In this document: positions 1 to 64,000 of the stretch, in pieces
Numbering within the stretch: position 1 is the stretch's first letter
Layout: every line of letters begins with the position of its first letter
Source: an uncultured Massilia sp.
GTDB taxonomy: Bacteria > Pseudomonadota > Gammaproteobacteria > Burkholderiales > Burkholderiaceae
Assembly (NCBI GenBank): GCA_946481275.1
Contig: CAMLMV010000005.1
Span: 161,102 to 225,101, forward strand
DNA: 64,000 nucleotides
Direction of reading: 5' to 3'
The notes under the pieces: generated by a model
Database searches by the model: none
Seen by the model: the letters and a program-made list of their open reading frames with translations, nothing else
What the model was told of the DNA's origin: nothing
Made by a program: the position numbers and the translations under genes

Positions 1-386
1 TCCGCCCGCTGTGGGCGAAGCTGCGCGGCACCGATGCGGTACCGAAGCAGAGCGGCGCGTTCGTGCTCGGCCTGTCGCTGGGCGCCGTGTGGACGCCGTG
101 CGCCGGTCCCGTCCTCGCCTCGATTCTCGCCCTCGTCGTGCAGGCGCACGATCCCGGTAAAGCCGTGCAGCTCGTCGGCTTGTATGCGCTCGGCGCCGCG
201 CTGCCGATGCTGGCGCTGATCCACGGCGGCCAGGCCATCGTCCAGCGGGTGCGCGGCGTGGCCCGCCATGCCGTGGTCCTGCAGCGCGCATTCGGCGTGC
301 TCGTGCTGGCCAGCGCGGCCGCTATTTGGTTCCAGGTCGATACGCAGATCGCTGCCCACGTCCCATCCATCTTTCCAACCCTGTAA
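1..386 (+). CDS. CcdA/DsbD-like membrane protein (3' part only)
   Basis: The reading frame is open from the window edge (frame starts at base 3), so the N-terminus is missing. The visible 127 residues hold a WTPCAGP motif, which fits the membrane-embedded cysteine motif of CcdA-type thiol reductant transporters, and about three hydrophobic segments, ending just before the stop at 384-386. CcdA proteins carry electrons from cytoplasmic thioredoxin to periplasmic thiol proteins. The next gene, 10 bp downstream, is a periplasmic thioredoxin-like protein, which is the expected partner. Family assignment rests on one motif plus context. Confidence 0.75.
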   Translation, partial: RPLWAKLRGTDAVPKQSGAFVLGLSLGAVWTPCAGPVLASILALVVQAHDPGKAVQLVGLYALGAALPMLALIHGGQAIVQRVRGVARHAVVLQRAFGVLVLASAAAIWFQVDTQIAAHVPSIFPTL

Positions 387-396
387 GGAGTCCACC

Positions 397-888
397 ATGA
401 AAATCCGTTCCCTCATCGCCGCCGCCGCGTTCGTCGCCGCCGGCGCACAAGCCGCCCCCGCACCGGAATTCGCGGGCATCGACAACTGGATCAACAGCGC
501 ACCGCTCAGCATGCAGCAGCTGCGCGGCAAGGTGGTGCTCGTGGATTTCTGGACCTACGATTGCATCAACTGCCAGCACGTGCTGCCGTACGTGAAGGGC
601 TGGCACCAGAAGTACAAGGACCAGGGGCTGGTCGTGGTCGGCGTGCACACGCCGGAATACGGCTTCGAGCGCAACCTGAACAACCTCAAGACGGCCGTGC
701 AGCGCAACGGCATTACGTTCCCGGTCGCGCAGGACAACCGGTATGCCACCTGGAGCGCGTACAACAACCAGTTCTGGCCCGCGTTCTACCTCGTCGACAA
801 GAAGGGCGAGGTCGTGTACTCGCACTTCGGTGAAGGCGATTATGCGCAGACCGAGGCGACGATCCGCAAGCTGCTGGCGCAGCAGTGA
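397..888 (+). CDS. TlpA-like periplasmic thioredoxin-fold protein
   Basis: 163 residues. Residues 1-22 form a signal peptide ending at AQAA, so the protein is exported. The redox motif CINC sits in a WTYDCINCQH context, typical of the thioredoxin-like domain of DipZ/TlpA proteins, and a cis-proline region (WPAFYLVD) follows. It probably receives electrons from the CcdA-like protein encoded immediately upstream and reduces periplasmic disulfides. The start is the ATG behind AAGGAG; a longer in-frame ORF would run back into the preceding gene. Substrate unknown. Confidence 0.85.
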   Translation: MKIRSLIAAAAFVAAGAQAAPAPEFAGIDNWINSAPLSMQQLRGKVVLVDFWTYDCINCQHVLPYVKGWHQKYKDQGLVVVGVHTPEYGFERNLNNLKTAVQRNGITFPVAQDNRYATWSAYNNQFWPAFYLVDKKGEVVYSHFGEGDYAQTEATIRKLLAQQ

Positions 889-889
889 T

Positions 890-1405
890 TTACGTGGCTT
901 CGGCGGGGGCGCCGGCCTTCGCCGGCTTCGGCAGCTGCACGAGGCGCGTGCCGGCCAGGCGGTCGTGCAGGAACTGGCGGTCGCGGTCGAAGAAGGCCGT
1001 CAGGCCCCACGCCAGCACGCCGACGGCGACGGCCGCGCCGATCTGGGCCTTGTCTTTCAGGCCCAGCGCCGTGCAGGCGAGGAGGGCGGGCAGGAACCAG
1101 CCCCAGGCCAGCAGGTAGCGCACGATGGCCATGCGCAGCGGCAGGCGCGCGCCGTCGTTGGTGACGACCTGCATGCGCCACGTCTTCATCGCCAGCGTGT
1201 GGCCGCTGTTGGTCCAGCCCCACGTGAAATACGCGCCGGTGACGACGAACAGCCAGACCTTCATCGCGTACTGGAACACGGGCGCGTGGTTATTCCGCGT
1301 GACGATCAGGAACAGCGCCACCGCCAGCATCTCCACCGCCAGCAGCAGGAAGGTCTCGTAGACCATCGTGATCAGGCGGCGCTTGATGCTCGGGGTGTCG
1401 TGCAT
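890..1405 (-). CDS. RDD family membrane protein
   Basis: 171 residues with an N-terminal PSIKRRLITMVYE stretch as in RDD-family proteins and three to four hydrophobic segments (about 14-35, 47-65, 95-115, 125-145). The C-terminal part has the DRQFLHDRLAGT signature common in this family. It is the last gene of a four-gene minus-strand unit (sigma factor, DUF3619, DUF3106, RDD), 11 bp after the DUF3106 gene. RDD proteins are integral membrane proteins of mostly unknown function; no activity can be read here. Confidence 0.85.
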   Translation of the reverse strand: MHDTPSIKRRLITMVYETFLLLAVEMLAVALFLIVTRNNHAPVFQYAMKVWLFVVTGAYFTWGWTNSGHTLAMKTWRMQVVTNDGARLPLRMAIVRYLLAWGWFLPALLACTALGLKDKAQIGAAVAVGVLAWGLTAFFDRDRQFLHDRLAGTRLVQLPKPAKAGAPAEAT

Positions 1406-1416
1406 GGTGATCCTGC

Positions 1417-2181
1417 TTATGCGTTGTTCGGTGTGATGCCCCAGTTCGCGGGCACCTGCTTTTCCGGTTCCGGTGCTGGCTGGGGATTGGCGGGCGGCTG
1501 CACGGGCGCGGGCTGGACGGGCGCCGGTGGCGGCGGCGGCGTCACGCACGGCGGGGCGGCCGAGACGGTGTTCCTGACCATGCCGGCCGGGCACGACGTC
1601 GCGCCCTGGCCCAGCGGTGCGACGACCTTGCCGTTGGCCTGGGACGGCACGACGCGCGGCGTCTTGCGGGCCGTGGCCGAGGCGGCCAGTTTCTTCTTCT
1701 GGTCTTCCGGCAGTTGCTGGTAGCTTTCCCACGTCGCGTTCTTTTGCTCGGGGGCGATCTTGCGGGTGCGCGTATAGGTTTCGCGCGCCAGCTCGCGCTG
1801 CTCCGGCGTCAGCTTGACCCAGGCGCGCATGCGTTCGTGCACGCGCTGCTGCTCTTCGGGTTTCAGCGTGGCGAAGCGGTTCGCGAGCTGCAGCCATTTC
1901 TGCTTGCGCACGCCATCCATCTGGTCCCATTCGGCCTGCAGCGGCTGCAGGGCCACCTGCTGGGCCGGCGTCAGGCTGCGCCACAGGGGCTTATCGCCGC
2001 CTTTGTGGCTGCCGGCGGCCGGTTTGGCGGGCTGGACGGGGGCGGTGTCGGCCGCCGCATCGTGCGTGGCCGGCCCCGATGCGGAACGGAAGCCGCCTTG
2101 CTGATGGAGGGTCAGTGCGGCCGCGCCAACGAGCACGACGGCGGCGGCGGCGCCGGCAACCTTGAGCTTGTTAGCCGTCAT
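1417..2181 (-). CDS. DUF3106-type exported protein
   Basis: 254 residues. The N-terminus has one hydrophobic segment (about 7-25) that may be a signal anchor. The central region (about 65-165) repeats a pattern of LTPAQQ, LKPEEQ, LTPEQR and LPEDQK with conserved W residues, which marks DUF3106. The C-terminal third is rich in proline and alanine. It follows the DUF3619 gene by 3 bp and belongs to the same operon as the sigma factor. Function unknown; the arrangement suggests an envelope protein tied to the sigma factor's signal. Confidence 0.8.
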   Translation of the reverse strand: MTANKLKVAGAAAAVVLVGAAALTLHQQGGFRSASGPATHDAAADTAPVQPAKPAAGSHKGGDKPLWRSLTPAQQVALQPLQAEWDQMDGVRKQKWLQLANRFATLKPEEQQRVHERMRAWVKLTPEQRELARETYTRTRKIAPEQKNATWESYQQLPEDQKKKLAASATARKTPRVVPSQANGKVVAPLGQGATSCPAGMVRNTVSAAPPCVTPPPPPAPVQPAPVQPPANPQPAPEPEKQVPANWGITPNNA

Positions 2182-2184
2182 CCT

Positions 2185-2607
2185 TTACTGGGCTCGCTGC
2201 GGCTGTTGCTGTGCTTGCTGCTGTTGCGCCAGGTAAGCGTTGAAGCCGTGGTCGGTGTAGGCGGTCAGGGGCAGGTCGTCGGACAGCACGGCCGCATCCA
2301 GCTCGGCCAGCTCGGCCGCACGCTGCTCGCGTTCGTACTGGTACACGCCGACCATGCCGGCCGCCATCAGCAGCAACGGCGCGACGACGGCGGCACGCGC
2401 CACCCACTGCATCGAGAACAACGCGCCCAGGTCGAACGACGCACGCTGCTGCTGTTTCGCGCGGACGGGCGCGTCGGCCTTCTTGCGCGCGAGCGCGGCC
2501 GCGCGCGCCGCGGCCAGGCGGTCGGTGGTCGAGGCCGGCAGGTTGTCGAGGTTCTCGTTCAGGGCATGGCGGATCTTGTACGCCAGGTTGATGTCGTCGG
2601 TGTTCAT
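2185..2607 (-). CDS. DUF3619 single-pass membrane protein
   Basis: 140 residues. The first about 60 residues are soluble and helical (AYKIRHALNENLDNLP), one membrane segment follows at about 72-92 (VVAPLLLMAAGMVG), and a glutamine-rich tail closes the protein. The start overlaps the sigma-factor stop (ATGA, 2604-2607), so the two are translationally coupled. A cytoplasmic helical part plus one membrane span encoded directly after a sigma factor is the layout of an anti-sigma factor; that role is inference from layout, not from homology. Confidence 0.75.
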   Translation of the reverse strand: MNTDDINLAYKIRHALNENLDNLPASTTDRLAAARAAALARKKADAPVRAKQQQRASFDLGALFSMQWVARAAVVAPLLLMAAGMVGVYQYEREQRAAELAELDAAVLSDDLPLTAYTDHGFNAYLAQQQQAQQQPQRAQ

Positions 2608-3173
2608 AATTTAATTCCCTTGGCCTCCAGGGCTTTCTGCAGGGCATGCGTGGCGCGAGAGCAATGCGTTTTTACACTGCCCTCGGAGCATCCCATCGCT
2701 TCGGCCGTCTCGGCCACATCCATGTCCTGCCAGTAACGCATGAGGAACGCTTCCCGTTGACGCGCCGGGAGTTTTTGTATCTCTTCCTCGATCAGGCGCA
2801 GGGTTTCTGCCCGTTCGACCTGATCCGCGCTCGACTCCGCGGCGGACGTTCCTTCCTCGGCCTCGTAAGATGCAAGTATATCAAATTCCTCGTCGTCTTC
2901 GTCCCGGCGGCCGAGGCCTCCGAAGAGGCTGATCCAGGTATTCCTGACCTTTTCGCGGCGGAAGTAATCGAGGATGGTGTTCTGCAGGATGCGCTGGAAA
3001 AGCATCGGCAATTCGGCCAGGGGCTTGTCGCCGTATTTCTCCGCGAGCTTGATCATGGCGTCCTGAACGATGTCGAGCGCTGCCTCGTCCTTGCGGACCG
3101 CGTACGCCGCCTGCTTGAAGGCGCGCCGCTCGACACTCTCGAGGAAGTCGTTGAGTTCTTTATCAGTGGCCAT
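2604..3173 (-). CDS. Sigma-70 family (ECF-like) RNA polymerase sigma factor
   Basis: 189 residues from the chosen ATG. The sequence has the region-2 core (AFKQAAYAVRKDEAALDIVQDAMIK) and a region-4 helix-turn-helix (LPARQREAFLMRYWQDMDVAETAEAMGCSEGSVKTHCSRA in shorter pieces). An acidic insert (about 95-125) separates the regions. It would direct RNA polymerase to a dedicated promoter set. The start at 3173 (MATDKEL) was preferred to a GTG seven codons upstream because the family begins this way. It leads a four-gene operon of small membrane and exported proteins. Confidence 0.85.
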   Translation of the reverse strand: MATDKELNDFLESVERRAFKQAAYAVRKDEAALDIVQDAMIKLAEKYGDKPLAELPMLFQRILQNTILDYFRREKVRNTWISLFGGLGRRDEDDEEFDILASYEAEEGTSAAESSADQVERAETLRLIEEEIQKLPARQREAFLMRYWQDMDVAETAEAMGCSEGSVKTHCSRATHALQKALEAKGIKL

Positions 3174-3337
3174 GCGATAAGTGGTGGGTGCCACCGGTAC
3201 GTTGCCTGTGGCTTTTCGGAAAACTTTCGAATGCTAGCAAAAATTATGGATGACCGCACCCGAAACAGGCAGGGTGGCGTGTGCGGTTTTCCCGCATTGA
3301 CTCTAGAATAGTCGGATTGACATCATTTGGAGACGGC

Positions 3338-3964
3338 ATGATGCGCATCCTCGGCAAGGCAAGCTCGATCAACGTCCGCAAGGTCTTGTGGACCGCCAGC
3401 GAACTCGGCGTCCCCTTCGAACGGGAAGACTGGGGCAGCGGGTTCCGCTCGACACAGGAGCCGGCGTTCCTCGCACTGAATCCGAACGCGATGGTGCCGG
3501 TGCTGGTCGACGGGGATGTCGTGCTGTGGGAGTCGAACACCATCAGCCGCTACCTGGCCACGCGCTACGGCGACGGGCGCCTGCTCCCGGCCGATGCGCT
3601 CGCCCGCGCGAAGGTGGAGCAGTGGATGGACTGGCAGGCGACGGAATTGAACAATGCGTGGCGCTACGCGTTCATGGGCCTGGTGCGGGGCAGCCCCGCG
3701 CACCAGGATCCGGTCCAGATCGCCGCCGGCATCGCCGGCTGGAATCGCCAGATGGGCCTGCTCGAGCGGCACCTGGAAACGGCCGGCGACTACGTGGCGG
3801 GCGGAGCGTTCTCGCTGGCCGACATCGTGCTGGGCCTGTCCACGCACCGCTGGCGCAAGACCCCGATGGACGAGCGGCCCGGCTATCCCGCCCTTACAGC
3901 GTGGATGGCGCGGCTGGAAGCCCGCCCCGGCGCCCGGACGTGGCTGCCCGACGAAATCGCTTGA
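3338..3964 (+). CDS. Glutathione S-transferase family protein
   Basis: 208 residues. The N-terminal thioredoxin-like domain carries the SINVRKVLWTASELG helix and the NPNAMVPVLVDG and ESNTISRYLA segments that bind glutathione. The C-terminal helical domain follows from about residue 85. The length is normal for a soluble GST. Two adjacent ATG codons (3338 and 3341) follow a GGAGA site; the first was used. It stands alone, divergent from the sigma-factor operon. Physiological substrate unknown. Confidence 0.85.
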   Translation: MMRILGKASSINVRKVLWTASELGVPFEREDWGSGFRSTQEPAFLALNPNAMVPVLVDGDVVLWESNTISRYLATRYGDGRLLPADALARAKVEQWMDWQATELNNAWRYAFMGLVRGSPAHQDPVQIAAGIAGWNRQMGLLERHLETAGDYVAGGAFSLADIVLGLSTHRWRKTPMDERPGYPALTAWMARLEARPGARTWLPDEIA

Positions 3965-3981
3965 AAAAATAATTATTTATC

Positions 3982-4010
3982 TTGACCAGAATGGTGCAAC
4001 GCAGTAAGGT
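3982..4010 (+). promoter_or_regulatory. Candidate sigma-70 promoter of ilvB operon
   Basis: TTGACC at 3982-3987 and TAAGGT at 4005-4010 are 17 bp apart, a good -35/-10 pair. A start near 4017 would give a leader of about 300 nt before ilvB. The 360-bp gap before ilvB holds no other gene. Confidence 0.5.
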
Positions 4011-4016
4011 ATAGAA

Positions 4017-4324
4017 CGCTTTGCACCCCCGAAGCTTATTGTCAAGCCAGCTTGTCACACAACGTCAACCTCGGCATGACGCGCTTTCACAATGTAGGCA
4101 GTTTGCTCCAACCCGTGCCACAAGCGCGAGAGATTCGCATTCCGCTACAGTAACTCAAGCTGAACGAGTTGCGTCCAGCGCCGGTTCGTAAGGATCCTAC
4201 GGCATCCTGAAAGATCGACGTGACCGCAGAAAGAAGGGAAGCATGAGCACTGTTGCGTGACACGTATCTCGTCAGGGACGAGCATCCGATCAATCTCCCT
4301 ATGGGTTTTGAAAGGAAACGTATC
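4017..4324 (+). promoter_or_regulatory. Long 5' leader of ilvB with mini-ORF and hairpin
   Basis: The gap holds a five-codon ORF at 4243-4260 (M-S-T-V-A-stop) behind an AAGAAGGGA site and a short hairpin CTCGTC-agg-GACGAG at 4268-4282 next to it. Branched-chain operons are often controlled by leader peptides, but this one has only one Val and no Leu or Ile run, and no U-tract follows the hairpin. A regulatory role is a guess. Confidence 0.3.
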
Positions 4325-6049
4325 ATGAGTAACGACGCAGCAGCTCCCATCACGGGCGCTGAGATCGTAGTCCGTTGCCTGGCGGAAGAGGGCGTGAAGC
4401 ACGTCTTCGGTTACCCCGGCGGTGCGGTTCTCTACATCTACGACGCCATCTTCAAGCAGGACAAATTCCAGCACATCCTGGTACGCCACGAGCAGGCAGC
4501 CGTGCACGCGGCCGACGCGTATTCGCGCAGCTCGAATGAAGTGGGCGTATGCCTGGTCACGTCCGGTCCGGGCGTCACCAATGCCGTCACCGGCCTCTCC
4601 ACCGCATACATGGATTCGATTCCGATGGTCGTGATTTCCGGCCAGGTTCCGACCAATGCGATCGGCCAGGACGCATTCCAGGAATGCGACACCGTGGGCA
4701 TCACGCGCCCGGTGGTGAAACACAATTTCCTCGTCAAGGACGTCAAAGACCTTGCCGATACCATCAAGAAAGCCTTCTATATCGCACGCACCGGCCGTCC
4801 GGGCCCGGTCCTCGTCGATATCCCGAAGGACGTGAGCATGCAGAAGGCGACGTACTCGTACCCGAAAGAGGTCGAGATGCGTTCCTACCGCCCCGTCGAC
4901 AAGGGCCACGCCGGCCAGATCCGCAAGGCAGTGCAGCTGCTGCTGGCGGCCGAGCGTCCGATGATCTACACGGGCGGCGGCGTCATCCTCGCCAATGCAT
5001 CGAACGAACTGAACAAGCTGGTCGACAAGCTCGGCTTCCCGGTCACGAACACGCTGATGGGGCTGGGCGCCTACCGCGCCACCGACAAGAAATTCGTCGG
5101 CATGCCGGGCATGCACGGCACCTACGAAGCGAACATGGCGATGCAGCACTGCGACGTCCTGATCGCCATCGGCGCCCGCTTCGACGACCGCGTGATCGGC
5201 AATCCGAAGCACTTCGCGTCGAACCCGCGCAAGATCATCCACATCGACATCGACCCGTCGTCGATCTCGAAGCGCGTGAAAGTGGACATCCCCATCGTCG
5301 GCAACGTCAAGGACGTGCTGGTCGAACTGCTGTCGCAGCTGGATGCCGCCGAGCAGCGTCCGAACCCGGCCGTGCAGAAGTGGTGGCAGCAGATCGAGGA
5401 CTGGCGCGGCCGCGAGTGCCTGCGCTATGCGGCCTCGGATGAGCTGATCAAGCCGCAGTCCGTCGTCGAGAAAGTGTGGGAAGTCACCGGCGGCGACGCG
5501 TTCATCACGTCGGACGTCGGCCAGCACCAGATGTGGGCTGCGCAGTACTACCCGTTCGACAAGCCGCGCCGCTGGATCAACTCCGGTGGCCTGGGCACGA
5601 TGGGCGTGGGCCTGCCGTACGCGATGGGCGTGCAGATGGCGAATCCCGGCGCGACCGTGGCCTGCATCACGGGCGAGGGTTCGATCCAGATGAACATCCA
5701 GGAACTTGCGACCTGCAAGCAGTATCACCTGACGCCGAAGATCATCCTCCTGAACAACCGCTTCCTGGGCATGGTGCGCCAGTGGCAGGAACTCGACTAC
5801 GGTTCGCGTTATTCCGAGTCGTACATGGATTCCCTGCCGGACTTCGAGAAGCTGGCCGAGGCCTATGGCCACGTCGGCATGCGCATCGAGAAGCCGGGCG
5901 ACGTCGACGGCGCGCTGCGCGAGGCGTTCGCCATGAAGGACCGCCTGGTGTTCATGAACTTCATTACCGACCGCAGCGAAAACGTCTGGCCGATGGTCAA
6001 GACGGGTAAAGGCCTGTCGGAAATGCTGCTCGGATCGGAGGACCTGTAA
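4325..6049 (+). CDS. ilvB: Acetolactate synthase large (catalytic) subunit
   Basis: 574 residues, normal length for the catalytic subunit. It condenses two pyruvates, or pyruvate with 2-ketobutyrate, in the first common step of valine, leucine and isoleucine synthesis. The N-terminal ThDP domain has GYPGGAVLYIYD with the catalytic glutamate in RHEQAAVHAAD, and the C-terminal ThDP-binding motif GEGSIQMNIQELAT...NN is present near 460-490. The ATG at 4325 follows GAAAGGAAA; an in-frame TTG extension was rejected because family members start at this Met. The stop overlaps the small-subunit start (TAATG). Confidence 0.95.
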   Translation: MSNDAAAPITGAEIVVRCLAEEGVKHVFGYPGGAVLYIYDAIFKQDKFQHILVRHEQAAVHAADAYSRSSNEVGVCLVTSGPGVTNAVTGLSTAYMDSIPMVVISGQVPTNAIGQDAFQECDTVGITRPVVKHNFLVKDVKDLADTIKKAFYIARTGRPGPVLVDIPKDVSMQKATYSYPKEVEMRSYRPVDKGHAGQIRKAVQLLLAAERPMIYTGGGVILANASNELNKLVDKLGFPVTNTLMGLGAYRATDKKFVGMPGMHGTYEANMAMQHCDVLIAIGARFDDRVIGNPKHFASNPRKIIHIDIDPSSISKRVKVDIPIVGNVKDVLVELLSQLDAAEQRPNPAVQKWWQQIEDWRGRECLRYAASDELIKPQSVVEKVWEVTGGDAFITSDVGQHQMWAAQYYPFDKPRRWINSGGLGTMGVGLPYAMGVQMANPGATVACITGEGSIQMNIQELATCKQYHLTPKIILLNNRFLGMVRQWQELDYGSRYSESYMDSLPDFEKLAEAYGHVGMRIEKPGDVDGALREAFAMKDRLVFMNFITDRSENVWPMVKTGKGLSEMLLGSEDL

Positions 6050-6540
6050 TGCGACACATCATCTCCGTCCTGCTGGAAAACGAAGCCGGCGCGCTGTCGC
6101 GCGTGGTGGGCCTGTTCTCGGCACGCGGCTACAACATCGAGACGCTGACCGTGGCGCCGACCGAAGACGCTACCCTGTCGCGCATGACCATCGTGACGAC
6201 GGGTTCGGACGACATCATCGAGCAGATCACCAAGCACCTGAACCGCCTCATCGAGGTGGTGAAGGTGGTCGACCTGACCGAAGGCCAGCACATCGAGCGC
6301 GAGCTCATGCTGATCAAGGTGAGGGCAGTCGGCAAGGAACGCGAAGAAATGAAGCGCACCGCCGACATCTTCCGCGGCCGCATCATCGACGTGACGGAAA
6401 AAACGTACACGATCGAACTGACGGGCGCGAAGAGCAAGCTGGACGCCTTCATCGACGCCATCGACCGCGCCTCGATCCTCGAAACCGTCCGCACGGGCGG
6501 TTCCGGCATCGGCCGCGGCGAGCGCATCCTCAAGGTTTGA
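6049..6540 (+). CDS. ilvH: Acetolactate synthase regulatory small subunit
   Basis: 163 residues. The N-terminal ACT domain (RHIISVLLENEAGALSRVVG) binds valine for feedback inhibition in this family, and a second C-terminal domain starts at about 80. It activates the large subunit and makes it valine-sensitive. The start overlaps the ilvB stop by one base, so translation is coupled. The length matches IlvH rather than the shorter IlvN. Confidence 0.95.
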   Translation: MRHIISVLLENEAGALSRVVGLFSARGYNIETLTVAPTEDATLSRMTIVTTGSDDIIEQITKHLNRLIEVVKVVDLTEGQHIERELMLIKVRAVGKEREEMKRTADIFRGRIIDVTEKTYTIELTGAKSKLDAFIDAIDRASILETVRTGGSGIGRGERILKV

Positions 6541-6611
6541 CGCTGGCGATATATTCGGTGGACCTCGTGTCCGCCAAACAAAATAACGAAACACGAAAAG
6601 CACAGGATTAA

Positions 6612-7631
<1,020 letters not shown>

Positions 7632-7649
7632 TCGTCCCTGGCTGACCTG

Positions 7650-7683
7650 AAAATCGCCCCGCTTGCCGGGGCGATTTTTTTTT
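7650..7683 (+). terminator. Rho-independent terminator after ilvC
   Basis: Stem ATCGCCCC / GGGGCGAT around a short loop, followed by a run of nine or more T, 20 bp after the ilvC stop. Confidence 0.92.
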
Positions 7684-7801
7684 GTGTCCTTCGTTTGCAA
7701 TCAATTGCAACTTTCCATTACATAAACTCGACTTTTACGTCAAACCGGTTATCGTTCTCCTGCCGCGGCACCAGCCGCGCATGCAATCAAGGAGAACAAC
7801 A

Positions 7802-8566
7802 ATGTCCATCAAAAAACTCGTCCTGTTGACCGCGCTGGCGTCCGCACTGTCCGCGCAAGCCCAGTCCGCGCCTGCCACGAGCGGCACCCTCGTCATCGTG
7901 CCCGCGTTCGGCGAAGTGAAGCATGCCAACGACGAGGCGACCGTCACCTTCGCCGTCGAGGAGCAGGACAAGGACCGCGCTGCCGCCACCGCCCGCGTCA
8001 ACCAGAAGATGAAGCAGGGCACGGACATCGTGCGCCGCGAGGATCCGCAGGCGGAACTCAAGACCGTCGGCTACTACACGTACCCCGTCTATCCGGAAGT
8101 GCCGGACGGCCCCCGTCCGCTGGCGAATCCCGCCGCGCGCCGCGTCCCGATCGGCTGGCGCGTGGGCCAGTATCTCGAAGTGAAGACGCGCAACCTGCAG
8201 GCGCTGCCGAAGACGGCCGCCGCCGCGCAGCAAGTCGTCAACCTGAACGGCATCGACTACCACCTGAGCCCCGAACTGTCGAAACGCCTGGACGACGAGC
8301 GCATTGCCGCCACGTACCGCAACCTGAACGAACGCATCGCCTCCATCGCCCGTGCGATGGGCCGCAACGTGAACGACGCCGTCATCGACACGGTCGATTT
8401 CGAGGGCAGCGGCAATTACGCCGGCGGCCAGGCCGAGGCGGCGGCACCGCAAATGATGCGCATGTCGGCCAAGCGCGCGGACATGGCCGAAATGCCGGAA
8501 CCCAGCTTCGAGCCGGGCGAGACGACGCTGCAGATGCGTCTGGTCGGCAAAGTAAAATTCCGCTGA
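7802..8566 (+). CDS. SIMPL-domain (DUF541) exported protein
   Basis: 254 residues with a signal peptide (1-21, ending SAQAQS) and a periplasmic SIMPL domain: GEVKHANDEATVTFAVEEQDKDR opens the domain and paired segments such as YHLSPELSKRLDDERIAATYRNLNERI follow. SIMPL proteins are periplasmic or outer-membrane proteins of unclear role, some linked to oxidative stress. The start is the ATG behind AAGGAGAACAACA. It is a single gene between the ilvC terminator and pssA. Confidence 0.85.
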   Translation: MSIKKLVLLTALASALSAQAQSAPATSGTLVIVPAFGEVKHANDEATVTFAVEEQDKDRAAATARVNQKMKQGTDIVRREDPQAELKTVGYYTYPVYPEVPDGPRPLANPAARRVPIGWRVGQYLEVKTRNLQALPKTAAAAQQVVNLNGIDYHLSPELSKRLDDERIAATYRNLNERIASIARAMGRNVNDAVIDTVDFEGSGNYAGGQAEAAAPQMMRMSAKRADMAEMPEPSFEPGETTLQMRLVGKVKFR

Positions 8567-8600
8567 CGGTAGCCGTTCGCTAACAGAGGGGTGCGGACAC

Positions 8601-8606
8601 TATAAT
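8601..8606 (+). promoter_or_regulatory. Perfect TATAAT -10 upstream of pssA
   Basis: A consensus TATAAT sits 47 bp before the chosen pssA start. The best -35 (TTCGCT, 8576-8581) is weak and 19 bp away. The box overlaps an upstream in-frame ATG at 8605, which is one reason for preferring the later start. Confidence 0.45.
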
Positions 8607-8652
8607 GGCGGGGTCCGCGCCACCTCGGTGCATTGTTGAGAAAAAGAAACCT

Positions 8653-9513
8653 ATGCCGACACTACCCCGACGCCGCAAACCCGGCGCCATCAAGGCGCCC
8701 CGCTTCGCCCGCTTCAGCCGCGTCCGCAAGACGGACGCCGCCGCGTCCCGCCCGCGCCGGGGCATCTACCTGCTGCCGAACGCCTTCACGACGGCCGCGC
8801 TGTTCGGCGGGTTCTACGCGATCGTGATGGCGATGAACCAGCGCTTCGACCACGCCTGCTGGGCCGTGTTCATCGCGATGGTGCTGGACAGCCTGGACGG
8901 CCGCGTCGCGCGCCTGACGAACACGCAATCCGAGTTCGGCGCGCAGTACGACAGCCTGTCCGACATGGTCTCGTTCGGCGCCGCGCCGGCCCTCGTCATC
9001 TACGAATGGTCGCTGCGCGGCCTGGGCAAGCTGGGCTGGATCGCCGCGTTCGTCTACTGCGCCGGCGCCGCGCTGCGCCTGGCCCGCTTCAACACGAACA
9101 TCGAGGTTGTCGACAAGCGTTTCTTCCAGGGCTTGCCGAGCCCGGCCGCGGCTGCGTTGGTCGTCGGCTTCGTGATGATGATGACGGACCCGGACATCAA
9201 CGTCAGCGCGCGCAAGGTCGACTGGATCTCGTGGGGCATCGCGCTGTTCGCGGGCCTGACGATGGTGACCAACGTGCCGTTCTACAGCTTCAAGGACGTC
9301 AATTTCCGCAAGTCGGTGCCGTTCATCGTCGTGTTCCTGATCGCGCTCGCGCTGGCGCTGCTGGCGATCGATCCGCCCAAGGTGCTGTGGCCGCTGTTCG
9401 TCGTGTACGGCCTGTCGGGCTATGCCGTGTACCTGTACCGGCTTGCGAAGGGCAAGCCCGTCAGCATCATCCAGACGGATGAGGAGACGCTGGATCCGAG
9501 CGAGCGGCGCTGA
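8653..9513 (+). CDS. pssA: CDP-diacylglycerol-serine O-phosphatidyltransferase
   Basis: 286 residues. It makes phosphatidylserine from CDP-diacylglycerol and serine in the inner membrane, the first step to phosphatidylethanolamine. The CDP-alcohol phosphotransferase signature DGRVAR...G...D...D (about 81-104) is complete, and about eight hydrophobic segments are present. The first 35 residues are very basic (PRRRKPGAIKAPRF). The start at 8653 was chosen because the alternative ATG at 8605 lies inside the -10 box. Confidence 0.93.
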   Translation: MPTLPRRRKPGAIKAPRFARFSRVRKTDAAASRPRRGIYLLPNAFTTAALFGGFYAIVMAMNQRFDHACWAVFIAMVLDSLDGRVARLTNTQSEFGAQYDSLSDMVSFGAAPALVIYEWSLRGLGKLGWIAAFVYCAGAALRLARFNTNIEVVDKRFFQGLPSPAAAALVVGFVMMMTDPDINVSARKVDWISWGIALFAGLTMVTNVPFYSFKDVNFRKSVPFIVVFLIALALALLAIDPPKVLWPLFVVYGLSGYAVYLYRLAKGKPVSIIQTDEETLDPSERR

Positions 9514-9524
9514 GGCCGCGCCAC

Positions 9525-9546
9525 GAAAAAACGCCCCGGAGGGCGT
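9525..9546 (-). terminator. Terminator of the phasin gene
   Basis: Read on the minus strand: ACGCCC-TCCG-GGGCGT followed by six T. A second perfect inverted repeat (CGGGACCGTGCACGGTCCCG) lies between it and the phasin stop. The element also faces the end of pssA. Confidence 0.8.
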
Positions 9547-9594
9547 CGTGCGAAGCGGGACCGTGCACGGTCCCGTTGTCGTTTCTATCGGGCG

Positions 9595-10227
9595 TCAGCT
9601 TGCCTTGCCAGAAGACTTGCCGTGTTGCTGGCCCTGCTGGCTGCCCTGGACGCTGCCCTGGACGTTGCCCTGGATCGTGCCGTCACGCGCTTCCGCTTCG
9701 ACACGGACACCGGCCTCCGCGCCGTTGCCGCCGCTTTGCAGGTTGCCGCGGTGGGCACTGCCATTCCCGCCACCCTGCTGGAACGGATCGCGGAAGTTCT
9801 TCAGCGTGTCCTGCTGGGTGCGCAGGCTGTTCTGCGTTTCTTCGGAGGCTGCGCGAGCCACCTCGTCGGCCAGGGATTTGGCCGTACGCGACGTCTGGGG
9901 CACGTGCTGCTCGGCGACACGGGCCAGTTCGACCTGGGAGTCGGCCACGACGCGCGAGAGATGCTGCTGGTAGGCGCGAATCTTTTCCGCTGCGGGTTGG
10001 GCGCGCGACGCGGCGGCCGAGATGGCCTCGGTCGGATGCGTGGTGGTCAACAGTTGTTGACTGGCGATATTCGTTTCTTCCAGCAAGGTCTGGCTCAGCT
10101 GGATGTTGGCTTCGACGATGTTCTGGATCGAACGCGACCACGATTTCGACATGTCGTTGAGAAATGCGACCTGTGCATCCAGGTGCGAACGAACTGCGGG
10201 CGTAACGGATTGCGAGAATAGGAACAT
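9595..10227 (-). CDS. Phasin family protein (PHA granule surface)
   Basis: 210 residues. The first about 130 form the amphipathic helical phasin domain (SHLDAQVAFLNDMSKSWSRSIQNIVEANIQLSQTL in pieces), which coats polyhydroxyalkanoate granules in this family. The C-terminal about 60 residues are low-complexity Gly/Asn/Gln with repeated QGNVQGSVQGSQQG units. The start at 10227 (MFLFSQ) has GAGGT five bases upstream; a Met four codons earlier lacks a site. No PHA genes are adjacent. Confidence 0.85.
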   Translation of the reverse strand: MFLFSQSVTPAVRSHLDAQVAFLNDMSKSWSRSIQNIVEANIQLSQTLLEETNIASQQLLTTTHPTEAISAAASRAQPAAEKIRAYQQHLSRVVADSQVELARVAEQHVPQTSRTAKSLADEVARAASEETQNSLRTQQDTLKNFRDPFQQGGGNGSAHRGNLQSGGNGAEAGVRVEAEARDGTIQGNVQGSVQGSQQGQQHGKSSGKAS

Positions 10228-10583
10228 GTATGACCTCATGAAAGTGTATCCGGTCTGAAAATTGCGACGCTGTGGCACAAAGATGCCAAAAATTAATTGC
10301 TACTTAGATTTTGCATCGCACAATCGCACTGCACAGCAAATATGCGTTCTAGCGCGAGTTCGTTAGACTAGACGCTTTTCATGAATTTTCAATGTCAATT
10401 TCAATCGTGCGCGCCACGGTTTTGTCCTAAATATGAAACTTCCGCCGTTTTCGGCCAATATATTTATCGTCCCGTATTCGCCGGGAAATTAATGACGAAT
10501 TGCTGCATTGCAGCAGATGTGTCGGGGAAGTACCGAACAGGTTGGCAGTGCATGGCGCCATGTCTGGAGTGAGTGTCCGAGTG
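10228..10583. other. Intergenic region with CTGC-N3-GCAG palindrome
   Basis: No gene is supported in these 356 bp. The phasin promoter must lie near 10260-10330 (AT-rich). A perfect palindrome GCTGCATTGCAGC is at 10502-10514 and another, CATGGCGCCATG, at 10551-10562. The first matches the CTGC-N3-GCAG form reported for PhaR-type PHA regulators, but is about 275 bp from the phasin start. Confidence 0.4.
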
Positions 10584-11318
10584 TCAATCCCGCGCCGTGC
10601 GCCATTCCTGCGAGCTGGCTGTCGATTCATGCTCCGGGCAATTGGTTTGCCTCCATTTGCCGTGTTTCTCGATCATGTCGATGCTCGTCGTCGGCGCGCG
10701 CTCCGTCATGCAGTACGTGCCGCCACCCGAGATCACGCGCTCGCGGCGCGCCCCGTCGCCCGTGTTGTTGACCAGTTCCGCCACCTTCGGCGCCTGGTAC
10801 CACGCGTTCGGCGCCATGTCGGCCGCGGCCTGGATGCCCTTGCGCAGGCGGATCTGCGGGCTGTCCGGCGGGGCCACGATATAGGGATTGTTTTCCTTGC
10901 GCAGCGCGCGGTCGATGGCGCCGACGTCGCGGCGGGCGCGTTCGAGCATCGTGGCGCCCGTGGAGGGCGTTGCCGGGGTCGCGGGCGTGCTCGCGGCGGC
11001 GGGCGTGCCGGCCGCCGGCGGCGCCACGGCGGGGGCGGCCGGCACGGTCACGCGGGGCAGGGTGATCGCCCCGGCGCGCGGCGCCACCTGCGGGCGCGGG
11101 GGCGCCTGTTCCTCTTTTTCGCGCCGCGGCTGGGGCGCGGCGGGTGCCGGCAGCCGTATCCACTGGATCGTCGAGCGCGCCGGATCGGCCGTGACGGCAG
11201 GTGGTCGGCGCGTCATCTGCCAGCCCAGGATCAGGATGGCATGCACGATGAGGGTGGCCGCGATGCCGACGTGGCGGCGGTCGCGCGGCGGGAGCAGGGC
11301 AGGTGCGGTGGCGATCAT
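10584..11318 (-). CDS. Hypothetical inner-membrane-anchored protein
   Basis: 244 residues. One membrane segment (about 17-34, VGIAATLIVHAILILGW) is followed by a proline/alanine-rich stretch to about 120 and then a more ordered domain (IRLRKGIQAAADMAPNAWYQAPKVAELVNN...GGGTYCMTERAPT) with two cysteines. The layout, a short cytoplasmic head, one span and a Pro-rich periplasmic linker, resembles TonB or energy-transducing anchors, but no TonB C-terminal motif is seen. Family not recognised; transcribed alone on the minus strand. Confidence 0.7.
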   Translation of the reverse strand: MIATAPALLPPRDRRHVGIAATLIVHAILILGWQMTRRPPAVTADPARSTIQWIRLPAPAAPQPRREKEEQAPPRPQVAPRAGAITLPRVTVPAAPAVAPPAAGTPAAASTPATPATPSTGATMLERARRDVGAIDRALRKENNPYIVAPPDSPQIRLRKGIQAAADMAPNAWYQAPKVAELVNNTGDGARRERVISGGGTYCMTERAPTTSIDMIEKHGKWRQTNCPEHESTASSQEWRTARD

Positions 11319-11383
11319 GTCGGCCCAGTATAGCCAGCCCCGATCGCCATATCCTCACACATTATTGCGCTTACTGGCGCGGA

Positions 11384-11890
11384 TTAGCGGCGGCGGAACC
11401 GGTCGTCGTACAGCGGATCCGGTCCGTTGAGCATCTGGCGCACGACGCCCTGCGCATCGAAATGCACGTTCATCATCGAGTTCCACACGCCCGCTTCCTT
11501 GTAGCGGTACGACCAGACTTCGTAGTCGTGCGCGTACACGCGCGACACCTCGGCGGGGCGGCCGAAGTTGCGCAGGATGTCGTCCTTGGTCCAGTGGTCG
11601 ACTTTTACCTTGCCGAAGTTCTCGCTCGTGAGCACCTGGTCGTACGAGACGAGGCGGCCGTCCGGGCCGATGCGGGCCATGTACTGGAACTGGCCCATCG
11701 GCTGGCCGCGGTACTCGAGCACCTGGCCGCCGGCGGGATCCGGATAGACGGCGTTCGGCTGCCCGAGCTGCGCAGTGACGGCGGCCAGCGGTGCCCCGCT
11801 GGGCGGCGGCTGGCGCAATAGCGTCGTGCAGCCCGCCAGGACCAGCGCCAGGGCGGCCGCACACAGGGTCGAACGGAGCTGAGTAGTCAT
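11384..11890 (-). CDS. Lipoprotein, paralogue of the next gene (BamE/SmpA-like fold)
   Basis: 168 residues with a lipobox VLAGC (Cys21). Two similar half-domains follow: one begins [32 protein letters not shown], the other [30 protein letters not shown]. The pattern of a short helix followed by G-P and a WSYRY strand is that of BamE/SmpA-type repeats. It is 14 bp after a close paralogue (11905-12396), so the pair arose by tandem duplication. Likely outer-membrane lipoprotein; role unknown. Confidence 0.8.
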   Translation of the reverse strand: MTTQLRSTLCAAALALVLAGCTTLLRQPPPSGAPLAAVTAQLGQPNAVYPDPAGGQVLEYRGQPMGQFQYMARIGPDGRLVSYDQVLTSENFGKVKVDHWTKDDILRNFGRPAEVSRVYAHDYEVWSYRYKEAGVWNSMMNVHFDAQGVVRQMLNGPDPLYDDRFRRR

Positions 11891-11904
11891 CGCGATCTCC
11901 TGAG

Positions 11905-12396
11905 TTACAGGCCCTTCGAACGGTCGTCGAGCAGGGGATCCGGCGTGTCGTCCGAACGCCGTACTTCGCCGCGGACGTTGAAATAGATATTCCTGTACGA
12001 GTTCCAGATGCCGTCCTGCTTGTAGCGGTACGACCAGACTTCGTCGCCCGTCGCGCGGTCGCGCGAGACCTCGGCGGGGCGGCCGAAGGTGCGCAGCACG
12101 TCGTCCTTCGTCCAGCGCGCCGGCTGCACCTTGGCGAAGTTCGCGCTGGTGAGTGCCTGCTCGTACGAGACGAGACGGCCGTCCGCGCCGATGCGTGCCA
12201 TGTGGTTGTACTGGCCCATCGGCTGGCCGCGGTATTCGAGCACCTGGCCGCCGGCGGGATCGGGGTAGACGGCGTCCGGCTTGCCCAGCTTCGCAGTCAC
12301 GTCGGCCAGCGGCGTGCCGGCCGGCGGCGTGCGGCTGAAGGTCGAGCAGGCGGACAGGGACAGGGCGACGGCGATCGTGATGAGAGTTGTTTTCAT
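11905..12396 (-). CDS. Lipoprotein, tandem paralogue (BamE/SmpA-like fold)
   Basis: 163 residues, lipobox SLSAC (Cys17). It shares long near-identical blocks with its neighbour ([36 protein letters not shown]) and the same two-repeat architecture. Start at MKTTLI (12396); an upstream in-frame Met lacks support. It is the first gene of the pair and is divergent from rpsO. Confidence 0.8.
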
Positions 12397-12492
12397 GTAT
12401 GTATGGATCAGCGGGCATGCCATTGTGGCATCGCCAACCCGCCGATTTTAACGGAAGCGGCGGAAAAACTGGCTTCCCCTGCGCTTTTCACA

Positions 12493-12528
12493 TATACTTC
12501 CCGGTCTTGGCCTTCGGGCCAGGTTTTT
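12493..12528 (+). promoter_or_regulatory. rpsO promoter -10 and 5' UTR hairpin
   Basis: TATACT (12493-12498) is a good -10. Just downstream a hairpin with a TTCG tetraloop (CTTGGCC-ttcg-GGCCAGG, 12506-12523) is followed by TTTTT. If transcription starts near 12505 this hairpin would form the extreme 5' end of the rpsO transcript and could stabilise it; from upstream transcription it could act as a terminator. Confidence 0.45.
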
Positions 12529-12584
12529 ATCAATTCACGGTGCGCTGGGTTCCGACTCTTGCACCGCATGTGAAAGGCAACATC

Positions 12585-12854
12585 ATGACCGTAGAAAACA
12601 TCAACAAGGCCGCGATCATCGCGGACAACGCACGCGGCGACAAAGACACCGGTTCGCCGGAAGTCCAGGTTGCACTGCTGACCGCCCGCATCAACGAACT
12701 GAACGGCCACTTCAAGGAACACCAGAAGGATCACCACTCCCGTCGTGGCCTGATCATGATGGTCAACCGTCGTAAGAGCCTGCTGGCTTACCTGAAGGCC
12801 AAGGATCTGAACCGTTACCGCGACCTGATCGCCAAGCTCGGCCTGCGTAAGTAA
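12585..12854 (+). CDS. rpsO: 30S ribosomal protein S15
   Basis: 89 residues, full family length. S15 binds 16S rRNA early in small-subunit assembly. Conserved segments include [34 protein letters not shown] and [13 protein letters not shown]. It precedes pnp as in most proteobacteria, 178 bp away with a terminator-like hairpin between. Confidence 0.98.
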
Positions 12855-12895
12855 TCAGCAGTTCCCGAGCATTGCGCCAGACGGCTCAAGCTTCG

Positions 12896-12935
12896 AAATG
12901 CCTGCGTCAGTTCTACTGCCGCGGGCATTTTTCGT
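12896..12935 (+). terminator. Terminator/RNase-site hairpin between rpsO and pnp
   Basis: AAATGCCTGCG pairs with CGCGGGCATTT across a 14-nt loop with one mismatch, followed by TTCGTTTT. In this operon such hairpins partially terminate and are processed; pnp is likely reached by readthrough. Confidence 0.7.
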
Positions 12936-13032
12936 TTTGGCCTCTGTTGAGTTTTACCCTGTAGCAAGTTGGAACGTCGTGAGGTGAACGACAGCGCCTG
13001 AAAATCTGTCGGCAAATAGAAAGGGATTACCC

Positions 13033-15132
13033 ATGTTTAACAAAGTTACGAAAACCTTCCAGTACGGCGACCATACCGTCACCCTCGAGACCGGCGAAAT
13101 CGCCCGTCAAGCCAGTGGCGCCGTCCTCGTGTCGGTCGAAGACACCGTCGTTCTCGCGACTGTCGTCGCCAAGAAGGATGCCAAGCCAGGCCAGGATTTC
13201 TTCCCGCTGACCGTCGACTACATCGAGAAGAGCTACGCCGCGGGCAAGATCCCGGGCGGCTTCTTCAAGCGTGAAGGCCGTCCGTCGGAGAAGGAGACGC
13301 TGACGTCGCGCCTGATCGACCGTCCGATCCGTCCGCTGTTCCCGGAAGGCTATCTGAACGAAGTCCAGGTAATCATCCACGTCCTGTCCGTCAACCCGGA
13401 AATCGATCCGGACATCCCGTCGATGATCGGTGCCTCGGCCGCCCTGTGCGTGGCCGGCATCCCGTTCAACGGCCCGATCGGCGCCGCACGCGTCGGTTAC
13501 GCGAACGGCCAGTACATCCTGAACCCGACCACCACCCAGCTCAAGACCTCGCAGATGGACCTGGTCGTCGCCGGTACCGAGCACGCCGTGCTGATGGTCG
13601 AATCGGAAGCGCAGCAACTGTCCGAAGAAATCATGCTGGGCGCGGTCGTCTACGGCCACGAGCAGATGAAGGCCGTCATCGACGCGATCCACGCGCTGGT
13701 GGAAGAAGGCGGCAAGCCGGAAGTCGAATGGGCGCCGGCACCGAAGAACGAAGAACTGATCGTCCGCGTCACCGCCATTGCTGAAGGCAAGATCCGCGAA
13801 GCCTACCAGGTCCGCGACAAGCAGGCCCGTACGCAGAAGCTGAAGGACGCGACCGCGCAGGTGCTGGCCGAGCTGGGCGAAGGCGTGGACGCCGTCGAAG
13901 TCGGCAACATCCTGTTCGACATGGAAGCCAAGGTCGTGCGTTCGCAGATCCTGGAAGGCGAGCCGCGCATCGACGGCCGCGACACCCGCACCGTGCGTCC
14001 GATCTCGATCCGCACGAGCGTCCTGCCGCGCACCCACGGTTCCGCGCTGTTCACCCGCGGCGAAACCCAGGCCCTCGTGATCGCCACGCTGGGCACCGGC
14101 CGCGACAGCCAGAAGATCGACGCGCTGATGGGCGAGTACACCGACGACTTCATGATGCACTACAACATGCCCCCGTTCGCCACCGGTGAAACCGGCCGCG
14201 TGGGCACGCCGAAGCGCCGCGAAATCGGCCACGGCCGCCTGGCCAAGCGCGCGCTGGTCGCCGCGCTGCCGTCGCCGGAAGAGTTCAGCTACTCGGTCCG
14301 CCTGGTGTCGGAAATCACCGAGTCGAACGGTTCCTCGTCGATGGCTTCCGTCTGCGGCGGCTGCCTGGCGCTGATGGACGCCGGCGTCCCGATGAAGGCC
14401 CACGTGGCCGGCATCGCGATGGGCCTGATCAAGGAAGGCGGCAAGTTCGCCGTCCTGACCGACATCCTGGGCGATGAAGACCACCTGGGCGACATGGACT
14501 TCAAGGTTGCCGGCACCACCGCGGGCATCACCGCGCTGCAGATGGACATCAAGATCCAGGGCATCACGAAGGAAATCATGCAGGTGGCCCTGGCGCAAGC
14601 CAAGGAAGCCCGCCAGCACATCCTGGTCGAGATGCAGAAGGCCGTGCCGTCCGTGAAGACCGAACTGTCGGACTTCGCACCGCGCCTGATCACCATCAAG
14701 ATCAATCCGGAGAAGATCCGTGACGTGATCGGCAAGGGCGGCGCCGTGATCCGCGCGCTGACCGAAGAAACCGGCACGCAGATCGACATCACCGACGAAG
14801 GCATCGTGACCATCGCGTCGGTCGACGCCGCCGCCGGCCAGGAAGCCAAGCGCCGCATCGAAGAGCTGACCGCATCGGTCGAAGTGGGCAAGACCTACGA
14901 CGGCACCGTGCTGAAGCTGCTGGACTTCGGCGCCATCGTCCAGGTCATGCCGGGCAAGGACGGCCTGCTGCACATCTCGCAGATCGCCAACGAGCGCGTG
15001 AACGCCGTCGCCGACTACCTGAAAGAAGGCCAGCAGGTGCGCGTGAAGGTCCTCGAGACCGACGAGCGCGGCCGCCTGAAGCTGTCGATGAAGGCAGCGG
15101 CTGCGGATGACGCGGCGGCAGCGGCGCAGTAA
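13033..15132 (+). CDS. pnp: Polyribonucleotide nucleotidyltransferase (PNPase)
   Basis: 699 residues, full length. It degrades RNA 3' to 5' using phosphate, as a trimer and part of the degradosome. Two RNase PH domains (start [26 protein letters not shown], second from about 310 with [15 protein letters not shown]) are followed by a KH domain ([20 protein letters not shown], about 553-615) and an S1 domain ([19 protein letters not shown], about 618-690). A strong terminator follows. Confidence 0.97.
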
Positions 15133-15165
15133 GGTACTTGCCGGACGCTGCGGCGTCCAGATGAC

Positions 15166-15201
15166 AAAAACCGCCAGTGCGTGAGCCTGGCGGTTTTTTT
15201 T
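15166..15201 (+). terminator. Rho-independent terminator after pnp
   Basis: AACCGCCAG / CTGGCGGTT stem with a short loop and an eight-T run; 34 bp after the stop. Confidence 0.93.
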
Positions 15202-15225
15202 CGTCCAGCGTGGCCGCTATGCGGC

Positions 15226-15438
15226 TCAGGCGGCGAGCTTGGCTTTCTGTGCAGCGGTCAGGCGCTTGCCGACGACGACGATCGTGATGGCCGGCGCGGT
15301 CGGCGCGGTCTGGGCGACGGGCCGGGCGGCGACTTGCAGCGGCGCGGCGGGGGCGGCGAAGGTGTTCGAAATGCTCACTGCCACAACCAGGGCTGCGACA
15401 AAGAGGGCTTCCATATTTTTTGCGATGTTCATTCTCAT
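15226..15438 (-). CDS. Small exported hypothetical protein
   Basis: 70 residues. A hydrophobic stretch (about 11-27, FVAALVVAVSISNTFAAPA) reads as a signal peptide with an Ala-X-Ala cut site, leaving a short mature part rich in Ala, Pro and Val that ends in VVGKRLTAAQKAKLAA. Two close ATG codons (15438, 15432) lie behind GGAGAG. Family not recognised; monocistronic. Confidence 0.6.
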   Translation of the reverse strand: MRMNIAKNMEALFVAALVVAVSISNTFAAPAAPLQVAARPVAQTAPTAPAITIVVVGKRLTAAQKAKLAA

Positions 15439-15691
15439 CTCTCCGTTTCGTTTGACTGTACGGACATTATCGGAACGGATGAGATATAAATCCAATTTCA
15501 AGTTCAAATACTCGGCATTACTCAGAGGAATATCTTGCCGAGCGAAAACCGGTTTGGATATCACTGGAATGAATAATTTGTTTGAATTTCATGAATGAGC
15601 CGATGCCGGTGTTTCGGCCCGGCTGCGGAACCGTCGGCCGTCGTCCGTGCACTCATGCCAGTACCGCTCATGCAGGCAACAACTGGACATC

Positions 15692-15889
15692 ATGGACAAA
15701 CTCTTCTTCATCCAGCATTTTTTCTCCAAGAACCCGCCGGGGAGGCCCGGCCGGCAGCCGGCCTGCGCGCCGTTGAGCGACGGGCAACTGGCGGTCATGT
15801 TGCGCGGTCCGGCCGCGCGCCGCCACGAGGACGACGTCGACTGGGGCCGCGTCCGGGGCCTGCCCAGAAAAGGGGGAGAGACGCCATAA
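15692..15889 (+). CDS. Small hypothetical protein (65 aa)
   Basis: 65 residues starting MDKLFFIQHFF, then proline- and arginine-rich. It is followed 23 bp later by a second small gene on the same strand. About 60-80 bp upstream is a degenerate hrpII-like element (TTCG at 15613, GTCG at 15633, 16 bp between). The high-GC composition makes chance ORFs common, so coding status is uncertain. No family recognised. Confidence 0.4.
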   Translation: MDKLFFIQHFFSKNPPGRPGRQPACAPLSDGQLAVMLRGPAARRHEDDVDWGRVRGLPRKGGETP

Positions 15890-15912
15890 CCACACATCCG
15901 AGGGGCGCAAAC

Positions 15913-16284
15913 TTGCAAGATGAAGCGGGCTCGGCCCGGACCACGGCGCTGCTGCGCGAATTGATCGGGCTGACCGGCCGGGACGGGGACGAGGTGCTCG
16001 AGCTCCAGTTCGGCGACGTGCTGACGCGCACCGCCCTGCACACGCTGGACAGGCAGTACCTCGTGGTCACGGCGCTGCTGCCGCCGTGCGGCGACGGGGG
16101 CTGTCCGGTGCCGCCGCGGGTGGACGACATGGAATTCCTCCGGGATGCCGACGAGGGCCGCTACATCGGCCTGCGCCTGGTCCCCATCGGATCGCTGCCG
16201 GACGAACGCAGCGTGATGGATGCGATCCTCGCGACGTCCGACATGGCCGCAGCCTGGCTGGCGGCGCAGCGCCCGCGCGCCTAG
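15913..16284 (+). CDS. Hypothetical acidic protein (123 aa), TTG start likely
   Basis: 123 residues from a TTG at 15913 that has GAGGGG eight bases before it; no good ATG lies near. The sequence (LLRELIGLTGRDGDEVLELQFGD, then alternating strands and a final helix AILATSDMAAAWLAAQ) is compact and acidic and weakly recalls small type III chaperones, but no diagnostic motif is present. The stop overlaps the convergent histidine-kinase gene by 4 bp. Longer in-frame extensions would overlap the 65-aa gene. Confidence 0.5.
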   Translation: MQDEAGSARTTALLRELIGLTGRDGDEVLELQFGDVLTRTALHTLDRQYLVVTALLPPCGDGGCPVPPRVDDMEFLRDADEGRYIGLRLVPIGSLPDERSVMDAILATSDMAAAWLAAQRPRA

Positions 16285-17693
16285 GCGGCCTGGTCGGGCA
16301 GGCGGTGCGTGAACTCGACCCGCGCCTCCAGTCCCGTGACCGCGCCCGGCGTCCCGCAATTGCACAGGGTGAGCCTGGCCTGCATCGAATCGGCGATCTC
16401 GGCACAGATCGCCAGCCCGAGGCCGCCGCCTTTCGAACTGTGGGCGGCGGCGAACGGTTCGAACACGCGCATCTCCTGCTGGTCGGGGATGCCGGGACCG
16501 GAATCCCAGACGCACAGCAGGGCGCCGCCGTCGTTGGGCACGACCCGGATGCCGAGGCGGGATGCGGCCGGCGTATGGCGGATCGCGTTGTGCAGCAGGT
16601 TGGACACCATCTCGGCGGCCATCCAGTGGCGTCCCTCGACCCAGACGTTGCTCGCGTCCAGCTCGAAATCGAGGTCCTTGTCGGAGATCAGCGGCGACAG
16701 GTCGATTGCCACCTCGCGCGCCACGTCCGCCAGGTTGCAGCGCTCGCGCGTGGGTTTGCCCCGCAATTGCTCGACCCGGGCGAGCGACAGCAGCTGGTTG
16801 GCCAGCTTCGTGGCGCGCTCGACCGTCGAACGCATTTCGCGCAGCGCCAGTTCCGGTTCGATGTCGCCGCTCAGCCCCGATTGCAGCTGCGTCTGCAGCA
16901 CGGCCAGCGGGGTGCGCAGCTGGTGCGACGCGTTCGCGACGAAATGCTGTTGCAGGTCGACGGTGCGGTGCAGGCGCCCCATCAACTGGTTCAGGGCCGC
17001 CACCACGGGCCGCAGTTCGCGCGGCGCGGACGCGCAGTGGAGGGCCGACAAATCGTCCTCGTGGCGCGCGTCCAGCTGCGCGCGCAGGCTGTCGAGCGGG
17101 CGCAGGGCGAGCGTGACGGCGGCCATCGTCACCGCGGCCACGATCGCCAGCAACAGCGTCTGCCCCAGCACCGTGCCCCACAGGATGCCGCTCACCACCT
17201 CGCGCCGGTACGTCAGCGGTTCGGCGATCTGGATGATGACGTCGTCTTCCGGGCGCTGCAGTTTCGACGGCTGCGCCAGCGCGGCGACGCGCACGGGCGC
17301 GCTGCCGTACGTGCTTTCGTAGACCTTCAGCAGGGTGGGCTCTTTCGGCCACCGGGAGGCGGGGTTGCGGAAGGTCGGCAAGTCCGCGTCGCCCGCGATG
17401 TACCTGCCGTTGCGGTCGCTGATCTTGTACAGCATGCGGGTGGAAAACCCCGCCTCGTACACCTCCAGCGTCGCGAAGGCCACCTCGTTGCGCAGGCGGC
17501 CGTCCTCCACCGCGATGTCGTTGCCGATCGAGTACGCGGTCGTCACCAGCATGCGGTCGTAGGCCGTGTTGGCGGAATCGAGCGCGCGCTCGTACAGGCG
17601 GAAGGCGTTGAGGACGATGAACAGGGCGATGGGCGCCAGGATGCCGGCCAGCAGGTAGCGGCGCAGCGAGTGGTCGCGCAGCGCGAACTTCAT
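16281..17693 (-). CDS. TctE-like sensor histidine kinase
   Basis: 470 residues. Membrane segment 1 (about 13-30), a periplasmic domain of the two-component sensor N-terminal type seen in TctE (about 31-165), membrane segment 2 (about 172-195), a HAMP-like linker, the H-box NASHQLRTPL with His257, and an ATPase domain with NLLHNAIRHTP, DSGPGI and KGGGLGLAI. It phosphorylates the response regulator encoded just upstream, with which it overlaps (ATGA). TctE-type sensors detect small nutrients such as carboxylates or sugar phosphates; the ligand is not readable. Confidence 0.93.
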   Translation of the reverse strand: MKFALRDHSLRRYLLAGILAPIALFIVLNAFRLYERALDSANTAYDRMLVTTAYSIGNDIAVEDGRLRNEVAFATLEVYEAGFSTRMLYKISDRNGRYIAGDADLPTFRNPASRWPKEPTLLKVYESTYGSAPVRVAALAQPSKLQRPEDDVIIQIAEPLTYRREVVSGILWGTVLGQTLLLAIVAAVTMAAVTLALRPLDSLRAQLDARHEDDLSALHCASAPRELRPVVAALNQLMGRLHRTVDLQQHFVANASHQLRTPLAVLQTQLQSGLSGDIEPELALREMRSTVERATKLANQLLSLARVEQLRGKPTRERCNLADVAREVAIDLSPLISDKDLDFELDASNVWVEGRHWMAAEMVSNLLHNAIRHTPAASRLGIRVVPNDGGALLCVWDSGPGIPDQQEMRVFEPFAAAHSSKGGGLGLAICAEIADSMQARLTLCNCGTPGAVTGLEARVEFTHRLPDQAA

Positions 17694-18370
17694 GCGTGCC
17701 GGACGGTCTGGGGGCGCAGCAGGTAGCCGACGCCGCGCAGCGTCATGATCTCGGTCTGCGTCGCCGTCAGCTTCTTGCGCAGGCGGTGGATGACGACCTC
17801 GATGGCCTCGACCTGGACGTTGGCGTCCTCGGGAAAGACCACCTGCAACAGGCGTTCGCGATTGACCGCGTGGCCCGGGCGGGCGATCAGCGCCTTCAGC
17901 AGGGCCTGCTCGCGGGGCGTGAACTCGAGCGGCTCCTCGCCGTTGTAGAACGCGCCCGAACTGCGTTCGAAGCGCAGCCGCCCGCATTTCTGCATCGATT
18001 CCTCGCCATTCCCCTTGCGCCGCAGCTGCGCATGGATCCGCGCCTCCAGCTCTTCCAGGTCGAACGGCTTGGCGAGGTAGTCGTCGGCACCGGCGTTCAG
18101 GCCCGCGACCCGGTCGCCCACGGCGCCGCGCGCGGTCAGCACGATGATCGGCACGCCGATCGACAGGGCGCGGGTGCGCTGGAGGATGTGCAGGCCGTCC
18201 AGCGACGGAATGTTCAGGTCGAGGATGACCAGGTCGTTCGTTTCTTCGCGGATCTGGCGGAAGGCATGGGCGCCGTCGGCACAGGTGGTGACCTCGAAAC
18301 CGCGTTTGTCGAGGGCGCGGGCGAGCGCTTTCGACATGTCGGCGTCGTCTTCCACAAGCAGGATTTTCAT
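17690..18370 (-). CDS. OmpR-family response regulator (TctD-like)
   Basis: 226 residues. The receiver domain has the acidic pair EDD (7-9), phospho-acceptor Asp51 (VILDLNIPS), the TAR and KPFDLEEL motifs, and the C-terminal winged helix (about 130-222) ends VHRLRKKLT and TLRGVGYLL in the family pattern. It is first in the operon with its kinase and divergent from the porin-transporter genes, whose upstream region carries three direct repeats that fit an OmpR-type site. Confidence 0.94.
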   Translation of the reverse strand: MKILLVEDDADMSKALARALDKRGFEVTTCADGAHAFRQIREETNDLVILDLNIPSLDGLHILQRTRALSIGVPIIVLTARGAVGDRVAGLNAGADDYLAKPFDLEELEARIHAQLRRKGNGEESMQKCGRLRFERSSGAFYNGEEPLEFTPREQALLKALIARPGHAVNRERLLQVVFPEDANVQVEAIEVVIHRLRKKLTATQTEIMTLRGVGYLLRPQTVRHA

Positions 18371-18715
18371 AGATCGTCGGGTCGTTGAGTAGTCGGAATA
18401 CCGCGAACACTGCCGTTACATCCGCGAATTTACTTGTGCACGAGAAAAAATGGAAGATGAATGAACTTTCCTGCGGGCAAAAGGTACTTACTGAAAGCAG
18501 TTTGAAAGGAGGCTGAAAGCCGGGCGCAAGTTTGGAGCACTTTTGCGGCACCGCAATATCGCAATTTGAAAATTGCTTCAATACACTGCGCCCAAGTCGA
18601 GCGCCACGCCTCCCCCCGGCGGGCACATCGGCGCAAGGCCGGCCGTGTGCAGTCAGCGCGGCCAGCTTCCATAACGAGGGATGGGCGCAACCAGAGCGCC
18701 CTTACAGGAGACGAA
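18371..18715. promoter_or_regulatory. Divergent control region, regulator/porin
   Basis: This 345-bp gap between response regulator and porin has two notable elements. Three 11-bp-spaced copies of YTGAAAG start at 18491, 18502 and 18513, the spacing expected for a tandem-binding OmpR-family regulator. A perfect palindrome GCAATTT-GA-AAATTGC lies at 18561-18576. No gene is seen. Confidence 0.6.
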
Positions 18716-19906
18716 ATGAAACAGAATCTGATCAGTGGTGGTATCGCGTTGGCGGTGTCGATGGTGTGCATGGCGGCGGCACAGGCCGCGCCGATCACGA
18801 CGCCGGGTCCGGTGCAATTCGAAATTTCCGGCGTGGGCGATGCCCAGTTCGAGTACATCGATGCCGTCGACGCCGCGGTACCGGCCCAGGACAAGCGCGG
18901 TCGCTTCCGGGTCAGCAACGTCAGCTCGGAACTGGCCTTCCGGGCGTCGATGGACCTGGGCAACGGCATGACCGGCCTGGCCAACTTCACCACCGGCATC
19001 TCCGTCGACAACGCCAATGCCAACACCACCGGCGGCATGTTCGGCAGCGCGAAAGACGTCTACGTCGGCATCGCGTTCGCCGACGTCGGCACCGTGAAGC
19101 TGGGCCGGATGACGGCGGCGGCGCGCTGGAACAGCGGCACCGCCGACTTCTCGCCGATGGGCGCGGGCCTGCAGGACGACCAGGGCATGCTGTCCGGCGC
19201 CAGCGGCCAGTCGGCCGTCGGCCCGCAGTTCAACGTCCGCTTCGACAACACGCTCGCGTTCGAGTCGGCCAGTTTCGGCGGCCTGTCGGCGCGCGTCTAC
19301 TACAGCGCCAACGAAGGCAAGAGCGCCGCGGGCACGACCAACAGCCCGCACCTGAACGACGGCAGCCTCAGCCTCGGCCTGCAGTACGTGCACGGCCCGC
19401 TCGACCTGCGCCTGTCGGCCGAACAGCGCAACGACAAGGGCACGCTGAACGGCACCAACGACCACAACACGCGCGACCGCGACTTCCGCTTCGGCCTGCG
19501 CTACACCCTGCCGGACGGCACCATCCTCGGGCTGGGCCACGACCGCATGCGCCTGTCGGACGCCAACGCCACCGGCACGGCGAAAAGCCTGCTGACCAAG
19601 CACGGCACCGTCGTCTCCGCCAAGCACGCGTTCGGCAAGCACGTCGTGTACGGCGGCTATGGCGTGGGCAGCGACGTCCACTGCGAGTACGGCAACGGCA
19701 CCGCCTGCAACGGCAACGACACCGGCGCCCGCAATGCGGTCATCGCCTACCAGTACGTGTTCAACAAACAGATGATGTTCGAAACCTTCGCCGCGATCGT
19801 CAAGAACGAGGCGCGCGGCCGCTACGACTTCGATTCGGGCGGCGTGGGCCCCGCCACCGGCGCGCAGTCGCGTGCCATCGGCGCCGGCCTGCGCTACGCC
19901 TTCTGA
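18716..19906 (+). CDS. Gram-negative porin
   Basis: 396 residues. Signal peptide (1-24, ending AAQAAP), then a trimeric-porin pattern of amphipathic strands: FEISGVGDAQFEYID, the SNVSSELAFRASMDLGNGMTGLANF block, VGIAFADVGTVKLGRM, and a C-terminal strand ending in Phe (GAGLRYAF) as needed for outer-membrane assembly. It probably lets the transporter's substrate cross the outer membrane. First gene of the plus-strand unit; SD AGGAGACGAA. Confidence 0.92.
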   Translation: MKQNLISGGIALAVSMVCMAAAQAAPITTPGPVQFEISGVGDAQFEYIDAVDAAVPAQDKRGRFRVSNVSSELAFRASMDLGNGMTGLANFTTGISVDNANANTTGGMFGSAKDVYVGIAFADVGTVKLGRMTAAARWNSGTADFSPMGAGLQDDQGMLSGASGQSAVGPQFNVRFDNTLAFESASFGGLSARVYYSANEGKSAAGTTNSPHLNDGSLSLGLQYVHGPLDLRLSAEQRNDKGTLNGTNDHNTRDRDFRFGLRYTLPDGTILGLGHDRMRLSDANATGTAKSLLTKHGTVVSAKHAFGKHVVYGGYGVGSDVHCEYGNGTACNGNDTGARNAVIAYQYVFNKQMMFETFAAIVKNEARGRYDFDSGGVGPATGAQSRAIGAGLRYAF

Positions 19907-19939
19907 GCCAATCCAGGCAGTATTCAATAAGGAGACAAC

Positions 19940-20968
19940 ATGAAACGATTCCTCGCGGGGGCCATCGGGGCCCCTCTGCTGGCGCTGGCCGCCGGCCCGG
20001 CCAGCGCGGCCGGCGGTACCCTGAACGTGATCTGCGGCGTGCAGGTCGAATGGTGCAGCCTCGTGCAGACCACGTTCTCGCGCGCCACCGGCATCAAGGT
20101 CAACATGGTGCAGAAGGGCGCCGGCGAAGCGCTGGCGCAGATCGCCGCCGAAAGCGCCAACCCGAAGACCGACGTGTGGTTCGGCGGCACGGGCGATCCG
20201 CACCTGCAGGCGGCCGAGAAGGACCTGACGCTGGCCTACCAGTCCCCCAACATCAACCTGCTGCGCGACTGGGCGGTGGAGCAGGCCAAGGCATCGAAGT
20301 ACAAGACCATCGGCATCTATTCCGGTCCGCTCGGCTTCGCCTACAACACGGAGCTGATGGCCAAGAAAAAGCTGCCGGTCCCGATGTGCTGGATGGACCT
20401 GATCCAGCCGCAGTACAAGGGCGAGATCCAGATGGCCAACCCGAATTCGTCCGGCACCGCCTACATGGCGATCGCGACCCTCGTCCAGATCACGGGCGAG
20501 GACAAGGCCTTCGAATACCTCAAGAAGCTGCACAAGAACATCAGCCAGTACCCGCGCTCCGGCACGGGCCCGCTGAAGAACGTGTCGCACGGCGAGAACA
20601 CGATTTCGATCAGCTTCGTGCACGACGTGCCGGGCGAAGTCATCCAGGGTTTCCCGGTGAAGAGCGTCACGCCGTGCGAAGGCACCGGCTACGAGATCGG
20701 CTCGATGTCGATCGTCAAGGGCGCGCGCAACCTGGCCAACGCCAAGCGCTTCTATGACTGGGCGCTGACCGCGCAGGCGCAGGAACTGGGCGCGGCGGCC
20801 AAGCAGTTCCAGCTCCCGTCGAACAAGGCCGCCAAGGTGGACCCGCGCGTGCCGGACGTCAGCCACATCAAGCTGATCAGCTACGACTTCGAGAAATACG
20901 GCAAAGCGACCGAGCGCAAGCGCCTGCTCGATCGTTGGGAGCGCGAAGTCAACGGCAACGCGAACTAG
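19940..20968 (+). CDS. ABC transporter substrate-binding protein (AfuA/FbpA type, likely sugar phosphate)
   Basis: 342 residues with a signal peptide (1-23). The fold family is the ferric/AfuA group (TLNVICGVQVEWCSLV, then DVWFGGTGDP). The paired tyrosines that hold iron in FbpA/FutA are absent; the corresponding region reads SFVHDVPGE with His228-Asp229 and a later Glu252. From memory, AfuA-type hexose-phosphate binders use an equivalent His-Asp and Glu set. With a mannose-6-phosphate isomerase downstream, sugar phosphate is a better guess than iron. A stem-loop follows the stop. Confidence 0.85.
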   Translation: MKRFLAGAIGAPLLALAAGPASAAGGTLNVICGVQVEWCSLVQTTFSRATGIKVNMVQKGAGEALAQIAAESANPKTDVWFGGTGDPHLQAAEKDLTLAYQSPNINLLRDWAVEQAKASKYKTIGIYSGPLGFAYNTELMAKKKLPVPMCWMDLIQPQYKGEIQMANPNSSGTAYMAIATLVQITGEDKAFEYLKKLHKNISQYPRSGTGPLKNVSHGENTISISFVHDVPGEVIQGFPVKSVTPCEGTGYEIGSMSIVKGARNLANAKRFYDWALTAQAQELGAAAKQFQLPSNKAAKVDPRVPDVSHIKLISYDFEKYGKATERKRLLDRWEREVNGNAN

Positions 20969-20984
20969 GCGCCATCGATGGCGC
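20969..20984 (+). other. Intercistronic palindrome after the binding-protein gene
   Basis: A perfect 16-bp palindrome GCGCCATCGATGGCGC begins at the stop. Such hairpins between a binding-protein gene and its permease usually protect the upstream message and raise binding-protein levels over the membrane parts. Confidence 0.55.
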
Positions 20985-21047
20985 GGTGCCGACGCGGCGC
21001 CGCGCCGAACGCAATATCAGGCTTCGGCCTGGGACTGGAAGACAATC

Positions 21048-23279
21048 ATGAAACAAAAAAACTGGTTCGGCGGCGTCCCGGAATGTTGGGCCCTGCTCGC
21101 CATCGCGGCTTCCGCGCTGTTGCCCTGGTATGGCGTGCAGGATGACTTCAACTGGCTGCGCGACTTCGAAGCGATCGTGCGCGACGACGTCTCGGGCAAC
21201 GCCTGGCTGCAGGCCGCTGCGTTCCAGCGTCCGTGGCTGTTCCTGCCCTTGATCGCCCCCTTCGCCGCGCTGGGCGGCTTGTTCCTGCGCGCGCGCCGCG
21301 CCCAGGCGTTCGCCTTGCTGGGCAGCGCCGGCGTGGGTCTCGCGGGCATGCTCGGCGCCGGCTACGCGATCGGCGTGCAAGGCTGGGTGTGGCCCTCGCT
21401 GCAGGCGGGCCCGCTGGCGCTGCCCGTCGGCCAGTTCGGATTCGGCTGGGGCGCCGCGGTCATGCTGGTATGCCTGCTGGTGCTGCTGGGCGTCGGCCTG
21501 GCCCGCCTCGGCTATTTCCAGGGTAACGAATTCGTCGCCGGTGCCGTCGTGCTGTGCGCCGCCGCGCTGATCCTGTTCATCGCCGTGCCGGTGCTCAAGT
21601 CGCTGAGCGGCGCGCTGTTCGACGATGCCGGTCGACTGAGCGCCACCGAAGCGTGGGGACGCCTGTCCAGTTCGCGCGTGTGGAGCTTGCGCTGTGTCAC
21701 GAGCGAGCAGAGCTGCGGCGTCGCGTGGAACACGCTGGCCCTGGCATTGGCCACCGCCACCGGCACCACGGTCCTGGGCACCCTGCTGGCGCTGCTGACC
21801 GAGCGCGCGCTGGTGCGCGCCAAGCCGCTGGTGCGCGTGATGTCGATCCTGCCGATCGTGACGCCGCCGTTCGTCGTGGGCCTGGGCCTGATCCTGCTGT
21901 TCGGCCGCGCCGGCCTCGTCAACGAAGCGCTTGAACAATTGTTCGGCGTTGAGCCGTCGCGCTGGTTCTACAGCGCCAAGGGCGTGTGGCTGGCCCAGAT
22001 GATCGCGTTCACGCCGATCTCCTACCTGATGATGCGCGGCGTCACGCAAGCCATCGCGCCCACGCTCGAGGAGGCGGCGCAGACGCTGCGCGCCCGCCCG
22101 ATGCATGCGTTCATCACCGTCACCTTGCCGCTGCTGGGCCCCGGCCTGGCCAACGCCTTCCTGGTCGGCTTCATCGAGTCGATGAGCGACTTCGGCAACC
22201 CGATCGTCGTGGGCGGCCAGTTCGCCGTGCTGTCGACCGAAATCTTCTTCGCGATCGTCGGCGCGCAGATCGATCCGGGGCGCGCCGCGTCGCTGGCCCT
22301 GATCCTCAGCGCGTTCGCGCTCGTCGTCTTCGTCCTCCAGCGCAAGGCGCTGGGCAAGGGCAGCTACACCAGCATGTCGGGCAAGGGCGACAACGGCATC
22401 CCGCCCGCGCTGCCCGCGCCCGTGCGGCGCGTCGCCATGGGCGTGGCGGTGCCGTGGCTCGGCTTCACCGCGATCATCTACCTGTTCGCGTTCGCCGGCG
22501 GTTTCGTCAAGCTGTGGGGCCGCGACTTCACCCTGACGTTCCAGCACTTCCACACCGCGTTCGGCATCGACTGGACCGGCGGGATCGCGCTGACCGGCGC
22601 CGCGTGGCAATCGCTGCTGACGACGGTGCGCCTGGCCGGTGCGGCCGCGCCGCTGACGGCCCTGTTCGGCCTGCTCATCGCCTACCTGCTGGCCCGCGTC
22701 AAGTTCCGCGGCCAGAACGCCTTCGAGTTCGGCGCACTGCTGGCCTTCGCCGTGCCGGGCACCGTGCTGGGCGTCGCGTACGTCACGGCATTCAACGTGC
22801 CGCCGTTCGAACTGACCGGCACCGGCCTGATCATCATGGTGTGCTTCGTGTTCCGCAACCTGCCGGTCAGCATCCGCGCCGGCACGGCCGCGTTCAAGCA
22901 GATCGATAAAAGCCTCGACGAGGCGTCGAGCATGCTGGGCGCGTCCACGCCGACCACCCTGCGCCGCGTGATCCTGCCGCTGCTGCGCCCGGCCCTGGTG
23001 ACGTCGCTCGTGTATTCCTTCGTGCGCGCCATGACGACCGTGTCGTCCGTGATTTTCCTGGTAAGCGCCGAAAACGAGCTGGCCACCACGTTCATCATCG
23101 GCCGCGTCGGCAACGGCGAGTACGGCGTGGCGCTGGCCTATTGCACGGTGCTGACGCTGATGATGCTGGCGGCAACCGGGCTCATCCAGTGGCTGGTCGG
23201 GGAGCGCTCGCTGGGACGCCGCAAGCGCCAGCAGGAGCAGGAGCAACAGAAGGTGCAGGCAGCGCCCGCGATCTCATAA
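21048..23279 (+). CDS. ABC transporter permease, fused double-domain
   Basis: 743 residues, long for a permease and typical of AfuB/FbpB proteins where two permease halves are fused. About 14-16 hydrophobic segments are visible. The two cytoplasmic EAA-like loops read [31 protein letters not shown] and [27 protein letters not shown] (in pieces), each contacting the ATPase. It partners the binding protein upstream and the ATPase 21 bp downstream. Confidence 0.93.
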
Positions 23280-23300
23280 CGAATACAACGAGGAGGCATC

Positions 23301-24341
23301 ATGAAGCCCGGAATCGAATTCAAGAACATCACCAAGTCCTACACCAGGGACGGCGCCCTGGCGGTCAAGGGCATCAACTTCACGGTGCCGAAGGGCACGC
23401 TGACCACGCTGCTCGGCCCATCGGGCTGCGGCAAGACCACGACCCTGCGCATGATCGCCGGGCTGGAAAGCCCGACCAGCGGCCAGATCCTGATCGACGG
23501 CGTCGACGTGACGACCCTGTCGGCCGCGGAGCGCAACGTCAGCCTGGTCTTCCAGAGCTATGCGCTGTTCCCGCACATGAACATCTTCAACAACGTCGCC
23601 TACGGCCTGGCGGTGGCCGGCGTGGACCGCGAGCGCACGAAGGAACGCGTCAACGCGGCGCTCGAGACGGTGGGGCTGGGCGGCTTCGGCGCGCGCTGGC
23701 CGGGAGAGTTGTCCGGCGGGCAGCAGCAGCGCGTGGCGCTGGCGCGCGCCCTCGTGCTGGAGCCGGCCGTGCTGCTGTTCGACGAACCGTTGTCCAACCT
23801 GGACGCGCGCCTGCGCCGCCAGATGCGCGACGAGATCCGCGCGCTGCAGCAGCGCCTGCAGTTGACGGTCGCCTACGTCACGCACGACCAGAGCGAGGCG
23901 CTGGCGGTGTCGGACCAGATCATCGTCATGCGCGACGGGCTGATCGCGCAGGCGGGCTCGCCGTCGGACCTGTACGAACGTCCCAACAGCGAATTCGTGG
24001 CCGGGTTCATGGGCGAGGCCCTGCTGTTGCCGGCCACCGTGACCCTGGGCGGCGAAGTGCAGCTGGGCCCGCTCTCCTGGCACGCGCCGGAAGCCGTTCC
24101 CTCCGGACGGGCGCTCGTGGCGGTGCGGCCCGAGGCGTGGATGGTGGGCGACCCCGGCCAGTACCGGCTGCCGGCCCGGGTGCGCAAGGCCACCTACCTG
24201 GGCGGCTTCTACGAGTACACGCTGGACACCGAGATCGGCGAACTGTTCGTCGTCTGCCCGCACGTCGACCGGTCGCGCAACGTGGCCGAGACGGTCAGCC
24301 TGGGCATGCACCAACGCGGCGTGTCGGTACTGCGCGCGTAA
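23301..24341 (+). CDS. ABC transporter ATP-binding protein (AfuC/FbpC type)
   Basis: 346 residues. Walker [10 protein letters not shown] (about 36-44), Q-loop [11 protein letters not shown], signature [15 protein letters not shown] (about 136-150), Walker B VLLFDEP and the H-loop VTHDQSEAL are complete. A C-terminal TOBE-like regulatory domain spans about 240-346. It energises the transporter; the SD is GAGGAGGCATC. Confidence 0.95.
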
Positions 24342-24379
24342 CGGTCCGCCGACAATCCGCCGGCATCGGGAGGGTTCTC

Positions 24380-25981
24380 ATGCGCGCAATCGTCAAACTT
24401 CATATCGGCGCCAGGCTGGCGCTGGGTTTCGGTCTCGTCCTGTTGTGTGCAAGTGCCTTGCTCGCCATCGGGCTCGGCAACATGGGCGCACTGCAGAGCG
24501 ATACCGAGCAGATCGTCGGCAGCCGCCTCGTCAGCCTGAACGGCGCGCTGCGGATGCGGCACGCGGGCGCGGAGATCGCGCTGGCCATGCGCCGCATCGC
24601 CGCGCCCACGGATGGGAAAGAGGGCGGCGACGCGGCCGCCGCGCTGGTGCGCCTGCTGGCCGACTACGACCAGGCCGAGCAGGCCTTGCAGCATGGCGCG
24701 GTCGACGCGGGCGCGCTGGCCGAGGTGCGCCGGCGCAAGCAGGCGTTGATGCCGGTGCTGCGGACCATCCAGTCCACCGTCGCCTCCGGCAACCTGTTCG
24801 ATGCCGGCGTGATGCTGAAGACGGATTTCGCGCCCAGGTACGCCGGCTGGATCGGCGCGCTCGATACCCTGGCCGACGCCGAGCAGGAGGCCATGGCGCG
24901 CACCCGCGACCGCTCGCGCACGCGCTACCGGACGGCGCAGGTACACATGCTCGGCGCCGGCCTCGCGATGCTGTTCCTCGGCGCCGTGTGCGCGGCGTAC
25001 ATCACGCGGTCGATCACCACGCCGTTGCGCCGCGCGGCGCACATCGCCGACACCATCGCCGGCGGCGATCTCGACGTGGCGATCGACACCGGCGGCAACG
25101 ACGAGGCCGGCCAGCTGATGCGCGCGCTGAAGCTCATGCAGCAGAACCTGTTCACGGCGATCGCGCAGATCACCGAGGGCAGCGAGCACGTGCTCGTGGC
25201 GTCGCGCCAGATCGCCGCCGGCAACCTGGACCTGTCGACGCGCACCGAGCAGCAGGCGGGCACGCTGCGCCAGACCACCGCCGCCATGGCGCGCCTGGAA
25301 GACACGGTCGGCGGCAACGCGGAGAACGCGTGCCAGGCGCAGGCATTGAGCGCGGCCGCGTACGCCTGCGCGAAGCGCGGCAGCGAGGTGGCCGCGCGCG
25401 TGTCGGACACGATGGGGGCGATCAAGGCCAGCTCGGACAAGATCGTCGACATCACCACGATGATCAATTCGATCGCCTTCCAGACCAATATCCTCGCCCT
25501 CAACGCGGCGGTCGAGGCGGCCCGCGCGGGCGAGGCCGGGCGCGGTTTCGCCGTGGTGGCGGCGGAGGTCCGGGACCTGGCGCAGCGCTCGGCCGCGGCG
25601 GCGCGCCAGATCGACACGCTGCTGCGCGAATCGGCGACCCAGGTCGACGCGGGCCATGCGCTGGTCGGCGAGTCGGCCGGGACGATGGACCAGATCGTCA
25701 AGGCGGTGGGGCGGGTCGCCGAACTGGTCAGCCTGATCTCTTCCGCCAGCGTCGAGCAGGGCGCGAGCATCGGCGGGATCAGCGTCGCGATCGGGCAGAT
25801 GAACGGGATGACGGAGCAGAACGCGGCGCTCGTCGGCGAGGCGGCAGCGGCGGCGGAAAGTTTGCGCAAACAGTCGGCGCAACTGGCCGAGGCCGTGGCC
25901 CGCTTCCACATGCACGGCGCGCACCGGATTGTGTCGCCGCGACAGAATGTCATTACGGCAGATTATCCTGCCTTGAAATAA
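24380..25981 (+). CDS. Methyl-accepting chemotaxis protein
   Basis: 533 residues. Transmembrane 1 (about 13-33), a four-helix-bundle periplasmic domain (about 35-185), transmembrane 2 (about 189-207), HAMP (about 210-262), and a cytoplasmic signalling domain whose hairpin tip is [26 protein letters not shown] (about 366-390, read in pieces). It relays ligand signals to CheW/CheA. It lies 38 bp after the ABC ATPase and may sense the transported compound. Confidence 0.93.
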
Positions 25982-26053
25982 AAACCGCTATCGGCGAATT
26001 GCATGCATATTTGCCGATCGACAAAAAAAGATGTCAACATTATCTCTTGGACG

Positions 26054-27031
26054 ATGACGAAGTTATATCCCCTGATATTTGAAAGTATATATAAACACAA
26101 ATTATGGGGAGGACGGAAGTTATCCAGCCATCTGGGCAAGGACATTTCGCCGCAGACCCGTTGTGGCGAGTCCTGGGAAGTCAGTGGATTGCCATCGGAC
26201 GATTCGGTGGTGAAAAATGGCGAACTGGCCGGGACTTCGCTTTCCTGTTTGCTCAGGGTCTATCAGGAAATCCTGATCGGGAAATCCTTGTATGCGCGAT
26301 TCGGTAATCGTTTCCCACTGCTCGTCAAATTCATCGATGCGGAAGACGATTTATCGATCCAGGTGCATCCCGACGATGTACTGGCCGGAATAAAACACGA
26401 TTCGCCGGGAAAAACGGAAATGTGGTACGTGGTCCAGGCCGATCCCGGCGCGACGCTGACCGCCGGTTTCAACCGGCCGGTCAGCGCGGCCCAGTGCCGG
26501 GAGCGATTCGCGGCGGGCCGGGTCGACGACATCCTGAACCGGTGTGCGGTCGTGGCCGGCGACGTGTTTTTCCTCCCTGCGGGCCGGGTCCACGCCATCG
26601 GCAAGGGCGTCCTGGTCGCCGAGATCCAGCAGGCGTCGGACGTGACTTACCGGATCCACGACTACGGCCGCATCGACGCGGACGGCCGCCGGCGCGCGCT
26701 GGACATGGACAGCGCCATCGCCGCGCTGGACGTCGGCAGCGCTCAGGATTGCAGGATTCCCTATCAGGAAATCCTGAATGAACCGACCCGTCTCGTGCAG
26801 TGCGAGCATTTCACGGCCAATCTATTGGCGTGTTCCAAGACGGTCGTGCGGAATTACGCGTTCGACACGTTCGTTATCCATGTCTGCGTCCATGGATCTT
26901 ATGCGATCGATTATAACGGAGGGCGTCTGGATGTAAGTACGGGCGACTGCGTTTTAATCCCCGCAGCAATTGAATCCGTCAAATTGGACACGGAATCCGG
27001 ATTCAAAATACTGGAGTGCTTTATCGTTTAG
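26054..27031 (+). CDS. Type I mannose-6-phosphate isomerase
   Basis: 325 residues, length of the short Bacillus-type ManA/GmuF group. It interconverts mannose-6-phosphate and fructose-6-phosphate. Zinc ligands are visible: His105 in QVHPDD, Glu122 in KTEMWYV and His180 in PAGRVHAIG; VTYRIHDYGR also matches. The ATG at 26054 was preferred to one 17 codons upstream. Its 5' and 3' parts are AT-richer (about 45-52 percent GC) than its middle (about 65-75), unlike its neighbours. It suggests the upstream transporter brings in a sugar phosphate. Confidence 0.88.
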   Translation: MTKLYPLIFESIYKHKLWGGRKLSSHLGKDISPQTRCGESWEVSGLPSDDSVVKNGELAGTSLSCLLRVYQEILIGKSLYARFGNRFPLLVKFIDAEDDLSIQVHPDDVLAGIKHDSPGKTEMWYVVQADPGATLTAGFNRPVSAAQCRERFAAGRVDDILNRCAVVAGDVFFLPAGRVHAIGKGVLVAEIQQASDVTYRIHDYGRIDADGRRRALDMDSAIAALDVGSAQDCRIPYQEILNEPTRLVQCEHFTANLLACSKTVVRNYAFDTFVIHVCVHGSYAIDYNGGRLDVSTGDCVLIPAAIESVKLDTESGFKILECFIV

Positions 27032-27418
27032 GATTTTCGGTTTCCCTCCTTTCGGGCCATCTAAGGCCCTGTCCGTTCTTATCGCTTTTGCCGGCGAGGC
27101 TCCCCTATTTACTGAACAAAACTGGTGCTGTGGTTGATAGACGTCATTCTTTAAAAAGTGATGACCTATATCAAAAAATCTTGTGAAATTTTTTCTGATC
27201 GCGGTAGACTACGCACCGAGTTAAATTGTTTCATCGTCGAACATTCCACGCTTCCGATATCACGGATATCGGATCATCGAGGGGCGGCGTGAGCCGGCAT
27301 TCGATTGGTAGAAAATGGTAGGAGATAGACTGATGTTTAGCGCTAACATTTCCTGCTCCATGCTCACGGCGACCCCATTGCGGCCCACGGCCCATGGGGC
27401 GCCATCGAAGGGGACTGC
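27032..27418. promoter_or_regulatory. Upstream region of the type IVb pilus cluster
   Basis: 387 bp without a gene and AT-rich at 27145-27220. A possible promoter is TTGTGA (27181-27186) with TAGACT 18 bp later. A perfect inverted repeat CCGATATC-ACG-GATATCGG at 27254-27272 lies downstream of it and is well placed for a repressor operator. Two TTCG pairs near 27036-27054 are too close (11 bp) to be an hrpII box. Confidence 0.5.
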
Positions 27419-29218
27419 ATGAGAGTTCTGCGACACGGGACGCTGGCGCTGGTCGCGGCGACCACGATGGCGGCGTCATTCTGGGCACCGGCCGCGCGTG
27501 CCGCGGTGCCGGCGGGCTGGAACAACCACGGCTTCGTGCTCGACACCGCCGGCATGCAGCTGCACCAGGTGCTGGAGCGGTTCGCCCGGGAGTACGGCGT
27601 GGACGTCGTGTCCGACGTGCCGGACCGGGCGGTGAAACAGGAAACCTGGCGTGCCGGCGGCGGCGGCGAGCTGCTGGAGCGGCTGGCGCAGGCGTATCGC
27701 TTCCGCTGGTTCGTGTACGGCGACACGCTGCACGTCGTCCCGCGCGAAGACAATGTGTCGACGCGCCTCGAGCTCGGCGCGAACGCCGTGCGCGATGCCA
27801 AGGGCGTGCTGGCCGGTGTGGGTTTGTACGACAGCCGCTTCGGCTGGGTCGAACTGCCGAAGGAAGGGGCCGTCGTCGTCGGCGGGCCGCGCGAGTACGT
27901 CCGCCTGGCGCGCGAGATCCTGGTGCCGGCCCGGCCCGCGGACGCCGCGAGCGACATGCAGCCGATGGTGTTCCGCCTGAAGTACGCCGGCGCGACCGAC
28001 CGCGTGATCGCCGCGCGCGGCAGGACGGACACCATCCCGGGCGTGAAGACGATCCTGTCGAACCTGCTGGCCGGGCCGGCGGCGGGCGACGCCGTCCGCC
28101 CGCGCATCGACGCCGACCCGTCGCTGAACGCCGTCATCATCCACGACGCGGCCGGCAAGCGCGCCATGTACCAGGCACTCATCGAGCAGCTCGACGTCCT
28201 GCCGCGCCAGGTCGAGATCGACGCGCTGATCGCCGACGTCGACCGGAGCAGGCTGCCCGGGCTGGTCGGCGGCACGGCGCCCGCGGCGCCCGGGTCGACC
28301 CTGCTCGTCGACGATGCCGCCGGCCTGGTCGCCCGGCTGAAGGCGCTGGAAGCGAGCGGCGACGCGCGCATCCTGGCCACGCCGGGCGCGCTGACCCTGA
28401 ACAACGTGGCCGCCGTGCTGGACCTGCGCCAGTCGCGTTACATCCCGCTGGTCGGCGAGCGCGTCGCCGACGTGGCCGAGGTCAGCGCCGGGACGCTGCT
28501 GCGGGTCGTGCCGCGCATCGTGGAAGACGGCGTCACGAAAATGCGGCTGGACGTCGACATCGAGGACGGCAACCTGGGCAGCGGCGCCGACGCGCAGGTC
28601 ACCCGTTCGGCCCTCAGCGCGCTGGCCATCGTCGCCCCCCGGCAGATGCTCGTGATCGGCGGCTACGGGGCGGAGGCGATGTCGGGCGAACGGGCGTCCG
28701 TGCCGTTGCTGGGCAGCCTGTTCGGCCGCAAGGACACGCCGGGAACGCAGCGCGTGCGCCTGTACCTGATTGCACCGCGCCTGGCCGGCGGCACGCCCGC
28801 GCAGGCCGCCGCCGAACCCGTCGCGGCACCTCAGCCGCCCGCGCCCGCGCCTGCGCCTGCGCTTGCGCAGGCCACGCCGCCCGTTCCGGCGGCCCCGGTG
28901 GCCCCGGTCGCAACCGCCGTCGTGCCGGTCCGCGCGGCGCCCGCCGCGCCTCCGCCCGAGCCGACCTGGACGGTGCTGCAAAGCGATAAGACCCTGAACG
29001 GGACCCTGCAACGGTGGGCGGCCGGCGCCGGCTGGCAACTGATGTGGGAACTGCCCGTCGATTACGCCGTCGCGGTGCGTACGGAATTGCACGGTTCCTT
29101 TGCCGACGCCGTCGGCATGGTCGTGAAAAGCATGGAGGGAGCGGACGTGCCGATGAAGGCGATTTTCTACGACGGCAACAAGGTGCTGCGGATCGTTGCG
29201 AAAGGAACCGAACCATGA
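27419..29218 (+). CDS. Chimeric protein: type III-like secretin plus TcpQ/PilL C-terminal domain
   Basis: 599 residues with a signal peptide (1-29). Residues about 30-450 follow the SctC/HrcC plan, not the PilN plan: a first small domain (FVLDTAGMQLHQVLERFAREYG), a second (VVGGPREYVRLAREIL), then FRLKYAGATDRVI, IDADPSLNAVIIHD, RQVEIDALIADVD and a secretin core closing with LLGSLFGRKDT. The same blocks occur in the sctC gene at 58.4 kb. A Pro/Ala linker (about 455-513) leads to a TcpQ/PilL C-terminal domain (WTVLQSDKTLNGTLQRWA). The gene occupies the pilL position and overlaps pilN. The secretin core lacks some residues of full-length SctC, so pore formation is uncertain. Confidence 0.8.
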   Translation: MRVLRHGTLALVAATTMAASFWAPAARAAVPAGWNNHGFVLDTAGMQLHQVLERFAREYGVDVVSDVPDRAVKQETWRAGGGGELLERLAQAYRFRWFVYGDTLHVVPREDNVSTRLELGANAVRDAKGVLAGVGLYDSRFGWVELPKEGAVVVGGPREYVRLAREILVPARPADAASDMQPMVFRLKYAGATDRVIAARGRTDTIPGVKTILSNLLAGPAAGDAVRPRIDADPSLNAVIIHDAAGKRAMYQALIEQLDVLPRQVEIDALIADVDRSRLPGLVGGTAPAAPGSTLLVDDAAGLVARLKALEASGDARILATPGALTLNNVAAVLDLRQSRYIPLVGERVADVAEVSAGTLLRVVPRIVEDGVTKMRLDVDIEDGNLGSGADAQVTRSALSALAIVAPRQMLVIGGYGAEAMSGERASVPLLGSLFGRKDTPGTQRVRLYLIAPRLAGGTPAQAAAEPVAAPQPPAPAPAPALAQATPPVPAAPVAPVATAVVPVRAAPAAPPPEPTWTVLQSDKTLNGTLQRWAAGAGWQLMWELPVDYAVAVRTELHGSFADAVGMVVKSMEGADVPMKAIFYDGNKVLRIVAKGTEP

Positions 29219-30852
29219 TGACGACACGCTTGCGTGCGGTGCTGCCCTTGCTCCTGCTGTCGGCGTGCGGCGGCATGTCGGCCAGGCTGGACAAGACGAT
29301 CGACGACACGGGCGGGCAGGTGACCACCCTCGTCAGGGACACCGGCCACACCGCGCACGGGATCGTGGCGAAGGCGCCGTCGTCGGTCAGCCACGAATCC
29401 GGCATCTGGCTGGGCAAGGACGTCGTCAAGCTGGGCCAGCCCGCGCTGCCGAAGATTTTTTACGAGACCGCCGTGTTCGACAAGACGGTCGCGTCGCTGG
29501 CCGAGCTGGCGGAACGGATCAGCGTGCGCACCGGGCTGCCGGTGAAAGTGACGCCCGACGCGCTGGACGTCGCCGCGGCCATGCGCGGCGGGGCGGCGTC
29601 CGCAAGCGCAGCGTTGCCGTCCGGCGCGTCCGTGCCGCCGCTGCCGGGCGGCCAGCCGTCGCGCAGTGCCCCGGTCCGCATCTACTACACGAACGGCAAC
29701 CTGCGCGGCCTGCTCGACACGGCGGCGGCGCGCTTCGGCGTGTCGTGGAAGTACGCGGACGGCACGATCCGGTTCTTCCACACGGAGTCGCGCACGTTCC
29801 AGATCAACACGCTGCCCGGCGATTCGACGTTCAATGCTACCGTCACCAGCGGCGCCACGTCGAGCCCGAGTACCGGCGGTGCCGCCGGGGGCGGGGCCGC
29901 GGGGGCGGGCGGCGCGGCGGGTGCGACGTCCGGCGTGTCCGCCAACAACAGCCAGAACACGGCGGTGGCGTCCAAGCTGTCCGTCTACGGCAGTATCGAA
30001 AGCGTGATCAAGGCCATGTTGTCGAGTTACGGCAAGGTGGTCATTTCTCCGGCGACGGGGTCGATCACGGTGGTCGACACGCCCGACACGCTCGACCGGG
30101 TGGCCGCGTACGTCGAGAACGAGAACAAGACCCTCGAGCGCCAGGTGGTCATCAATGTCACGGTCCTGGCGGTAAGCCTGAACGACAGCGAGAACTACGG
30201 CATCAACTGGAACCTCGTGTACAACACCCTGCGCCGGACGTACGGGCTGACCAGTGCGCCGTTCGCAATGGACGGGACCCGTTTCTCCGCCGGCATCCTG
30301 GGCAATTCGCGCTTCGCCGGCAGCACGGCGATCATCGACGCGCTGTCGAAGCAGGGCAAGGTGCGGCGCCAGACCACCGCGTCGGTGATCACGCTGAACA
30401 ACCAGGTGGTGCCGCTGCAGGTGGCCAAGCAGACGTCGTACCTGCAGCAGTCGCAGACGACGGTGGTGCCCCAGGTCGGCACGACCACGACGCTGATTCC
30501 GGGCACCGTCACGTCGGGCTTCAACATGAGCATCCTGCCGCACGTGCTGGCCAACGGCACGGTGCTGCTGCAGTTCTCGACCGACATCTCGGCGCTGAAC
30601 ACGATCCGCGAAGTGGAGAGCGGCACCAGCAAGATCGAGACGCCGGAGATCGATACCCGCAACTTCCTGCAGCGCGTGGCGATGAAGTCGAACGAGACGC
30701 TGATCATCAGCGGGTTCGAGCAGACCGACGACAACCTCGACCGCCAGGGCGTGGGCAGCGCGCGCAATGTCGCGCTCGGCGGTGGCAGCAAGGCGGCCAG
30801 CGCCAAGGAGTCCATCGTGATCCTGATCACGCCCACCCTGGTCGGGCCCTGA
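29215..30852 (+). CDS. pilN: PilN-type type IVb pilus secretin (lipoprotein)
   Basis: 545 residues. Lipobox LLSAC with Cys18. An N-terminal domain, a Gly/Ala-rich stretch (about 220-245) and a C-terminal secretin domain (TTASVITLNNQVVPLQVAKQTSYL... LPHVLANGTVLLQFSTDISAL ... NETLIISGFEQTDDN) fit the outer-membrane secretin of R64-type thin pili. The start overlaps the preceding stop (ATGA). Confidence 0.9.
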   Translation: MMTTRLRAVLPLLLLSACGGMSARLDKTIDDTGGQVTTLVRDTGHTAHGIVAKAPSSVSHESGIWLGKDVVKLGQPALPKIFYETAVFDKTVASLAELAERISVRTGLPVKVTPDALDVAAAMRGGAASASAALPSGASVPPLPGGQPSRSAPVRIYYTNGNLRGLLDTAAARFGVSWKYADGTIRFFHTESRTFQINTLPGDSTFNATVTSGATSSPSTGGAAGGGAAGAGGAAGATSGVSANNSQNTAVASKLSVYGSIESVIKAMLSSYGKVVISPATGSITVVDTPDTLDRVAAYVENENKTLERQVVINVTVLAVSLNDSENYGINWNLVYNTLRRTYGLTSAPFAMDGTRFSAGILGNSRFAGSTAIIDALSKQGKVRRQTTASVITLNNQVVPLQVAKQTSYLQQSQTTVVPQVGTTTTLIPGTVTSGFNMSILPHVLANGTVLLQFSTDISALNTIREVESGTSKIETPEIDTRNFLQRVAMKSNETLIISGFEQTDDNLDRQGVGSARNVALGGGSKAASAKESIVILITPTLVGP

Positions 30853-30870
30853 CGCGAAGCGACCGGCATC

Positions 30871-32133
30871 ATGGCCATCCACATCATCCAGATCGAGAAG
30901 CACCGGTTCGTGTGCGGCCTGTTCTGGCAGTCGCTGTCGCGGCCGCGCGAACTGGCCCGGGAGGCGCGCGAACTGGGCGCGAAGATCGACTCCGACCTGT
31001 ACGTGCTGCGCACCGACCAGTCGATCGCGCAGGCTGGCTTCGGCCAGAGTGCGGACGGGGCGCGCCGCGGCATGTTCTCGCTGGGCGCAGTGATCTCGAA
31101 GACGCTGGCGCTCGAGGGCGCGTACTACGACGGCGAAAAGCAGCGGGTCCACAACTGGCTTGCCGCGCTCAGGCTGCCGGACGGCATGTGGGCCTATTTC
31201 GCGGCGCGCGACGCGAACTTCCTCCCCAACGGCGATTTCGCCGGCACCCGCGAGGAAGTCATGGAACGGCTGCACGGCGACTATGCCCTGGGCGGCTGGA
31301 ACGTCGTCCTCGGCGATGCGGAGCTTGCCGACTACGGCTTCCACAATTTCGAAGCGCGCACCGTCGACAGCTTCTTCCCGCACCGCAAGGACGGGCGGAT
31401 CCGCGCGCACCGCTGGTGGGGCCTGCAGCCCGTGCAGGCCCGGCGCAATGTCTGGCCGGCGCTCGCGGCGGGCGGCGCCGTGCTGGCGCTCGCCGCGGGC
31501 TGGATGTACATGCAGCACGTCCAGCGCCTGAAGGCCGAGCAGCTGGCCGAAGAGGCACGCCTCGCCGAGCGCCAGGCCGTGCTGCGGCGCGCCGCGCCGG
31601 CCGTGCAGCCGCCGCCGTGGGGCGCCAGGCCGGCGCCCGCGAGCCTGGCCCAGGCCTGCGTCGACGGGTTCGGCCGTCTGGCCGCCGGCGGCTGGCTGCT
31701 CGACGAGTACGTGTGCACCGCCGACACGGTCAGCTACGCATGGTCGCGCCACGGTTCCACCTTGGCCCTGCTGCGCGAAGAAGTGCCGGACGCCGAGTTC
31801 GACCTGAACGGCGAGAAGGCCACGCTGGCCGTGCCGCTCAAGCTCGCACGGCGCGCGCCCGAGGCGCTGCTCGAGCGCAAGGCGTTGATGGAACCAATCA
31901 TCTCCGACCTGCAACACATGGGCATTGCATTCAGGATCGCCAGCCTGCCGGCGCCCGCGGCAAAGCCGCAGGAAGCCCCTCCGCAGTGGCAGGCGTATTC
32001 GTTCAGCTGCGACAGCCAGGGGCTGTTGCCGACGGCGCTGGCCGGACTGCTCGACCGGCCCGGCGTGCGGATCGACCGGATCGTCAACCGGGCCGGTCAC
32101 TGGTCTATGGAAGGAGTCATGTATGCCAAATAA
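30871..32133 (+). CDS. pilO: PilO-type type IVb pilus assembly protein
   Basis: 420 residues. Cytoplasmic N-terminal domain (HIIQIEKHRFVCGLFWQSLSRPREL), one membrane segment (about 193-212, ALAAGGAVLALAAGWMYM), and a periplasmic C-terminal half. This is the layout of PilO in R64-like pilus clusters, where it links the ATPase and secretin. Its 3' end overlaps pilP by 11 bp. Confidence 0.85.
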   Translation: MAIHIIQIEKHRFVCGLFWQSLSRPRELAREARELGAKIDSDLYVLRTDQSIAQAGFGQSADGARRGMFSLGAVISKTLALEGAYYDGEKQRVHNWLAALRLPDGMWAYFAARDANFLPNGDFAGTREEVMERLHGDYALGGWNVVLGDAELADYGFHNFEARTVDSFFPHRKDGRIRAHRWWGLQPVQARRNVWPALAAGGAVLALAAGWMYMQHVQRLKAEQLAEEARLAERQAVLRRAAPAVQPPPWGARPAPASLAQACVDGFGRLAAGGWLLDEYVCTADTVSYAWSRHGSTLALLREEVPDAEFDLNGEKATLAVPLKLARRAPEALLERKALMEPIISDLQHMGIAFRIASLPAPAAKPQEAPPQWQAYSFSCDSQGLLPTALAGLLDRPGVRIDRIVNRAGHWSMEGVMYAK

Positions 32134-32629
32134 ATCCCTCTGGTGCGCCGTGCTCGTGCCGCTGCTCGGCTGCGCCCACGCATATGCCGATCCCACTGCG
32201 GAAAAGCTGAGCCGGATCGAAGGCGAGACGCTGCTGCTGAAGGCGCGCGAACGCCAGCTCGACGTCCAGGGCAGCATCCTCATGAAGCAGAACCAGATCG
32301 CGACGATCCAGGCGGCGACCAGCGCGCTGACGCATGCGCCCGGCACGGGCGACCCGCAGGTGCGCAGCGTGGAGGGCGTGGGGCGCGCGGTGTTCGCCAC
32401 GCTGCAGCTGGGCGACGGCGGCGTCATCGAGGTGCAGCCCGGCGACATGCTGCCGAAAGGGATGCAGGTCGTGTCGATCGCGCCGGGCAACGTCATCGTC
32501 AGGAAAGGCAGGCAGCGGGTCCGGCTCGCTCAGGCGGCGCCGCCCCAGCAGCAATACGGAGCCGCGCTGCCCGCCGCCCCTGCCATTCCCGGCCCGCCGC
32601 CGGGCATGCCCGCGGGAGCCGCGCGATGA
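32123..32629 (+). CDS. pilP: PilP-type type IVb pilus protein
   Basis: 168 residues with a signal peptide (1-22) and a helical stretch (LSRIEGETLLLKARERQLDVQGSILMKQNQI) then a small C-terminal domain (GVIEVQPGDMLPKGMQVVSIAPGNVIV) as in PilP. The tail is Pro/Ala-rich. The ATG is inside the end of pilO and the stop overlaps the next start (ATGA). Likely a periplasmic alignment protein. Confidence 0.8.
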   Translation: MPNKSLWCAVLVPLLGCAHAYADPTAEKLSRIEGETLLLKARERQLDVQGSILMKQNQIATIQAATSALTHAPGTGDPQVRSVEGVGRAVFATLQLGDGGVIEVQPGDMLPKGMQVVSIAPGNVIVRKGRQRVRLAQAAPPQQQYGAALPAAPAIPGPPPGMPAGAAR

Positions 32630-34179
32630 GCGTGCTCGCGTTGGACCGTACGGAACAGCGCGACATCGGCTCGGCCGTCGTGCTGAGCAATTCGGGCACG
32701 TTCGAGGCCAGCGCCGAGGAGCGCAAGCTGCTGTGCCTGCTGAGCGACGGCCGCCTGCTCGTCGCCGAGGGCCAGAACCTGAACCGCCACGTGCTGTCGT
32801 ACATCGCGCGGCTGGAAAAGATGCGCCGGCCGTTCCAGGTGACGTTCGCCCGGATCGAGGTCATCGCCCGCGCCTACCAGGGCGGCGGCGCGGGGGCCCA
32901 GCCCCAGCACGAACACTCGCTCATGCAGGTGACGGCCAAGGACTTGCTGAACCGGGCCTGCCAGGCGCGCGCGTCCGACATCCACATCCGCGTCCGCAAG
33001 GATTGCACCGAGACGTGGTTCCGCATCCACAACGACCTGGTGCCGAAGGGCGTGCAGACGCGCGAATACGGCGAGCGCCTGCTGGCGACGCTGTACGGGG
33101 CGATGACGTCCGTGTCCGACAACTCGTACAAGCCGATGGAACGCCAGGACGCGGCGATTTCCGACCGCGACAAGCTGCCGCCCCGGCTGTACGGCGTGCG
33201 CATCGCCACCGCGCCGACCAGCGAAGGCGCCGTCATGGTGCTGCGCCTGCTGTACAACGACGCCGGCGACAACGTCGACCTGCGCCCGCTCGGCTTCAGC
33301 GACATGCACGCGTGCCTGCTCCAGCAGATCAAGGAACAGCCGGTGGGGATGAACATCATCAGCGGCCCCACGGGATCGGGCAAATCGACGACGCTGCAGC
33401 GCATCTTGAGCGGCGAAATCATCGAAGCGGGCGGCAAGCTGCACGTGCTGACCGTCGAAGACCCCGTGGAATACCCGATCGAGGGCGCGGTGCAGACGGC
33501 CGTGACCAATGCCTGCACGGAGGCGGACCGCGCGCGCCAGTTCTCGGCCGCGATCTCGAACGCGATGCGGCTCGATCCCGACGTCATCATGATCGGCGAG
33601 ATCCGCGATGCCGCGTCGGCGCAGAACGCCCTGCGCGCATCGATGACGGGCCACCAGGTGTGGACGACCGTGCACGCCAACAGCGCGCTGGCGATCGTCG
33701 ACCGGCTGCTCGACCTCGGCCTGCCGCTGAGCCTGGTGGCGGACCACACGATCATCACGAGCCTGATCAGCCAGCGCCTCGTCAAGGTCCTGTGCCCGCA
33801 CTGCAGCCGGCCGCTGGTCGACACGCCGGATGCGCTGCCGCCGGCAATGTATGCCCGCGTGCGGCAAGCGGCGGGCGGCGCGCTGCCGCGCGTGCGCGTG
33901 ACCGGTGGCGGCTGCGAGCATTGCGCCATGCAGGGCACGGTGGGGCGCTCGGTGCTGGCGGAAGTCATCGTGCCGGACGCCCAGTTCTTCAAGTTCATCC
34001 GGGCCGGCGACAAGTGCGCGGCGGTCGCGTACTGGCTCGAGCACCTGGACGGGCGCACGATGCTGGGCCATGCGATCGACAAGGTCGCGGCCGGCGAGCT
34101 CGATCCGCGCATGGCGGAAAAAGTGGTCGGCCACCTCGCGGGGCCGGGATGCCGGCTGGAGGCCATCCATGCGGTTTGA
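32626..34179 (+). CDS. pilQ: PilQ-type secretion ATPase (GspE/PilB family)
   Basis: 517 residues. It drives pilus extension from the cytoplasm. Walker A GPTGSGKST (about 246-254), Asp box VEDPVEYPIEG, Walker B DVIMIGEIRD, and the His box ASMTGHQVWTTVHANSA are complete. A CPHC...CEHC pair (about 386-430) supplies the tetracysteine metal site of extension ATPases. It overlaps its neighbours on both sides. Confidence 0.92.
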   Translation: MSVLALDRTEQRDIGSAVVLSNSGTFEASAEERKLLCLLSDGRLLVAEGQNLNRHVLSYIARLEKMRRPFQVTFARIEVIARAYQGGGAGAQPQHEHSLMQVTAKDLLNRACQARASDIHIRVRKDCTETWFRIHNDLVPKGVQTREYGERLLATLYGAMTSVSDNSYKPMERQDAAISDRDKLPPRLYGVRIATAPTSEGAVMVLRLLYNDAGDNVDLRPLGFSDMHACLLQQIKEQPVGMNIISGPTGSGKSTTLQRILSGEIIEAGGKLHVLTVEDPVEYPIEGAVQTAVTNACTEADRARQFSAAISNAMRLDPDVIMIGEIRDAASAQNALRASMTGHQVWTTVHANSALAIVDRLLDLGLPLSLVADHTIITSLISQRLVKVLCPHCSRPLVDTPDALPPAMYARVRQAAGGALPRVRVTGGGCEHCAMQGTVGRSVLAEVIVPDAQFFKFIRAGDKCAAVAYWLEHLDGRTMLGHAIDKVAAGELDPRMAEKVVGHLAGPGCRLEAIHAV

Positions 34180-35245
34180 CGTCTCCCGCGCCTGGGCGAA
34201 GACCCAGTTCTCGGCATCGGCGCGCGTGCGCCTGTACCGCAAGATCGCCAAGATGCTCACCAACGGCCTGCCGCTGCTGCGGATCCTGGAAGTCCTGCGC
34301 GAACGGGCGTCGGACAATGGCCGCAAGCCGCAGGAGCCGCTGGCGATCGTGCTGGACGACTGCCGCCGCCAGGTGCAGAACGGCAGGATGCTGTCGGAAA
34401 GCCTGGAAGGCTGGGCGCCCCGGCCCGAGCGCATGATCCTGCTGGCCGGCGAACAGTCCGGCAACGTGGAGGCCGCGCTGCTGGCCGTCGTCGACGTCGT
34501 GCAGGCGCAGCAGCGCATCAAGGGCGTGATCGTCGGCGGGCTCGTCTACCCATGCGCGATCCTGGCGCTGATCCTCGTCTACGTCTACCTGTTCGGCACG
34601 CGGGTGATCCCCGAGTTCACCCGCATCACCGACCCGACCACCTGGCATGGCGCGGCCCGGTCGCTGTACGTCATGTCCGAGGTGGTCCAGCACTGGATGG
34701 TCGCCATCGTCGGCGTGCTGGTGCTCGTCGCGGGCTGCATCGCGGCGGCGCTGCCGCGCTGGCGCGGCAACCTGCGCGTGTTCGCCGACCGCTTCGCGCC
34801 GTTCTCGATCTACCGGCTGGTCGTCGGCAGCGGCTTCCTGCTCGCGTTCTCGGCCTTGCAGACGGCCGGGGTCACGGTCGAGAAGTCGCTCAGCCGCCTG
34901 TCCGACATGGCCGACCCCTGGCTGCGCGAACGCCTCGACGGCGCGCTGCTGGGCGTGCGCTCGGGCCTGAACTGCGGCGAAGCCATGCGCAACGCGGGCT
35001 ACGGTTTCCCGTCGGCCGAAGTGATCGACGACCTGTGCGTATATGCCGAGTTCCGCGGATTCGGCGAGGCGCTCAAGGTGCTGGCCGACGAATGGCGGGA
35101 GGAGGGTATCCAGCAGATTTCCAATCAAATGAAGATCCTGAACGGCGTCGCCATCCTCGTGATGGCGGCCGTGATCGGCTGGCTGGTGACGGGTTTCTTC
35201 GGCATCCAGCACGAACTTGCAACGATGACACGCGCAGTACATTGA
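34169..35245 (+). CDS. pilR: PilR-type inner-membrane platform protein (GspF family)
   Basis: 358 residues with two GspF domains and three membrane segments (about 115-138, 176-196, 330-350). The ATG is 8 codons inside the end of the ATPase gene. It docks the extension ATPase and is the assembly platform for pilins. Confidence 0.88.
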   Translation: MRFDVSRAWAKTQFSASARVRLYRKIAKMLTNGLPLLRILEVLRERASDNGRKPQEPLAIVLDDCRRQVQNGRMLSESLEGWAPRPERMILLAGEQSGNVEAALLAVVDVVQAQQRIKGVIVGGLVYPCAILALILVYVYLFGTRVIPEFTRITDPTTWHGAARSLYVMSEVVQHWMVAIVGVLVLVAGCIAAALPRWRGNLRVFADRFAPFSIYRLVVGSGFLLAFSALQTAGVTVEKSLSRLSDMADPWLRERLDGALLGVRSGLNCGEAMRNAGYGFPSAEVIDDLCVYAEFRGFGEALKVLADEWREEGIQQISNQMKILNGVAILVMAAVIGWLVTGFFGIQHELATMTRAVH

Positions 35246-35267
35246 TTCCAACATAAGGAGAAAAGAT

Positions 35268-35810
35268 ATGTTTGCTACCAAGCACCAACGCCGTGCCCGC
35301 CTCGCCCGCCTGCACCGCCAGCGCGGCGCCTCGCTGCTGGAAGCCATCGCCTACCTGGGCGTCGCCGCCATCGTGGTGCTGGCCGCGATATCGCTGCTGC
35401 AGGGGGCTTTCGGCGGCGCACGGTCGAACCAGTTCATGGAAGAGATCACGGGACTGCGCACCGCCGTGCAGAAGATGTATGCGGGCCAGTCGTACGACGA
35501 TGCCACCATGGTGGCTAACTTGATCACGGCGAAAGCCATTCCCGGCACGCTGACGATCGGCAACAGTAATGCCATTACCAACGCGTGGGGTGGAAAGGTG
35601 ACTGTTGCGAAGGTGGACGGGGCAAGTTTCAGAATCACCTATGAAAGCGTGCCGCAGGACGTGTGCATGAACGTCCTCACCGGCGCGTCGGGCTGGACCA
35701 GGATTGCCGACGGGGCCGACACCAACGCGATTACCGTTTTCCCCGTCACTGCGGCCGGCGCTGCGGCGTTCTGCAAAGCGTCGACCACGATCGCGTTCAC
35801 GTCAAACTGA
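35268..35810 (+). CDS. pilS: PilS-type type IVb major pilin
   Basis: 180 residues. A long basic leader (about 22 residues, RLARLHRQRGASLLE) is cut after Gly, leaving A-S-L-L-E with the +5 glutamate, then the hydrophobic assembly helix (AIAYLGVAAIVVLAAISLL). Two Cys near the C-terminus (DVCMN, AAFCKA) should form the D-region disulfide. SD AAGGAG. No prepilin peptidase is encoded nearby. Confidence 0.92.
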   Translation: MFATKHQRRARLARLHRQRGASLLEAIAYLGVAAIVVLAAISLLQGAFGGARSNQFMEEITGLRTAVQKMYAGQSYDDATMVANLITAKAIPGTLTIGNSNAITNAWGGKVTVAKVDGASFRITYESVPQDVCMNVLTGASGWTRIADGADTNAITVFPVTAAGAAAFCKASTTIAFTSN

Positions 35811-35820
35811 GCCTGAGTCA

Positions 35821-36312
35821 ATGTGGGCCGTCCTGATCATGGTCGTCGTGGTCGCGCTGGGCGGCTGGTACGGCTGGCCGGCCGAACAGGAACGCGAGGC
35901 CGTGGCCGAGCAGCAGGCGAACGACGATGCCGCGACCATGGGCATCTACCGGGAAGCGGTGATCGCCTGGTTCAAGGCGAACAACGTCACCGACGCCAGC
36001 GCGAGCCTGGCCGACCTGAAGGCGGCCGGCGTGCTGCCGGCGTGGTCCAGGCTGGCGACCGGTGCCACGGCAACCTGGACGAACTACCGCGACAGCGCGG
36101 GGCAGATCTACATTTTCCCCGCCGCGGTCGGCACGCGTCCGATCCTTGCGGAACTGCTGGCGCTGTCGCGCAACTCACTCAACGTCGGCACCTACCGGGC
36201 GGCGGACCATACGCTGTCGTCGCCCGTGGACGGGACGCGCATCGCGCTGCCGCCGCTGGGCGACGCCGTCATCCCGGACGGCGCCCCGGTGTGGCTGGCG
36301 CACTGTGATTGA
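35821..36312 (+). CDS. pilM: PilM-type type IVb pilus protein
   Basis: 163 residues. N-terminal membrane segment (1-20, MWAVLIMVVVVALGGWYG) and a compact soluble domain (AVIAWFKANNV...GVLPAWSRLATGATATWTNYRD) as in PilM of R64-like clusters. Its place after pilS, rather than before pilN, differs from the R64 order. Role in biogenesis is known only as essential in conjugative thin pili. Confidence 0.75.
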   Translation: MWAVLIMVVVVALGGWYGWPAEQEREAVAEQQANDDAATMGIYREAVIAWFKANNVTDASASLADLKAAGVLPAWSRLATGATATWTNYRDSAGQIYIFPAAVGTRPILAELLALSRNSLNVGTYRAADHTLSSPVDGTRIALPPLGDAVIPDGAPVWLAHCD

Positions 36313-36322
36313 GGAACGAACG

Positions 36323-37579
36323 ATGAACACGATGCGGCGGCAGCGCGGCATGACCCTGGTCGAAGTCCTGGCGGCGCTCGCCATCGCGTCGGCGCTGCTG
36401 GTCGGCCTCTCCACCATGATCGGCGATTCGATCGACGAAGTGAGGGAACAACAGGCCGCCCTGCAGCAGGCGCAGGTCGTGGCGGCCGCGTCCCGGTATC
36501 TTGCGGCGAATTACAGCGGCCTCGTCACCAGTACGAACGGGGGCGCCGTGACGGCCGTCACCGTGGCGCAGCTGAAAACGGCGGGCTTCCTGCCGGCAGG
36601 CTTTGCCGCGACCAATCCGTACCAGCAATCCGCGTGCGTGCTGGTGCGCCAGCCCACGCCGGGCCGGCTGGACGCGCTCGTGGCCGGCTACGGCGGCACC
36701 GCGATCCCCGACCGCGCCATCGCGGCGGTGGCCATGATGGCGGGGCAGGGCGGCGGCTACGTCAGCGCCGCGCAGCCCGGCAAGGCGCGCGGGTCGTCGT
36801 GGGAACTCGCCACGGCGGCATACCAGGGCGTGGCGTGCGGCGGCGCGACGGTCCTGAACGGTACCGCCGGCCACGATGGCGGCCACCTCGTGTCGGGCCT
36901 GTTCTACGACGGGCCGGGCCAGTTGTCGACGGACTTCCTCTACCGCGACACCGTGCCCGGCCGGCCGCAACTGAACCGGATGAACACGCCGCTGGGATTC
37001 GCCGGCGCCGCCCTGGTGACGTTGGGAACGGCATGCGGCGGCGCGGCGGCCATCGGAATCGACAGCGCCAGCAGGGCGGTGGCGACGTGCGGGGCCGACG
37101 GCAAGTGGCAGTCGGTGTCGACGTGGAAGGCGCCGGTGACGAATTTCGCCGACCTGCCCGCGACGGGCAACACGGTGGGCGACGTGCGGATAGTCACCGC
37201 GCTGAACCGCGGCTTCACCTACAGCGGCAGCAAGTGGGTGGCGCTGGCCGCCGACGAGAAGGGCGACCTGCACGTGCCCGGCACGGTGTACGGGGACACG
37301 GCCGTCGTCAGCGGCGGTCCCGTGACGGCGGAAACGACGGTGACGTCGAACCACGGCGGGATCAAGGGCGACTGGGTGGTCGGCAGAACGTGGGTGGAGG
37401 GCCCCACGCTGTATCTCAACGCAGCCGTCGCGCCGGGTACGCCCTGCAATATCCTGAATCCGGACGGCAGCACCACGTACAACATCGGCTCGTTCAAGAA
37501 GGATGCGAACGGCGTCCTGATGTCGTGCCAGCCGCCGGACAATGTCTTTAAATATATGAATGGAACGTTGACCCCATGA
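36323..37579 (+). CDS. pilV: PilV-type minor pilin / tip adhesin
   Basis: 418 residues. A prepilin leader (RRQRG cut before MTLVEVLAALAIA) precedes the N-terminal helix. The long C-terminal part follows the R64 PilV plan (VTNFADLPATGNTVGDVRIVT, then GDTAVVSGG... GGIKGDWVVGRTWVEGPTLYLN). In R64 this part is varied by a shufflon; no repeat set or recombinase gene is visible here, so it is fixed. Stop overlaps the next start. Confidence 0.88.
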   Translation: MNTMRRQRGMTLVEVLAALAIASALLVGLSTMIGDSIDEVREQQAALQQAQVVAAASRYLAANYSGLVTSTNGGAVTAVTVAQLKTAGFLPAGFAATNPYQQSACVLVRQPTPGRLDALVAGYGGTAIPDRAIAAVAMMAGQGGGYVSAAQPGKARGSSWELATAAYQGVACGGATVLNGTAGHDGGHLVSGLFYDGPGQLSTDFLYRDTVPGRPQLNRMNTPLGFAGAALVTLGTACGGAAAIGIDSASRAVATCGADGKWQSVSTWKAPVTNFADLPATGNTVGDVRIVTALNRGFTYSGSKWVALAADEKGDLHVPGTVYGDTAVVSGGPVTAETTVTSNHGGIKGDWVVGRTWVEGPTLYLNAAVAPGTPCNILNPDGSTTYNIGSFKKDANGVLMSCQPPDNVFKYMNGTLTP

Positions 37580-38025
37580 GCGGCACCTTCACACCGCGCC
37601 AGGCGGCGGCCGTGCTCGCGTGGGCGCTCGCCTGCGGCCCCGCACACGCATGCTGGGACGATGCCGGCGCGCGCTACGGCGTGAACCCCTACCTGCTGTA
37701 TGCCATCGCCAAGACGGAATCGGGCCTGAACCCCGCCGCGATCGGTCCGAAAAACAAGAATGGGACGTATGACATCGGGCTCATGCAGATCAACAGCAGC
37801 TGGCTGCCGACGCTGCGCCAGTACGGCATCGGCGAGGCCGAGTTGATGGATGCCTGCACGAACATCCAGGTCGGGGCGTGGATCCTGTCGGGAAAGATGC
37901 AGAAGCTGGGCAATTCATGGACCGCCGTCGGCGCCTACAACGCCGGCAAGCCCGAGCTGCGCATCGCTTACGCAAAAAAAGTCTATCGCAACTTGCCGCG
38001 CGCGGCCCTCGAGGCCCGGCCCTGA
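37576..38025 (+). CDS. PilT-type lytic transglycosylase
   Basis: 149 residues with a signal peptide (1-25) and an SLT domain. The catalytic Glu48 lies in AIAKTESGLNPAAIGP, and DIGLMQINSSWLP and VGAYNAGKPE follow. It opens gaps in peptidoglycan for pilus assembly. This is the R64 pilT equivalent, not the retraction ATPase also called PilT. Confidence 0.88.
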   Translation: MSGTFTPRQAAAVLAWALACGPAHACWDDAGARYGVNPYLLYAIAKTESGLNPAAIGPKNKNGTYDIGLMQINSSWLPTLRQYGIGEAELMDACTNIQVGAWILSGKMQKLGNSWTAVGAYNAGKPELRIAYAKKVYRNLPRAALEARP

Positions 38026-38093
38026 TCGGCTTGCACCCCATACATCATTGTTGAGACGTTTGCGCGGCCGCGCGCATGACCTTGGAAGTTGAT

Positions 38094-39863
38094 ATGAAAA
38101 CGATTTCATCGGCGGTGAGACCGCTCGGCGACAGCCCGGCTGCCGAAACCGCGTCCAATGCCAAGCCCCAGACCAGTCGCGCATCCAGGCGCACGTTCGG
38201 ATTCGCCTTGCCGGTGCCGGGTCGGCGCCCCAAGACACAGCCGCCGGCGGCGCACGTGCAGGCACCGTTGCAGCGGCTGGAACAGTTCAGCGCCCGTCAC
38301 GCGCAGGCGCAGGGGCCGGCGCGGGTCACGCTGGCGGAGCTGATGCGTACCGAGGAGCGTACGACGCTGGCGGACCTGATGCGGGCGGATGACGCAGCCC
38401 GCGCGGCGCCCGCGCCCGCGCCCGAGCCGGAGCCCGCGCGCACGGAGGCCGCGCCGGCCGCGCGTCCGAAGTCGTTCGGCAAACTGGCGTCCGGTCCGAA
38501 GATCGATTGCATGGCGGACACGCTGACGTCGATCCACCGCCTGGACGACCAGCAGGTGTCGCAGATCACGGAAGCTCTCGGCATGGGACCCGCCGCAGCG
38601 CCGGGCCGCGAACGGGACGCGCAGTTGAAGGCCGCCGGCCGCCTGCTGCGCGCGCCGCTGGATTGCCAGCCTCCCATCCCGGACAGCGGGTCGATCGGCC
38701 GGACGCAGTTCGGCCGGGGCATGCCGCCCGACGTGCTCGCCTCCCTGTCGCGGGCGGCGAGGGCGGCCAATTGCTTCATCAGCGAGCGCCAGGTCACCGG
38801 CCCCGACGGGAAGACGGTGAACCTGCTGCAGGTGCATTTCGCGAACCGGGCCGACCAGGAAGGCGAGCCGCTCGCGTCCCAGCCGGAGTCGGCCAGCTTC
38901 GTTGCCGTGCAACGGCTGGCGGCGCGCTTCGCCGAGGCGCTGTCCCCGATACTGCGGACCGACGACAGGGAGTTCCGGATCGAGCACGTGGCATGCTTGC
39001 GCACGCAGGGCGGCAGCGCCGACGTGTTCACGGAACAGCTCGCCCAGCACATGCCGATGACCTACCGGCCGCCGAGTACGGAACTGACTTCCCAGCATTA
39101 CATGGGCGCGGCGATCCGCACGTCGCGCCTGTTCAACCTGCTGCCCGCTGCCGACCGGGAAAAGCTGGTGCGTGCGGCCCACGTCGCCCACATGGTCTGG
39201 GACGAAAAGGTTGGCGTGGACGAGCACGGCAACCAGCGGCTCGAGGTGCGCGTGATGTTCGGCGGCACGCAGAACATGCGCGACGTCCGCCAGGCCTTCA
39301 GCAGCATCGGCCAGTCGGTGGGCAAGGTGTTCAAGGCAAATCACGAGGCTGCCGTGCTGGTGGCGCAGGCCATCGAGGCCGCCCAGGCCAAGACGCGCAA
39401 CGTGAAATTCGACTTCATCGCGGGCGGATCGATGGGCGGCGCGACCGCGCAACTGTTCGCCGCCGCGGTCGAGAGCCGCGTGAAACTGCACGACCCGGCG
39501 CCGCTGATCCTGTTCGACCCGCAACTGCCGAACGAGGCCCAGGCCAAACATGCCATCAAGGACGGCAAGCTCGGCTACGACTATGCCAAGCCGCGCGGCA
39601 TCGCCGTCACGCTCGACTATGCGGAGCGCTCGCGCAAGAGCCTGATGGGCCGCATGAAGGGGATCGGCTTCAAGTCGCCGGGCCTCGTGCGCCTGAAGCT
39701 GGGCCTGAGCGCCTACGACCGGACCAAGCACCTGCCCGACGGCGGGACGGACATGCGACCGCCAAAGACGTCCGGGCCGCCGGGCATGGGCTACCATGCG
39801 GATCCGGGCCTGTACAGGATGGCTATCAACCGGTTCACCGGGTTGGTTGGGTTGCGACGCTGA
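38094..39863 (+). CDS. Putative class 3 lipase-like secreted effector
   Basis: 589 residues, no signal peptide. The first about 130 residues are disordered, basic and Pro-rich, with a near-repeat LAELMRTEERT / LADLMRADDA. The C-terminal half looks like a class 3 lipase: FGGTQN (389-394, where lipases have FRGT) and GGSMGGATAQL (444-454) with nucleophile Ser446. An acid and His partner are not assigned. The layout of an N-terminal targeting arm plus hydrolase is that of a type III or type IV effector, but no hrpII box precedes it. Start at 38094 (GGAAG) instead of 38076. Confidence 0.6.
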   Translation: MKTISSAVRPLGDSPAAETASNAKPQTSRASRRTFGFALPVPGRRPKTQPPAAHVQAPLQRLEQFSARHAQAQGPARVTLAELMRTEERTTLADLMRADDAARAAPAPAPEPEPARTEAAPAARPKSFGKLASGPKIDCMADTLTSIHRLDDQQVSQITEALGMGPAAAPGRERDAQLKAAGRLLRAPLDCQPPIPDSGSIGRTQFGRGMPPDVLASLSRAARAANCFISERQVTGPDGKTVNLLQVHFANRADQEGEPLASQPESASFVAVQRLAARFAEALSPILRTDDREFRIEHVACLRTQGGSADVFTEQLAQHMPMTYRPPSTELTSQHYMGAAIRTSRLFNLLPAADREKLVRAAHVAHMVWDEKVGVDEHGNQRLEVRVMFGGTQNMRDVRQAFSSIGQSVGKVFKANHEAAVLVAQAIEAAQAKTRNVKFDFIAGGSMGGATAQLFAAAVESRVKLHDPAPLILFDPQLPNEAQAKHAIKDGKLGYDYAKPRGIAVTLDYAERSRKSLMGRMKGIGFKSPGLVRLKLGLSAYDRTKHLPDGGTDMRPPKTSGPPGMGYHADPGLYRMAINRFTGLVGLRR

Positions 39864-39944
39864 GCCGGGGCGGCAGCCGGGTGACTGGTCAGCAAAACAC
39901 AGCCGCGCTATACTCGAACAAGTCCTACATCACTCAGGTGCATC

Positions 39945-41039
39945 ATGTCCGACGATTTTTCGATATCCCGTGAATTACTGGAGGAGCTGATCTCCCTCGT
40001 CAATTCTGGCCAGAGCTTCTCGGATATTCATATCGAGCAGGACATGCCCGTGATGATCAAGTCGCCCCGCGGGTGGCGCCAGGTCGGCACGGAGCCGGTC
40101 ACGCTCGAGGACATGCTGCCCGTGCTGAACGCCATCGACGAGGATTGGGAAGACAAGATCGTCGAAAGCGCGATCGACCGGCCGTTCATCCTCACCGACT
40201 ACCGGCTGCGCTGCAACGTGTTCCGCTCCTCGTCCGGCTCGAAGACCACCATTTCGATCCGGCGCCTGCCGCTGCGGCCCATCGCGCTGGACCAGACAGG
40301 CCTGCCGCACTACGTCAAGACCGTGCTCGAGGCGACCCGCGGGATCATCCTGATCACGGGACCGACCGGCTCGGGCAAGACGACGACGATCGCCTCGATG
40401 CTCGACCAGATCAATGCGACGCGCAGCGCCCACATCATCACGATCGAGGAGCCGATCGAATACCAGCTGCAGCGCAAGCAGTCGATCGTCTCGCAAAAGG
40501 AAGTCCCGACCGACACGGCCACGTTCTCGTCCGGCCTGCGCGAGGCGCTGCGCCAGAAGCCGGACGTGCTGATGGTGGGCGAGATCCGCGATTTCGACAC
40601 GGCCGACACCGTCCTGCACGCCGGCGAATCGGGCCACCTCGTCCTCGCGACGATGCACACCAACAGCGCCGTCAGCGCCATCTCCAAGCTGCTGGGGTTC
40701 TTTCCCGCCGAACAGCGCGAGCAGCGCGCGGCCGGGCTGGCGAATTCCCTGGTCGCGGTGATTTTCCAGACCCTGTTGCCGAACGAGCAGGGCGACGACG
40801 TCGTACTCGCCTATGAAATGGTGTTCAACAACAACCAGCAGGTGGCGCCGTACATCGCCGACCCCGGCAAGCTGCACCTGATCGCCGACTTCATGCGCCG
40901 CAAGGAAGACAGCATGTCGCGCAGCCTGAACGACGTCCTCGTGCAACTGATCGCGAAGAAGGCGATCAACGTGAAGGATGCCATGCGCGCCACCTACAAC
41001 CGTCTCGAGCTGCACGAGATGGCCAACGCCAAGCGCTGA
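39945..41039 (+). CDS. PilT/PilU-type pilus retraction ATPase
   Basis: 364 residues. Walker A GPTGSGKTT (about 142-150), Asp box IEEPIEYQLQ, Walker B DVLMVGEIRD and the GHLVLATMHTNSA His box; the AIRNLIRE retraction motif is not seen. R64-type thin-pilus clusters normally lack a retraction ATPase, so this addition is notable. It follows the lipase-like gene by 81 bp. Confidence 0.88.
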   Translation: MSDDFSISRELLEELISLVNSGQSFSDIHIEQDMPVMIKSPRGWRQVGTEPVTLEDMLPVLNAIDEDWEDKIVESAIDRPFILTDYRLRCNVFRSSSGSKTTISIRRLPLRPIALDQTGLPHYVKTVLEATRGIILITGPTGSGKTTTIASMLDQINATRSAHIITIEEPIEYQLQRKQSIVSQKEVPTDTATFSSGLREALRQKPDVLMVGEIRDFDTADTVLHAGESGHLVLATMHTNSAVSAISKLLGFFPAEQREQRAAGLANSLVAVIFQTLLPNEQGDDVVLAYEMVFNNNQQVAPYIADPGKLHLIADFMRRKEDSMSRSLNDVLVQLIAKKAINVKDAMRATYNRLELHEMANAKR

Positions 41040-41063
41040 CACCGGTACCCGCTTTGCGCCCGC

Positions 41064-41126
41064 TTCGCACGCGGGCGCGCCGCTTCGCCCGGCCCCGCCC
41101 GCCGGCGGCTCATGTTCCGTCATCCT
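41064..41126 (+). promoter_or_regulatory. hrpII/PIP box and -10 upstream of HrpW-like gene
   Basis: Perfect TTCGC-N15-TTCGC (41064-41068 and 41084-41088). A CATCCT (YANNNT) -10 at 41121-41126 is 32 bp downstream, as for PIP-box promoters. The ATG at 41167 follows 41 bp later. Confidence 0.85.
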
Positions 41127-41166
41127 GTAGAGGGATCCTCCCTCAACCAACCTTACGGGTATCGAC

Positions 41167-42147
41167 ATGAGCACGTGCGTGCATTCCCATTATTCCCCAC
41201 AGGCTTTTTCCAACTTTCCCAAGCCCCCGGCCGGGCCGTCGCCGCAGCAGCAGACGGACGACTGGGTCAAGCGGCTCGAACACCTGTCCGTCAAGCTGAA
41301 GCAGCAGGCCAGGGACGACGATCACGTGCACCGGCCCAAGCGCAAGGCGCACGTGGAGATGACCCATGACGACGCCGACGGCGAACCGGAAACCAAGCGG
41401 AAGAAGACCTCCAGCCCGCCATCGAACACCAGCGTGCCCGGCGGCGCCAAACCGGAACGCGGCCAACCCATGCCGAAGCCGACCGGCATCGTCGACGTCG
41501 ACAAGCCCATCATCGTGAAGGCCGGCGAGACCTTCGACGGCGGCGGCAAGTACTACCGGCCGACGAAGGCGATCGGCGACGGTTCTCAAAATGAGCACCA
41601 GCTGCCCGTCTTCATCCTCGAGCCGGGGGCGACGCTGAAGAACGTCCAGTACTCGGGCGGCGACGGCATCCACCTGATCGGCGACGCCAGGCTCGACAAC
41701 GTCGTCAACCGCGACATCGGCGAGGACGCCATCACGATCGACGGCGAGAAGAACCGCATCCACGACGCGAAGCTGTCCGGCATGTCGCTCGACGACATCC
41801 CGAAAGGGCCGGCGAAGGTCGTCATCACGAACAGCTCGTTCTACAACGGTTCCGACAAGGTGGTGCAGGACAATGGCGACGCCGACGTGCTGATGAAGAA
41901 CGTCTACGTCAACGGCGCCGGCAAGCTGTTCCGCACGAACGGCGGCCAGCCGATCACGACCAGGCTGACGGTGGAGGATTCGACGTTCGAGAACGTCAAG
42001 GAATCGCTGTTCCGCACGGACTCGAAGACGTCGAGCGCCAGTTTCTCGAACGTCGACGATGGCGGGATGAAGGTGGTGGCATTGACGCCGGATGCCGCGC
42101 AGGTCAGCGGAACCCGCAAGGTGTCGTACAAGCCGTATTCGGGGTAA
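41167..42147 (+). CDS. HrpW-like type III-secreted pectate lyase (PL3 type)
   Basis: 326 residues. The first about 110 are hydrophilic, Pro/Lys/Ser-rich and disordered, as in harpin-like leaders. The rest is a parallel beta-helix of the PL3/HrpW kind: FILEPGATLKNVQYSGGDGIHLIGDARLDNVV, then GEDAITIDGE and NSSFYNGSDKVVQDNGDA. No signal peptide. HrpW proteins are secreted by type III systems to act on plant cell-wall pectate or bind it; whether this one is catalytic cannot be read. It lies at the system's end under a perfect hrpII box. Confidence 0.8.
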   Translation: MSTCVHSHYSPQAFSNFPKPPAGPSPQQQTDDWVKRLEHLSVKLKQQARDDDHVHRPKRKAHVEMTHDDADGEPETKRKKTSSPPSNTSVPGGAKPERGQPMPKPTGIVDVDKPIIVKAGETFDGGGKYYRPTKAIGDGSQNEHQLPVFILEPGATLKNVQYSGGDGIHLIGDARLDNVVNRDIGEDAITIDGEKNRIHDAKLSGMSLDDIPKGPAKVVITNSSFYNGSDKVVQDNGDADVLMKNVYVNGAGKLFRTNGGQPITTRLTVEDSTFENVKESLFRTDSKTSSASFSNVDDGGMKVVALTPDAAQVSGTRKVSYKPYSG

Positions 42148-42152
42148 GGTGG

Positions 42153-42176
42153 CAGCGGGCGGCGCAAGCGTCGCCC
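42153..42176. terminator. Hairpin between convergent genes
   Basis: GCGGGCGGCG pairs with CGTCGCCCGC (one mismatch) around CAAG. It lies between the stops of the pectate lyase and the 72-aa gene but lacks a T-run, so terminator strength is doubtful. Confidence 0.35.
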
Positions 42177-42189
42177 GCGCGGGGCGGGA

Positions 42190-42408
42190 TCAGAACTTGT
42201 CGGGATCGTCTTCGTTCATTTCGGCGCGGCGCCGCTTGGCGCCTTGCTGGATCTTCTGCAGCATCATGATGCCCAGCGTGCCGACGGCCTGGTCCAGCGC
42301 GTCCTGGTCGGCCTGGTCCTGGTCCTTGTCTTTGTCCTTGTCCTTCGTCTTGTCCGTCTTCTCTGGCGGCGAAGGCGGTTTGCTGCTCGTCTTGCTCGTG
42401 GATGTCAT
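42190..42408 (-). CDS. Small Lys/Asp-rich hypothetical protein (72 aa)
   Basis: 72 residues: a Ser/Pro start (MTSTSKTSSKPPSPPEKT), a KDKDKDKD run, then a helical end (LDQAVGTLGIMMLQKIQQGAKRRRAEMNED). It has a very strong SD (AGGAGG) and is the last gene after hpaB, 47 bp away. The KxD repeat style recurs in the tail of the helical protein at 61285-62292. No family recognised; a type III-secreted or accessory protein is plausible from place alone. Confidence 0.6.
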   Translation of the reverse strand: MTSTSKTSSKPPSPPEKTDKTKDKDKDKDQDQADQDALDQAVGTLGIMMLQKIQQGAKRRRAEMNEDDPDKF

Positions 42409-42455
42409 GTCGTCCTCCTGAACGTGTGGGGTTGGTGGTAGGGAAAGGTCCCGGC

Positions 42456-42911
42456 TCATGCGCGCAGCCAGACGTAGTCGCCGCGCGCGAGGTTCTCGAA
42501 CATGTCGTCGCGGGCCTTGAAGATGTTGTCGCGCCAGTAGCGCCCGTGTTCGACGTAGTGCTCGATCATGGAAAGCAGCCACTTGCCGTCGACCTCGTCG
42601 TTGAGTGCCACGCGGGCAATCAGGACGATGGCGCCGGTCTCGACTTCCAGGCCGAGCTGCGCCTGGTCCTGCGCGTAGACGGCGAGGTTGGCTTCGAGCA
42701 GCAGGCGGAACACCCGCAGCGTCCGGCCCGCGGTGACGACGCCGTACTGGAACGTCACGTACACCGCATCGCCGTCTTCCTCGAAATGGTCGACCGCCAC
42801 GTCGAAGCTGTCGATGTCGAGCGCGCCGCGCGCGAGCACGTCGTCGGCGCCGGGCACGTCGCGCAGCGCGCAGATTTCGCGGATCAGTTCATCGCGTCGT
42901 TCGAGGCTCAT
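42456..42911 (-). CDS. hpaB: HpaB-like type III chaperone (CesT family)
   Basis: 151 residues, close to the Xanthomonas HpaB length. It fits the CesT/SycE-like plan: helix, strands (AVYVTFQYGVVTAGRTLRVFRLLLEANL), strands (ETGAIVLIARVALNDE) and a final helix (LLSMIEHYVEHGRYWR). HpaB binds effectors and gates their order of export. Its place after the pilin-slot gene matches the hrpD6-hrpE-hpaB order in Hrp2 systems. A strong terminator lies between it and the upstream gene. Confidence 0.8.
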   Translation of the reverse strand: MSLERRDELIREICALRDVPGADDVLARGALDIDSFDVAVDHFEEDGDAVYVTFQYGVVTAGRTLRVFRLLLEANLAVYAQDQAQLGLEVETGAIVLIARVALNDEVDGKWLLSMIEHYVEHGRYWRDNIFKARDDMFENLARGDYVWLRA

Positions 42912-42935
42912 CGTTCGTCTTCTGTCGCACCGGTG

Positions 42936-42976
42936 AAAAAAAAGCCGGCCGGGAGCGGGTGCGGCTCCCGGCCGGC
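42936..42976 (-). terminator. Strong terminator between the 49-aa gene and hpaB
   Basis: On the minus strand, a perfect 13-bp stem (GCCGGCCGGGAGC) around a 7-nt loop is followed by eight U. It is downstream of the 49-aa gene and upstream of hpaB, so hpaB needs readthrough or its own promoter; no CGAA-N16-CGAA is seen in the gap. Confidence 0.92.
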
Positions 42977-43010
42977 GCGCCATGCGCGGCCCGATGGCGC
43001 GCCGTTGACC

Positions 43011-43160
43011 TTACTGGACGATGTCCTTGGCCGCCTTCAGACCCATCGTATTGATCTTGGCGTGCAGGGTGGCCAGGTTGATCGCGTTTTCGGCGGCGGC
43101 GGCGGCTTCGATCGCTGCGATCTGGGCTGCGGTGTTCAGCGTTACGGGTGCGTCTGCCAT
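43011..43160 (-). CDS. 49-aa small gene in the pilin (hrpE/hrpY) slot
   Basis: 49 residues, helical and alanine-rich (AAQIAAIEAAAAAENAINLATLH), with one C-terminal hydrophobic-basic helix. SD GGAGAAACATC. In Xanthomonas and Ralstonia this position holds the Hrp pilin gene (hrpE, hrpY), which is about 80-95 residues, so this protein is short for that role. A stem-loop precedes it and a strong terminator follows, as expected for a highly expressed single transcript. Function unproven. Confidence 0.55.
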   Translation of the reverse strand: MADAPVTLNTAAQIAAIEAAAAAENAINLATLHAKINTMGLKAAKDIVQ

Positions 43161-43199
43161 GATGTTTCTCCTGAAAGTAAATGAACTACTGCTGGATAT

Positions 43200-43220
43200 G
43201 TGTGCGGTGTTGCCGCACAC
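43200..43220 (-). other. Perfect stem-loop upstream of the 49-aa gene
   Basis: GTGTGCGG-loop-CCGCACAC, 8-bp stem, 5-nt loop, between hrpD6 and the 49-aa start, with no U-run. It could mark an RNA processing site that isolates the 49-aa message. Confidence 0.5.
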
Positions 43221-43261
43221 GCTGGGTTGCCGCCCGTGCGCTTGGCACATGGCTGGCGGAA

Positions 43262-43495
43262 CTACTGGATCGCCAGGCGGCACAACTGTGCCGCGGCGCG
43301 GAATCCGTCGGCCACCGCGCGCCCGGCCTGGGCTTCGGTGCTCGCCGTATCGGTCGAGCGCGCGGCGCACGCGTCGGCCAGGTCGTCGAGGGCCTGCGCC
43401 GCGGCGCGGACCTCGTGGTGGCGGCGGGCCTGGCTGCCTGCCTGGGGCAGGTCGTCGAGCACGTCGATCAATGCTTCGGTCATGACTTCGTACAT
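43262..43495 (-). CDS. HrpD6-like small type III protein
   Basis: 77 residues, all-helical (MYEVMTEALIDVLDDLPQAG, then AAAQALDDLADACAA). Length and position between sctD and the pilin slot match HrpD6 of Xanthomonas (about 80). HrpD6 affects regulation and secretion of some Hrp proteins. SD AGGAG. Assignment is by synteny; no strong motif. Confidence 0.6.
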   Translation of the reverse strand: MYEVMTEALIDVLDDLPQAGSQARRHHEVRAAAQALDDLADACAARSTDTASTEAQAGRAVADGFRAAAQLCRLAIQ

Positions 43496-43505
43496 TGCGG
43501 TCTCC

Positions 43506-44477
43506 TTATTGCAAGGTGGTGTTGCCGGAAGCGTCGGCCAGGAAGTTCTTGGTGCCGTCGCTCGATTCGATGTAACGCACGCTGTCCGCGCTCAGGGCCG
43601 AATCGACCTTGCCCGCGACGGCCAGCTCGTCGATGCGCTCGACCTTGACGCCGACCGTGAGCGCCAGCGGCGCCATGTCGTTGCGGAAGCGCTCGACCAC
43701 GTCGCGCACCGCGCCGGGCTGGCGCGCCGTGCCGGTCACCTCGAAGCGCCCGGCGCCGGCGTAGCGCACCTTGACGTTCGGCTCGTGCAGCGATTCGGCC
43801 AGTTCGCGGGCGATGTCGTCGGCCGGCTTGACCTGCCAGCGCAGGCGGCCGCCGGCGACGCTGCGCAGGCTGGCGTGCGCCCTGCGGGCCGCTGCGCCGT
43901 TCGCCACGAGGCCGCTGGCGACGAAGCCGTTCGGCTGCTCGCGCACCTCGATGCCCGGTTCCTGCAGGCGGTCGAGCGCGACCCGCACGTCGGCCAGGCC
44001 GGCCTGCGCAAGCGGATGATTGGCCGCCTGCGACGCGCTGCCCACGGTCAGCGCCAGGGTGCCGGCGCCGATCGATCCGACCAGCATCGCCACCAGCCCG
44101 GTGCGCGCCCAGGAGGCGCGCGGGGCGGGGGGCGCGCCGTCCGCCGGCGCGGCATCCGCGGCGGCCGGCGCTGCCAGCATCGTCTCGAGCAGCTGCACGT
44201 CCGACGGCCACGGCGCATCTTGCGGGCCGGCGCACAGCACCACGTCGCCGAACCGGCGCGGGGCGAAGTCGTCGAGCGTCGACGGGGCCTCGGCCGCGCC
44301 TGCGGCGGCGATCGTGACCCTGTCTTGTGCGTCGGTTGCCAGTTGCATGGTGCCCTCGTTCCAGTCTTGAATCAGGATGTCGGCCGTTGCTTCCGCACCG
44401 ATCGACATCGTCGTTGGATTCAACTTTATCCGGGCGCCGGCGTGGAAGCCGGTCAGGATGCGAAGTTCTTTGTTCAT
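43506..44477 (-). CDS. sctD: SctD (HrcD/HrpD5) inner-membrane ring protein
   Basis: 323 residues, typical for Hrp2 HrcD. N-terminal FHA-like cytoplasmic domain (LRILTGFHAGARIKL), one membrane segment (about 125-145, LVAMLVGSIGAGTLALTV) and a periplasmic ring-building part (GVEVREQPNGFVASG-like). It forms the outer part of the inner-membrane ring with SctJ. Follows hpaA by 42 bp. Confidence 0.85.
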   Translation of the reverse strand: MNKELRILTGFHAGARIKLNPTTMSIGAEATADILIQDWNEGTMQLATDAQDRVTIAAAGAAEAPSTLDDFAPRRFGDVVLCAGPQDAPWPSDVQLLETMLAAPAAADAAPADGAPPAPRASWARTGLVAMLVGSIGAGTLALTVGSASQAANHPLAQAGLADVRVALDRLQEPGIEVREQPNGFVASGLVANGAAARRAHASLRSVAGGRLRWQVKPADDIARELAESLHEPNVKVRYAGAGRFEVTGTARQPGAVRDVVERFRNDMAPLALTVGVKVERIDELAVAGKVDSALSADSVRYIESSDGTKNFLADASGNTTLQ

Positions 44478-44519
44478 GAGCGAATCTCCTTGTTCAATGT
44501 GATGCGATTGCGGCGGCGC

Positions 44520-45371
44520 TTACCAGCCGCGGCCGCGGCGGATCAGGGCGGCGAGCGCGGCCACGCCGAGTGCGCGGCCTTCGCTCGTGCGGCGGCGGCC
44601 CAGGTTCAGCAGGACGATCGGCAGCAGCAGGTTGACCGACTCCTCGGCGTCCGTCAGCGGACGTTTCGGACCGGCCGGCCTGGCCGCGCCCACCAGGCGG
44701 TCGCGCACGCCGGCCAGCGTGGTGGGGCGCGCGCGCTCGGCCTCCGGGAGCGCGAGGAATTCGCGCACGATGGCCAGGATCGGGTACGTGGGGCTGGCGG
44801 CCGGGGCCGCGCCCGGCGCGGCGGTGCGCTGGGCCGCGGCGGACAGTGCCAGCAGCGCGCGTTCGGCGCGGGCCTGGGCGTCCTTGCTCGCGGCCGCGGC
44901 ACGCCATTGCATGAGCAGGCGCGTGGCGTCGCGCGCCGGGCGCGCCACCGCGCGCATCGTCCAGCGGGGCGCGCTGTGCGCCGCGTCGTCGGCGGCGGCC
45001 TGCTGCCGTGCGAAGCCGCCGGCGCCGCCGGGGTCGCGCCCCTGCGACGACGACCCCTGGTCGCGCGCGCTGCGTTCGCCCGTCTTCGTCACCTGCTGGT
45101 CGTCGCGCTGCAGGTGCTGCTCGAGCATCATCAGCAGGTCTTCGCTTTCGGCGCCCAGGTCGGCGCCGTGCGGATTGTCGGCGTCGCGCTTCTTGCGTCC
45201 GGCCACGCGCCGGCCGACCGTCTGGCCGAGCCGGTGGCGGCGCAGGTGCGGCAACTGCGGCTGCAGTCCCTGCGGCGCGGGCTGGTCGGTCTGGGTGGCC
45301 GGCCGGGGCGTCTCCGGTGTGGCGGGAAGGGGCGGCAGCCAGCCGCCGCCGCCGATGCGTGAGATGCTCAT
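44520..45371 (-). CDS. hpaA: HpaA-like type III export control protein
   Basis: 283 residues, close to Xanthomonas HpaA (about 275). Pro- and Arg-rich N-terminal part with a basic stretch (GRRVAGRKKRD), a charged middle (DDQQVTKTGERSARDQ) and a helical C-terminus with VNLLLPIVLLNLGRRR. It overlaps sctS by 4 bp and precedes sctD, the hpaA position in Hrp2 clusters. HpaA is secreted and controls the switch to effector export. Similarity is mainly positional. Confidence 0.65.
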   Translation of the reverse strand: MSISRIGGGGWLPPLPATPETPRPATQTDQPAPQGLQPQLPHLRRHRLGQTVGRRVAGRKKRDADNPHGADLGAESEDLLMMLEQHLQRDDQQVTKTGERSARDQGSSSQGRDPGGAGGFARQQAAADDAAHSAPRWTMRAVARPARDATRLLMQWRAAAASKDAQARAERALLALSAAAQRTAAPGAAPAASPTYPILAIVREFLALPEAERARPTTLAGVRDRLVGAARPAGPKRPLTDAEESVNLLLPIVLLNLGRRRTSEGRALGVAALAALIRRGRGW

Positions 45372-45628
45372 ACGAACATGACCTCCCACAGGCTGCGCGC
45401 GAAGCTCAGCACCGCCATGCCGCCCCATGGCGCGCTGACCATGATGGCGACGGTGACGACCACCAGTTTCACGCTTTGCGAAATGCTCGAGTCCTGCAGC
45501 GACGTGATCGCCTGCAGGAAGGCGACGACGAGGCCCGTGAGCGCGGCCACGGCGACGGCCGGCAGGGACACCATCAGGCACAGCTTCAGCGCCTGGGCGG
45601 TCAGATGGGTGAGGTTATCGTATTCCAT
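45368..45628 (-). CDS. sctS: SctS (HrcS) export apparatus protein
   Basis: 86 residues, two membrane helices separated by TSLQDSSISQSVKLV, which matches the SctS family closely. It is part of the R-S-T export gate. Start 5 bp from the sctR stop. Confidence 0.95.
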   Translation of the reverse strand: MEYDNLTHLTAQALKLCLMVSLPAVAVAALTGLVVAFLQAITSLQDSSISQSVKLVVVTVAIMVSAPWGGMAVLSFARSLWEVMFV

Positions 45629-45632
45629 GACG

Positions 45633-46280
45633 TCACTTGTAGGTGGAGATCAGGCCGTGGACCAGCATCGACCAGCCGTCGAGCGAGACGAACAGCAGCA
45701 GCTTGAACGGGATCGCCACGTTCGTCGGACTGACCTGCGACAGGCCGAGCGCCATCAGCACGTTCGCCACGACGAGGTCGATCACGATGAACGACAGGTA
45801 CAACAGGAAACCGATCTTGAAGGCGGCGGTCAGCTCGCTCAGGATGAACGCCGGCGCCAGCACGATCAGGTCGTCCTCCTTGAGTTCGGCCGCGCGCCCG
45901 GGCGGCCAGATCTGGCGCGCCGAACGCATGAAGAAGGCCTTCTCGCGCTCCGTCGCGTGGGACTTCAGGAATGCCCGGAACGGTTCGCGTCCGGCGTCGA
46001 GCAGCGGCATGACCTGGGCCCCGGCCGCCGTCTCGGCCGGCAGGTGGGCCCGGTGCATGGCGTCCATGCCGACCGGCGCCATCACGAAGCACGACACGAT
46101 CAGGGCCACGCCATTGAGGACCGAGTTCGGCGGCACGCCCTGCAGCCCGAGCGCATTGCGCAGCAGGCCCAGCACCACCACGATCTTCGTGTAGGACGTG
46201 ACCACCATCGCCACGAACGGCAGGACCGCCAGCGCGAGCGCGGCGACCAGCAGCGAACCGACGTCAGGCGCGGCGTTCAT
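45633..46280 (-). CDS. sctR: SctR (HrcR) export apparatus protein
   Basis: 215 residues with four membrane segments, PFVAMVVTSYTKIVVVLGLLRNALGLQGVPPNSVLNGVAL at the N-terminus and DLVVANVLMALGLSQVSPTNVAIPFKLLLFVSLDGWSML near the end, both family signatures. Forms the SctR5 gate core. Its start overlaps the sctQ end by 17 bp. Confidence 0.96.
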   Translation of the reverse strand: MNAAPDVGSLLVAALALAVLPFVAMVVTSYTKIVVVLGLLRNALGLQGVPPNSVLNGVALIVSCFVMAPVGMDAMHRAHLPAETAAGAQVMPLLDAGREPFRAFLKSHATEREKAFFMRSARQIWPPGRAAELKEDDLIVLAPAFILSELTAAFKIGFLLYLSFIVIDLVVANVLMALGLSQVSPTNVAIPFKLLLFVSLDGWSMLVHGLISTYK

Positions 46281-47307
46281 CGGCGTTCGCGATACGGCGG
46301 ATGTGCAGGCCGAGCTGGTCGCCGATGGCGACGAGCTCCCCGAAGGCCAGGGTCTGGCCGTGCGCGACGAGCCGGATGTCGGCGTCGGCCAGCGCGACCG
46401 GCAGGGTGAGGATGTAGCCCGGCTGCAGGGCGGCGACCTGCCCGATCGGCAGGTTCACCGTCACCACTTCGATGTGGACCGGCAGTTCGACGTCGCCGAC
46501 GTCGATCGGGGAAGCGGCGGCGTCCGGCGCGGCGCGCAGGGACAGGTCGGAATCGTTGTTCATGATGGCGGGACTGCTCTCCAGGATGACGTTGCGGGAA
46601 TCGATGCGCGCGTGCGCATGGACGGCGTGGCCGTTGGCGGCGCCCCACAGCAGGGCGGCCCGGTCGAGTGTTGCTTGCTGTCCGAAGCCGGGTGCGGCCG
46701 GCCAGCCGAGCAGCACGTCGCCCGGGCGCAGCGTGCGCAGCAGCGCGGGCGAGGCGTGGCGGGTGCGCAGGCGCAGCCGGGTCGGCAGGGCCAGCGCGGC
46801 CAGCGCCGGGGTCAGGGCGCCGCGGCCGCGCGGGCCGATGCGCTCTGCCAGCGCGGCTGCCAGCGCGGCGGACACGCCGGCCACGGTGGCGAAGGCGGTG
46901 GCGCCTTCGTGGTCGTATTCGAGGCGCAGCACGCCGGTGCGTGCGGAAGGCGGGGCGGCCAGGCGCAGGTCCTGCACGGCCGGCCGCGTGGCGCCATGGC
47001 GCGCCAGCGCGTCCAGCGGGCCCGCCAGGTACAGGCTGGCCACGGCGGCGCGGCAGGCGGCCTCCGGTTCGAGGGCGATCGCCTCGAAGGCGGCGCCGGC
47101 GTCGACGTGCACGTGCAGCTCGCCCTGGTCGCAGGCGACGGTCAGCTGCGCCGTATTGCCGGCGCGCGGCGGCCCCTCGGGCACGGCGCGCACGGTGCCG
47201 TGCAGCGCGCCGCGGGCGTCGTACAGGGCGCGCGCCAGGCCGGCCAGCGCCGGCGTGTAGTGGCGCAGCCTGTCCGCCAGCGGGGTGGTTGCCGTTGTGG
47301 TTTGCAT
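46264..47307 (-). CDS. sctQ: SctQ (HrcQ) cytoplasmic sorting-platform protein
   Basis: 347 residues. The C-terminal about 80 form a SpoA domain (LPVHIEVVTVNLPIGQVAALQPGYILTLP), the part that builds the C-ring pod; the N-terminal region is variable. Works with SctL and SctN to load substrates. Confidence 0.88.
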   Translation of the reverse strand: MQTTTATTPLADRLRHYTPALAGLARALYDARGALHGTVRAVPEGPPRAGNTAQLTVACDQGELHVHVDAGAAFEAIALEPEAACRAAVASLYLAGPLDALARHGATRPAVQDLRLAAPPSARTGVLRLEYDHEGATAFATVAGVSAALAAALAERIGPRGRGALTPALAALALPTRLRLRTRHASPALLRTLRPGDVLLGWPAAPGFGQQATLDRAALLWGAANGHAVHAHARIDSRNVILESSPAIMNNDSDLSLRAAPDAAASPIDVGDVELPVHIEVVTVNLPIGQVAALQPGYILTLPVALADADIRLVAHGQTLAFGELVAIGDQLGLHIRRIANADERRA

Positions 47308-47315
47308 GGGCTTCC

Positions 47316-47921
47316 TCAGCTCACTTCCAGATGGACTGTGATACGCGCGCCGAGGCGCGCTTCCAGACGGCTGCGCAGTGCGGCGCCGTTGTCACAGATT
47401 AGCTGGCGGGCCCCGGCGTCGCGGGCGTCGAAGCGAAGCGATAGCGTGCCGTCCGAAAGAAGCAGGTGGAGCCGGGTGCGGGGCAGGATGGCCGGGTCGA
47501 GTTCGACCACGACCTCCCAGCGCCCGCCGGCGTGCTCGAGCGCGGGGCCGGTGCAGAAACGGGCGATGCGTTCGGCGAGCTGGTCGGCCACCAGCTCGGC
47601 CTGCGCGGCGCGGGCGCAGTGGGCGACGAGCCGGGCGCCGAGGGCCCGGATCGAGTCGTCCCGGGAGGCGCCGGGCAGCGGCGGGCGCGGCGGCGGGGGC
47701 AGGGCGGCGCCGGGGGGCGGCGGATCTCCGTCGCCGCCGTGCCGTTCCTGGCCGGCCTCGCCGTCGTCCTCGTGCGCGCCGTCGTCGCCAGCCGGCCTCT
47801 CGCGGTCCGGCAGGTCGAGCGCCAGGCGGGCCTGCTCGAGCAGCTGGCCGAAGCGCGTTTCGGCCGCCGGCGGTTGCGCCACCACGATGCGCAGTTCGCG
47901 CGGGGAGCGGATGCGGGTCAT
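47316..47921 (-). CDS. hpaP: HpaP-like type III regulator (SctP position)
   Basis: 201 residues. Acidic and Pro-rich N-terminal half, ordered C-terminal half (WEVVVELDPAILPRTRLHLLLSDGTLSLRF). Its place between sctV and sctQ and the T3S4-like C-terminal fold suit HpaP, which controls substrate specificity with SctU. SD AAAGGAG. Confidence 0.75.
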   Translation of the reverse strand: MTRIRSPRELRIVVAQPPAAETRFGQLLEQARLALDLPDRERPAGDDGAHEDDGEAGQERHGGDGDPPPPGAALPPPPRPPLPGASRDDSIRALGARLVAHCARAAQAELVADQLAERIARFCTGPALEHAGGRWEVVVELDPAILPRTRLHLLLSDGTLSLRFDARDAGARQLICDNGAALRSRLEARLGARITVHLEVS

Positions 47922-47932
47922 GGGCGTCTCCT

Positions 47933-49849
47933 TTACAGGCCGAGCTGGCCGACGGGGCGCAGGTCGATGTCGCCCAGTTCCTGGAACGAATACACCTGCA
48001 GCCACGCCAGCCGCTGCGCGATCATGCGGCGGAAATAGCGCCGGATGTCCATCGACGTGACGACGGCGAGGTTCGGCGGCGGATTGGCGCCGACGAGGCG
48101 TTCCAGCGACGCCAGCAGCTGGTCGATCTGCTGCGGCTCCAGCGTCAGGTAGTTGCCGGCCGGGGTCTGCTTGATCGCCTGGCGGATGGTCTGCTCGACT
48201 TCGACGTCGAGCACGATCGCCGGCAACTGGCTGCCGCCGGCGGCGCGGTGGGCGATGAAGCGGCCCAGGTCGCCCCGCACGTATTCGGTGAGAAGCAGCA
48301 GGTCTTTTTCCTTGGCGCCCCAGTTCACGAGGCTCTCGAGGATGGCGCGCTGGTTGCGGATCGGTACGTGTTCCTCGAGCAGGCGCTTGAGGACCTCGGC
48401 GATGCGCAGCACCGGCATCACTTTCTGGACTTCCGCCACGAGGCCCGGATATTCGGTGCCGACCCGGTCGAGGATCCATTGCGTTTCCTGGACGCCAATG
48501 AACAGGTGGGCGTGCGCGCGCACCGCCGCGCCCACGGCGTCGGCCAGCGCGCGTTCGGGACGCTCCGGCTTGGCCGGCAGTTCGAGCGCGGGCTGCGGCA
48601 CGTCGTGCAGCAGGATCTCGACCGCCATGCCGGCGAGGGACTCGGTCGTCCACACGGCGGCGCGCGGGAACGGCAGTCCCAGCTCGTCGACGAGGGCGCC
48701 GCGGGCGGCCATGAATGCACGGTTCAGCTCGGCGGCATCGAGGCGGTCGGCGAGCGCGGGGGAGAGGCGCACGGACAGCGGCGCGGAGAACGCCGGCGCC
48801 TGCGCGGCAATGGTCGGGGCCTGGCCCTTGGCGCCGTCGGCGCGCAGCGCGGACAGTTCCGGGCCGGCCGCCGGCGCGCGGTCGAGGACCTGCTTGCCCA
48901 TGATGCGCGCGCCGGCGAACAGCGCGGCCGCGAGCAGCAGGAACATCGGCCACGGGAAGCCCGGCACCAGCGCGAAGCCGATCAGCATGGCCGCCGCGCT
49001 GTAGAGGGCGCGCGAATTGGTGCTCAGCTGCTTGACGATTTCGGTGCCGAGCGAGCGCGGCTTGCTGTGCTCGTCGGACACCCGCGTGATGAGCACGCCG
49101 GCCGCGACGGAAATCAAGAGGGAGGGGATTTGCGAGACCATCGCGTCGCCCACCGACAGCACGGCGAAGCGGTTGGCCGCGTCCGCCGCCGACATGCTGT
49201 GGTACGTCACGCCGATGACGATGCCGGCCAGGATGTTGACCATCGTGATCACCAGCCCGGCGATGGCGTCGCCCTTGACGAACTTCATGGCGCCATCCAT
49301 GCCGCCGTGCAGCTGGCTCTCGATCGACAACATGGTGCGGCGGCGCTGCGCCTCCTCGGCGGTCAGGTTGCCGGCGCGGACGTCGGCGTCGATACTCATC
49401 TGCTTGCCGGGCATCGCGTCCAGCGTGAAGCGCGCGCCGACCTCGGCCACCCGTTCCGACCCCTTGGCGATGACGATGAACTGGACGATGGCGATGATCA
49501 GGAACACGACGAGGCCGACGACCAGGTTGCCGCCGACGACCAGCTCGCCGAAGCTTTCGATGATGTGGCCGGCCTCGGCATGCAGCAGGATCGACTTGGT
49601 CGAGGCGATGTTCAGCGACAGCCGGAACAGCGTGGTGAACAGCAGCAGCGACGGGAACGAGTACAGCGACGTCGCGTTCGGGATGTACAGCGTCACCATC
49701 AGCAGCAGCACGCTGATCGTGATGTTGAGCGCCAGCAGGCTGTCGATCACGATGGTCGGCAGCGGCAGGATCATCAATGCGATCACCGCGACGATGAGCA
49801 CGGCGATCGAGACTTCCCCTCCCAGGTCGTTCAGGCGGAATGATTTCAT
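47933..49849 (-). CDS. sctV: SctV (HrcV) export gate protein
   Basis: 638 residues, similar to Xanthomonas HrcV (about 645). Seven to eight N-terminal membrane segments with FRLSLNIASTKSILLHAEAGHIIESFGELV and the FHIPEP-like cytoplasmic loop (GARFTLDAMPGKQMSIDADVRAGNL); the large C-terminal domain forms the nonameric gate ring. 11 bp before hpaP. Confidence 0.97.
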   Translation of the reverse strand: MKSFRLNDLGGEVSIAVLIVAVIALMILPLPTIVIDSLLALNITISVLLLMVTLYIPNATSLYSFPSLLLFTTLFRLSLNIASTKSILLHAEAGHIIESFGELVVGGNLVVGLVVFLIIAIVQFIVIAKGSERVAEVGARFTLDAMPGKQMSIDADVRAGNLTAEEAQRRRTMLSIESQLHGGMDGAMKFVKGDAIAGLVITMVNILAGIVIGVTYHSMSAADAANRFAVLSVGDAMVSQIPSLLISVAAGVLITRVSDEHSKPRSLGTEIVKQLSTNSRALYSAAAMLIGFALVPGFPWPMFLLLAAALFAGARIMGKQVLDRAPAAGPELSALRADGAKGQAPTIAAQAPAFSAPLSVRLSPALADRLDAAELNRAFMAARGALVDELGLPFPRAAVWTTESLAGMAVEILLHDVPQPALELPAKPERPERALADAVGAAVRAHAHLFIGVQETQWILDRVGTEYPGLVAEVQKVMPVLRIAEVLKRLLEEHVPIRNQRAILESLVNWGAKEKDLLLLTEYVRGDLGRFIAHRAAGGSQLPAIVLDVEVEQTIRQAIKQTPAGNYLTLEPQQIDQLLASLERLVGANPPPNLAVVTSMDIRRYFRRMIAQRLAWLQVYSFQELGDIDLRPVGQLGL

Positions 49850-49863
49850 GGGTTACCTCTTGG

Positions 49864-50931
49864 TCATGGAGTTGCGTCCTGGGTGGAGGCGCGCGGCGCC
49901 CGCATGTCCTCGACCCACGCCAGCACGGCGGCGACGGAGTCGAACAGCGGTTCCGGAATGGCGTCGTTGACGGCCACGAGGAACAGCGCGCGCGCCAGCG
50001 GCGGGTTGCCGACGATCGGCACGCCGAAGCGCATGGCCTGTTCGCGGATCACCCTGGCGTCGCCGTCGACGCCCTTGGCGATCACGCGCGGCAGGCCAGT
50101 CTCGCCGGGGTCGTAGCGCAGCGCCACCGCGTAGTGGGTCGGGTTGACCACCACCACGTTGGCGTTGGCCACCGATTCGTTCGGCGGGGCGGAGGCGTTC
50201 TCGCGCCCGATCTTGCGGCGCTCGTTCTTGATGTGCGGGTCCCCTTCCGAATCCTTGTTCTCGCGCTTGACCTCGTCCTTGCTCATCTTGTGGTCGCGCA
50301 CGAACAGCCAGTGCTGGATGCCGTAGTCGGCCACGCCGACGATCGCGTACAGCACGCCGGCCACGCCGAACACCTTGCACAGCACGCCCCAGGCGACGTC
50401 GGCGAGGCCGCCGACCGGCTGGTAGACCACGCCGAGCGCCAGCGGCACCAGCAGCATGCCGGTGCGGTACAGCACGGCGCCGATCAGCAGCGCCTTCAGC
50501 ACCGTCTTGAGCAGGTCGATCAGCGAACGCAGCGAAAAGATGCGCTTCAGGCCCGAGGCGGGGTTGATGGCGTCGAACTTGAGTTCCAGCGGCTTGAACG
50601 ACGTCTGCAGGCCGACCTGGGCCACCAGCGCGCCGGTCGCCGCGAGCGCCGCGACGGCCACCACCGGCAGCACGAGGACCAGGCCGTGGGTGGCCGCGGC
50701 GACGAGCGCGTCGGCCACGCGCAGGTCGTTCTGCGCGCGCTTGACGTCGAGCCCGCCGAGCATCAGCAGGCGCAATTGTTCGGCCATGGGCCCGCCTGCG
50801 AGCGAGAAGCCCAGCCAGGCGCACAGCAGGATCGCGGCGAACGGCAGGTCGGTACTCTTGCTCGTCTCGCCGTCGCGGCGCGCGTCGCGCAGCTTCTTGT
50901 CGCTGGGTTGTTCGGTTTTTTCGTCGGACAT
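49864..50931 (-). CDS. sctU: SctU (HrcU) switch protein with autocleavage site
   Basis: 355 residues. Four membrane segments in the N-terminal 210 residues, then the cytoplasmic domain with NPTHYAV (Asn263-Pro264), the self-cleaving site that sets substrate specificity. Starts at MSDEKTEQPS behind GGAAGGGGG. Its promoter region carries a perfect PIP box (50991-51015). Confidence 0.97.
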   Translation of the reverse strand: MSDEKTEQPSDKKLRDARRDGETSKSTDLPFAAILLCAWLGFSLAGGPMAEQLRLLMLGGLDVKRAQNDLRVADALVAAATHGLVLVLPVVAVAALAATGALVAQVGLQTSFKPLELKFDAINPASGLKRIFSLRSLIDLLKTVLKALLIGAVLYRTGMLLVPLALGVVYQPVGGLADVAWGVLCKVFGVAGVLYAIVGVADYGIQHWLFVRDHKMSKDEVKRENKDSEGDPHIKNERRKIGRENASAPPNESVANANVVVVNPTHYAVALRYDPGETGLPRVIAKGVDGDARVIREQAMRFGVPIVGNPPLARALFLVAVNDAIPEPLFDSVAAVLAWVEDMRAPRASTQDATP

Positions 50932-50990
50932 GCGCATCCCCCTTCCGGTCGCCATTGTCGGCGGGGCGGCGCGGCCGGCCGGCGGCCCGC

Positions 50991-51015
50991 GCGAAGCGGC
51001 GGCCCAATACGCGAA
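50991..51015 (-). promoter_or_regulatory. hrpII/PIP box for the sctU operon
   Basis: On the minus strand TTCGC-N15-TTCGC, complete (+ strand CGAA at 51012-51015 and 50992-50995 with 16 bp between). About 31-32 bp further is a degenerate -10 (GACAAT). It drives the minus-strand arm. Confidence 0.85.
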
Positions 51016-51039
51016 GTCGGGGGCGGGCGAAGGGGGCCC

Positions 51040-51101
51040 TTCGTTTGGCGCGCGGGGATTTCGGCTCCGGCCCGCGGGAAGAGGCGGGCGGCCGGTAAGG
51101 T
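51040..51101 (+). promoter_or_regulatory. hrpII/PIP box and -10 for the hrpB1 operon
   Basis: TTCGT at 51040-51044 and TTCGG at 51060-51064, 15 bp between, followed 31 bp later by TAAGGT (51096-51101). It is 24 bp from the opposite-facing box, so the two arms share a divergent regulatory spacer. Confidence 0.85.
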
Positions 51102-51150
51102 GTGCGTCATGCCGCCGAGTCCAGCGCGGCCCATCCAACAGGAGCGAACC

Positions 51151-51621
51151 ATGTCCGTGTCCCAATGCAGTAACCGCCTGATCGCGGCGTTGATCGAAGT
51201 CTTGATGTTCGGCGCCAAGCATGGCCATCTCGAGCAATCCGAACGGGTTCTCACCGCCCTGCACATCCTGCGCCCGAACTTCGTCGAGCTGCACGCCTAC
51301 GACGCCTGGATGCTGATCCGGCGGCACGACTTCGCCGGCGCCCTGCGCTACCTGCGCGACCTCGAACAGCGCCCCCTGCGCGGCGCGTTCGGCCCCTACG
51401 TCAACGCGCTGCTGGCCGTGACGCTGTACGGGCTGGAGGACCCGTCGTGGCGCTCGTACGCCAACGACGTCATCAACCGCAACGAGGACCAGGATTCCGT
51501 CGACATCGTGAATGCGCTGCTGGGCAAGGCCAGCACGCGCCGCGCCGCCGCCAGCGCCGAGGCGCCGGTCGACCTGGCCGAATTGCAGAAGATGATGCGG
51601 CAGCGCCACCTGCGCGCCTGA
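51151..51621 (+). CDS. hrpB1: HrpB1/HrpK family type III protein
   Basis: 156 residues, helical with tetratricopeptide-like repeats (ALIEVLMFGAKHGHLEQSERVLTALHILRPNFVELHAYDAWML in pieces), typical of the HrpB1 family. First gene of the plus-strand arm; HrpB1 of Xanthomonas is periplasmic and needed for secretion. Confidence 0.85.
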   Translation: MSVSQCSNRLIAALIEVLMFGAKHGHLEQSERVLTALHILRPNFVELHAYDAWMLIRRHDFAGALRYLRDLEQRPLRGAFGPYVNALLAVTLYGLEDPSWRSYANDVINRNEDQDSVDIVNALLGKASTRRAAASAEAPVDLAELQKMMRQRHLRA

Positions 51622-51631
51622 GGAGCCCGTC

Positions 51632-52039
51632 ATGACGATCCCTATCCAGCCCCTGCCGCCGATCTCCACCCTGGCGCCGCCGTCCGCGCCGCAGGCGATC
51701 GCCCCGGCCGCTCCGTCCGCGCAGCCCGCCAGCGAGCTGGTGGACCTGTTCCGCAGCAAGCTGGACGCCGCGCGCCTGGCGCCGCCGGAAGCGTCGCGGG
51801 CGCACGGCCCGTCGGCGATGACCGAAGCCATCACCCGCGAGGACAAGGCCTTCGCCGAATTCGGCGGCCAGATCGACCGGTTCGCCGCCGAGGCGCCGTA
51901 CATGTCGCAGCAGGAACTCGTCGGCGCGACGACGAAGATCCAGTTCGAGGCGGCGCAGATGGCGTGCAAGATGTACGGCGGCCAGATGGTGGCCCAGGGC
52001 GTCAAGACGTCGGTGCAGACTTTGATGAAGAACCAGTGA
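51632..52039 (+). CDS. hrpB2: HrpB2-type inner rod protein (SctI)
   Basis: 135 residues. A Pro/Ala-rich N-terminus leads to a helical C-terminus ([37 protein letters not shown], read in pieces) of the HrpB2/SctI rod class. Secreted early; one base pair before sctJ. Confidence 0.85.
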
Positions 52040-52040
52040 T

Positions 52041-52808
52041 ATGGCAAACCATGTGAACGTGCTGAAGGCGTGCGCGCTGGCCTGCGGGATGGCATTGCTG
52101 CTGAGCGGTTGCAGCAAGCAGCTGTTCGCGCACCTGCCCGAGCGCGACGCCAACGAGATGCTGGCGGTGCTGCTCGAGGCCCAGGTCGACGCCTCGAAGC
52201 AGTCCGACGACGGCGGCAAGACCTGGAACGTGGAGATCGACGGCGACCAGTTCGCCCGCGCGATGGACGTGCTGCGCGCGCACGGGCTGCCGCACCAGCG
52301 CTTCCAGAACCTGGGCGACATGTTCAAGAAGGACGGCCTGATCTCCACGCCCACCGAGGAACGCGTGCGCTTCATCTACGGCGTGTCGCAGCAGCTGTCG
52401 GAAGTCCTGTCGCGCATCGACGGCGTGGCCTACGCCAACGTGCAGATCGTCCTGCCGAACAACGACCCGCTGGCCGCCACGGTCAAGCCGTCGTCGGCGG
52501 CGGTCTTCATCCAGTACCTGCCCGGTACCGACGTGGCCACGCTCACGCCCAACCTGAAGAACCTCGTGGTGCACGCTGTCGAGGGGCTCACCTACGACAA
52601 CGTCAGCGTCACGATGGTGCAGGGCGTGGCGGCGCCGGAGGCCTTGCGCGAGCCGAACAAGGGTTCGGCGGCCTGGCGCTGGGGCGGCGCCGCGCTCGGT
52701 CTCGTCGCCCTGGCCGCCGCGCTGGCGCTGCTGGCCCGCCGCTTCGGCATTTCGCTCAAAGGGGCCGTCCAGCGCGTGCTCAAGCGCTCCGGCGCCCCCG
52801 CCGCATGA
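52041..52808 (+). CDS. sctJ: SctJ (HrcJ) lipoprotein ring component
   Basis: 255 residues. Lipobox LLSGC (Cys24), two ring-building domains ([36 protein letters not shown]) and a C-terminal membrane segment (about 215-235). Builds the inner MS-type ring. Stop overlaps hrpB4 (ATGA). Confidence 0.95.
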
Positions 52809-53410
52809 ACGCCGCGCCGCCGCCGGAACGCCTGGCCCAGTGGCTGGCCGCCTACGAACGGCGGGTGGCGGCGCTCGCGGCCGAGCTGGGCGAACGCGCC
52901 TGCCGCCGCCTGGACGTGCCGGTGCCGCCCGGCGCCGGGCGCGCCTGGTACGGCGCGCGCGCCGGCTGGCTGGGCGCACCCGCGCCCCTGAGCAGTTTCG
53001 ATGCGCACGCCAATCGCCTGGCCCTGCTCGACGCGGACGCGCTGCCGCGCGTGCTGGCCGCCCTGCGGCTGTACCCGGCGCGCGGCGCGCTGCGGCGGAT
53101 CGTCTCCGGCGCGCAGCGGCGCGCGCTGGCCGGCGCGGTCGGCCAACAAGCCTTCGACGTGCTGGTGGGGCTCGGCCTGCAGGTGCCCGGCGCCGACGCG
53201 GCGCCGCCGGCCGAGGACAGCGACCTGGCCGCCGGCGGCCACGCGATGCTCGTGGCGGACGGCGCGCTGACGGTGGACGTCGCGGCGCGGCTTGTCTCCC
53301 TGACCTTGCACCGCGCGCCGGACGCGCGCCCCGCCGCAACCGGCGCGAGCACGCCTTTCCTGGCGGACGCCGCGCAGATTTTTCCGGAGTTCACATGGTT
53401 ATTTGGTTGA
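52805..53410 (+). CDS. hrpB4: HrpB4-type type III protein (SctK position)
   Basis: 201 residues, Ala/Arg-rich and mainly helical; ends FPEFTWLFG. Order between sctJ and sctL identifies HrpB4, the sorting-platform adaptor (SctK). Overlaps sctL by 16 bp. Confidence 0.75.
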
Positions 53411-54177
53411 GATCGCCGCGTGGCGGCATCGGCGTCGGGCAGGATGTCCTGCGGGCCGGCGACATGGCCGGACTGGTCGCCCTCGACGGCGCCGCCGAGC
53501 AGTGCCGCGCGCAGGTGGAAGCCCTGATCGCCGCCGCCGAGGAGGAAGCCGAGGCGCTGCGGCAGGCCGCGCGCGACGAGGCCGCGCAGCTGGTCGAGGC
53601 GGCGCGCACCGAATACGACACGGCGGAGCAGCGCGGCTACGAGGCCGGCGCGGCGCGTGCGCTGGAAGACGCGCAGGAGACCATGCTGCGCGGCGCGGAG
53701 GAGGGGCACGACGCGCTGCTGGCGCTGCGCGAGCGCATCGCCGACGTCGTGCTGCGCACGGTCGCGCGCACCCTGGGCGACGCCGACCGCGACGCCCTGT
53801 TCGCGCGCATCGGCGCCGACCTGTCGCGCCACCTCGACGACGCCTCGTACCTCGCGGTCCGCGTGGCGCCGGAAGACGTCGACGCCGCCACGAGCGCCTT
53901 CCGCACCGTGTGCGAAGAACACCGCTGGCCGCTCAATCCGGTGGTCACCGCCGATCCCGACGCGGAGGCGGGCAGCTGCGTGTGCGAATGGGACCACGGC
54001 ATCGTGACGGGCGGCCTGCCGCTGCTGCTGGACGCGCTCGAACGCGCGATCGGCGCCCTGAAGGCCGGCGGCGCGGAACCTGAAGAGGAAGCCGCCGACG
54101 TGCACGAGGAAGAGGACGACGAAGAGGAAGAGGAAGACGGCGAGGCGTACGACGACGACGGCTGGGACACGCCATGA
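53395..54177 (+). CDS. sctL: SctL (HrpB5) stator protein with acidic tail
   Basis: 260 residues. Coiled-coil region (about 40-90, [26 protein letters not shown]), then the SctL regulatory domain that binds the ATPase. The last about 31 residues are almost all Glu/Asp (runs of five and more), ending GWDTP. Such a tail is unusual for HrpB5. Start at 53395 inside the end of hrpB4. Confidence 0.85.
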
Positions 54178-55496
54178 AGGACGCCATCGCTTTCCTCGAT
54201 GCGTTGGGCGGCGCCCTCGACACCGCCGCAACCTCCGTCCGCCACGGCAAGGTGGTCGAAGCGGTCGGCACGCTGCTGAAGGTCGGCGGCATCGACGTCA
54301 TGCTGGGCGAACTGTGCGAACTGCGCGACGCGCGCGGCACCTTGCTGCAGCGCGCCGAGGTGGTCGGTTTCACCCGCCAGTTCGCGCTGCTCGCGCCGTT
54401 CGGCGACGTGACGGGCCTGTCGCGCTCGACCCGCGTGGTCGGCCTGGGCCGCCCGCTGTCGGTGCCGGTCGGCGAAGCGCTGCTGGGCCGCGTGCTCGAC
54501 GGGCTGGGCGAGCCGATCGACGGCATGCCCCTGCCGCCGGACGCGATCCTGCGCCCGGTCATGGCCGCCGCCCCCGATCCGCTGACCCGGCGCATGGTCG
54601 ACACGCCGCTGGACACGGGCGTGCGCGTCATCGACGGGCTGCTGACGGTCGGCGAAGGGCAGCGCTTCGGCATCTTCGCGCCGGCCGGCGTCGGCAAGAG
54701 CACCCTGCTCGGCATGCTGGCGCGCGGCGCCGCCTGCGACGTCAATGTGATCGTCCTGATCGGCGAACGGGGCCGCGAGGTGCGCGAATTCATGGAACTG
54801 ATCCTCGGCGAGGACGGCATGGCGCGCAGCGTCGTGGTCTGCGCCACCTCCGACCGCTCGTCCATCGAGCGGGCCAAGGCGGCCCACGTGGGCACCGCCA
54901 TCGCCGAGTACTTCCGCGACTGCGGCCTGCGGGTGCTGCTGATGATGGATTCCCTGACCCGCTTCGCCCGCGCGCAGCGCGAAATCGGCCTCGCGGCCGG
55001 CGAGCCGCCCACGCGGCGCGGCTTTCCGCCATCCGTCTTCGCCGAACTGCCGCGCCTGCTCGAACGGGCCGGCATGGGCCCGCTGGGCTCGATTACCGCG
55101 TTTTATACGGTGCTGGCCGAGGACGAGGAGGGCAACGACCCCGTCAGCGAGGAAGTGCGCGGCATCCTGGACGGGCACATGGTGTTGTCGCGCAAGGTCG
55201 CGGCGCGCAACCGCTACCCGGCCATCGACGTGCTGCACAGCCTGAGCCGCGTGATGACGCTCGTGGCCTCGCCCGAGCACTGCGCCGGCGCGGGCCACGT
55301 GCGCAAGCTGCTGGCGAAGTACGAGGACGTCGAGCTGCTGCTGCAGATGGGGGAATACCAGCAGGGCACGGACCCGCTGACCGACGAGGCGATCGCGCAG
55401 CACGACCCGCTCGACGAATTCCTCAACCAGCGCACCGACGACTTCGCGGATGGCGCGGACACCCATGAATTCATCGCAGGGTTCGCGCCGCAATGA
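54174..55496 (+). CDS. sctN: SctN (HrcN) type III ATPase
   Basis: 440 residues. Walker [10 protein letters not shown] (169-177), Walker [12 protein letters not shown], and the catalytic [10 protein letters not shown] segment. Hexameric ATPase that unfolds substrates at the export gate; F1-beta relative. Start overlaps sctL (ATGA). Confidence 0.97.
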
Positions 55497-55990
55497 GCAT
55501 GGCGTCCATCGGCAAGTGTCGGGCGATCGTCGCCGCCAAGACCCGGCGCCGCGAGCGCATCGAGGAAGAAGTGACGCGCGACCGGCAAGCGCTGGCCGAG
55601 CGCGTGGCGGCCCGCGACGCGGCCGGGCACGACGTCGCGCAGGCCCAGGCGCGCTGCGGCGCCCACGCCGACGGCATGGCCGCGCGCTTCCGCGGTGCCG
55701 CCGCGGTGTCGGTGGCGGATTACGTGCGCCACGAGAACTGGCGCGTGGCGCTCAAGGACGCGCTCGATGCGGCGCGCAAGGAAGAGCAAAAGGCGGCCGG
55801 CGCCGTGGAACGCCACCAGGAGCGGGTGCGGGCGGCGGAAGCGCGGCTCGCGCGCGCCGACGCGGCGCTCGACCGGTGCCGGGCCAGGCTGGACGAAGTG
55901 CGCCGCGCCGCAGCGCACGCGGCCGAACTGGCCGCCGACGAGGAGGCGGTGGACAACCTGCTGGCCCGACGTTATGCGAGGGAACGATGA
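55493..55990 (+). CDS. hrpB7: HrpB7-type stalk protein (SctO)
   Basis: 165 residues, almost all coiled coil ([29 protein letters not shown], then [19 protein letters not shown]). Stalk protein between ATPase and export gate (SctO). Both ends overlap neighbours. Confidence 0.85.
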
Positions 55991-56817
55991 CCTACGATAC
56001 CCATGCCTGGATCCGGGCCCTGATGGACTGGTACGACGCGTACCACACGCTGATCGTGCTGGTGCTGCTCACCGGCATCCGCATCATGGTGGCCTTCGTC
56101 GTGCTGCCGGCCACTGGCGACACCGCGCTGCCGGGCACCGTGCGCAACGGCGTCGTCTACGTGCTCACCTTCTTCGTCGCCGCCGGGCAGTCGCCGCAGG
56201 CGTTCGAGACGGCCGGCAGCGCGATGCTGATCGTCCTCGCGTGCAAGGAAGCCTTCCTCGGCCTGGCGTTCGGCTTCGCGGCCGCGCCGGTGTTCTGGAT
56301 CGCGCAGAGCGTCGGCACGCTGATCGACGACATGGCCGGGTTCAACAACATCCAGATGACCGATCCGCTGCGCGGCGACCAGAGCACCCCCGTCTCGAAC
56401 CTGTTGCTGCAACTGGTGACGACGCTGTTCTACGTCGGCGGCGGCATGAGCTTCCTGCTCGGCGCGCTGTTCCAGTCCTATAAATGGTGGCCGCCGCAGG
56501 TGATGCTGCCCACGCTGGCCAGCACGGCCGAAGCGTTCCTGATCGGCCGCACCGACACCGTGTGGACCGCGCTCGCCAAGCTCGGCACGCCGGTGATGCT
56601 GGTGCTGGTGCTGGTCGACGTCGGCCTCGGCATCATGGCCCGCTCGGCCGACAAGCTCGAGCCGAACTCGCTCAGCCAGCCGCTGCGCGGCATGATCGGC
56701 ATGATCATGCTGATTGCCCTGGTGGCCGTGTTCGCGTCGCAGGTGGTGGGCGACGTGCTGCTGGGCGACCTCGGCACCCAGCTGTCGAAGGGCATGCTAG
56801 GCACGCCGGGGCGGTGA
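55987..56817 (+). CDS. sctT: SctT (HrcT) export apparatus protein
   Basis: 276 residues with six membrane segments and the motifs GFAAAPVFWIAQSVGTLIDD and LGTPVMLVLVLVDVGLGIMARSADKLEPNSLSQPLRG, both typical of SctT. Completes the R-S-T gate and is the last gene of this tight run. Confidence 0.96.
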   Translation: MTYDTHAWIRALMDWYDAYHTLIVLVLLTGIRIMVAFVVLPATGDTALPGTVRNGVVYVLTFFVAAGQSPQAFETAGSAMLIVLACKEAFLGLAFGFAAAPVFWIAQSVGTLIDDMAGFNNIQMTDPLRGDQSTPVSNLLLQLVTTLFYVGGGMSFLLGALFQSYKWWPPQVMLPTLASTAEAFLIGRTDTVWTALAKLGTPVMLVLVLVDVGLGIMARSADKLEPNSLSQPLRGMIGMIMLIALVAVFASQVVGDVLLGDLGTQLSKGMLGTPGR

Positions 56818-56826
56818 ACGATTTGA

Positions 56827-56867
56827 GGTTTGTTGTGAATTGCGCTGTGGTTTGTTGAGATTTGTCG
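56827..56867 (+). promoter_or_regulatory. Direct repeats upstream of hrpB
   Basis: GGTTTGTTG at 56827-56835 and again at 56849-56857 (22 bp apart), with a relative GATTTGTCG at 56859-56867. This spacing is near two and one helical turns, in the 123-bp gap before hrpB. Possible site for an upstream activator of hrpB. Confidence 0.45.
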
Positions 56868-56940
56868 AGGCGTATCGCGCTTACCATGATCTTGTCGCCG
56901 GGATAACCCGGCAGCAAACAGATCAACCGGGAGGTGCACC

Positions 56941-58389
56941 ATGTTTTCGACCATCTATTTCGCTTTATGCTCCGGACTCGCGCATCGCGCCACCTTGCCG
57001 GGCTATGCCGGCGCCATGCTCGACGGTGCCGCCGAACGCGCCTATTGCACTGTCGACGAAGTGATCGACAGCACGGCGCGCAAGCTGGGCGAAGCGGACG
57101 TCGCACGCCTGGTGGCGGCGGGCGACGCGTCGCTGCTGCTCGGTTACGACGAAGATGCCGAGGACCTGTACCGGCGCGCGCAGAAATTCACCGTCAGCGA
57201 CAACGACCGCCTGCGCATCATGTCGTGCCGGAACACCGGCTGGCAGCTGATGATGCGCGACCGCTATGCCACGACCGCGAAATGCTTCAATCGTATCGTG
57301 CAGGACGGCGCCGCCACGGCGGGCGAGCGGATCGAGGCCCTGATCGGCGTGGCGCTCGTGCAGCACCAGCTGGGCCTGCAGCGCGACGCCGACAATGCAC
57401 TGCTGGAAGCGGCCACGCTGGCCGACGGCCACGCGGAGCCGGGCTGGCGCATCGTGATCGGCCTGCTGGCGCGCGAGTTCGACGTCCAGCTGCGCATCCG
57501 CACCTCCACCACCCTGAACGATCACGTCTTCTGGAGCTCGGCGCAGCTGGTCCAGTCGTACGCCGGCAACCAGCGCGCCGAGATCATGCGCAAGCTCACG
57601 GCCGCCACGACCATCATGGCGCCGCTGCCGGCGCTGATCACGCAGCGCCACGATTATCTCGAGCGCCTGGCCGCGCTGGCCGACAGCGACCGCCTGGCCG
57701 CCGCGCCGCTGATCGCCATCGCGCACCAGGGGCAGCATTTCCGCAGCGGCGTCCAGGGCCTGCTGACCAAGATCGACATCGCGCTGGCGGCGTTCGCCGG
57801 CGGGCTCGACGACGTGGCCGAAGCCGTGATGGGCAAGCTGAACCGCGTCGAAACGGACCTGGGCACGCGCCGCTGCAACTTCGACTACCTGTATTGCGTG
57901 GCCCGCCTCGCCGCGCGCCAGGGCAATCCGGTCCAGGCCCTGAAGCTCTACGCCAACTACACGGCCGAAGCGCTGCGCTGCCTGCGCAGCGAGGCGCCCG
58001 AGTCCGGCGCGATCCACCCGCAGCCCGGCCGCGCGCTGGCGGTCGACGACCTGTCGGCCCGCCTGCCAGCGAAGTACCGGCGCGCGTACCGCCACATCGT
58101 GGAGAACCTCGAGCGCGCCGACCTGAGCACGCGCGAAGTCGCCGCGCAGATCGGCGTGACGGAACGGGCGCTGCAGATGACCTTCAAGAGCTCGATCGGC
58201 ATGACGCCCGGCGGCCTGATCCGCAAGCTGCGGCTGGAGGGCATCCGTGACGAACTGCTCAGCGACGCGCGGGTCAACAGCTCGATCGTCGACACCGCCA
58301 GCCGCTGGGGCGTGAAGAGCCGCTCCGTGCTGGCCAAGGGATACCGCCGCCAGTTCCACGAGTCGCCGTCCGAGACCATCTACGGTTGA
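56941..58389 (+). CDS. hrpB: HrpB/HrpX-type AraC-family type III activator
   Basis: 482 residues, like Ralstonia HrpB (477). N-terminal about 370 residues with tetratricopeptide-like helices; the C-terminal about 105 form an AraC DNA-binding domain with HTH pieces (STREVAAQIGVTERALQMTFKSSIG; then IVDTASRWGVKSRSVLAKGYRRQF). It activates promoters with hrpII boxes, five of which are listed here. It lies between sctT and sctC as in Ralstonia. SD GGGAGG. Confidence 0.92.
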   Translation: MFSTIYFALCSGLAHRATLPGYAGAMLDGAAERAYCTVDEVIDSTARKLGEADVARLVAAGDASLLLGYDEDAEDLYRRAQKFTVSDNDRLRIMSCRNTGWQLMMRDRYATTAKCFNRIVQDGAATAGERIEALIGVALVQHQLGLQRDADNALLEAATLADGHAEPGWRIVIGLLAREFDVQLRIRTSTTLNDHVFWSSAQLVQSYAGNQRAEIMRKLTAATTIMAPLPALITQRHDYLERLAALADSDRLAAAPLIAIAHQGQHFRSGVQGLLTKIDIALAAFAGGLDDVAEAVMGKLNRVETDLGTRRCNFDYLYCVARLAARQGNPVQALKLYANYTAEALRCLRSEAPESGAIHPQPGRALAVDDLSARLPAKYRRAYRHIVENLERADLSTREVAAQIGVTERALQMTFKSSIGMTPGGLIRKLRLEGIRDELLSDARVNSSIVDTASRWGVKSRSVLAKGYRRQFHESPSETIYG

Positions 58390-58401
58390 GGTGCCGCCGC
58401 C

Positions 58402-60345
58402 ATGCGTCCATCGACTCCCGCACGCCGCCGGCCCTCGCGGCTCGCCATGTTCCTGGCGGCCGCGTCCGCCGTCGCGGCCATGACCGCATCATCGCCCGCC
58501 CACGCCGAGCGCATTCCCTGGCAAAGCAACCGGTTCGAATACGTCGCCGACCGCAAGGACCTCAAGGACGTCCTGCGCGATTTCGGCGCCAGCCAGCACG
58601 TGATGACGTGGATCTCGCCGCAGGTCGAGGGCAACGTCACCGGCCGCTTCAACAGCCCGCCGCAGCAATTCCTCGACAAGATGGTCGCCTCGTTCGGCGT
58701 GCTCTGGTACTACAACGGGGCCGTGCTGCGCATCTACGGTCCCAACGAGGCGCGCACCGCCACGCTGGGCCTGCAGCATGCGGGCACCGCCGAGCTGCGC
58801 CAGGCGCTGGCCCGGCTGCAGATCGAGGATCCGCGCTTCCCGGTGCGCTACGACGACGTGTCGCGCACGGCCGTCGTGTCGGGGCCGCCGCAGCTGGTGG
58901 ACCTCGTCAGCGACGTCGCGCGCCTGATCGACCATGTCCAGGTCAAGGGCGACACCGTGGTCGTGCGGCGCTTCCCCTTGCGCTACGCATCGGCCACCGA
59001 CAAGACCATCACGATCAATGGGCGCAGCGTCAGCGTGCGCGGCGTCGCCGGACTGCTGCGCGGCCTGTACGGGCAGGCCGCCCCGGGCGCCGGCACGGAG
59101 CCGGCGCCGGCGCGGCGCGACGCCTACCGGCTGCCGAGCATGCGCGAGACCCAGGACGACGCGGTCGGACGCCAGCCCGGCAACCGGGTGCCGCCGCTGC
59201 CGGCGCTGTCCGGGCTCGGCGCCGTCACGCCGCCCGCCGCGCTGCCGGCCGGTGCGCCGGCCGGCGCATTGGCCGGCGCACCGGCCGGTATGCCTCCCGG
59301 GCTGCCGTCCGGGTTGCCTGGGCCGGTGCGCGCACAGGACGAGGAGCGCGCGCCGGCGCAGGCGGCCGGACCGTCGATCGAAGCGGACCCGCGCGGCAAC
59401 GCCATCCTCGTGCGCGACCGCGTCGAGAACATGGCCGCCTACGCCAGCCTGATCGAGTCGCTCGACATGCGCCCCGGCGTGCTGGAGATCGACGCGACCA
59501 TCATCGAAGTCACCGACAACGCCCTGAGCGAACTGGGCATCGACTGGCGCCTGCACACGGGCCACCTCGACCTCCAGACCGGCAACGGCCAGCTGCCGCA
59601 GGCGGGCAACCCGGACTCGCTCAATCCGGGCGGCTTCGGCGTCTTTCCGGTATCGGGGGCGTTGCCCGCCACGCCCCAGGGCGGCGTGCTCACGACGGTA
59701 ATCGGCAACGCGGGCAAGTACCTGCTCAACCGCATCAGCGCCCTGCAGCAGAAGGACCAGGCGCGCGTGACCGCGAACCCGCGGGTCGAGACGCTCGACA
59801 ACGTGGAAGCGCTGATGGACAGCAAGAAGACGTTCTACGTGCAGGTGGCCGGCTACCAGTCCGCCGACCTGTACAGCGTATCCGCCGGCGTGTCGCTGCG
59901 CGTGCTGCCGTCGATCGTCACGGCGCCCGGCGGGGCGCAGCAGATCCGCATGGACGTGCACATCGAGGACGGCAAGCTGACCACCCAGCAGGTGGGGCAG
60001 CTGCCGGTGGTGAGCAACAGCACCATCGACACGCAGGCCCTGGTCAACGAAGGCGAGAGCCTGCTGATCGCGGGCTATTCCGTCACGCAGGACGACAACA
60101 CCGAAACGGCGGTGCCGGGCCTCTCGAAGCTGCCCGTGATCGGGGACCTGTTCCGCTATCGCAAGCACGAAGGGCAGCACTATCAACGCATGTTCCTGCT
60201 GACGCCGCGGGTGCTGTCGCCGGCCATCGGCGGGGTCGGCGCGGCGGAAAGCGCGCGCCAGGCCGCTGCCGCGCCGCAGCCTGCTCCCAAGCCGCGCCTG
60301 GCTTGCCGCATGAAGCGCGCAGCCGTGCCCGTGGCTGCGCCCTGA
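58402..60345 (+). CDS. sctC: SctC (HrcC) outer-membrane secretin
   Basis: 647 residues. Signal peptide (1-36). N-terminal domains (LKDVLRDFGASQHVMTWISPQV; TAVVSGPPQLVDLVSDVARLID), a Pro/Ala/Gly-rich insert (about 240-315), then the secretin core from IEADPRGNAILVRDR to PGLSKLPVIGDLFRYRK. It forms the outer-membrane ring. The sequence blocks run parallel to the pilus chimera at 27.4 kb. Confidence 0.95.
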   Translation: MRPSTPARRRPSRLAMFLAAASAVAAMTASSPAHAERIPWQSNRFEYVADRKDLKDVLRDFGASQHVMTWISPQVEGNVTGRFNSPPQQFLDKMVASFGVLWYYNGAVLRIYGPNEARTATLGLQHAGTAELRQALARLQIEDPRFPVRYDDVSRTAVVSGPPQLVDLVSDVARLIDHVQVKGDTVVVRRFPLRYASATDKTITINGRSVSVRGVAGLLRGLYGQAAPGAGTEPAPARRDAYRLPSMRETQDDAVGRQPGNRVPPLPALSGLGAVTPPAALPAGAPAGALAGAPAGMPPGLPSGLPGPVRAQDEERAPAQAAGPSIEADPRGNAILVRDRVENMAAYASLIESLDMRPGVLEIDATIIEVTDNALSELGIDWRLHTGHLDLQTGNGQLPQAGNPDSLNPGGFGVFPVSGALPATPQGGVLTTVIGNAGKYLLNRISALQQKDQARVTANPRVETLDNVEALMDSKKTFYVQVAGYQSADLYSVSAGVSLRVLPSIVTAPGGAQQIRMDVHIEDGKLTTQQVGQLPVVSNSTIDTQALVNEGESLLIAGYSVTQDDNTETAVPGLSKLPVIGDLFRYRKHEGQHYQRMFLLTPRVLSPAIGGVGAAESARQAAAAPQPAPKPRLACRMKRAAVPVAAP

Positions 60346-60392
60346 TACGCCGCGCACGCGGCCGACCAACACAAACCGCGCCTTCGGGCGTA

Positions 60393-60427
60393 ACGCCGTT
60401 CAGTCAAGACTGGACGGCATTTTTATT
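60393..60427 (+). terminator. Terminator after sctC
   Basis: GCCGTTCAGTC / GACTGGACGGC stem (one G-T) followed by ATTTTTATTTT. Confidence 0.85.
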
Positions 60428-60546
60428 TTGTTTGCGCTGCCTGCTGTTCGATTTTGACCGTACACGGTTTTGCCGGCAGGGCCATTGCAATAATTGCCGC
60501 CGCTCTCTAGTTGTGGGTGAGTGCCCGTTTTGACACCGGCTCTGGC

Positions 60547-60936
60547 ATGGCGATGCATTGCGGCCTCCCAATCTGTAGCGGCCTCAAATCGACCCACGAC
60601 AAGCACAAGGACTGGATCGAGGTGGAACATGTACTGCGGGGTGTGCATCAGCCCAGAGCTGCGGCCGTGTCGACCGCCGGCGGGCATACCAGCGGCAGGG
60701 CCGAGCTGCGCAGCATCGCCTTCCAGAAGCTGGCCGACCTCTCGACGCCGGTCCTGCTTCGGACCTGCGCGGCCGGCAAAACGATTCCCAAGGCGGTGTT
60801 CGAATTCAAGCGGGCCGATGGTGACGGCAAGCCCATCAACTACTTCAAGATCGAGCTGGAGAACGTGATGATCTCGGACGTGGCGCAAGGCAACACCTCC
60901 GGCGGCTGGGACTGCGCAGCGAACAAAGTCTGCTGA
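60547..60936 (+). pseudogene. Degenerate Hcp (type VI tube) remnant
   Basis: About 129 residues of reading frame. THDKHKDWIEVEHVLRGV, SIAFQKLADLSTPVLLRTCAAGKTIP and FKIELENVMISDV are clear Hcp segments, and the end GNTSGGWDCAANK matches the Hcp C-terminus. The normal N-terminus (FLKIDGIKGE-like) is not readable and about 35-40 residues that lie between the ISDV segment and the GNT segment are missing. Reading frame is kept, so a decayed or shortened orphan Hcp. No type VI core genes are nearby. Confidence 0.7.
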
Positions 60937-60949
60937 GTCGGGAGGCATC

Positions 60950-61246
60950 ATGCCATTTCGCTACTGGGCCTTCTACACCCTTGCAGGCCAGCTGAAGGTT
61001 GACACAGGCGAATGCGCTCGGCTGGTGCAGGTGATGGTGCCGCAGGTTGGCCACACGAGCACCTGGCGACCAGGCGAGCGTGTGCTCGATGTTCTGGCAC
61101 GGGGCGGCACGATCGAGCCAGGAACGGCCGTGGCGACCTTCGTCAACGGCCGGTTTCCGACCGCCGGACACCCCCACGCCACACCCTGGAATCCCCATCC
61201 CGCGCCGAGGGACGGTAGCGTCGTCGACAAAGGAACCTTCGAATAA
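60950..61246 (+). pseudogene. BPSL0067-like (type VI effector-type amidase) remnant
   Basis: 98 residues. GECARLVQ (Cys22, catalytic in the family) and GTAVATFVNGRFPTAG match BPSL0067-family proteins found next to Hcp or VgrG genes. The usual His/Asp-containing C-terminal half is absent; the frame runs into unrelated residues and stops. It starts 13 bp after the Hcp remnant, so the two form a decayed type VI cargo pair. Confidence 0.55.
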
Positions 61247-61273
61247 TGCCGTTCAGCCGAGCCTGAACGGCAT
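61246..61273. terminator. Hairpin resembling the sctC terminator
   Basis: ATGCCGTTCAG / CTGAACGGCAT, 11-bp perfect stem. It shares the GCCGTTCAG core with the hairpin at 60393, so the Hcp segment lies between two related inverted repeats. Confidence 0.65.
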
Positions 61274-61284
61274 TTCGATACTTC

Positions 61285-62292
61285 CTACACCCGCTTGACG
61301 TTGCGCGTGAACGCATCGTTCTTCGTCGGCAGGACGAAGATCTTGGGCGACTTGTCGCTGCCCTTGTCGTCGTCCTTCCCGTCCTTCTCGTCTTTCTTGT
61401 CCTTTTTCTTGTCCGCTTTCTTGTCGTCTTTCTGCTCCGTCTTCTCGGTCTTGTGCTCGCCCTTCGGGGGCTTCGACGGCTCCGACACGTGGCTGGTCGT
61501 GGAGGTGTGGCCGCCTTTCTTGCCGCGTCCGCCAGGGACGAGGGACGCCGCCGTCAGCACCGCGGCACCGCCGAAGACGACGTCGCTGACGGTGCCGTTC
61601 GACAGCGCGGTCGCGCCCGCGTTCGCGCCGGTTTCCACCGCCGATTTGACCACCTTGCCGACACTGCCATGCATCAGCCCGGCAATCGCGCCATTGATCT
61701 GGTCATTGCCGATGTGCAGGGCCGACAGGGCCGAGGCCGCGATCGTGGCGCCCATGCCTTCCGGGGTCAGGTCGGCCGCCAGGTTGAGCGCGTCCTCGCC
61801 GACGTGGCCCAGTTCGCCCATCATGCCCTTCAGGTCGCCATGGGCCAGGTCCTTGACGGCGTTGAGCGAGTGTTCGACGATGCCCTCGGCCGAATTGACC
61901 AGGTCCTTCAGGCCCGCGTCGGTGCCCTTGTTGATCGCATCCTTGACGGTGTCCAGGCCTTTCTCGACGTCCGCGACGAGGTGGTCGAAGCCCTTGCCGA
62001 GGTGGAGGTCGCCGAGCGTCTTGAGGGCCATGTCGGCGGTGCCCGTGGCCGCGTCGGCCGCCGTCTTCTCCAGGTCCGAGCCGAGCTTGGCCAGGTCCTG
62101 CAGCGCCAGTTTCATGTTGCCTTCCATGAGCGCTTCGGTCAGGTCGAGCGCATCCTTCAATACGGTCAGGACGTCGTGCGCCAGTTTCTTCGCGAGGTGT
62201 TCGACGCCGTGGGCGACCGAACTGGCGACCTTCTCGATGTCGTGGCCGAGATGTTGGAACGCGTGTTTCATCTTTGTAAATATGCTGCTCAT
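61285..62292 (-). CDS. Candidate type III-secreted helical protein (harpin/translocator-like)
   Basis: 335 residues, no signal peptide. Residues 1-190 are amphipathic helices with a repeating LAKL/LKDL/VKDL pattern (HDIEKVASSVAHGVEHLAKKLAHD; AINKGTDAGLKDLVNSAEGIVEH). Two modest hydrophobic stretches (about 195-210, 243-255) are enough for membrane insertion as in translocators. The tail (about 270-320) is a Lys/Asp run (KDDKKADKKKDKKDEKDGKDDDK in pieces). SD GAGGAG. It has an hrpII promoter and is divergent from the next gene, so HrpB control is likely. No family recognised. Confidence 0.6.
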   Translation of the reverse strand: MSSIFTKMKHAFQHLGHDIEKVASSVAHGVEHLAKKLAHDVLTVLKDALDLTEALMEGNMKLALQDLAKLGSDLEKTAADAATGTADMALKTLGDLHLGKGFDHLVADVEKGLDTVKDAINKGTDAGLKDLVNSAEGIVEHSLNAVKDLAHGDLKGMMGELGHVGEDALNLAADLTPEGMGATIAASALSALHIGNDQINGAIAGLMHGSVGKVVKSAVETGANAGATALSNGTVSDVVFGGAAVLTAASLVPGGRGKKGGHTSTTSHVSEPSKPPKGEHKTEKTEQKDDKKADKKKDKKDEKDGKDDDKGSDKSPKIFVLPTKNDAFTRNVKRV

Positions 62293-62384
62293 GCTGTGCT
62301 CCTCGATGCGCAGGCGCGCGTTGGGTTGCGGGAGAGTGAAAGTGTTGGCCGCGCAGAATCGCGAACGCGATCCTCCTGGACCGT

Positions 62385-62446
62385 AGCGTACGAGAGCCGC
62401 CGTTCCCGGCCGGGGCAGGATGCGAAGACGTGCGGTTGGCGCCGAA
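62385..62446 (-). promoter_or_regulatory. hrpII box and -10 for the helical protein gene
   Basis: Minus-strand TTCGG-N15-TTCGC (+ strand CGAA at 62443-62446 and 62423-62426, 16 bp between) with TACGCT (+ 62385-62390) 31 bp downstream. Confidence 0.85.
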
Positions 62447-62459
62447 GTCCGGCCGGCGC

Positions 62460-62521
62460 TTCGCCGGGACGGGCCGCGCTTCGCTGGCGGCCGCGCGGGC
62501 GCGCCGGCGGATGCCTAAGAT
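62460..62521 (+). promoter_or_regulatory. hrpII box and -10 for the amidohydrolase-like gene
   Basis: Perfect TTCGC-N15-TTCGC (62460-62464, 62480-62484), then TAAGAT at 62516-62521, exactly 31 bp later. It faces away from the other box 13 bp away. Confidence 0.87.
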
Positions 62522-62549
62522 GGCGGCCGTTCGCATTCAAGGAATCCGC

Positions 62550-63707
62550 ATGACACGCATTCACGGCGCCACGGCGTATCCCACGCCGCCGGCACTCGAC
62601 TCGGCGGCCGACGTCGCCGCGACCTCCCGCCCGGCCGGCGTTTCCCGCAGCAAGGCCAACCCGGCGCTGCTGACACCGGGTGCGCCCGACGTCCTCGCGG
62701 GCAAGTCGTCCGGCAGCGCCGGAAACCGGGCCAGGGTCGCGTCGGCCCGCCTGTTCGCCGGGCCCGCCGCGCCGGACGACGTGCCGGGCGGCGACGTGCC
62801 GGACGCGCAGCTTGACGCGGCCGTCGCGTTGTTCGTCACCATTTCCCAGCTGTGCCGCCCCGGCCACGATCGGCCCGATCCGCTGTTCACCTACCGGCTG
62901 CGCGGCGAGCCGTCGAGCGTGCAGGCGCGGTTGTTCAAGCTGGCCGCGCACCCGCGCATGGCGGCCGGCACCGGCGACGACGGGCCGGCCTGGAGGGCGC
63001 TGGCGCTGCGCGACGTGATCGCCACCGCCGGCGTGATGTGCATGCCGGTGGTGTTGTGCTGCGACGTCGACGCTGCCGCCGGCCCGGGCCCGCTCGAGAC
63101 GCTGTTCGCGATGCCGGGCATGCGGGCCACGACCATCCTGTGGGCGCATTGCGGCGGCGTCGGCCGCTTCGTCGAGAAGCCCGTCGAGCATGCCGCCTAT
63201 CTGCGTTCGGTCCTGGCCGATCCGTCGCTGCGGCACGTCCACGTCGACCTGGCGTGGTCGCGCATCGCCCGCCAGATCATGCTGCGCACCGGCGCGGACG
63301 GACGGGAGATGCCGGACCATGCGTCGGTGCGGGCGTGGGCGCGGCTCATCGACGATCATCCGGACCGTTTCCTGTTCGGCTCGGAGGCACTCGACGCGCG
63401 CGAACGGGCGGCGCTGTGGAAAGCGATCGATGCGCTGTACCAGCCTTTGCTGGACAGGCTGGCGCCCGCCGCGCGCCGCGCCATCACGACCGGCAACTAC
63501 GAGCGCCTGGTGCTGGATGCCCGCCCGCGCATGCAGGCGTTCGCGCGGCACGTGCTCACGCCGGCGTTCGTCGAGCAGGACTTGCGCGCCTGGGAATCCG
63601 GTCGCGGCAGCGACGGCAGGCGCTTCGATCCCGACGCCTTGCGCGCCGTGCGCGACGCGGCCTATGCCGGCGCGGGCGTGGCCGCGGACGGCACGCCCCT
63701 GGCCTGA
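62550..63707 (+). CDS. Amidohydrolase-like candidate type III effector
   Basis: 385 residues with no signal peptide. The first about 80 are Ser/Ala/Pro-rich and disordered, as in type III signals. The rest resembles a TIM-barrel amidohydrolase: WAHCGG (199-204), VDLAWSRIA (232-240) and RFLFGSEAL (273-281) sit where PF04909-like enzymes have their His, Asp-strand and GSD motifs, though key metal ligands are not all identifiable. The hrpII box and SD AAGGAATCC support expression with the secretion system. Confidence 0.6.
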   Translation: MTRIHGATAYPTPPALDSAADVAATSRPAGVSRSKANPALLTPGAPDVLAGKSSGSAGNRARVASARLFAGPAAPDDVPGGDVPDAQLDAAVALFVTISQLCRPGHDRPDPLFTYRLRGEPSSVQARLFKLAAHPRMAAGTGDDGPAWRALALRDVIATAGVMCMPVVLCCDVDAAAGPGPLETLFAMPGMRATTILWAHCGGVGRFVEKPVEHAAYLRSVLADPSLRHVHVDLAWSRIARQIMLRTGADGREMPDHASVRAWARLIDDHPDRFLFGSEALDARERAALWKAIDALYQPLLDRLAPAARRAITTGNYERLVLDARPRMQAFARHVLTPAFVEQDLRAWESGRGSDGRRFDPDALRAVRDAAYAGAGVAADGTPLA

Positions 63708-63715
63708 GCGCCGGC

Positions 63716-64000
63716 TCAGGCGTCGCCGTTGCGGCGCCTGCGCGGCAGGAGCCGGTTGGACAGTCCGGTCAGCAGGTTGGTCATCCGGCCGGCGAAGTAC
63801 TGATGGCGGTTGTGGCGCCCGAACGGGTCATCGTAGACCGGCTGTGGATTGTGGTTGAGGTAGTAGAGCGGCTGCTGGGGCCCATGCGCCTGCGACGTGT
63901 GATTGAGGACGAACTGCGGCGCCGGCGGCGTGGCCGGTGCAGGTGCGGCCGACGGTGCCGGCGCCGGCGGGGTCATTTGACTGAGGACGAACAGCGGCTG
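63716..64000 (-). CDS. Pro-rich protein, 5' end outside the window
   Basis: 95 codons visible on the minus strand, open to the window edge. The seen part has near-repeats (QPLFVLSQ, QFVLNHTSQ, QPLYYLNHNPQ), Pro/Ala-rich spacers and a basic C-terminus (RLLPRRRRNGDA). Whether the Met at 63976 or one beyond the edge is the start is unknown. Adjacent to effector candidates; no family recognised. Confidence 0.55.
   Translation of the reverse strand, partial: QPLFVLSQMTPPAPAPSAAPAPATPPAPQFVLNHTSQAHGPQQPLYYLNHNPQPVYDDPFGRHNRHQYFAGRMTNLLTGLSNRLLPRRRRNGDA

Follow-up and report, generated by a model that had tools for sequence, protein, structure and literature searches.

Proteins of the PilL/TcpQ/BfpG kind end in a TcpQ domain and are encoded directly before pilN in pilus operons. 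The literature on these proteins is split, since TcpQ is reported to be required for the stability and the outer-membrane localisation of its secretin TcpC, whereas BfpG is reported to be required for the multimer but not for localisation (accessible part of PMC4971541). In PDB entry 9u5s, entitled BfpBG complex, there are 17 BfpB and 17 TcpQ-family chains. The amphipathic helical loop on the lip has been described, in work on InvG, as the best conserved stretch of sequence among secretins, and a central role in associating with, inserting into and spanning the membrane has been proposed for it (excerpts of PMC6155069). The adjacency of injectisomes and type IV pili is already known, because the hrp/hrc genes of Herbaspirillum seropedicae have been reported as contiguous with type IV pilus genes, and a genomic island was suggested (excerpts of PMC3093359). 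Finally, the Kil pilus of Myxococcus co-localises with a needleless T3SS* and the two are thought to form a larger complex (accessible part of PMC12075869). We found no published account of a fusion between an SctC-type secretin and a TcpQ domain in the open-licence PMC literature.

A secretin-TcpQ fusion heading a type IVb pilus operon

The window analysed here (64 kb of DNA from an uncultured Massilia sp.) has a type IVb pilus operon adjoining an injectisome cluster. The first gene of the operon is a single open frame without interruption, with AGGGGA immediately 5' of its ATG (Table 1). In its product, SctC-like N0, N1 and N3 domains and a secretin core are joined by a Pro/Ala linker to a C-terminal TcpQ domain. 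The Pfam profiles identify Secretin_N in two stretches, then Secretin at residues 309-455 (56 bits, cut-off 27.5) and TcpQ at residues 516-594 (89 bits, cut-off 27). The NCBIfam model of SctC, TIGR02516, gives 293 bits (cut-off 238), compared to 59 for GspD, 54 for PilQ and 19 for MshL, and the PilN model is absent from the NCBIfam matches of the protein. The TcpQ domain also matches the "Lipoprotein" chain of PDB 9u5s (E 1e-6). Hence, the N-terminal half scores as SctC, well above GspD, and the C-terminal half as TcpQ; neither a better score as PilN or GspD nor a frameshift joining two genes was found. The in-frame combination described in the initial annotation is therefore confirmed, as is the separate PilN secretin behind it, since the stop of the fusion gene and the start of pilN overlap by 4 bp as ATGA. 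At the N-terminus, a structure model predicts a helix at residues 3-21, followed by what seems by eye a cleavage-like site, and no lipobox is apparent there.

Table 1. Features of the pilus operon, the fusion gene and the resident sctC in the window
Feature	Position	Strand	Remarks
SctC-type secretin + TcpQ fusion gene (putative variant PilL)	27419..29218	+	599 aa
N0-N1 periplasmic domains, T3SS-secretin fold	27524..27931	+	residues 36-171
Secretin_N region / N3	27968..28210	+	residues 184-264
Secretin core with reduced lip	28208..28789	+	residues 264-457
Shortened segment after first core strand	28247..28297	+	residues 277-293, 17 aa
Degenerate lip segment	28667..28756	+	residues 417-446; VPLLGSLF in place of VPxLGxxPxxGxLF
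Pro/Ala linker	28790..28960	+	residues 458-514
TcpQ domain	28964..29200	+	residues 516-594; PF10671
pilN, type IVb pilus secretin	29215..30852	+	lipoprotein-like N-terminus (by eye); TIGR02520 484 bits; BfpB match E 2.6e-42
pilO (PAP_PilO)	30871..32133	+	Pfam
pilP	32123..32629	+	named from position; Pfam matches sub-threshold only
pilQ, assembly ATPase (T2SSE)	32626..34179	+	
pilR, inner-membrane platform protein (T2SSF)	34169..35245	+	
pilS, major pilin	35268..35810	+	
pilM-like	35818..36312, start approximate	+	PF07419 26.1 bits, cut-off 25
pilV (Shufflon_N)	36323..37579	+	N-methylation motif
Lytic transglycosylase (SLT)	37576..38025	+	
PilT-like ATPase	39945..41039	+	Pfam T2SSE; PilT is a name given in this analysis
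Resident sctC of the injectisome cluster	58402..60345	+	TIGR02516 491 bits

The protein thus resembles PilL, TcpQ and BfpG in its C-terminus and gene position, and differs from them in that its N-terminal part is an SctC-derived secretin of 430 aa. In other PilL-like frames, inspected by eye, the signal peptide is accompanied by a linker or by a small domain at the N-terminus. With the SctC of the Duganella/Herbaspirillum class (TIGR02516) it shares the order N0-N1-N3-secretin. Unlike these proteins, it has a shorter N3 loop and first core segment, an incomplete lip motif and a TcpQ domain, and its gene sits in the pil operon, without a cognate injectisome in the carriers searched.

Two observations concern the surroundings of the operon. 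Between it and the PilT-like gene lies the gene of a 595-aa protein (38076-39863), which has counterparts at 72% and 85% in two Massilia genomes and no Pfam match at E 0.01; its GGSMGG stretch resembles what we take to be a serine-hydrolase elbow. A second PilT-like ATPase, 75% to that of the window, is found in Massilia rhizosphaerae (L012:2158-3234), past that end of the injectisome cluster where sctC lies.

The resident injectisome cluster, at about 45-60 kb, comprises sctR, sctQ, sctV, sctU, sctJ, sctN, sctT and sctC, each above its NCBIfam cut-off. It also has an HrpB1 match, above the Pfam and below the NCBIfam cut-off, and an HrpB4 match below its Pfam cut-off, from which we take the gene set to be of the Hrp2 kind. 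The hrpII-like pattern TTCG-N16-TTCG occurs 7 times in the window when 2.85 are expected (4 of 100 shuffles reach 7), and the version with N15 3 times when 3.26 are expected. In the stretch 41064-42147, one N16 box precedes by about 80 bp a gene whose product has a pectate lyase domain behind a match-less N-terminal stretch, an arrangement resembling HrpW. Another hrpII-like box (51040-51063) lies near the divergent starts of sctU and hrpB1 and has one letter changed in M. rhizosphaerae (L012). None was found in the 64-kb window upstream of the fusion gene or of the pilus operon, and co-regulation of this operon through such boxes was rejected on this basis.

Distribution and origin of the fusion

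A protein search resulted in 259 matches at E ≤ 1e-10 among 7996 scored candidates sharing most words, of which 120 were listed. Among the matches listed, at least 13 further proteins (P0002-P0014, 587-632 aa) carry all three Pfam families, with best local identities to the window protein of 73-96%; some may belong to the same species as the two Massilia genomes described below. One more listed match, P0020, is a partial fusion. A scan of species genomes was seeded on two words of the TcpQ domain, so that fusions with other letters there would escape it. It revealed four loci: two full fusions, a stand-alone TcpQ in Root335 and a locus of Duganella radicis matching residues 1-459 of the fusion at 62%. 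The two fusions are open frames in Massilia sp. Root335 (587 aa) and M. rhizosphaerae NEAU-GH312 (631 aa), and synteny with the window extends over about 4-40 kb in the former and about 13-64 kb, the stretch compared, in the latter. In a sample of 392 genomes of the same family, 69 have TcpQ matches (79 in total), and the two Massilia fusions are the only ones in frames of more than 600 aa. SctC-like matches were found in 265 plasmid records, none covering 80% of the fusion, and 70 pattern matches in virus contigs included no relative of it.

Both Massilia genomes also encode a second, stand-alone TcpQ protein (Root335 L004, about 9806-10243; M. rhizosphaerae L013:9808-10047, minus strand), around which the pil proteins of the window have no match at E 1e-8. 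In Root335 it sits downstream of a 1384-aa frame that to us resembles a large effector-type protein.

The initial annotation had likened the first half of the protein to the sctC of the same window. The SctC type is borne out, whereas the resident gene is rejected as its parent: the secretin half is only 31% identical to the resident SctC over the core and 55% and 63% identical, over two stretches, to the SctC of the Duganella/Herbaspirillum class. A tree of 38 rows, with 10 of the 14 fusions, places these 10 in a single clade (100/99) nested among the SctCs of Duganella type. P0121 and the resident SctC, used as outgroup, have long branches and uncertain positions. The sister of the fusions, with a common stem of 0.6, is P0015, a protein of 481 aa which shares their core loss and lacks TcpQ. 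It could be a pre-fusion stage or a cut gene.

To see where such a secretin may have come from, we refer to the surroundings of 60 hand-picked TcpQ matches out of the 79, each covering 20 kb or, for two that reach a contig end, 17 kb. Of these surroundings, 40 contain a close type IVb operon, with PilN at ≥400 bits. In 27 of these 40 close loci, a Duganella-type sctC (≥300 bits) lies upstream of TcpQ on the same strand, the distance to the TcpQ domain being 512-2008 bases in 26 loci and 6.9 kb in the remaining one; in two more of the 40, it is on the opposite strand. The fetched stretches of the remaining 11 contain none, and among these genomes G102 has one about 25 kb away and G035 one far off. 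Since sctC is just upstream of TcpQ and on the same strand in 26 of 40 related pilus loci, an adjacent sctC and pilL were probably fused. That the fusion unites two genes adjacent in many relatives is a point absent from the initial annotation. A distant TcpQ/PilN pair in L104 (G041, 9340-12083) lies directly beside an sctN-like gene of a T3SS-type ATPase, 57% to that of the window, and is a further case of pilus and injectisome genes side by side.

Root335 and M. rhizosphaerae each have one SctV, 95% to that of the window. They also have two more FHIPEP proteins, roughly as far from one SctV class as from the other, which we read as putative flagellar FlhA. Neither a Duganella-class SctC other than the fusion nor an SctV to match it was found in these two genomes of unstated completeness. 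The simplest history would start from a joint island, in which sctC and pilL fused; the old injectisome would then have been lost, and one of Hrp2 type now flanks the other side; this order of events is inferred.

Losses and selection in the secretin half

We compared 14 fusions with 48 intact SctCs, a set that excludes P0015, whose core is cut back in the same way, and L004, a short row. The loop of the N3 region has 11-22 residues in the fusions and 52-93 in intact SctC. The segment after the first core strand is 14-17 residues long in all 14 fusions and 38-40 in the 48 intact proteins, so that about 21 residues are missing throughout. The lip segment, of 36 residues in 48/48 intact SctCs, has 17 in four fusions, 30 in seven and 35-36 in three (P0012-P0014). 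No fusion has the full lip motif [VIAL]P.LG..P..G.LF, which is found in 44 of the intact SctCs and, once T is allowed at the first place, in all 48. Its second half (LLG.LF-like, as VPLLGSLF) is kept in 10 of the 14 fusions and gone in four. The gate regions and N0-N1-N3 remain alignable, and about 430 residues are retained.

We identify VPxLGxxPxxGxLF with the amphipathic helical loop of InvG, an assignment based on an alignment to InvG. If it is right, the secretin half of the fusions likely no longer inserts into the membrane; this falls short of proof because 10 of 14 keep half of the motif and 3 of 14 a normal lip length. The suggestion of the initial annotation that this is a secretin that lost its pore is thus supported by the deleted core segment and the never complete lip motif, and tempered by the retained half motif. 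Its docking collar would likewise fit the shortened core and the incomplete lip. Structure models add little: that of the fusion has a pTM of 0.38, with block means of 28-81, most of them below 60 from residue 321 on (the barrel and TcpQ being weak), and that of an intact SctC likewise has a pTM of 0.38, the barrel being resolved in neither. A small hairpin predicted in the intact SctC (362-365, 371-375) is absent from the fusion model, in a region of low confidence.

Selection on the parts was estimated with the Nei-Gojobori method among the window, Root335 and M. rhizosphaerae. The ratio dN/dS is 0.14-0.18 for TcpQ, 0.19-0.26 for PilN, 0.21-0.43 for the linker, 0.27-0.40 for the core secretin and 0.41-0.50 for the N rings, the least constrained folded part. 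The resident SctC has 0.29 (one pair), and a 37-codon piece of N3 gives 0.15, 0.71 and 1.66, being too short for use. The secretin half is constrained, though less than TcpQ, a pattern compatible both with a working collar and with a slowly relaxing relic.

Possible roles of the fusion protein and parallels in other pili

The explanation that we favour, by a little over even chances, is that the fusion is a variant PilL that arose by a merger of sctC and pilL in a joint injectisome/type IVb-pilus island, in which TcpQ serves PilN and the non-inserting SctC half is a periplasmic collar. The domain scores, the overlap with pilN, the core and lip losses, dN/dS and the origin from neighbours would all be in line with it. 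The signal peptide would carry the protein to the periplasm, where the TcpQ domain would do the usual job of PilL/TcpQ/BfpG on the PilN secretin. The SctC half may still build the N0-N1-N3 rings and the base of the secretin barrel, without insertion into the outer membrane, and would then form a collar under or around PilN and no second pore. If the TcpQ end binds PilN as in the BfpB/TcpQ-family pair, an equal number of SctC-derived parts would be placed below or around PilN.

The main rival, which we regard as unlikely yet serious, is that the SctC half is a tolerated relic of a replaced injectisome, giving only a signal peptide and a spacer to TcpQ, the working part. The long stem below P0015 and the fusions, the varying extent of the loop and lip deletions, and the failure to find any other member of the donor class in the two Massilia carriers would all suit a relic, as would the N rings, whose dN/dS is well above that of TcpQ. 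Against a relic stand the about 430 residues retained, with N0-N1-N3 and gate regions alignable. We prefer the working collar because the constraint on the core is about that of the resident SctC, while noting that the N-ring values are also compatible with a relic.

Other pili seem to have taken up parts of SctC. When the SctC parts were compared by Blast to 58 TcpQ frames (53 of them taken from the 60 loci, plus 5 others, with the M. rhizosphaerae fusion represented by its end only), three matched. One is the Root335 fusion; the other two are the short proteins L061:9513-10208 and L083:9943-10626 (minus), in which an SctC N0 domain precedes TcpQ. These two proteins are 36% identical to each other and score 54 and 45 bits with TIGR02516 over N0, below the whole-protein cut-off as expected for a single domain. 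With the L061 protein as query, 20 matches were obtained, of which 18 (P0124-P0141) carry both PF10671 and PF21304. The proteins of this group are like the fusion in having an SctC-derived N-terminus on TcpQ, and differ in that it is N0 only. The N0 of L061 and L083 is closest to SctC of Hrp2 type, while the above-cut-off SctC of their genomes belongs to the Duganella class, opposite to the situation in the window.

A further parallel is found in Burkholderia stagnalis (L005), where T3SS genes accompany a pilus operon whose TcpQ gene is unfused. A separate SctC-like protein (L005:7916-9379, P0121; 137 bits, below the cut-off, and no Pfam Secretin match) is encoded 1.6 kb before the TcpQ gene, with an ATPase gene on the opposite strand in between. 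It scores 118 bits to the SctC of its own genome and 66 to the fusion. The lip segment of this family has 23 residues in 11 of 11 aligned rows (the query and 10 of the 120 listed) compared to 51 residues for three SctCs, whereas its first core segment shows no clear shortening (51-109 versus 67-90). This family resembles the fusion as a lip-less SctC-like protein, encoded in B. stagnalis near type IVb pilus and T3SS genes, and differs in being a separate gene, with PilL unfused. Among the matches listed, its relatives come from several Burkholderia species. Together, these cases hint at a repeated uptake of SctC modules by pili, with two or three origins and no rule. A bolder version, which we hold to be doubtful, is that the lip-reduced type III secretin ring is a second gated collar beneath PilN, and that injectisome-adjacent type IVb pili repeatedly adopt SctC ring modules (whole in Massilia, N0 only elsewhere, a lip-less gene of its own in Burkholderia) as a docking part shared by the two machines.

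The initial annotation had also proposed a bridge between pilus and injectisome. In the form considered here, SctC-derived rings would dock the pilus on the inner-membrane ring of the injectisome to give a single contact device. Pilus and injectisome are indeed adjacent in the window and in 29 of the 40 close loci, as they are in print for H. seropedicae (PMC3093359), a further group of proteins also has an SctC N0 attached to TcpQ, and the Kil system is a precedent of a type IV-filament pilus working with T3SS parts (PMC12075869). That system has a Tad pilus, its T3SS* is described as secretin-less, and no fusion is mentioned in the accessible part of its description. The bridge is nevertheless weakened, since no other SctC or SctV of the fused class was found in the two Massilia genomes. 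The fused SctC differs in class from that of the resident injectisome, a mismatch that is reversed in the two genomes with N0-TcpQ proteins, and the lack of an hrpII-like box upstream of the operon speaks weakly in the same direction. We thus consider a bridge improbable.

A second working secretin pore in the outer membrane is more improbable still, because the core segment is shortened in 14/14 fusions and the lip motif is never complete, four fusions being nearly lip-less; a full PilN secretin also follows, and the Secretin domain above the Pfam cut-off, the kept gate regions and the half lip motif of 10/14 fusions are what such a pore would have in its favour. A pseudogene, frameshift, chimera or misassembly can be discounted almost entirely, as the frame is open in the window and in the two named genomes, the same architecture is found in 13 further database proteins and dN/dS is below 1 for each larger part.

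These results describe a machine part changing machines: a ring protein of an injectisome has become part of a pilus assembly protein, probably through the fusion of adjacent genes, and the changeover was accompanied by damage to the element thought to insert the ring in the membrane. If the collar is true, secretin rings can function without spanning a membrane, and the fusion would make it possible to test directly why the genes of injectisomes and of type IVb pili are linked in many genomes of the family, and also in Burkholderia stagnalis.
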